Shown here: in pieces, positions 1 to 33,142 of the stretch
Layout: each line of letters opens with the position of its first letter
How positions within the stretch are numbered: the stretch's first letter is position 1
Source: Prasinococcaceae sp. CCMP 1430
Taxonomy: Eukaryota; Prasinodermophyta; Palmophyllophyceae; Prasinococcales; Prasinococcaceae
Direction of reading: 5' to 3'
Length of the DNA: 33,142 bases
Assembly (NCBI GenBank): GCA_013416795.1
Contig: RQSC01001393.1
Span: forward strand, 99,721 to 132,862
Program-made: the position numbers and the translations under genes
Notes under the pieces: generated by a model
What the model saw: only the letters and a program-made list of their open reading frames with translations
Databases searched by the model: none
Told to the model about the DNA's origin: nothing

Positions 1-1
1 G

Positions 2-874
2 GCGCCGCGGGGGCGCGCGCAGCGGGGGCGCGCGCCGGCGCGGTGCGCTGCGCGAGAGGTGCTCAGCGGCGAGCAGCGCACGAAGCTCGACGGTGGGAGC
101 GACCGCGACTTCTACGCGTTTCCGAGGTTCGTCAAGCACGTGGACGACGCTTTCCTCTCCCGGGTGACGCAGCTCTATGACCGGCTCATCCCTGAGGGGG
201 CTTGCGTGCTCGACCTCCAATCTAGCTGGGTGTCGCACCTGCCGGAGAGCAAGGGCTACGAGCGCGTGGTGGCACACGGGCTGAACGCACAAGAGCTCGA
301 GCGCAACAGCCAGGCGACCACCTTCTTTGTGAGGGACCTCAACGCCGAACCGGCGCTTCCCGCTCTCAAAGATGACTCCTTCGACGCCGTGGTAGACTGC
401 GTGAGCGTGCAGTACCTGCAGCGGCCCGAGGCTGTGTTTGCTGAGATCAACAGGGTGCTGAAGCCGGGCGGCGTGGCGATCTTCACATTCTCCAACCGTC
501 AGTTCTACTCAAAGGCAATCAGCGCGTGGAGAGATGGCACGGGCTTCAGTCGTGTGCAGCTCGTCAAGAGCTACTTCTCTGCTGTCGACGGCTTCACGCC
601 CGCAGTTGCATACACGGAGGCGGACGGCAGCGCAGTGCCCAAGAGTGCGTGTACGCGCGGGAGCGCCCGAGCTCGAGCGCCTGCACGCCTGCACGCCCAC
701 GCGCGTGTCTCTTGCCGCGCGCTGACGATGTGCCCATGCGCCCGCTGCGCGCCCGAAGACGTCTTCGAGAAGCTGTTGTGGGCATTGAAGCGTGGCCAGG
801 GGGACCCGTTTTACGCCGTCGTCGCGTGGAAAGAGTACCGGCCTGACGGGTTCGACACGCACGCCAGCAGCTAG
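2..874 (+). CDS. SAM-dependent methyltransferase (plant/algal type), 5' partial, 2 exons
   Basis: Class I Rossmann-fold methyltransferase. Seen: motif I as VLDLQSSWVSHLP, the conserved GLNAQEL segment, FDAVVDCVSVQYLQRPEAVF (motif IV region) and RVLKPGG (motif V/VI). The run from FYAFPRFVKHVDD to the end resembles uncharacterised plastid/plant methyltransferases as I remember them; substrate unknown. An in-frame intron is likely at 645-758 (AG|GTGCGTGT ... GCCCGAAG|AC, with CTGAC at 721): it removes 38 Arg/Ala/Cys-rich residues and restores ...AVPK-N-VFEKLLWALKRG. No ATG lies upstream of the conserved region and the frame is open to the window edge, so the true start is outside the window. The fold is secure; the exact role is not. 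Confidence 0.8.
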   Translation, partial: APRGRAQRGRAPARCAAREVLSGEQRTKLDGGSDRDFYAFPRFVKHVDDAFLSRVTQLYDRLIPEGACVLDLQSSWVSHLPESKGYERVVAHGLNAQELERNSQATTFFVRDLNAEPALPALKDDSFDAVVDCVSVQYLQRPEAVFAEINRVLKPGGVAIFTFSNRQFYSKAISAWRDGTGFSRVQLVKSYFSAVDGFTPAVAYTEADGSAVPKSACTRGSARARAPARLHAHARVSCRALTMCPCARCAPEDVFEKLLWALKRGQGDPFYAVVAWKEYRPDGFDTHASS

Positions 875-1081
875 CTAGAGAGACGAGGACGCATGAGCCT
901 TCGCGTGTGTACATGTGCATGAGGCGCCGCGCGCCACTAAGGCTACCCGTATGCGCGCCTCACGATGGGCGCTGGTCGCGCGGGTGGCACTCGGCAGCTC
1001 GCCGAGTAGACTATGGCATTGAAAGACTCGCAGTACCTCGAAGCACCTCTCCTCCACACACCCGCGCTCACACACACATAA

Positions 1082-3098
1082 ATGGGACGGCCTCCCCCGC
1101 GAAAGCAAGCAGCTACCTGTCGCCACCCCCACCGCCGTCGGCCAGCCAAGGCACGCCGGCGGCGTCCTCGGCGCCCGCCACCCGCGCGGGCGCGCCGCCG
1201 NCGTGGTAGGAGGGGAGTCTGGGGACGGGCGGTGGGGCGCCGTGGGCGCGCGGCGGCGGCGAGCGCGGCGCTGCTGGTGCTGCTCGCGGCAGCGGCTGTG
1301 CTCGTGGCAGCCCGCGCGGGTCCCTCAGCGGCGGAGCTGGCGCGCGACAGGAGGAGGCAGGCAAAGGGAGGGCAAGTGGAGCACACCCCGCAATGGGACC
1401 ATTTCAGCAGCGTGACAAAGACTGTCGCGAGGCAGCGCGCGCGTGGCGGCCGCTACAATGTCACGCCCTCTAAGACGCGCGGCCTGGGGCTGAGCCGCGC
1501 CGCCATGGGCGCACTCAAGGCCACGACAGCCGCGCGAGGTCCTCCCAGAGCGGCGAGAGGGGTGAGCGAGACGCCTCGCGTGCGCATGCGTCGTCGTCGG
1601 CGCTGACCGCAGTGCAGCAGCAGCAGGAGAGGAGGATAGCGCCGCCGTCGGCGGAGCATGCCGGCCAGCCTACGGAGTGGACGCACCCACACATCGTCGG
1701 GCCCGGCGAGCTGACGCGCGGCATCACATACACCGAGTACGCGACGCGCAGGCACGCTCTCGTTGAGAAGCTGCCAGACGGCGCGGCGGCTCTCGTGGCG
1801 GCGCCGCACAGGGACAAGCACCCGGGCACGGTCATACCGGCGCTCCAGGTGAGGAGCGCGCTGGGGCGCACTCGCGCGTGTGCGCGGGCGCCGCTCTGTG
1901 CCGGGCGCGCGCTGACTCGCGCCGGCGTTCGCCGCTGCGTGGCGCGGCCGCGTGCTCGCAGAGCTACCGCACGTCGCCGGACATGCTATACCTGACGGGC
2001 GTGCTGCAGGAGGGGTGCGCGGCCATCGTGCGCAACGTGAGCGGCACCGCGCGCCTCACGCTGTTCGTCCCCGACCCGGACCTGACGGTGGACGCCTGGG
2101 ACGGCAAACCAATCACCGCGACGGCCGGGGAGGAGGTCTTCGGCGCCGACGACGTGCGGCCGATGAGCTCGCTCCCGCGCGTGCTGCGCTCGCTGCGCGC
2201 GTCCGGGACGCGCTTCTACACGGAGGACAGCGTGCGCCAGTCGCTGGCGCAGTCGCGCGCGCGCGTGCGCGAGGACCTCGGCCGCGCCGAGCCGCTGCCG
2301 TACATGACGCACGCCCTCCGCTGGAAGAAGTCGGACGCCGAGCTCGAGCTGCTGCGTCAGGTGGCGAGCGGCACGTGCGAGGCCTTCGAGGAGGCCATCG
2401 CGCACTCGCTCAGGGAGGGCGCCACCGAGGGGAGTGTGGCGTCAACCGTCGAGCACGGCTGTCGCCTGCGCGGCGCCGACCGCATGGCCTACCCTAGCGT
2501 GAGCGCCGTCGGTGAGAGCATCAACGTCATCCACTACAGCCGCTGGGACCGCCGGGTCACGCACGCACCGGGCGAGCTCTTCGGCATGGACGCGGGCTGC
2601 GAGCGCGCGGGACTGTGCTCGGATATCACGCGCGCGTGGCCGACGAGTGGCGAGTTCTCCTCCGCTGCGCGCGACTTCTACGAGGAGATCCTCGACGTGC
2701 ACAAGCAGTGCGTCGCGGCCGCCACCGAGGGGAACACGCTGGACGACATGCAGCGCAAAGCGCTCGAGCTGCTCGCGGGAAGCTTGCGCCGCCTGGGTGT
2801 GAAGGGCGACGTGCGACACTTCTTCCCGCACAACGTGGGGCACTTCCTGGGCATGGACGTGCACGACTGCAAATGGGTGTCCAACGGAACACCCATGGTG
2901 GGCGGGGTGGTGCTCACGTGCGAGCCAGCGCTCTACCTGCCGCACATGCCGGAGGTGCCCAAGGAGCTCCGCGGTCTGGGCACGCGCATCGAGGACATGC
3001 TGGTGGTGCGGCCTGGCGGCGCCCCGCCCGAGGTCCTCTCGGGGGCGCTCCCGACCGAGGTTGCCGACATCGAGGCCATGCTCGCGAGGATGAGATGA
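1082..3098 (+). CDS. XPNPEP3: Xaa-Pro aminopeptidase 3 / intermediate-cleaving peptidase (M24B), 3 exons
   Basis: Metallopeptidase of the pita-bread fold that removes N-terminal residues ahead of proline; family members (human XPNPEP3, yeast Icp55) trim imported mitochondrial proteins. Exons 1082-1561, 1618-1848, 1962-3098; both junctions keep frame, and both introns carry CTGAC. About 615 aa. The family N-domain hallmark GQPTEWTHPH is near residue 176 and SPDMLYLTG opens exon 3. All five metal ligands are visible: D447 (GMDAG), D458 (SDITR), H531 (HNVGHFLGMD), E558 (TCEPAL), E581 (RIEDM), with the same D-D (11) and E-E (23) spacing as E. coli PepP; H527 and H538 match the other active-site histidines. 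Exon 1 is very basic, then has a hydrophobic run near residues 58-78; an N at 1201 lies inside it. ATG 1082 is the first in frame; ATG 1504 has a better context and would give a short mitochondrial-style leader. Confidence 0.88.
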
Positions 3099-3349
3099 GG
3101 CGCGCCGGGAGACTATTAATACTCTTGTGCCACAGAGCGCACGGCCTGGCGCCGCCCCTGCGCGCGGGCGTGCCCGCGCGCGCGCCCGCAGGCTCGACCT
3201 GGGCGCTCGCTCGTCAATGCATGCGCGCGCGCCCGCGGGCGCCTCCTGTTTTTGTTATGCCCCGCTGCAAATTACAGAGAGCGCGCCCCGCCGCGGCCGG
3301 CCCTTCACGCTGGCCGCAGCGCGCAGCGCGCCCCGTGAGAGTGGACCAT

Positions 3350-4066
3350 TCAAAGGTCCTGCACCTGGAGGCCAGGGGGGAGCGACTGCTTGAGCTTGTC
3401 CGCCTTGTCCGAGTCCGTCACCACGAGGGTGTACAGGTACTTGCTGCAGCGCACCTTGAACTTGGTGGTGCCCGAGGTCTTCTTGATCTTGACCGCTGTG
3501 GGGGCAGAGGAAACAAAGCCAGCGGGGCTAAGAGGTCAGCGCCGGCGCAAGAGAGAGCGTCTATCCCGCGCAGCGCCCGCGCCCTCGCGCCCGCGCCGCC
3601 GCCGCGGCCGGCGGGTCCCCGCGGCATGCGCAGCACTGCTCCCGCGGCGCGTGGCGCGGCGGGCTGCACTCCGCGGGCTGCGATGCAAGCAGCGCATCGT
3701 GCGGGGCGGCCGCTCCTGCCACGTGCCGCAGAAGTTCGCTCGTGGGCTAGGAGGAGGGCCGCGCGGGGCCGCGAGCGCAGCCCGCGCCGCGCGCGTGCGC
3801 CACGCGCGCTACCACGTACCGCGGGCGTCCGGCCGGCGGGCCGTGATGAGGAAGTCCTTGATCTCGTTGATCTGCTTCGGCTGTGGGATGGCGGCGCCGA
3901 GGGTAGCACGGCAGCGCGTGGCGACGCGGCGTCAGCACTGGCCCCCTCCTCGCAGCTCACTCGCCNTAATGAGGCGCTCTCCCTGCCTCCCTCCCCTCTC
4001 TCCATCGCCCCCCCACACCCCACCAGGCACCCTCGCGCGTGCGCCCGTGTCATCCCCACGCACCAT
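3350..4066 (-). CDS. RPL38: 60S ribosomal protein L38 (eL38), 3 exons
   Basis: Small structural protein of the large ribosomal subunit. Reconstructed by hand; no exon is long enough to stand out as an open frame. Exon 1 is the ATG alone (4064-4066), exon 2 is 3820-3880, exon 3 is 3350-3495. Introns 3881-4063 (donor ATG|GTGCGTG, acceptor CCACAG) and 3496-3819 (donor GTACGTGG, acceptor CCCACAG), both with CTGAC. The spliced product is 69 aa, against about 70 in animals, and matches the family throughout: [16 protein letters not shown], then [23 protein letters not shown] and [17 protein letters not shown] before TGA. The N at 3966 falls in intron 1. A tandem repeat starts about 155 bp upstream of the ATG. 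Confidence 0.95.
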
Positions 4067-4220
4067 GGCTGCTGGCGTGGGGCGATGCTGCGAGCGCGCA
4101 GTATGGCGCACGAGGGAGAGCCACCGCCAGTGCCTGCGGCGTTCGCCAGCCGCCGCCGCTCGCGCACCCGCACCCGCCGATCTGAACCCCCCATCAAAAC
4201 GAAAGCGCGCTCGAATTCAC

Positions 4221-4379
4221 GTCAAAAAGCACTCGGCTGCAACGCCGAGGTCAAAAAGCATGCGGCTGCAACGCCGAGGTCAAAAAGCATCCGGCTGCAA
4301 CGCCGAGGTCAAAGAGCACGCGGCTGCAAAGCCGAGGTCAAAAGGCACGCAGCTGCAACGCCGAGGTCAAAAAGCACGC
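4221..4379. repeat. 29-bp minisatellite, 5 full units plus a partial sixth
   Basis: Units begin at 4221, 4250, 4279, 4308, 4337 and 4366, an exact 29-bp period with a few substitutions. Each has GTCAAAAAGCA or a close variant, followed by an imperfect inverted repeat CGGC-TGCAAC-GCCG. Unit 1 has the longest stem (CTCGGC/GCCGAG). Because 29 is not a multiple of 3, the array cannot be a protein repeat read in one frame. It sits upstream of RPL38. A related CCCATCAAAACG lies at 4190-4201. Confidence 0.93.
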
Positions 4380-5334
4380 GCGCGCTCGACTCGCGCGCCG
4401 ATTGTGCTGTGCTGCCCCCCCAACTTTTTCAACCGGAATTCCCGCATGCATTCGCCGCGATTTAGATATGGATTTTCAACTCGCTCTCAATAAAACGGAA
4501 TTATTGTATGAAGTTTCGATGTATTGGTATCAATCGCAACACCAACGCCGCTTCCTTCCTTCCTGACCTCGTTTTTTTTTTTTCGCGCGCCTTTCGACCC
4601 GCAATTCCGTGGTTTCGGGCGCTGCAGCTCGCAACAGCGGCCGCCCGCCGCGCGTTCCGGCCGGTCGCGTTTTCGCGCGAGCGATTCCGTCGCGACTTCG
4701 CAGAGGCGATCGCATTTGGGAGCGGGCCTTCCGCGCTTCCGCCCGCGCACCCCCCTTGCCGAATCGACGGAAGGCCGGCCTCGTTCGCGCGCGCCGGAAG
4801 CTTCCGCTTCCGGCCGGCGTCGCGCACTCCGCCTCGCTCCACGAAAGGCGCGGAAGCCAAAGCCGGCGCTTCTGGAACCCCCGCGCGCGAGCGAGCGCCA
4901 TCTGTCAGTCAGTCAGGGGTCTTTTCGGGTCTGTCCCTCGGTCAACGCGGCGAGGCTTCCGGCCGCGCCCCGGCGCGCGCGTGGAGGGTTTGGGCGGGCG
5001 TTCGATCCGGGTTTGCGGGGGTCGCCTTCGGAGGTCGCGCGCGCGCGGCTGGGATCGATCTACCGCACGATTCGCGGCGCACGTGCGGGCGAGCGCCTGC
5101 GCACGTGGTGCTGCCGGCTGGGGCGATGATCGGACGTGCGGCTGTTCGGCCCCCGTCGGGTGGGGTTGGGCGGGGCGGGTGCGTTTTGACCTGCGCGAAA
5201 GCGGGGGGAAAAAATCGGGCGGGCGGCCGGTGCGCCACAGCGCGCGCGCGGGGGCGCGCAGCGCAGCCCACCCGCCGGCGCGGTCGGCGCGCGACACGAG
5301 CTCACCACACCCATTCGTTGGCATTGGCGATCTC
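4380..5334. other. Intergenic GC-rich stretch, no gene recognised
   Basis: Long overlapping open frames exist on both strands, but their products are Arg/Ala/Pro/Gly-rich with no recognisable domain, and no frame has the third-position GC bias of the real genes. Seen here: AATAAAAC at 4489, a CTTCC run near 4550, a T tract at 4571-4583, CAGTCAGTCAG near 4906, and one exact copy of the motif TGCGTTTTGA (reverse of TCAAAACGCA) at 5180. I see no RNA gene. Confidence 0.6.
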
Positions 5335-5661
5335 ACTCGTACAGTACACATTACAAAGCTTTTGAGAATGACGCTGGACTAGTAGTCTCTAAAAAGTCTT
5401 TTAGTACTAGTCTAAGAAGCTTCTTAGTACTACTCTACTTTGCCAATGTAGACTACAGTAGGACAGTACCACGAACAGTACCATTGATTGGGCCACACGG
5501 CTACTAGTAGAGGCTCCTACCGATCGTTCGGCGACGCATAAAAATGGTCCCAAACTGACGGCAAAGCCAATCGGTGGNAGGCGCCGGCGGCGGCGGATGC
5601 GCCGCCCCTGCACTCGCCGCCGCCGCTGCCGCGCGCGCACCGCGTCGTAGCGACGCTCGAC
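5335..5661 (+). promoter_or_regulatory. AT-rich promoter block of the MATE gene
   Basis: A sharp fall in GC content. It contains palindromes TAGTACTA (5402-5409 and 5425-5432), TAAGAAGCTTCTTA (5413-5426) and CTACTAGTAG (5501-5510); ACAGTACCA twice (5463, 5475); CCAAT-box-like sites at 5443 (+), about 5486 (reverse, ATTGG) and 5567 (+); and a TATA-like GCATAAAAAT at 5536-5545, about 120 bp before the MATE ATG. A similar GCATAAAA precedes the kinase gene. The N at 5578 is in the presumed 5' UTR. Promoter function is inferred from composition, motifs and position. Confidence 0.6.
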
Positions 5662-7107
5662 ATGGCGCCGCCCGCGTCGGAAGTGCCTCGCGCGGAAGGC
5701 GCGCTCGTCCGCGTGTCGGGCCCGCTGAAACCGCGAAAACCGGTGACTGTTCGGTCGTGCATCAGGGACATCATGGCGATCTGCCTGCCGGCCATGGGCG
5801 CCATCCTGGCCGACCCAGTGATGAGCCTCGTGGACACCGCCTGCATCGGCCAGATCTCGAGCGTTCAGCTCGCCGCGCTCGCGCCCAACACGGCCATCTT
5901 CAACTTTGTCTTTGCGGGGCTGTACTTCCTTCAGACGGCCGTCACCGCGCTGTGCGCTCGCGCACTGGGAGTCGGCGACCGGCGGCGAGCGGGCGAGGCC
6001 TTCTGTGTTGGCGCGTTCCTGGCGCTGGCCATCGGCGTCGGCACCTCGGTTGTGCTCGAGGCATTCGCGCCGCAGCTGCTGTCGCTGATGTCGACGTCGC
6101 CGGAGATGATGGAGCCCGCGATGACGTACCTGCGCATCCGCGCATTGGCAGCGCCCGCGGTGCTCACCTGCATGGTGGTTCAGGGGGCGTGCTACGCGCA
6201 GGCCAACGCGCGCGTGCCGCTGGTGATCAACCTGACCGCGGGCGTGGTCAACCTCGTTGGCGACGTGGCGCTCGTGTTTGGTCCGCTGAAGATGGGCATC
6301 GCGGGCGCCGCGATCGCGACGGTCGCCGGCCAGTACGTGGCGGCCGCGCTCAGCATCTGGACGGTTGTCTCGGCGCAGCGCAAGGGCACCGGGCTGCCGC
6401 TCATGCGCCGGCTACCGACGCGGGACGAGGTCGTCCCCTTCTTCCGCATCGCGAGCGTGATGCTCACGCGCATGCTTTGTATCATGGCAGTCTACACGCT
6501 GGCCACCCGCAGCGCGGTGGCGCTCGGCACGCTTCCGGCGGCGGCCTTCCAGGTCGCCCTGGAGCTGACGTGGTTCCTGTCGTTCTTCCCCGAGCCGGTG
6601 TCGATGGCCGCGCAGGCGCTGCTCGCGCGCCTGCCGCCGGGCATCAACTACTCGCGCCAGGTGGGCGTCAAGGCGTGCGCTGTGGTGATCACCGGCGCAG
6701 CGCTCGCGATGTTCCTGGCCGCGGTGGTCACACTGTGCCCCTTGGGCATCTTCACGGGTGACGCGAACGTCGTGGCGGCCGTGGCGACTCTGCGATTGCC
6801 AATGATGGGCGCCGTCGCGCTGTGCTGCATGGCCATGACACTTGACGGCATTTTCATCGGCCTGGGTACCTTTAGCCATCTGGCGTTCTTCCAGGCGGCC
6901 AACCTCATGCTCATGCTGCCGTACTTCATGACGCAAGCCACCACGCTGAGCGCGACCTTCTGGGGGCTCGCCATATTCTTCGCGCTGCGGTGTGTGCAGC
7001 ATGTGGGATTCATGGTGCTGCGACACAACCCGTTGCGCAACCCGCTGAAGAGCACGACTGCGGCCAGCGCGGCGCAGAGCTACGAGATGGCAGGCGCTGG
7101 CATTTAG
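5662..7107 (+). CDS. MATE family efflux transporter (DinF/plant DTX44-45-like), intronless
   Basis: Secondary transporter that exports organic cations, acids or drugs in exchange for H+ or Na+. 481 aa, about 12 hydrophobic segments, close to the usual size. Seen: DPVMSLVDTACIGQISSVQLAALAP in TM1-2 (the typical D-x-x-x-x-G-x-x-s-x-x-x-LAA MATE signature), ATAVNL-type segments (VINLTAGVVNLVGDVALVF), GIAGAAIATVAGQY, and a second-half repeat with AAAFQVALELTWFLSFFPEPVSMAAQALLA. The acidic first-helix Asp of the DinF branch is kept. Start ATG 5662 is the first in frame after the TATA-like box. There is no obvious transit peptide beyond about 30 basic/Pro-rich residues, so plasma, vacuolar or plastid membrane cannot be chosen; the nearest plant relatives are often plastidial. 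Substrate unknown. Confidence 0.9.
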   Translation: MAPPASEVPRAEGALVRVSGPLKPRKPVTVRSCIRDIMAICLPAMGAILADPVMSLVDTACIGQISSVQLAALAPNTAIFNFVFAGLYFLQTAVTALCARALGVGDRRRAGEAFCVGAFLALAIGVGTSVVLEAFAPQLLSLMSTSPEMMEPAMTYLRIRALAAPAVLTCMVVQGACYAQANARVPLVINLTAGVVNLVGDVALVFGPLKMGIAGAAIATVAGQYVAAALSIWTVVSAQRKGTGLPLMRRLPTRDEVVPFFRIASVMLTRMLCIMAVYTLATRSAVALGTLPAAAFQVALELTWFLSFFPEPVSMAAQALLARLPPGINYSRQVGVKACAVVITGAALAMFLAAVVTLCPLGIFTGDANVVAAVATLRLPMMGAVALCCMAMTLDGIFIGLGTFSHLAFFQAANLMLMLPYFMTQATTLSATFWGLAIFFALRCVQHVGFMVLRHNPLRNPLKSTTAASAAQSYEMAGAGI

Positions 7108-7608
7108 GCGCCGCGACGCAGAGGGTATGCCGGGCCGGCTGCCGCAGCACAATGGACACCAACGACGGCATGGCCAGCGGTGAGGTGGGGGGTGGGATGG
7201 CGTGGGGGTGGGGGGATCACCTCGCAGGAGTGTAGCAACCCCCCCCCCACCCACACACGCCCCGTCACCCCTTCCACATCCACGCGCAAATACAGACCGA
7301 GAGACGCCAGGGCGTGCAGACCGCACACGCGCGCACGACCGAAGGCTGCCGATGCAGACGGCACGCGCCCTGGACAACGACTCTCTTTACCTCTAGCTAG
7401 AGATCTATTTTTGTTCGCCATAGAAGACACACAAACACATGCAGGCCTACGACGGTAAATTGCCGATGAAGTCGCACGTATACCACCGACCAATCGCACG
7501 CTGCGCGCCGGACCGCTGCTGCGCTGAGGTGGGTCTGCGAGGCATGAGCTCAAGTGCGTATTCTTACGACTGCGACCACGCCGCGGCCGCGCGGCGAGCA
7601 GGCCGCGT
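7108..7608. other. Convergent intergenic region (3' UTRs), no gene recognised
   Basis: Lies between the stop of the MATE gene (+) and the stop of the DUF3727 exon (-). It holds a C-rich/CA-rich run near 7238-7275 and no canonical AATAAA that I could see. Short open frames on both strands lack coding bias. Confidence 0.6.
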
Positions 7609-8152
7609 TCAGCTCTCCTCGTCGAAGGCGAGGTGCTCTGCCTCGAGCGCCCACTGAATGGCGGGCTCGCCGAGCCTCTCGTCTGGCACCAGCGACATGG
7701 AGCCGTCCTCCGCCACGCTCACCACGAAGATGAGCGCCTCGACGGGCGTAAAGATGGTGTACAGCACGCCGTCTTGCTCGAAACCCAGCAGCTCCACACC
7801 CTCGGCGGCGGTCTCGTCGCCGTCCTCGCCAAGGTCAAGCGACACGATGTCCTCGTCGGAGTAGCGGACCGCGCCGCGCACCGTCAGGCAGTACGCGGTG
7901 TTCTGCACGTACAGCCGCCGCGCGGCCAGGCGCTCCGAAACGAGGGGCAGGATCGCGTCCAGCTCGCCGTCGTTCAGGTCGGTCATTTCGTCTGTCACTG
8001 GGTCATCCGCCAGCACCTCGATGGGGGTGTCGACGGGAAGCAGAAGCGCGTACGGCAGGCCATCGTCGCCGTCGAAGCGCCTCCTCACCACGCACGGCAC
8101 CTCGCGGCCCGTTGCGGGGTCCTTGAGCGAAACCGTCTCTTCAACCACAGCG
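7609..8152 (-). CDS. DUF3727 domain exon (cyanobacterial/plastid-type), no start codon of its own
   Basis: About 180 residues matching the DUF3727 pattern of cyanobacteria and plastid-bearing eukaryotes: VSLKDPATGREVPC at the start, YALLLPVDTPIEVL, DGELDAILPLVSERLA, LYVQNTAYCLTVRG, then GVLYTIFTPVEALIFVV. Function unknown in the family. The exon begins at 8152 right after an acceptor (CCACGCAG). There is no ATG between it and the NOC2 donor at 8328, and the first internal Met is about 50 residues in, so it must be spliced to something upstream. The only visible partner is the last NOC2 exon, in matching phase (AG|C, Ser). No plastid transit peptide is visible. Either it forms the C-terminus of NOC2, or an unseen first exon exists. 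Confidence 0.8.
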
Positions 8153-8328
8153 CTGCGTGGACCGCGGAGCGTGCGCGCGCGCGGCTCGCGCGTCAGCGCG
8201 ATGCCCTCCGCGCGCGGTGCGGTCGAGCGAGGTGCGTTGCGAGCAGGGCTTTCGCGCCGCCCCCTTCGCGTTGAAGGCCCGGAGGCGCGTGGCGCGGCGC
8301 TTGCACCCGCGCGCCCCGCCTCACGTAC

Positions 8329-11148
8329 CTGCCAGCCTCCTCATCCGTCGCCGGCGGCGCCGCGCCCTCCGCCGCCTCGGCCTCGTCGAACATGGCGTCG
8401 AAGTCCACGTCCTCCAGCACGTCGCCGTCCTCGTCGGCCGCCGCCGCGGCCAACTTCTGCTTGACGTCGACCTTGGGCGCCGCGGGCCTCGCCGGCTTGG
8501 CCGCCCTCCGGCGCGCCTTGCCGCCCCGGCCTTCGTCCTCGCCCTCAGCGTCCTCCTCCGAGGGAGGGCCATCCTCCTCGCCCTCAGAGAGGTCGTCGCC
8601 TTCCATCGCGTCATCGCCGTCGTCAACGTCGTCGTCGTCGTCGACGTCGTCGCCGCCGCCGGCGCCCGCGCGCGCGCCCTGGCTGGAGGGCGCGCCGCCG
8701 CCCACGGTGACCTCGTCCACGCTCCCGGCGGCCTTGCGGGCGGCAGCGGCCGCCTTGAACTGGACGTAGAACGCGTGCACGGCCGTCGCCCCGGCGCTCG
8801 CCGCCCTCTTGCCCTTGCCGCCGCGCGCGGCGGCGCGCTTCCCCTCGGCCTCGAACTCGTCGACGCTGTCGGCGTCCTTGGGGGCGAAGCTCACGCCCGC
8901 GCGGCGCGCCTTGACCGCCGCAGCGGTCTCGCCCACGGCCCCGAGCAGGTTCTGCGCGTGCTTCCGGAAGCGCTCCACCGGGCAGCTCTTGGCGAAGCGG
9001 CGCAGCTCGAGCATCGGCGCGAGCGTGAGCTCCGGGAAGGCGATGTGGTACGACCAGGCCGCCAGGTGGCGCGACAGCAGCTCGAAGGTGCGCAGCACGG
9101 CCTCCTCCTGATAGGCGCGCGTCTGGGCGAGGCTCTTGGGCGCCAGCAGCTGGCTGTCGAACACGCGCTGCACGCCGGCGCCGCCGCTGCCCGATCCGCC
9201 CGAGTCGCCGCGCGCGCCGCGCCTCCAGCTGGCGCCCGTGAGCACCTCCACCAGCGGCGCGGCGAGCGGCGCGTAGCACCGCGACGCCTCCGCCAGGTCG
9301 CACAGCGCGCGCACGCAGCGCAGGCGCAGCGGCCAGCGCTGCATGCTCGGCTGCAGGCGCGCGACGCCCGTGAGCAGCTGGCACAACGGGTACGCGAGCG
9401 CGCCGAGCTCCGATTCGTCGGGGTACGCGCACACCGCCGCGGACCACAGCTCGAGCAGCCCGACGTTGCGCCAGCCCTGCGCGAGGCGGGCGTCCGCCTG
9501 CGCGCGCCCCTGCAGCGCCTGGCGCAGCACGTTGGCGCACTCGCGCAGCCCGGCGAACGCCTGCGTGTACGCCGCGTCGAGGTCCTCGCCGCACAGCGCC
9601 ACGACGCACTCGCGCTGGAAGGCAACGCGGGCGACCTCCGACGCCGCCGCAGTGCGCGCGTTGGCTGCGTAGCCGGCGCACATGCCCTTGAGCACGCGGG
9701 GCAGGAAGCCCTCGGGCATGCACAGCGCCTGGGCGTGCAGCAGCTCCCACGCGCAGTGGCGCGCGTGCACGCCCTCGCCGCGCGACCAGCACGCGAGCGC
9801 TGAGGTCATGGACTTGCGCGCGAGGCGCTCGTGCGCGCGCATGAGGGGCGCCAGCCGTGCGAGCGAGCGGTAGGTGAAGGCCAGCATCGCCTCGTCGGTC
9901 ATCTGCTCCAGCGCGTGCACCGCCGACGAGATGAAGCTCTTTGACAGCGGGCCCACCGTCTTCTTCCAGCGCGAGTGCTTCTCGGGCTCCTTCGGGAGCG
10001 CAGGCGCGGCGGAGGGCGCGTCCTTGCCGCCCTTGGCGCCCTTGCCCTGCTGCGCGTGCTTCCCGCCCGTGGCGAACACCATGGCGAAGACCTTGTGCAT
10101 GGAGGTCAACGAGCGCGTCATCACGCGCGTGAAGACCGAGCTCGTGGTGATGTCCACCTTGAGCGACTCCTCGCCCCGCCCGTCCATGTCATCGCCTGAT
10201 CGCCGTCGTCGTGGCCGCGCGCTTCGTCAGCCGACCGCAATGCGCACGCGCGCGCTGCTAGCTCTGCGAGCGCCCGAGCGCGTGTCAAGTCCAGCCGTCG
10301 CTCCTGCTGCCGCCCCCACCGGCCTCCATCCGCCCGCCGTCTGCGGCGCGCCCGCCGGTTTGCGGGCGCGCGTGGCTCAGAAAGTTTGAGGTATATGGTT
10401 ATGTCATCGACATTGCTGCAGCACCTGCTGCTGCTCCGTTGGTGATGCATGTAAAGTGGGTCGTCATTGCCACGCAGAAACACCCGGTGGGAGGGCGCAC
10501 TGAGGGGCCGGCGGACGGAGGGCCAGGGGCACCGAAGGAGCGCGCAGGCGACGGCGGGTACAAGGCTCGCGCTCGCGCGCACGCACCGTGGTAACACGCC
10601 GCGCGGAACGCGCGCACGATCGCGCGCGTCGCGTCCACGTCGCCCGAGCGCATCGCGGCGTCGAACCACGCGTCGACCTGAGACACGGTCACGACGTTGC
10701 GCGGCGCCTTGGGCTGCCGTGGGGGCCGCGACGGGGAGGCGGGTCCGGTGCGAGGGGGCGGACGATGTCAGGCGATCGCCACCTTGACGCGAGGGGGCGC
10801 GCCGCGCAGAGTCGGGCGCAGAAAGCAGACGGCGCGAGCACGCGCACGCACCTCGTCCTCCTCGTCGCCCTCCTCCTCCTCATCCTCGTCCTCCTCGTCC
10901 TCCTCGTCCTCCTCCACGTCCTCATCGCCGGTGCCCTCATATTTGAGAAGGTCGGAGTCGTTCTGCTCAAGAAATTTGTAGAACTCGGGGTCCTTCTTGG
11001 TGAGGGCCTCGAGGTGGCGCACGTGCGCCTCGTCGTCCTCCTCGTCGCTCTCGCTCTCGCTCTCGCTCCCGCTGCTGCTCGCCCCGTCGTCGGAGGCGTC
11101 GGCGTCCGCGTCGAGGAAGTCGCCGTCGAGGAACTCGTCCGCGGACAT
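8329..11148 (-). CDS. NOC2: Nucleolar complex protein 2 (NOC2/NOC2L), 3 exons plus possible DUF3727 exon
   Basis: Ribosome-biogenesis factor; in yeast Noc2 pairs with Noc1 and then Noc3 to move pre-60S particles from nucleolus to nucleoplasm. Exons 10852-11148, 10587-10713 and 8329-10195; introns 10714-10851 and 10196-10586 both keep phase and contain CTGAC. ATG 11148 is the first in its frame (a stop lies upstream at 11308-11310). Family landmarks in order: MSADEFLDGDFLD; HLEALTKKDPEFYKFLEQND; an acidic Glu/Asp run; VSQVDAWFDAAM and FRAACYHG across the exon 2/3 junction; YPLCQLLTGVARLQP; LRLRCVRALCDLA; SYHIAFPELTLAP; LRRFAKSCPVERFRKHAQNL; RRAGVSFAPKDADSVDEFE. An Ala/Lys-rich and very acidic tail follows. 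Reading through the donor at 8328 instead of splicing ends at a TGA at 8193-8195 after a basic tail. Confidence 0.9.
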
Positions 11149-11722
11149 CGACGCCACGCGCGCCTGCTTCTTCCCGGCTGGCGCGATCCCGCCGGACCCG
11201 TTGGCCGCCACGCCCTTGGCGCCCCTGCCGCCCTTCGCCCCCTTGGTGCCCTTGGCTCCCCTGGCGCCCGCGCGCCACCACCTTTGCGCGTCCAGCACAC
11301 CCAACTTTCAATTCCGTCGTTTCGACAACACGACCACGCAGAGCGCACTTTGGGCCAACACCCAATAAAATGTATGCGTTTTGACATTCAAAGTCTCGGG
11401 AGGACGCGTCCTTCACCGTGGAAAACTCGCGTATCGGTAATTTGGGCGGCCGCTGCGCGCGTTCGCGGCGCGCGCCCGCGCGCTCTTTCCCCCCCTTTCC
11501 CGCCAGGCAGAGGGGAAAAGCGACGGGAAATGCTGCAGAGCAATCTTACGGATGAGGTAACTGCGCCTTACCGTAGTTTGTAACGCATTTGTGATGTTCC
11601 AAATGAATTGTCGGAATAGTGAGCCAAGGTCCAGTCTGGGCATTTTTGGCCCTTTTTTTGCGAGGCGAAGCATAAAAAAAAAAAAACGGGCGGGCGCGGG
11701 TGCGGGCGCGGCGCGGCGTGGC
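11149..11722. promoter_or_regulatory. Bidirectional promoter between NOC2 (-) and the kinase (+)
   Basis: About 570 bp between divergent starts, with an AT-rich core at 11300-11690. Seen: TGCGTTTTGAC at 11375-11385 (a copy of the dispersed TCAAAACGCA motif on the minus strand), a perfect 12-bp palindrome AGGACGCGTCCT at 11401-11412, inverted GGTAA/TTACC arms near 11556-11573, and TATA-like GCATAAAA at 11670-11677 followed by an A tract, about 45 bp before the kinase ATG. Function is inferred. Confidence 0.5.
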
Positions 11723-12529
11723 ATGGCACCAGCGAGTGATGGCGATGCCGCCTACCTGCAGCTCTTCTACCAGCAGTTCTACTCGCAGCAGCAGCGGAAG
11801 GCCGCACGGCAGGGGCAGCGCGTCGAGGAGCAGCAGCAGCGGCAGCAGCGGCGGCAACAGCTCCTGCAGCAGCAACCGCGCGGGCAGCAGCAGCAGCGGC
11901 AGCAGCAGCCGCCTCGAGCGCCTTGGGGAGACCCCGGCAAGTTCGCGGGGCGCTCGGTGGCGCGCTCGTACCGCGAGCACCGCTTTTCGTTCGAGGGCGG
12001 CGCGAAGAACGCGCGCTTGCGCTCAGCTCGCGATGGCCGCACCCCGCGCGCGCCGCAGCGCTCGCAGTCGGCCTCGCGTGCGGCGCAGGACTCGCGGGCC
12101 CTGGCGGGGAAGCAGCGCAGGCCGCAGACCGTGACGGCAGCGACGACGGCAGCGGAGAGGCTGTCGCTCGCCAAGGCGATCAAGGGCGCTCGGGGGGGGG
12201 CGCCGGGTGGTGGCGCGTCTGCGAGCACCAACGCGCGCACCGGCGCCGCCGATGGCGAGGTGGCGTACGAACATGTCAACGTCGGTGCGCTGGATGTGGT
12301 GCCTGCTCCCGCGCCTCCGCAAACGCGCCGAAATGGCGAGCGCGCCTTCCTGCGCGCGAGCGTGAGCGTCGCGCCAGCACTCGAGACGCAGGGACAGACT
12401 GGGGCAATCGGGGCGCGCGCCCCCCTGGCCAGGGGCGACGCAGGAAAGCTCGCGCACGGACCGGCCGACGTAGTGGTCACCCATGCGCCAGGGCGCCATC
12501 TGGAGAGCACGCGACATCACCGCGGGTCC

Positions 12530-12567
<38 letters not shown>

Positions 12568-14191
12568 CGCGCTTGGGCAGCAGCAGCTTCACTACCACAA
12601 GCAACAGCACCGTCCGCACAGCCAGCACGAACAGGTGTACGGCCACGCCGAGCACGCCGCGCCGTACGACGCTCGCCAGTCGCACGCGCGCGCACACCGC
12701 GGCCACGCCCACTCCCAGGCCCGCTCGCGTTCGCGCCTGAGCACGTCAGGCGCTGGCATCGCCGACAAGGGTCGCATGGGCGAGCGCGGCGCGCCAGTGA
12801 ATGAGCTGAGCGCCCAATTGCCGGGCTACAAGATCGGCATGTCGATCGGCGAGGGCGGGTTCTGCACGGTCCGCGCCGGGGTGCATCGGCTCACGGGTGC
12901 GGCGGTTGCGGTCAAGGTGTACGACAAGCGCCGACTTGGCGACCCGGCAGACCGCCGTCGTGTGGGCCGCGAGATTCGCGTGCTGAAGCGCCTCGCGTCG
13001 CCGCGCGTCATCCAGTTGCTCGAGGTTGTAGACGCGCCCTCCCGCATGTTCATGGTGATGGAGCGCGCGGCTAATGGCAGCCTGCTAGACTACGTGCGCT
13101 CCCGCAAGCGCCTCGATGAGCCCACGGCGCGCAAGTTCTTTTGCCAGGCGGTCGCAGGCATCGAGTACTGCCACAGGCACCTCGTTGTGCACAGGGACAT
13201 CAAGCTTGAAAACCTGCTGCTCGACGAGAACGACAATCTGCGTCTCATTGACTTCGGCCTGGCAGCCATCCTGCCCCCGGGCCCTCCGAAGAAGCTCAAG
13301 GTGCACTGCGGCAGTCCCTCCTACGCCGCGCCCGAGATCGTCGGAAGGACCCTGTACGACGGCCCTCCGGTTGACGTGTGGTCTCTCGGCGTCGTGACCT
13401 TCGCAATGCTCGCTGGGTACTTGCCCTTTCACGCACGCAACAACAAGCAAGAGCTGTGCCAAAAGATCATGCGCGGCGCCTTCACGCTGCCGGACTTCAT
13501 CTCTCGCGACGCAGCGGATTTGCTGAAGCGCATGCTGACCGTTGACCCCAGCCAGCGCATCACCGTCGGTGGGCTGTGGTCGCACCCGTGGGTCTCGGGG
13601 AGGGACGCAGGTGGCCTGAGCGAGGGTGCGGCGGCCTCGTATGGGGGCGACGCGCGTGGCGCGCGGCCCGGGACGGCTACCGCGGTCATGATGCGAGGCT
13701 CTGCGGCCGATGCGCGCGCGCTCGGATACGGCAGCGGGTGGGCTGGCCTGAGCAGCGGGCTCGGGGCCGAGCCTCGCGACTCGGACGGCACACCACAGGC
13801 CTTGCCAAGCCACGCAGATGCCATTGCAAACGAGGCCCTCGACGAGGACCTCATCCGTGCGCTGGAGGGCTTCGGCTACGAGCGAGGAGCAATCGTGGGC
13901 GCGGTCTCATCGGGCGAGCACAACTACCTCACGGCAAGCTACTGGCTCATGCAGCAGGCGCGCCGGAGGAGCGAAGCGGTCAAGTCGTGGGCGGCGGACG
14001 GGACGCAAGCCCCCTCGGCAGCAATGTCATCTGGCGGTGGCGTCTGTCGCCCAGCGTCGGCGCCCCACGCCGCCGCATCGGCGTCCGCACCGGGAGCAGT
14101 GGCAGAGTCGAGCCGAACGCCTGCATCGGCCGCCGCGGGCCCGCAGTGCGCCGCCGCACACGTGCGCAGCAGGGCCGCGTGGGGCTCGTAG
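11723..14191 (+). CDS. SNF1/MARK-like Ser/Thr protein kinase with C-terminal UBA-like domain
   Basis: CAMK-group kinase, 822 aa, intronless. Residues 1-365 are Gln/Arg/His/Ala-rich and probably disordered, with a CAG-encoded Gln tract. The kinase domain is at about 369-625: glycine loop IGEGGFCTV, K398 (AVKVYDK), HRDIKLEN with D492, DFG at 510-512, CGSPSYAAPE ending at E538. HRD-I-K-x-E-N and CGSPxYAAPE place it with AMPK/SNF1, MARK and BRSK. A UBA-like segment lies near 705-750 (IRALEGFGYERGAIVGAV, YLTASYWLMQQ), as in MARK/BRSK/AMPK kinases. Odd: the activation-loop threonine phosphorylated by LKB1-type kinases is Val (V527, LKVHCGSP where AMPK has LRTSCGSP). ATG 11723 is preferred because it follows the TATA-like box; ATG 11594 in the same frame would add 43 low-complexity residues. 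Confidence 0.9.
12531..12565 (+). repeat. CAG trinucleotide run (poly-Gln)
   Basis: About eleven consecutive CAG codons inside the N-terminal region of the kinase gene, giving an uninterrupted Gln tract followed by more Gln/His. Shorter CAG clusters lie at 11773-11910 in the same frame. Pure codon use suggests replication slippage. Confidence 0.9.
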
Positions 14192-14523
14192 CGCGACGTT
14201 CCCCCCCCTAATATCAGTTCGAGTAACACTTGCTTTGCATGGATGCTACGCTGTCCTCGCCAGCGCCGTCGCGTCGCCCCGACGGACAAGGAGTCCGGTG
14301 GCCCTGTTACAAATCCGGTTTCTTATTAACACAGTCACGATTTTTTTCGTGCAGCACCCACCAATCATACACTTGTGCTGCGGGTCAAGGCGATGAGTAA
14401 ATGCGGAGGCCGAGGCTGTGCCGCAGACTGCTATGCGGGTACAGCTTCGGTGCTCGGCCTGCCTCTTTCAACAATCTTCAATCAATCGAACCCGTTGTGC
14501 TCGGGCGACACGCGAGTCGCGCT
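14192..14523. other. Convergent intergenic region, no gene recognised
   Basis: Between the stop codons of the kinase (+) and the WD40 gene (-). The part at 14290-14390 is AT-richer, with TTCTTATTAAC and a T tract at 14340-14347. It presumably holds both 3' UTRs. No standard poly(A) signal was seen. Confidence 0.6.
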
Positions 14524-16503
14524 TCAAGCGCGTCGGCGAACCTTCACCCCAGAGAAGTAGGCGGCGACGTTGGACATGTCCTGCAGCTCGTACAAGGCGA
14601 GCGTGCCGGCACTGCCGCCGCTGAGCAGCAGCGGCGAGCCGAGCGAGACGCCACGCGGCTGCCATGCGAGCGCGGAGACCACCTCGCATGCGCAGGCCGC
14701 CGTGCTATCGGACGGAGGCGTGCCAGCGGCGGGCGCGGTCGGGTCGGCGGCGCTCTGCTCACGCTCGCCGCCGCCGCTGCCGCCCTCGGCGCCACGCTCG
14801 CGCACGCCGAGCGAGTTGCGCGCGACGGCTGTGGGGCGCGCACGCGGGAGGCGATGGAGGGGACGGGTGGCGCAGCGGGGTCAGCGGCGAGCGCGAGCGA
14901 TCCTGTTCGCAGGGCGCGGCACGAGAGCGACGCAGACGCGCACGCGCGGATCGCCGCGGCCACGGGCGGGCGCGCGCGCGCGCTCTCTCTCACCGTCGCG
15001 CCAGTGCTCGTTGTACACGTAGACGTGCCCATCCTCGCTGCCGCACGCGGCCATCACGCCGCCGTGCTCCAGGTCGGCATCGCTGATGGAGAAGCCCAGA
15101 GGGCCGCAGGCGCCCACATTCTGGTGCGCGTACCAGCTGCGGACGTGCGCGTCGTTCCAGTCGTGCGGCTGCGCGCCCGGCGGCGCGACGCTGCCGTCTT
15201 CGCTGCCGTCGTCCGATTCGGACTGGACGTTGCACAGCCGCGCGCCCGCTCCGGCGGTCAGCATGCCCACCCGATCGGGGCGCCCGTAGCAGACGCTCTC
15301 GAGGACGCCCTCGACCTCGATGCTCTGGATGTGGCAGAGCCCGGCATTGGCGTCGTCGCCCGCCGCCCGCGCGCGCAGGCGAGCGGACGTGCGCTTGCGC
15401 GTCGCGGGCGACCCGGCCTCGCGCGCGTGCGAGACGTCGTATATGTGCACGAGCCCCGCGGCGGTGCCGACGGCGAGGCGGTTGTCGCTGGCCGAGGAGA
15501 AGCCGATCGACCGCACCGCGCTGCGACAGCCCACGGCGATCTCCCTGACGTCGCTCCTGTCGGGCACGCGCCGCAGCGTCTGCGCGGTCGCGCGCACCGT
15601 CACGAGCGACACGATGCCGCCGTCGGTGCCGACGGCGATCATCGAGCCGCACGAGTCCGCGTCCGCGCCCGCCAGCCCCTCCGCGCAGGCGCCGTTGCCC
15701 GCGCGCAGGATCGCGTGTCCTTCGACCTCGCTCCCGGTGGTGTCCGCGCCGTCGACGCTCCGGCCGTCGGCGTCCTCGCGCGGGCAGGGCGCGGCGATGC
15801 AGGTGATGTCCCCCCCCTCGACGACCGTCTCCATGACCATCGAGCCGGTGGAGAAGTCGAACACCATGAGGTTGCCGCCGGCGCCGCCCGCGGCCAGCAT
15901 GGAGTCGCTCCCCGGCACCCAGCAGATGCCGCCGGGGTGGCCGTCGGGGCGCACCCAGTGCGCGGTGGCGGAGAACGAGCTGGCGGCGGCCGCGACGGCG
16001 TCGCCGGCGGGGGTGGACGACCCGCTCGTGCCGACGCCCACGAGGTCGTTGCTGCTCCCGCACACCGGCCGCATGCCGAGCGCCGGCCCCGCCCCCGTCC
16101 CACCGCCGCCGTTGGCCGCCAGCGCGTCCGCCAGCGTGAACACGCTCACCTTGCCGCTCGCCCCCGCGACGGCGAAGTACCTGCCGCTGGGGTGCCACGC
16201 GATCTCCTCGACGCGCTCCTTGCCGCCTTTGCCGCCGCGCCCCCCCGCCGCCGCCGCGCGGTGCGACACGAGCGTCAGGCGGCTCGGCGGCGGCATGGTG
16301 CGCTCCGCCCAGCTGCTGCGGAAGCTCCAGGGCACCACCCGCGGCATGCCGGGCCTGCCCTTGCCCGTCAGCGATCCCGATCCCCCGCCCCCCGCCCCGC
16401 GATCGCCCAGGGCGGCCGCGACGTGCGCCACCGCGCGCGCGACGTCCGCGTCGCGCGCGCTCTCCCCGTCGCCGCCACTCGCGGCTCGCGGCCTGCCCGG
16501 CCG
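14524..16503 (-). CDS. WD40-repeat protein, 2 exons seen, 5' end unresolved
   Basis: Beta-propeller scaffold of about 600 residues; partner and role not recognised. WD-type strand pairs are visible: VEEIAWHPSGRYFAVAGASG, GGICWVPGSDSMLAAGGAGG, VRSIGFSSASDNRLAVGTAA with LVHIYDVS, GGVMAACGSEDGHVYVYNE, and LAWQPRG...LLLSGGSAGTLALYEL in the last exon. Intron 14829-14993 (GTGAGAGA donor, CCCCACAG acceptor, CTGAC present) joins HWRD to AVARNSLG in phase. N-terminal to the propeller is WSFRSSWAERT. The frame opens just after a TGA that lies in CACTGACGCCGCCAG, a good branchpoint-acceptor pair, so exon 2 probably starts at 16503 and a first exon lies upstream. In-frame ATG 16347 is the first Met; ATG 16543 is in a different frame but has strong coding bias. 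Confidence 0.75.
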
Positions 16504-16643
16504 CTGGCGGCGTCAGTGGGGGTGTCGGGGGCCGCGACGACATCGGCGCGCGCGGCGACGTGGAAACCAGGTTACGAAAGCTCCCCGGGTTACGGGGTGC
16601 GCCAAAGGGGAGTCGAAGCGTGCCGTGCGGAGTGTGGGCCGAG

Positions 16644-16853
16644 ATGGGCCGGCGCCTTGACGCGGGCTACCAGGCGCTCTACCATTTCCTGGAGTGTTCG
16701 GACGGGCCCGAGCAGGAGAAGAAGCCGTGGGGCACGCTGGCGACTGTGGCGCGCCTCGACGAGCGCTGCAACACTACCACATTCAACGCGTCCAGGCGCG
16801 CGCCGGCAAACCCCGCCACCGGCTGGAAGTGCCATCAGAAGACACTGGGCTGA
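16644..16853 (+). CDS. Possible short coding fragment, 69 aa, unrecognised
   Basis: The open frame from ATG 16644 to TGA 16851 has strong G/C at third positions through its first two thirds, including YQALYHFLECSDGPEQEKK and WGTLATVARLDERCN, unlike the neighbouring noncoding DNA. It is not recognised. It could be a gene remnant, one exon of an unseen gene, or chance. It points away from the WD40 gene. Confidence 0.2.
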   Translation: MGRRLDAGYQALYHFLECSDGPEQEKKPWGTLATVARLDERCNTTTFNASRRAPANPATGWKCHQKTLG

Positions 16854-17129
16854 AGCGCATCGCGGGACGCGAAGCCGATTCGTGCCAGCGAAGGCAGGCG
16901 AGCGCACGGATGCAGATGCACTCCATTTCTCCAACGACGAGATGGTCGGACGCCCGCGCTCCCGCCTGGAAGCGCTGGCGCGCTCGCAGCGCGGCGTTGC
17001 GCAGCGCAGCGATGTAGTCTTCTCCGAGCAGCCCCCTCCAACCCCTTTCCATCCATNGCGGCGCGACGCCGGCCGCACCTGCAGCGCCGCCCGCGCGCAC
17101 CGGCCGCCGCGCGCGAAACGCGCCAATTT

Positions 17130-17470
17130 GGAATCCATAAATGTGTATGAAATACATTCGTTCATCCATAAATGGATACTGTAATACATATGGATTCAAT
17201 CGAGTGGATTCCGCTCTGCGCGCGCGCGCGCGCGCGCCGCAATTCAGCAGGGGCTCATAGGGCGGGACGGAACGCGAGACCAAACCAGCAAAACGGAATC
17301 CAATTGTGAATGTAGATAAACCATCGTTACGCGAATTGGATACTGCACACAAAGTGGATAAAACGACGCGGATTCCGAACCGCGCGGACGGATCGCGCGC
17401 GGGCGCGGGAGCCCGAATGCGCGCGCGTTTAGGGTTTTCATTGTGTTAGGGTCTATGATTCACGTGAATT
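17130..17470. other. AT-rich island with short direct and inverted repeats
   Basis: Low-GC block in GC-rich DNA. TCCATAAATG occurs twice (near 17134 and 17165), the second inside an inverted repeat ATCCAT-AA-ATGGAT (17164-17177); TGGATACTG occurs twice (near 17173 and 17337); GGATTCC or its reverse occurs several times. No open frame shows coding bias. It could be a promoter, a degraded mobile element or a replication-associated region; I see no ends that would define an element. Confidence 0.5.
17219..17237. repeat. CG dinucleotide run
   Basis: About nine CG repeats, a sequence able to adopt Z-DNA, sitting inside the AT-rich island. Confidence 0.9.
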
Positions 17471-17950
17471 TTTATGCGATCGACGCGCGTCCTCCGCGGA
17501 GGCGTGGTTTGGGGTGGCGTGGGGGAGTGCCGAACCGTGTGGGGCCGCGCGCGCGCGCGTGGCCGCGCGTCCACGCGACACGACACGCGTGTCGCGGAGG
17601 GGCACGAATGCACGCGCGCGCGGCCGCGCGGCCGCGCGTGTGTGCGTGCCCCTCCGCCAGCCTCTGACTGGCCCGGGCGCGCGCTGCGCCAGCGCAGCAG
17701 CGTGCGCGACTCGTCCAACGAAGCCCGCGGCCCCACGCCGCACACGTTTGAGAGCCCGGGGCCGCGGGCGCGGGCGCGCGGGCACGCGCGGGCGCGGCGC
17801 GCGCGCGTGGCGCGACGCCGTCGCGGCGTATTTTAACATCCGTAAAATTTTCCTCGTATTTGATTATCCATGTGTACATCGTGCGGAATAAAGTCCATTT
17901 CGGCGCGACGCACGCGAAAGATTCCGATTCGTATTCCGATTGACGCGGCG
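17471..17950. other. Intergenic: GC-alternating stretch then short AT-rich block
   Basis: 17500-17820 is dominated by CGCG/GCGC and GTGCGCG alternation; its open frames give only Arg/Ala/Pro-rich products. 17825-17940 turns AT-rich (ATTTTAACATCCGTAAAATT, GGAATAAAG) before the tandem repeat. No gene recognised. Confidence 0.55.
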
Positions 17951-18066
17951 CCCATCAAAACGCAGGCGCGATGGGTTGCGCCCGTCAAAACGCAGGCGCG
18001 ATGGAGTGCGCCCATCAAAACGCAGGCGCGATGGGTTGCGCCCGTCAAAACGCAGGCGCGAGGCTG
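17951..18066. repeat. 30-bp tandem repeat in a 60-bp higher-order pattern
   Basis: Units start at 17951, 17981, 18011 and 18041. Units 1 and 3 start CCCATCAAAACGCAGG and are identical; units 2 and 4 start CCCGTCAAAACGCAGG, so the array is an A-B-A-B 60-bp repeat. Units 1 and 3 carry the inverted repeat CCCATC/GATGGG. A diverged fragment with the same core lies at 18240-18253. The 30-bp period keeps frame, but the context is not coding. Confidence 0.93.
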
Positions 18067-18365
18067 TGCACCCCATCAGCTAGAAGCGCGCTGGTTCTCT
18101 CTTCGGGGAAAGAACCACTCTCATCCCGGTTCACTCACGGGAAAATCCCGATCGCGCCGCGCCCGTCCCCGGAGAGGCACGCGCGGACCAGGTTCGTCAT
18201 CCGCGAGCCCGTCGCAGCGCGGGCGCGATGGTGTGTCTGCCCATCAAAACGCATGCGTGCCCCTCCGGGCGAGCTTCGGGGCGCGCGCGGCGGCGGCGAG
18301 TCAGCAGCGGCAGCGCGCGCGGGCCGCGGGGTGGGGTTTGCGGAAGCCGATTTCGGCGCGCGCGC

Positions 18366-18411
18366 TTTTTTTTTGAAACAGACGTTTTTTTTGAAACGGA
18401 CTTTTTTTTTT
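18366..18411. repeat. Triplicated T-tract unit
   Basis: Three runs of eight to ten T, the first two each followed by GAAAC(A/G)GAC: a short 17-19 bp tandem duplication in the approach to the poly-C run. Confidence 0.8.
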
Positions 18412-18493
18412 GGAGGGCGTCGGCCGGTCGGCGCGCGAGGCGGCCTCGCGCGCCGCCGCTCGAGGACGCACACGAAGCGATCGGGCTCTCACC

Positions 18494-19633
<1,140 letters not shown>

Positions 19634-19636
19634 NAG

Positions 19637-21826
19637 GGCCGCCCCGCCTCGGCGGCGGCGCCGCTGCTGGCGACGCTCGTCGTGCGCGACGCGTCGCGCG
19701 GCATCGAGTGGGGGGGCTTCGCCGGCGGCGCCGAGTCGCACGCCGCGGAGCGCGGCGTGGAGGGCGGCCTCGTGCTGGAGTTCAAGCTGCCCGCGCTCGC
19801 CGCCAAGGCCGCCGGCAGCGAGGGGCGGCGGTCGCGCAAGGGCTTCGGGATGGCCGAGATCTCCCTCGACCTGGAGCCCAGCGGCATGTGGTTCGGCGGC
19901 GCCCACATGATCAAGCAGGCGTGGCCGCTCAACGAGGCCTGCCTCGAGGTGGGGCCGTACTACCCCTTCGACAACGGGCCGAACGGCGTGAACACGCTGT
20001 GCGGAAACCAGTGGGTGACCAGCGCGGGCCTGCTCGTGATGGTGGACGCCGACACGCCCTTCCTGCACGTGGGCATGAACGCCATCAACCGCGGCTTCCT
20101 CGGGCTGCGCGCCCTGCGCCGCGCGTGGGGGGTGGGCATCCAGAACGCGGTGCGCGAGGAGCTGCCGCGCATGGCGTCGTGGTCCAACCCGGGCGACGGC
20201 CTCCTGCGCCTGCAGGCGCGCGACAGCTTCGAGTGCAGCCGCGTGCGCCACCCGCTGTCGGACTGGATGCCCGCCGGCCTGGCGGACAAGGCCAAGCAGC
20301 TCCCGCAGCTCGTGGAGCACGTGGCGGAGGAGGTGCTCGAAAAGCTGCCCGGGGAGGTCGCGACGCTCGTGGAGGACGCGCTGCACGCGGAGGACATGCA
20401 GGCCGCCCGCGAGCAGGCCGCCGCGATGACGCCCGCCCCGCCGCAGGAGGGCGAGCTGCTCGCCCGCGTCGTGCTCGCCGCCAAGGCGGACGTGCGCGAG
20501 GCCACGCGCGTGGGGCTGGCGACGCTGCCCAAGCCCTCGCGCCCGCCGCCCGTGGACATGCTGGCGCGGCCCATCTGGACCACGTGGGCGCGCTACAAGC
20601 AGCGCGTCGCGCAGAAGGACGTGACCGAGTACGCGCGCCAGATCTGCGACCGCGGGCTCTCGCACAGCGTCATGGAGATCGACGACAAGTGGCAGAGCGA
20701 GTACGGCGACCTCGAGTTCGACCCCGTCAAGTTTCCCGACCCGAAGGCCATGGTGGACGACCTGCACGCCCGCGGGTTCCTGGTGACGCTCTGGGTCATG
20801 CCCTTCGCGGCGGAGTGCTCGGAGGCGTACCAGGAGGGCGCCCCGAGGGGCTACTTTTGCGGCGGCGACGCCAACCCCCGCAAGGGCCTCAAGGCGGGCT
20901 TCTTCAAGTGGTGGAACTCGCCCGACGTCGCCGCGCTCGACCTGACCAACGACGAGGCCGTGGAGTGGTTCGTCGGGCGCCTGCGGCGCCTGCAGGACAA
21001 GTACGGCATCGACGGATTCAAGTTCGACGCGGGCGAGCCGTGCTTCCTGCCCCGTCGCGTGCAGACGTCCAAGCCCATGGCGACGCCCGTCGAATACACG
21101 CGGCTGTGGGTGACCAAGGTGGCGGCCAACTTCTCGGTGGCCGAGGTGCGCACGGGCCACCGTTGCACGGACACGTCCATCCTCACGCGCATGGGCGATC
21201 GCTTCAGCACGTGGGGCACCGGAAACGGGCTGCGCTCGACCATCCCGACGCTGCTGACCAGCGGCGTGCTGGGCTACCCCTTCGTGCTGCCTGACATCGT
21301 CGGTGGCAACGCGTACTTCGGCTCGTCCCCGGACGCCGAGCTGCTGGTTCGCTGGGCGCAGGCGAGCGCGCTCATGCCGACCGTGCAGTTCTCGATCGCG
21401 CCGTGGGACTACGACGGCCGCGGCGGCGGCGACGATCGCATTACCGGCATCACGCGCGACGCGCTCGCGACGCGTGCGCAGCTGGCCTCGCGGCTGCGCG
21501 AGCTCGCTGCCAGCGCGTGCGACGCCCTCGTGCCGATCGCGCGGCCGATGTGGTGGCTGGCGCCGAGAGACCCGAACACGTGGCCCATCGCCGACCAGTT
21601 CGCCATTGGCGACGACGTCGTCGTCGCACCGGTCGTCACGAAGGGTGGCAGGCAGAGAGACATTTACTTGCCCGAGGGCGACTGGCTGCCGGGCTCGGAC
21701 CCGGAGACGGTCATCGAGGGCGGCCGCTGGCTGCGCGACTTCCCCGCTCCGCTGGAAGAGCTGCCGTGCTTCTACAGGGCGCACTCGGTAGCAGCGGCGT
21801 GCGTCGCCAAGCCGCGACGGCCGTAG
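19637..21826 (+). CDS. GH31 alpha-glycosidase, MYORG/KIAA1161-like, 5' part missing
   Basis: TIM-barrel glycoside hydrolase. Human MYORG is an ER-lumenal, membrane-anchored alpha-galactosidase. Visible: WFGGAHMIKQAWPLNEA (N-domain), MEIDDKWQSEYGDLEFDPVKFP, GFLVTLWVMPF, nucleophile Asp in FKFDAGEP (codon 21026), probable acid/base Asp in RMGDRFSTWG (codon 21197), GLRSTIPTLLTSGVLGYPF, LPDIVGGN, FSIAPWDYD, DDVVVAPVV. The 57-residue gap between the two Asp equals that of human MYORG D463/D520 as I recall it. An insertion of about 90 residues (roughly 20270-20540) rich in Ala/Glu/Leu sits between N-domain and barrel. The C run removes whatever came before, including any signal anchor, so start and N-terminus cannot be given. 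The frame runs to TAG at 21824-21826. Confidence 0.88.
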   Translation, partial: GRPASAAAPLLATLVVRDASRGIEWGGFAGGAESHAAERGVEGGLVLEFKLPALAAKAAGSEGRRSRKGFGMAEISLDLEPSGMWFGGAHMIKQAWPLNEACLEVGPYYPFDNGPNGVNTLCGNQWVTSAGLLVMVDADTPFLHVGMNAINRGFLGLRALRRAWGVGIQNAVREELPRMASWSNPGDGLLRLQARDSFECSRVRHPLSDWMPAGLADKAKQLPQLVEHVAEEVLEKLPGEVATLVEDALHAEDMQAAREQAAAMTPAPPQEGELLARVVLAAKADVREATRVGLATLPKPSRPPPVDMLARPIWTTWARYKQRVAQKDVTEYARQICDRGLSHSVMEIDDKWQSEYGDLEFDPVKFPDPKAMVDDLHARGFLVTLWVMPFAAECSEAYQEGAPRGYFCGGDANPRKGLKAGFFKWWNSPDVAALDLTNDEAVEWFVGRLRRLQDKYGIDGFKFDAGEPCFLPRRVQTSKPMATPVEYTRLWVTKVAANFSVAEVRTGHRCTDTSILTRMGDRFSTWGTGNGLRSTIPTLLTSGVLGYPFVLPDIVGGNAYFGSSPDAELLVRWAQASALMPTVQFSIAPWDYDGRGGGDDRITGITRDALATRAQLASRLRELAASACDALVPIARPMWWLAPRDPNTWPIADQFAIGDDVVVAPVVTKGGRQRDIYLPEGDWLPGSDPETVIEGGRWLRDFPAPLEELPCFYRAHSVAAACVAKPRRP

Positions 21827-22287
21827 ATCGCCTCCGGTGGCGCGGGCACGGTCGACCTGGCGAGCCGTACGACAGGTGCTCAAACTCGCGTGTGCGTGCG
21901 CACGAGACGCAATCACACGTCCGAAACTCGAGAAAGAAACAGCAACAACAACGCCGGCCACGCATGAGAGCGCCGGCGCGAGAAACGCGAAATGACGAGG
22001 CACGCGCTGGGGGACGCAGGAAAGGCGCCCGCTCCCCCCCCCCCGCGCGCACGTGCAGCAGCCTGCGCGTGCAGAGCAACCCCCGCACTCGCGTTACCAC
22101 ACTACTACTGCTACGCCCTTGCGCTTGCGGAGGGCGCGTAATACGAACATGTATGAGATCATCGCGACTGCATGCGCGCATGCGACGGAGCCCCGTCGTC
22201 GGTGCGCAGGCCTGAGGGGCGCGCGAGCCCGCGCGGGTGCTCGCACAGGCGTCGCCGGGGCGCGCTTATTATTACAGGACAGCGTCA
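21827..22287. other. Convergent intergenic region, no gene recognised
   Basis: Between the stops of the glycosidase (+) and the 179-aa gene (-). A purine-rich GAGAAAGAAACAGCAACAAC lies near 21930, and TTATTATTA at 22265-22273 (AATAATAA on the minus strand) could serve as the poly(A) signal of the minus-strand gene. Confidence 0.5.
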
Positions 22288-23159
22288 TTAGCTCGTGGCG
22301 GGCGGGTCCGACACGGCGAGGCCCTCGAGCGCGTCCAGTGGCGGCTCAGCTGGTGCCTCGGCGGGTGCCGGAGGAGGCTTCGGCCGGTCCTTGACGAACA
22401 CAGCATCCATTCGGCACCTGTCGACGCGGAAGGTGCGCGAGCCCTTTGCAACGAGCCGTGCGCACTCGCTGGGACTCTGCACCGATGCGTCAGCGACGCT
22501 CGAACGCGCACACACGCACGCGCGCTTCAGCGCTCGTCCGCCTGAGCGCGTCGGCGAATGCAACTCGCGCGCTCTCTCGGCCTCAGCCGCACGCCCTCCA
22601 GCACGTGTGGACACAAGGCGCACACACCTTGATCCGCACGCGGACGACTCCTCCAGGCAGCTTGCCCGCGTCGGCGGCCTGCTTGAGCACCCACAGCCGG
22701 CGGTTGTTCAGCGACGCGCGGCGCACTTCTCCGCTCGCCCGGTCGGTCCACTCGACGCACGCGATGACGGGCAGCGCGCTCGGCTCGAGCTCCCCGCTCA
22801 GTATCGATGCCAGGGTGTCCTCCACCTGCGCCCGCGCCCACGTGCGTCCGGCCGCGCCGCCCGCGCGCGTCAGCAGCCCAGGCGGAAGCGCGTCCACGCC
22901 CACGCAGGCGCGCATGCGCAGCTGCCGCGGCGGGGTATACCCTCGCGCGAGGTTGGGAGGGGCGCCCCGTGGGCGCTGGCACGCGCGCACGGCGGCCGCC
23001 TCGCACCTTGCGGCCGCAGCCGCTGAAGGTGCGGTCGATTTTCCCATAGGAGAAGAGGACGGTGCGCGGGTCGACGTCGTCGAGGTACTCGCCCGCTTTG
23101 AGCGCCGGCGCGGGCGCGCCGCCGCCCTTTCCGCCCCCGCCGGCCTTCTTCTTGCCCAT
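22288..23159 (-). CDS. Conserved hypothetical protein, 179 aa, 3 exons (DPRTV / SLNNRRLWVLK type)
   Basis: Exons 23007-23159, 22628-22825 and 22288-22476; all junctions are phase 0 and both introns (22826-23006, 22477-22627) carry CTGAC. ATG 23159 has a strong context (GACAGCCATGG). Product: Lys/Gly-rich start, then YLDDVDPRTVLFSYGKI, a Cys/Gly turn, VEDTLASILSGELEPSALP, IACVEW, ASLNNRRLWVLKQAADAG, VRVRIK, SRTFRVDRC, and a Pro/Ala-rich tail. I recognise this arrangement (DPRTVxF, xxTLxxxxxG, LNNRRLWVxK, RVK) from unnamed proteins of protists and fungi. The NNRRLxxxK motif recalls the GxRRxxA loop of the ParB/sulfiredoxin fold, but that is only a resemblance. No known function. Confidence 0.8.
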
Positions 23160-23295
23160 GGCTGTCAGGTGGCGCGCGCGCCCTCGCGGCGCATGCCCGC
23201 GCGCGCGCGCGCGCGCGCTGTGTGGCAGGGGGGGCGCACACGTGTACGCATCGACGGCGACGCTTTTACTGCCAAGCAGCGCCCACCCCCAGCGC

Positions 23296-24882
23296 CTACC
23301 GTCGCAGCGACGCCTCTCGGCGCGGCTTGCGGCCGCCCAGCCGGGCGACACGGGCGCGCTCCACCGGCTCACCGAGAGCCGGAAGGGGAAGGCAAGGCGA
23401 TGCCCGCCCGCCTATCATCGCCTCGCGCCTCTGCCTCTTGGCAGGGCTGCACTCGACGCAGCCATGTCGACTCCCGCGGCACTTGGCGCAGCCGTGCTCG
23501 TACACGACCCGCGCATCGTGGGTCTCGTCCTGGAAGCGCTTCGGAGGTCGAGCGTTGCGGCGCAGGCGCGGGTGCTGAGTGCCTGCGCGCGAGGCCCCAG
23601 GCACCGTCGCCGCGGGAAACCACCCGGCCGCCATCGAACGCGCCACGCCCTGCGATGCCTTCTCCGCTGCTTCTTCCGATGGAGGGTGCCTACCTGCTGT
23701 CGGCGGCGCTGCCCCACCACTAGCCGTCGCTGTCGTTTCGCAGGCGAGCGCCATGAGCTTCTCTGCCGCCCCTGGTGCTGCCGCGGGAGCCGTCGCCGCC
23801 TCTCCCGGCGTTGGCGTCGCCTGCGTGGGGGCCACGGGCGTCACAGGTACGACCCTGTTCTGTTGCGCACCAGCGGCGGAGGCGACCTGCAAAGCATCAG
23901 CTGCAGCTCCCGTCACTTCGGAGTGATAGTCCTTGAGGCGCGCGGGAGGACCCGAGCTCCGACGCGCGCGTGCTGGCATGGCCACACTGCCAGCGCGCCG
24001 TAGCTCGGCGAGCGCGACGGCTTGCCCGTCGGCGGACCCCTCGCCGCGTGACTGACGCGAGCTCTGCAAGGCAACGAGCGCTTCTGCCCCCTCCCTCTGC
24101 AGCGCCGCAGATGCTGGCGACGTCATTGTCCCTGCGCACGCAGGTGCAGCACCGACGCCTGCACCACCCGAGAAGGGCACCACAGACGTGAACGCCTCCG
24201 AGACCGTCGTTCCCTCCGGCGTGCTGGGCTCACCGTTTCCCCCACCCGTCCTCGGTTGCCTCCTCTCCATGCTGCTTGCTCGGATGCCATCCCCGGCGTC
24301 GGCTCCTGCGGGTGGCCGCGCGCGCCCTGGCTGCGCGGCTGCCCGCCTCTCGGGCTCGCTCGTCCTTTCGCGCGGGGCTGATGTCATGTGGTCTGTAACG
24401 TCTGCGGGGATGCCCTGCTTCAGCGCACGATTCTCCGCTTGCAGCTCCCTAGCAAGGGCGAGGTCGAGGTCCGCCTTCGCCGCCTTCACCCTCAGCTCTG
24501 TCCTGAGCGCATCTATCTGGCGCTTCAAGTCTGCCTGCTCGGCCTTGGCTTGGTCCTGCACGCGGCCGAGAAGCATCCGCAAGTTGCTTTCGTGGCGATC
24601 GGCGGCGGCGCCCTCGCGCGCGCGCGCGGCGTCGCGCTCCGCGCGCGCGGCGTCGCGCTCCGCGCGCAGCTGCTCGGCCTCGCGCTCGGCCTTCGCGGCG
24701 CGCTCGACCTCTTCCTCGAGGCGCTGCTCCGCGATGTCGACCTCCAGCGCGAGGTGCGCGGCGTCGTTCACGCGCGACTCGAGGTGGGCCGCGAGCACCT
24801 GCTGCCACTCCTCGAGGTTGGGCGACGCCGACAGCATTCGGGGCGCGCGGAAGGGGGCGTGGCGCGCGCCGGGCGGCGCCAT
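23296..24882 (-). CDS. Coiled-coil protein with C-terminal CxxC-x6-CxxC motif, unrecognised
   Basis: 528 aa from ATG 24882 (context GCGGCCATGG); an in-frame ATG at 25074 would add 64 residues including four consecutive Cys, which looks like untranslated leader. Residues about 22-157 are a charged coiled coil with Glu/Arg/Ala/Leu heptads and a duplicated ERDAARA. Residues 160-440 are Pro/Ala/Ser/Thr-rich and probably disordered. Near the end, RRNARPPKRF is followed by CAKCRGSRHGCVEC (residues 464-477), a plausible zinc-binding knuckle, and by KRQRR, a possible nuclear localisation signal. Function unknown; a chromatin or nuclear role would be a guess from the tail. No intron is needed. Confidence 0.7.
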   Translation of the reverse strand: MAPPGARHAPFRAPRMLSASPNLEEWQQVLAAHLESRVNDAAHLALEVDIAEQRLEEEVERAAKAEREAEQLRAERDAARAERDAARAREGAAADRHESNLRMLLGRVQDQAKAEQADLKRQIDALRTELRVKAAKADLDLALARELQAENRALKQGIPADVTDHMTSAPRERTSEPERRAAAQPGRARPPAGADAGDGIRASSMERRQPRTGGGNGEPSTPEGTTVSEAFTSVVPFSGGAGVGAAPACAGTMTSPASAALQREGAEALVALQSSRQSRGEGSADGQAVALAELRRAGSVAMPARARRSSGPPARLKDYHSEVTGAAADALQVASAAGAQQNRVVPVTPVAPTQATPTPGEAATAPAAAPGAAEKLMALACETTATASGGAAPPTAGRHPPSEEAAEKASQGVARSMAAGWFPAATVPGASRAGTQHPRLRRNARPPKRFQDETHDARVVYEHGCAKCRGSRHGCVECSPAKRQRREAMIGGRASPCLPLPALGEPVERARVARLGGRKPRREASLRR

Positions 24883-25276
24883 GGCCGCCCGTCTGGACTC
24901 CTGCTGCCTCGAGTCCCCGCACAGCGCTCCGTCCCCCCTCTCTGGTCCCTCTTTCACGCGGGCCCTGGCGGGGCGGGGCGCGCCGCGTGTGCGCCGTGTG
25001 GCACCGAGCACCACACAACAGCAGCAGCCGTTTCGTTTGTGTGTGCGCCGTACGCCCGTGAAGAGCACCGACATTGCACGCCCTCGATCCCCCTACTCAC
25101 TCACACACACACACACACACACAGTGCACCGCGCCGCCCACCGCTCGCGCCTGTGCCTTGACCTGCGTACCGCGAGAGCGCCCAAGGCCGCAGGGTGGGG
25201 TGGGCGGGGGGGCGGCCTGCGCGCCTCCTCCGTGGGCCTGTCGACAAGTACATATGGTATATCACTGGAAGGCGAC
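24883..25276. other. Intergenic region upstream of the coiled-coil gene
   Basis: Holds the presumed promoter/5' UTR of the coiled-coil gene and the 3' UTR of the receptor gene, both on the minus strand, plus a CA repeat. An AT-rich ACATATGGTATATCA at 25250-25264 lies just past the receptor stop. Nothing else recognised. Confidence 0.5.
25102..25123. repeat. CA dinucleotide microsatellite
   Basis: About eleven CA units, preceded by CTCACT. Confidence 0.93.
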
Positions 25277-28200
25277 TCAGCGCGCGCGGGGCAAGCTTGA
25301 GACGTTCGCCTGCGCCTTCGGTGGGGTGGGGTGCGTTGGCGCGCGGGAGATGAGGGGCGACACGTGAGAGCCGCCGCGCATGGCAGCCGGCCGGCTCGCT
25401 GCCACCGTCGGGTTGCCCGCCTTGATCCCCTCCCACGCCCTCGTCTTCCAGTCGCTATGCATCTCGGCGCCTCCCTCGCTCTTGACCTCGGCCTGCAGGA
25501 CGACGCGCGCGCCGTGCGCCGTGCGCGAGATGCAGAGCACTGCCTCTCCGGCGGCCGCGCGCGCGCCCGCGTCGGGATCGCCGGCGCTGAGCGCTCGCAG
25601 CCGCCACACGACGTCCATACCTGAGTCGCACACCGCACGAGCGGCGGTCGAGCCCCCCCGCCCGCCCAGCGTCCCAAGAAAGAACGCCGCGCCCACGCGC
25701 ACCTCGGGATACGTCGACAGCAGCAGCTCCGCCGCACGCTCGTGCGCGCACGCCTCGAGGACCGCGCGCACGCCCTCGCGCGACACGAGCACCTCCGCCG
25801 GCGCTTGCGACACGGGCCGCTCTTCCACACCGCCGTCTGGCACAATGTTGCCCTCACGCGCAATCGCGAGGTCGTCGGCGTCAATGCCGAGACCCGTGCC
25901 CTCCTCATTCCTCGCATCGTCGAAAGCATCTTCGACCCCGGTGGCACCGCCGACAGGCTGGATGATGACGCGCTCCAAGGCTGCCAGCGCAGCCGCGCGG
26001 CATGCGGCCGTGTCCGCGTCTGTCAATGGGGTGGTGACACCCGTGCGCGCGGCCGTCATTCGACTGATGCCCTCGTCGCTGGCGTCGCCGAGCATGCTCA
26101 CAAGAATCCCTACCCACTCGGCACGTGCGATGGAGCCCTCAAGCACCGAGGCCACCTTCCCTGCCAGCGAACGCGCCACACGCGAGGGCGCCCGCCGAGT
26201 GAGCACCATGAGCCGCTGAAGCGCCGCCCCCTCCGCCTCGGCGCTCAGCAGCGCTTCGGCGGCGCTGTCGGTCGACGCGATGGAGATCAGCGCCTGCCCG
26301 GCCGCGACAGCTATGGTGCTGTCCCCGTTGACGCCCAGAGCGTCCACCAGGGCATCCAGCGCAGCAATCTCTTCCTTCGTCGCTCCCCCAGTCGAGGCCG
26401 CCACTGTCTCGCGCTCCACCAGAGTGTTGAGTGCTTGCTCGATGGCCGAGGGGACCACCTGGCGCCTCAACAGCGCCTCAGAGATAAAGCACTTCACAAT
26501 GCTCGGAAGCAGGCGAAGCCACATCAGCAGCCACGCAGCGATGTGTTCGGGTGCGCGTCGCAGTGTTCGCACCGCAAGTGCGCGCCGCTGCTGTTTGGGT
26601 AGTGCTCGCCACTGGCGTAGCCGCTGTACCCGCCCTACCGGTGTCTTCGCCTGCATCGATGAGCGCACCGATGCGCGCGAGCGTCCTGACCCGCGCGCGG
26701 GCAAGCGAGGACCCCTCGGCGACTCGCCCGGCGAATGCGACGGCGGATCGCCAGCGGCACTGCCCGAGCCCGTGCCGCTCTCGACGTCGCCGGCGACATC
26801 CTTTCCGTCGCTGTCGGCGTCGCTCTCTGCAAGGTCGCTCAGATTATCCTCGGTGAATTCGACTCCGCGCTCACGCAGTCGCTGCCGCTTGAACTCACGC
26901 TGCTTCTCACGGTCCTTGGAGCGATAGAAGGCTCGGCGCCATGGGTAGAACGCACGTACGCCTGCGAGCGAGCTTGCCGCGGCCCGTGCACACCGCGCAC
27001 GATGCACGCGGGACGCAGCACGCACGTCGTCGAAGGTGTCGCCGATCAACTCCACCGCAGCCGCGCGCGCATCCGCGAGGTATTGGCGGGCGCGTTCGAC
27101 ATCGCGGCCAGACGGACTCCCAGACGAGCGCGCGCCTGGAGCGATGCCTTCCGCGCGAACGAGGCCTGTGAGTGTCGCAAGTGCACCTGTGCGCGCGAGC
27201 ATATCCGCGGCCTCCTCCCGCGAGTGTGCATGTGCCCCCGACCACACTGTGCGAATCTCCACAACACAGCGATGCATGGCTCGATGGCGAAATGCGAGCA
27301 CGCAGCTGGGTGGCTGTAGGTAAGCGCATGCCACCGGGATGCGCACACGTGCGACCTCGTCTGAGCTTCCCTGTGCGTTCGACGCCAGGTCTGAGTCCGC
27401 GTTGACAATAGGTGGTGGTGGTTCCAAGAACTCAGGGTTGTGCTCGGGTAGACAGTCTTCCGCGTCCACGACCGATGATACATGCGACTGCACGCTCGCC
27501 CGCGCGCGAGGGCCATCGTCGGCCTGTAGGGTGCCTGTCAGGTGCGGTGACATCGGCGACGCTGGCGACATCTCGCTCACAGATCGACCATTCTTGAGTT
27601 GGGTGGGGCGTGCGTGGCCACTGCGGCCGCGAAGACGAGGGCGCGTGTGCGCGGCGGCACTCCCTCGCCGAGCGTCACCAGTGATGGCATCGTCGAATAG
27701 GAGTGTGCACCGTAGACCCACCGCTGCTTGCTCCAGACACGTGGCGCTTCTGACGTCAAATGCGCGCTCAAAGAACGATGTCACGTCATTGAGATCGATT
27801 CCATCCACGCCCCTGAGCGCGTGCTCGACCGCGTGAGCCTCCCAGCTACCAGCAGCACATGCACAGGCGAAGCACGCGACCAATCGTAGACGAGGCGTGG
27901 CGTCGGAGAGCAAATCAGCCAGCGGCATCCCACTTGGGATGCTCGACGAAAGGGCATCCCGATAGGCCTCATCCTCAACATCGCGAAGGTGTAGCTCATC
28001 GCCTATGGCCTCTCGCGCGCGCTTGACTGCCCGCCGGCAGCGGATCGCCGCGACGGCGCCGACGATAGGCGACCCAGTCACAGATATGGCGTAAGCAGCA
28101 CTGCTCACCGCTCCCAACGACAAAAACATCGACAAAAGCTGTGTGGCGAATGCGATGCTGGCGCACCAAATCGCCGCACCAGTGACGGCGCAAGCCAGCT

Positions 28201-31200
28201 CATTCGCGCTTCCGCACAACCCCCTGTACGGCTGCCACGCTGCGGTCACGTTGTAAAGCACGACGGCTGCACACAGTGCGAGGCAAGAGCCGATATTCGC
28301 CCCGAACATAGCTACGTTCCCGGCGAGTAGAAAGCGCACACACACGCTGAGCACGACGAAGTCTGCACGCACGAAAGAGGTGGGGCGCAGCACCCTGTCC
28401 TCCACCGGTAGCACCCTGAGTGCAAGCGAGAGGGAAAACGCCGTCGAAATCAGTGCGCACGGGACCATGAACAGATGTGCACCCTCCCAGCAGCGGGTGC
28501 TAGCGGCGGAGAGCACGAATGCGTACGGCCGGGCCGGGTCGAGATACCTGCACTCAAGTAGGGCGAAGCAGCATCGCCAGAGCGGCAATAGCAAGACGTT
28601 GAGAGCGTGCACACGGAAGATTCTGTCCCATGGCTGCGCTCCCCGCACCGCCGCCACGGCCGCAATCAAGGCCGGCTTCGTTCTCCTGCGCCAACACGAC
28701 ACAAGCGGAAAGGAGTTGCATTTGCCGCCCCGCTTCGTTAAGTCGCCCCCGCTGCCGTCTGCACCAAACGCGCCTTTCGTCGGCGTCTGTACATGTGCTT
28801 GGTCCCCAGTATGGACATAAGCGGCACCTGCAGCGCCGCGCTTGCTGGCGACCCATCGCGCACACACCGCGACCAAACAGATGAGGAAAAAGAGCGCAGG
28901 CAAGAAAAAGACGCTGCCTTCATTGGCGCCATCCCACGATAGAACGCGCATGACGATCAGTAGCGGCGCTGGCGCGTTGTCCACCGATCGGAAGCCACGC
29001 TGCCCGCAGAATGCGATCACGATCTGGAGTGCCACAACGCCATCGGTCACAGCGGTCAGATTCATGGTGACGCGCTGCGGCCGCGTCAGCACCAGGCTTT
29101 GCCGCAGCGCCAGCACGTCTCGAAGGATGTGCGCAGCGCGCAGTGAAGGCAGCGCCACCGGGTCGCGAGCTGCTCGTAGTCTTGTATCTGCTCTCCGTAG
29201 CACCGCCACGAACAGCAACAGCGAGATGATAGGCACGACCAATGCTGCGTAGAACGCGGTCGACACACACGCGGGGTGCCAGTCCACCAAGATGCTCGCG
29301 GTATGCGTCGCCTCCGTGCAGCCATCCGACACGTTGACACTGAGCGCGTACGACCCCACGACGTCAGGGCGGAAGCACATGCGAGACCCGTGGCCTGAAG
29401 TGTTGTGAGAGTCGCCCGGGAGGAAGTGAAGATCGCTCGCCTGTGTGCCGGCGTTGTATCCACCGTCGCAAGCAGCATCCTCGAGGATCGCACCCAGGGA
29501 AGGGGCTTGTAGGCTCCACGTGCTCGCAAAGGGGGCAGCGTCGAGCCACATGAGGTAGCTCATGGCGTCGCCATTTGTGTCAATGGACGTGCTCGCATCG
29601 AGACGAACGCGCGGGAAGCACGTCCTCCCATGCCAATCGAAGTCGAGCGTCGGGCGCAAGTCGGGTACGGGTGGGTCGTTGCACACCGCATCGAGCGCCA
29701 CGAATGCGCTCTGATCGTTGCCCTCGCCCAGTGAGCAATCGAGCGCTTTGTACTCGACCCGGAGGACGTACGAGCCTTCCGTGTCTGGCGTGAAACCGAC
29801 ACTCGCGCGAGAGGACCCGTCTGGTAGGCGCACAGGGTGGCGAACAGGGTCGTGCGTGTAGAACGTGGACGTTGGAGGGGCCTGGTGCACGTACCAGTCT
29901 GGCCACAGCGGCGCCTCGTGCAGCGTCGGGAGAAGCTCGTACAGTGTCCCCTTTTTCGGCTCGGGGCGCTGCATCAGCACGTATGCGGATGCTCCGCTGA
30001 CAGAGTCCTTGCGTTGCGGACTCCTAGTGACGACCGTCGCATCAAGGCCCTCGGAGAGGACCTGCTCCTGCACGCTCTCATCTAGCGTGTCAAAGGTCTC
30101 GAGTGGGTCGCGGTCAATGAAGGCCACAGCTCTGCCGAACTCGCCCACCACGCCGCTGCCGCCCCAGATGGCCTCCGGCTCGGCCAACGATGCTACGATT
30201 GGCACGTAGGAGCAGTTTACGCGCAGCGACACGGTCACGCGCACATAGCGCGTGGGTGCTGCATCCCCCCACTGGTCCTTTGCGACGATGCCGATCGTGT
30301 ACGTGCTCTCCTCTGATTTGTATGGGACGTAGAAGAAAACGCTCGGGGGGGATGCCGTTGGATCCTCGGCGGTGACCTCATCGCGGATGTCCAAACCGTC
30401 GCCTCTCCATTTGTACCCTACTTCGACGAGCCGATTGGTTTCTGGGGTAATCTCGTACGTCACAGGCAGGGCAGGGTCGTCAGGGTCGCTGGCGACGACA
30501 GGGAAGGACACCAAATCGCCCATGTTTGCGTGGGTATGCTCAGGCGGTAGCGGATCACGCCAGACAGGGGCACGCGACTGGTCCAGCACGAGCACGCTTA
30601 CTGCATACGTGGTGTTGGCGCCAAGGGCGTCTGTGAGGCGTATGTCGAAGACGCGCCGCCCGGAACTTTCATAGTGTGCGTACCACGTAAGATTGCCGTC
30701 AGCTGTCAGCACTGCCCCAGCCAGGAGCTCGTCGCCCGGGACGAGCTCGTACTCGAACGCGTCGCCTTCTGGGTCCTCCGCGCGCAGTCGCGCTTCGAGC
30801 CACTCGCCCTCTCGAATGCTCGAAGGTATGCTCTTTTTGTCGAGTTTTGGCGCTTCGTTCGTGTCTGACACCGTAATCATAGTCGTGGCCTCCGACGAGA
30901 CGAGCCCGCGCGCATCTTGCGCGACTACACTGAGCGCAATGGTCGTCACGCCGACTGCGCGACTGACGGCCGTATACGGCACCGTCCATCTGACGCGAGC
31001 GCGACAGAGCATCTGTTAGCGATGGAATCGACAAGAGGCGCGCGCTTGACGTGACGTGCGATGCGCCCGCGCCCCGACGCGGGCAGGGAGGAGCAAGCAT
31101 TGTCGCAGGGCGCGGACGCGAGCATGTTGACCGCACCTGAGCACGCCTGTCACTCCGTTGAGCGTCGAGGACGGCGGCAGAGTCTCAGAAACTGCTGCGT

Positions 31201-33142
31201 ACAACACCGCGTCCTCATCAGGGTCGTACGCCTCGTAGAGAAGGTCCGCTTCGTCGCCCTCGCGCACGCTTAGCTCGGCGACCGGAGTGGCGATCCAGAT
31301 TGGCGGCCGGTTGCGCTCAGCGAGGGACTCGCCCGTCTGGACGTCGACGCCGGTAGACACCGTCGCGGCGATGAGCCCCTCAACAGCGCCTTCGAATGCG
31401 GCCCGAGCAGACGCAATGGCTACGCTGGTGGCGTCGAACCTCTCCCCTTCTCCCTCTTCGTACTCGTACGCGCCAATGGAGGAGTCGTCGTCCTTGGGTG
31501 AGTACTCGAAGATAGTGTCATTTGTCAGCTCAGCGAGACGTTCGAGGCGGTCAATGTGCAGCTCCGCGGCGACCGCGTCCGCCTCGATACCCCACGTGCG
31601 CACTCCTGCTGGCAGCGCGGCTCCGGCTTGCACGGCAAGCTGCACGCCGAGACCGATGCGAGCATACACATTCCCCACCAGACGCGCGTGTGCCACATCG
31701 ACATCCTCCAGCGACAAGTACGTAGCGTCCGCATCAGTCGCGTTGGTGTCACGATCCCTCACAGCTTCGGACGGGGGCGCTGGCTGCTCCGCCGGGGTGC
31801 TCGCACCCCCCTCCGGATCTCCCTCCTCCGTTTGCTCGCACATCACAGAAGAATTGCCGCCCGCTTGTGCCGACGCGTCGACGTCGCACGGTGGCAACGG
31901 CGGTGGTGCGGGTGGACCGTACTTTTCTGGATCCAGAAGCTCGTGCAGGTAGTCGCCGGGCTGCGCGTCCAGCAGCGGGTCGCTCAAGCCGCTGATGACA
32001 AGCGCACCCGCGAGCATGAGCGCCTCACACGCACGAGCGTGTAACTCTCCACCACCGATCACGTACACGACAGCAGGCAGCTGGCCCGCGAGTCCCGCTC
32101 GCGAGGCGAGGAGCCCCACGAGCGACGCACCGTAGGGTGCGGAGGCCGCCGTGCGATCGGAGCTCAGCAGCTCGCCCGCCACCGCGTCGGCGCGCCCGAC
32201 AGCGCCCAAGTCGTACACAAAGCAGCGCGCGCACTGCGCCTGGGCGCCGCCCACGAAGCCGTTCACGTGCCGCAGCACGCGCGCCGAGCTCGCTTCCCCT
32301 CCCGCCACCCCACCGAAGCCATCGCCAACAGCGAGCCCGACCGTCACGACCCCCGCGACGGCGCGCGCCTCACCCGCTAAGTGCCGCGCCAGCTCGCCCG
32401 CGGCGACGCCGGCTGCATACGCACCCGCGTCCTCGCGCAGGATGTGCCACTGCGATCGATAGTAATCGCCGAGCAGCCCGTCCGCTGGCGGCGCGCCCCA
32501 GCCGCCCACCACGAAGAGGTCGCTTGTGCGGATGCCCTCAAGCGAGGCGCCGCGCGGCGGCCCGAACGCGGCGCGCACGCGGGTCGCATCGACCGCGTCG
32601 GCCGCAGCCGCAGCAACAGCAGTGGCATTGCAGCCCTCGAGCGCCGCTGCGTAGCGCGCGTCGCGCGCGGCGTCCTCGCCGCCCTCGGGGACGTCCGAGG
32701 CGCCGAGCGGCGCGAGCAGCGCGTCGGCATCCACTTCAATGGCGTCGCACCCGGCGAAGGCGCACGCCGCGCGCGCGCCCCGAAGAGCCTCCACGGAGGC
32801 CAGCGCGCGCCGCGCGAAGGTGGCATTTTGCGCCTGCATGGGCACGCGCGCGGCGCGCAACCGAGGGGGCGACACGCCGCTCGCGTTGCGGCGGGAGCGC
32901 GCGAGGGGGTCAGCACGGTGCGCCGCCGGCGCCTCCGCACCCGCAGCAGCTCGGACGCGGCGCTCCCCGGCGTGCCAATCCGCGCGCCGCGGAGGCGGCG
33001 CGCTCGAGCTCCCGCTCGACGCTGCCGGCGCCCGCGCACCTCCGAGTATCCTTCCGCCCCGCGTTCCGCTCCCAGCCGCTCGCCGACGACCACGCACAGC
33101 CTGAGCTCGCCGGCCGCTCGCGCGGCCGCCGGCGGCGACCCC
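25277..33142 (-). CDS. Giant receptor-like membrane protein: BMP-type binding domain, cadherin-like repeats, PKD-like domain, multi-TM, ARM-like tail; 5' partial
   Basis: Exons 32941-33142 (open to the edge), 31137-32833 and 25277-30989; introns 32834-32940 and 30990-31136 are in phase with CTGAC and CTAAC. 2536 residues in the window. About 13-560: fold like the BMP/PnrA periplasmic-binding family (ELRLCVVVG, DAGAYAAGVAAGELA, HVNGFVGGA, LPAVVYVIGGG, LVGNVYARIGLGVQ), with an acidic/Pro insert near 375-440. About 575-890: three cadherin-like (dystroglycan-type) repeats (SVREGDEADLLYEAYDPDED, EAPKLDKK with AEDPEGDAFEYELV, APVWRDP with ASDPDDPALPVTYEI). About 1080-1200: PKD-like (RVRLDASTSIDTNGDAMSY, SYALSVNVSDG). 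About 1205-1620: seven to nine hydrophobic helices, with VLYNVTAAWQPYRG between two of them. About 1620-2536: cytoplasmic tail with Ser-rich linkers and Ala/Leu helices like ARM/HEAT repeats. Many N-glycosylation sequons precede the first TM. The signal peptide must lie beyond the edge. Probably a surface receptor; ligand unknown. Confidence 0.8.

Follow-up and report, generated by a model that had tools for sequence, protein, structure and literature searches.

A long minus-strand gene at the edge of the window

The window (the whole stretch of DNA analysed here, 33,142 nucleotides) carries a long, genuine gene on its minus strand, the features of which are collected in Table 1. Positions 25277-31015 form an open frame of 1912 amino acids, and 31016-33142 continues this frame in phase once a 147-base intron holding an in-frame stop is removed. 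Codon statistics in the gene's frame are favourable on both sides of this intron (30990-31136) and negative inside it. Since the intron sits inside a match to the Pfam family He_PIG, both of its flanks belong to one protein.

The earlier note had read one frame through two in-phase introns. The intron just described stands, given its internal stop, its codon score and the He_PIG match, but the upstream one (32834-32940) is doubtful, as the codon score of 32941-33041 in that frame, -0.047 per codon, gives no sign of coding. An alternative donor at 33039, GTGCGC, is near the GTGCGG of the well-supported intron. Both donors preserve the frame with the same acceptor, and 89 frame-preserving joins were counted in a scan of this first intron, GC donors included. 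Upstream of it, frame 1 is the only frame in which 33042-33142 scores positive (0.062 per codon), in agreement with codon-position GC; the exon downstream scores positive at both ends. No start codon was assigned within the window because 3034 N directly adjoin its edge on the 5' side of the gene. The 5' end is missing, and therefore so is any signal peptide.

It is very improbable that the gene model is an artefact in which two genes, or a decayed gene, were joined on paper. The doubtful first join would fit such a reading, but He_PIG spans the good intron, the stalk and membrane block lie in one exon, and a paralog, C68, encodes its ectodomain, membrane block and tail within a single frame of 1973 codons.

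Table 1. Gene pieces and protein regions, in window coordinates
Feature	Position	Strand	Basis or remark
First readable coding piece (frame 1)	33040..33141	-	Open towards the N gap; codon score and codon-position GC
Doubtful intron	32834..33039	-	Donor 33039 (206 bases) or, in the earlier note, 32940 (107 bases)
Exon: N-terminal region (the earlier note's BMP domain, to ~31310) and start of cadherin-like stretch	31137..32833	-	Open frame
Intron, 147 bases, GTGCGG...CTAAC...CAG, in-frame stop	30990..31136	-	Sequence; codon score -0.126; He_PIG across the join
Last exon: rest of stalk, membrane block, tail; stop at 25277-25279	25277..30989	-	Open frame
Cadherin/Ig-like repeats, residues 577-890, intron within	30218..31306	-	Pfam on spliced stretch
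PKD-like region, residues 891-1205; last part related to both paralogs	29273..30217	-	BLASTP, held-out profile
Membrane block, nine hydrophobic segments, residues 1212-1615	28043..29254	-	Hydropathy
Tail, ~917 residues, partly low-complexity, partly helix-rich by eye	25280..28030	-	The earlier note's ARM-like tail

Stalk, membrane block and tail in three related proteins

The same assembly holds two paralogs of the main protein, C11 (L006) and C68 (L010). Sequence searches led from the main protein to C11 (E 3.3e-5), from C11 to C68 (E 1.4e-8) and from C68 back to C11 (E 2.8e-9). The search with the main protein did not list C68; the membrane blocks of these two pair at only E 0.002, and in this block their link is indirect. 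In held-out profile tests the real membrane block and ectodomain of all three members outranked 300 shuffles. Common to the three are a PKD-like region adjoining the membrane, a membrane block (in its later helices) and a long tail; the front ends differ. Judged by sequence, the main protein, C11 and C68 are a small modular family.

The cadherin-like repeats that the earlier note had described are borne out by three Pfam models that exceed their curated cut-offs on the spliced stalk: Big_9 (40.3 bits, cut-off 23.6, E 6e-10), He_PIG (35.4 bits, cut-off 24, E 1.5e-8, its match crossing the splice) and Cadherin_4 (27.3 bits, cut-off 25.1, E 5e-6). On the unspliced exons these matches stay below cut-off, and they rise above it only after splicing of 30990-31136. 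This is the likeness that the main protein bears to bacterial-type cadherin-like and Ig-like repeat proteins, from which it differs in being encoded by an intron-bearing gene and in carrying a multi-helix membrane block. Pattern-based scans found no relatives among viral contigs, nor did one among genome contigs; in plasmids, three stretches matched at E 4-9, all within the cadherin-like part. Neither C11 nor C68 has a cadherin/Ig-like Pfam match. By eye only, C68 has a LamG-like region.

The PKD-like region is present as well, by its relation to C68 (BLASTP 8.6e-10) and C11 (2.5e-4), and a held-out ectodomain profile gave the real sequence 32.8 bits against 7.0 for the best of 300 shuffles. 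The Pfam PKD model itself is unmatched in the main protein and scores below its cut-off of 23.5 bits in C11 (17.1) and C68 (16.8), as does K319L-like_PKD below its own in C68. Compared with PDB sequences, profile A3 matched two ColH chains and nothing else (E 0.56 and 0.58); we take these chains to be PKD domains.

The polytopic membrane region described earlier stands, and we count nine hydrophobic segments in it; at the threshold used, C68 also has nine and C11 has eight. A C.Y...P...W.G.H pattern, conserved as invariant columns of alignment A2, lies between segment four and the beginning of segment five, and the held-out profile of the block scored 27.6 bits on the real sequence against 6.0 for the best of 300 shuffles. 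Profile A2, covering the membrane loop region, matched uL30m alone in the PDB (E 0.29). A structure predicted from the three aligned sequences reached a pLDDT of 40, and the best Foldseek match to that poor model had an E of 0.48; we regard these results as uninformative. We agree with the earlier view that these helices do not obviously match class C GPCRs: they form nine segments, 7tm_3 is absent among the Pfam matches of the main protein, and a search of the whole genome at E 10 or below found none, a weak test because the controls matched in 2 of 14 genomes with 0 over cut-off.

Polycystin-1 places PKD-like repeats ahead of a multi-helix membrane part. The PKD-like and cadherin-like ectodomain before many helices recalls that layout and might by analogy point to a mechanosensitive or ligand-gated channel whose stalk gates the membrane block. 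We consider this improbable: unlike polycystin-1, the main protein has no PLAT, GPS or PKD-channel domain among its Pfam matches up to E 10. The Foldseek null, obtained on a poor model, says little here.

The ARM-like character attributed to the tail was not confirmed. No Pfam family matches 25277-28021 under E 0.01, and HEAT remains below cut-off in both the main protein (E 6) and C11 (E 0.017). An ARM consensus gave a score reached by 1 shuffle in 500, but an equally good score came from a negative-control stretch. The best PDB match of the tail is Raptor 1, at E 0.52; the C11 tail has two PDB matches, presumably neither of them ARM nor HEAT proteins. Held-out tests showed no recognisable likeness between the tails of the main protein and its paralogs (0 of 3 passed across the family), and one BLASTP match of 80 residues (E 4.9e-4) joins the tails of the main protein and C11. 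A further candidate member, C59, had been suggested by a tail match (83% over 46 residues) and was rejected: the match reflects 116 identical bases next to a single N, probably an assembly edge.

Other names surfacing below threshold in Pfam and NCBIfam were set aside as chance, namely UBM, DUF2586, Sde0182_C, STALD and phosphonatase for the main protein, and Sema4F_C, PP4R3, Gp53, Proteasom_PSMB and stn_TNFRSF12A for C11.

The N-terminal region

The headline of the earlier note was a bacterial-type BMP domain at the N-terminus. For 31139-32833 no Pfam family was found at E 10 or below, with filters that discard most matches above 0.1; there was likewise no NCBIfam match, and no PDB-sequence match by phmmer. 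PF02608 was found nowhere in the genome, and was matched in 7 of 14 control genomes. Predicted from the single sequence with AlphaFold2, the N-terminal exon reached a pLDDT of 39 and a pTM of 0.25, a model that we likewise regard as uninformative.

Against a background of shuffles and control segments, hhalign, hmmsearch and block chaining were also used to compare the region with bacterial and archaeal BMP-type proteins. The comparison set held 74 of 80 fetched proteins (the best 80 of 117 found), the other 6 being left out for open frames of more than 520 residues. By hhalign, residues 198-274 align with a BMP stretch over 56 columns (P 0.035), with the landmarks E-G...G and GF..Ga conserved. 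With the revised first exon the score was 22.9 (P 0.034); 2 of 200 shuffles scored at least 23.0, and all six control segments were weaker. The parts before and after the 56 columns were null, their scores being reached by 44 of 150, and by 27 of 150 and 51 of 150, shuffles. The profile of the fetched proteins scored -1.4 bits on the region, and 160 of 500 shuffles reached its block-chain score, as did 8 of 12 control segments. Read by eye, the sequence VVYVIGGG...GALVISGLSDP further along resembles the next BMP landmark.

A BMP/PnrA-type periplasmic-binding domain sensing a nucleoside-like solute is thus weakly suggested by one stretch and the later resemblance, but in view of the database nulls, the genome without PF02608, the profile and block-chain scores and the null flanks we find it distinctly unlikely, and the domain should not enter the annotation on present evidence. 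Overall, about half of the domain list first proposed holds: the cadherin-like repeats, PKD-like region and membrane block do, but the BMP domain is not supported and the ARM-like tail is unconfirmed.

The BMP proposal had drawn on the Grl proteins of Dictyostelium, family 3 or GABA-B-like GPCRs. Two papers describe a BMP domain in most Grl proteins (PMC1885808; PMC10445921), and one of them gives GrlJ seven helices and, in seven table rows, lengths of 755 to 816 residues (PMC1885808). Set against that account, the likeness consists of membrane helices preceded by what may be an ectodomain of the solute-binding type; the main protein differs in its nine segments, its lack of 7tm_3, its cadherin/PKD-like stalk and its tail of about 900 residues, with BMP unconfirmed.

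Possible function of the family

We favour, at a probability of about 0.5, an adhesion-receptor-like surface protein that is one of three relatives in this organism. A secreted N-terminal module would be borne on the stalk of cadherin/Ig-like and PKD-like repeats, which would rest on the membrane block with its roughly nine helices. The long tail comes after this block and, given an outside N-terminus and an odd number of helices, would lie in the cytosol. The membrane block may then relay to the tail, as a possible docking scaffold, any binding of, or pull on, the outer modules by a partner cell, matrix, surface sugar or solute. Of the sensor proposed earlier, the multi-helix surface protein with its adhesion stalk is retained, on the strength of the Pfam matches, the nine hydrophobic segments and the signal-like N-termini of the paralogs (C11 and C68 each have a hydrophobic N-terminal segment of the signal-peptide type), but ligand binding through a BMP domain has one weak 56-column match behind it. 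The Pfam matches of the main protein include no kinase, cyclase or GPCR family, which counts against signalling.

Cadherin/Ig-like repeats are common adhesion modules, and these repeats, together with Pfam matches free of signalling families, would also suit a protein with a purely structural role in adhesion or in the cell covering, whose stalk binds partner cells or matrix while the membrane block and tail merely anchor it. We think this rather unlikely, since the multi-helix block and the tail of about 900 residues exceed the needs of an anchor, and both are present in the two paralogs.

The earlier note knew of no described receptor with the full domain order. That order has become less striking, because three genes of this genome encode the core unit of PKD-like region, membrane block and long tail, with varied front ends. 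Beyond the adhesion-receptor-like reading we tentatively entertain, below even odds, a nine-helix receptor family of this lineage's own, in which the PKD-like region and membrane block would be combined with exchangeable front modules and differing intracellular tails. The front modules could, as a similarly tentative assignment, be cadherin-like repeats and a head in the main protein, a LamG-like region in C68 and more PKD-like repeats in C11. Adhesion-type receptors with cadherin-like repeats are not a known feature of green algae. If this reading is true and the organism is a Prasinoderma-like alga, such receptors would have arisen independently close to the base of the green plants, and the three-member modular family would offer a route to asking how a very small alga senses its neighbours or surfaces.

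Gene model and cadherin/Ig-like stalk

The minus-strand frame at 25277-31015 (1912 residues) is in frame with 31016-33142, and the stop between the two falls inside the first proposed intron, 30990-31136. This 147-base segment starts with GTGCGG, ends with CAG and carries CTAAC shortly before its end, and the codon score in the gene's frame is 0.274 and 0.213 on its flanks and -0.126 within it. Searched as unspliced exons, the stalk gave sub-threshold Pfam matches (Big_9, E 0.028; Cadherin_4, E 0.14) and an NCBIfam match to tand_rpt_95 under its cut-off (E 1e-4). Once spliced, residues 558-896 exceeded the Pfam cut-offs of Big_9 (E 6.1e-10, 40.3 bits vs 23.6), He_PIG (1.5e-8, 35.4 vs 24) and Cadherin_4 (5.4e-6, 27.3 vs 25.1), and the cadherin-like repeats of the earlier note are upheld. 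The Cadherin model PF00028 reached 14 bits, under its cut-off of 28.8, and the spliced stalk had no PDB sequence match at E 10. Because the best He_PIG stretch (residues 588-673) contains the splice, in residue 633, these matches further support the first intron.

The second intron, 32834-32940, is less secure: it keeps the frame as proposed, but in that frame the last 101 bases of the preceding exon have a codon score of -0.047, and pairing the acceptor with a rival donor at 33039 keeps the frame too. The protein has 2536 residues (donor 32940, the numbering used here) or 2503 (donor 33039). Its 5' end is missing, since a run of 3034 Ns begins one base past the window edge.

The assembly comprises 24,521,569 bases in 145 contigs, and the window's GC content per kilobase is 62-91%. 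Composition is extreme at 18001-20000 (GC 0.84-0.91, GC skew about -0.6), and single Ns at 1201, 3966, 5578, 17057 and 19634 are perhaps contig joins. Contig C59 has an exact copy of the 116 bases at 26100-26215; the copy stops next to a single N and probably marks an assembly edge. Five of the eight neighbouring frames scanned had no Pfam match at E 0.001. The first frame past the N run (L002, 3467-5272, plus strand) carries a Cys/His stretch that is PHD-finger-like by eye.

Neighbouring frames with Pfam matches, and paralogs of the gene
Feature	Location	Strand	Remarks
MatE-family match	window 5662-7107	+	neighbouring frame
Noc2-family match	window 8193-10187	-	neighbouring frame
Protein kinase-family match	window 11591-14191	+	neighbouring frame
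Paralog L006	C11:200500-210400, 1876-7745	+	at least two exons; PKD-like repeats, membrane block, tail with sub-threshold HEAT
Paralog L010	C68:181000-190900, 4180-9900, into L011	-	single 1973-codon frame

Membrane block, PKD-like region and two paralogs

A hydropathy scan (threshold 1.35) marked nine hydrophobic segments in residues 1212-1615, as expected of the polytopic membrane region that had been proposed. The five stretches it also marked in residues 225-656, and the two at 1669-1687 and 2116-2134, were left out of the membrane-helix count. Two paralogs, on contigs C11 and C68, have eight and nine segments in the matching block, each with a few more outside it; the C68 protein also has a signal-like start, PKD-like repeats and a long tail. 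Its head is LamG-like by eye only.

With the window membrane block as query, C11 was found at E 3.3e-5 and C68 was not among the matches listed; C11 retrieved C68 (1.4e-8) and the window (3.7e-5), and C68 retrieved C11 (2.8e-9), the window not being listed. Ectodomain queries reached C68 from C11 (1.9e-4) and from the window (1.1e-4). In a held-out test, a profile from two members was scored on the third and on 300 shuffles. For the membrane block, the held-out member scored 27.6 bits vs 6.0 for the best shuffle (window), 59.1 vs 7.3 (C11) and 30.1 vs 14.4 (C68); for the ectodomain, 32.8 vs 7.0, 35.7 vs 5.9 and 10.3 vs 3.5, respectively. In the alignments, similarity among the three proteins lies in the last PKD-like part and from helix four onward, and helices one to three correspond by position only.

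The PKD-like assignment is a tentative one, based on this relation to paralogs with sub-threshold Pfam PKD matches (C11 17.1 bits, C68 16.8; cut-off 23.5) and on a sequence profile, A3, which matched nothing in PDB but two chains of ColH (E 0.56 and 0.58), both PKD domains. The window protein has no Pfam PKD match of its own; over the genome, PF00801 matched C68 alone, below cut-off. No cadherin/Ig-like Pfam match was found in C11 or C68. Big_9-type matches, one of them passing the cut-off, also occur in two further very long frames, L099 (contig C113) and L097 (C130); by eye one frame is RCC1-like, the other FG-GAP- and haem-peroxidase-like.

Tail and head

An ARM-like tail had been proposed, and it is kept here as a tentative reading. 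Pfam HEAT stayed below cut-off in the window tail (E 6) and the C11 tail (0.017). When typed ARM and HEAT consensus units were scored, the real score was reached by 1/500 (ARM) and 52/500 (HEAT) shuffles for the window tail, 14/500 and 14/500 for C11, and 127/500 and 3/500 for C68; the stalk, a negative control, gave the same values as the window tail (1/500 and 52/500). Other negative controls were the head (235/500 and 282/500) and the C68 ectodomain (HEAT, 289/500). Against PDB, the window tail matched Raptor 1 (E 0.52; residues 639-791) and, at E 1.8, a MarR regulator; the C11 tail matched an Fe-hydrogenase (0.23) and BRE1 (0.44). Held-out tail profiles failed in all three tests to rank the genuine sequence in the top three. 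The window and C11 tails may be distantly related, since they align over 80 residues at E 4.9e-4.

The BMP domain assigned to the head is a possible but unlikely reading. In Pfam and NCBIfam, searched to E 10 with HMMER filters that discard most hits weaker than 0.1, the head exon (31139-32833) had no matching family; nor did any PDB sequence match it, and over the genome its sole match was itself. PF02608 had no match in the genome and gave matches in 7 of 14 control genomes. An HMM of 74 BMP-type proteins (of 80 fetched) scored the head at -1.4 bits. A chain of 20 conserved BMP blocks scored 26.1, a value matched by 160/500 shuffles and 8 of 12 control segments; five BMP members, all inside the profile, scored 320-542. 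One stretch, residues 198-274, aligned to the BMP set by hhalign at P 0.035. With the revised first exon the score was 22.9 (P 0.034), and 2/200 shuffles reached at least 23.0; all six control segments were weaker (P 0.12-0.86). Residues 161-500 alone gave P 0.021, and dropping an acidic/Pro insert P 0.0087, both choices being post hoc. Shuffles reached the score of the part preceding this stretch in 44/150 cases, and of the part after it in 27/150 and 51/150 (two cuts). Single-sequence AlphaFold2 gave no usable model of the head (pLDDT 39).

Relation to known receptors

The BMP domain is said to be present in most Dictyostelium Grl receptors, of which GrlJ has seven helices (PMC1885808, PMC10445921), whereas the window protein has nine hydrophobic segments in its membrane block. 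Over the genome, the class C GPCR model 7tm_3 had no match up to E 10; none of the controls for this search scored over the cut-off. Literal-term matching of openly licensed PubMed Central papers, which missed PMC1885808 on its own subject, found none on PKD/cadherin receptors in green algae, Prasinoderma or Chlamydomonas.

Judged from sequence, there is support for the cadherin/Ig-like stalk and for the membrane block of the predicted protein, and the head and tail assignments are tentative. The gene is real, and its product is a large predicted surface protein of modular build that has two relatives.
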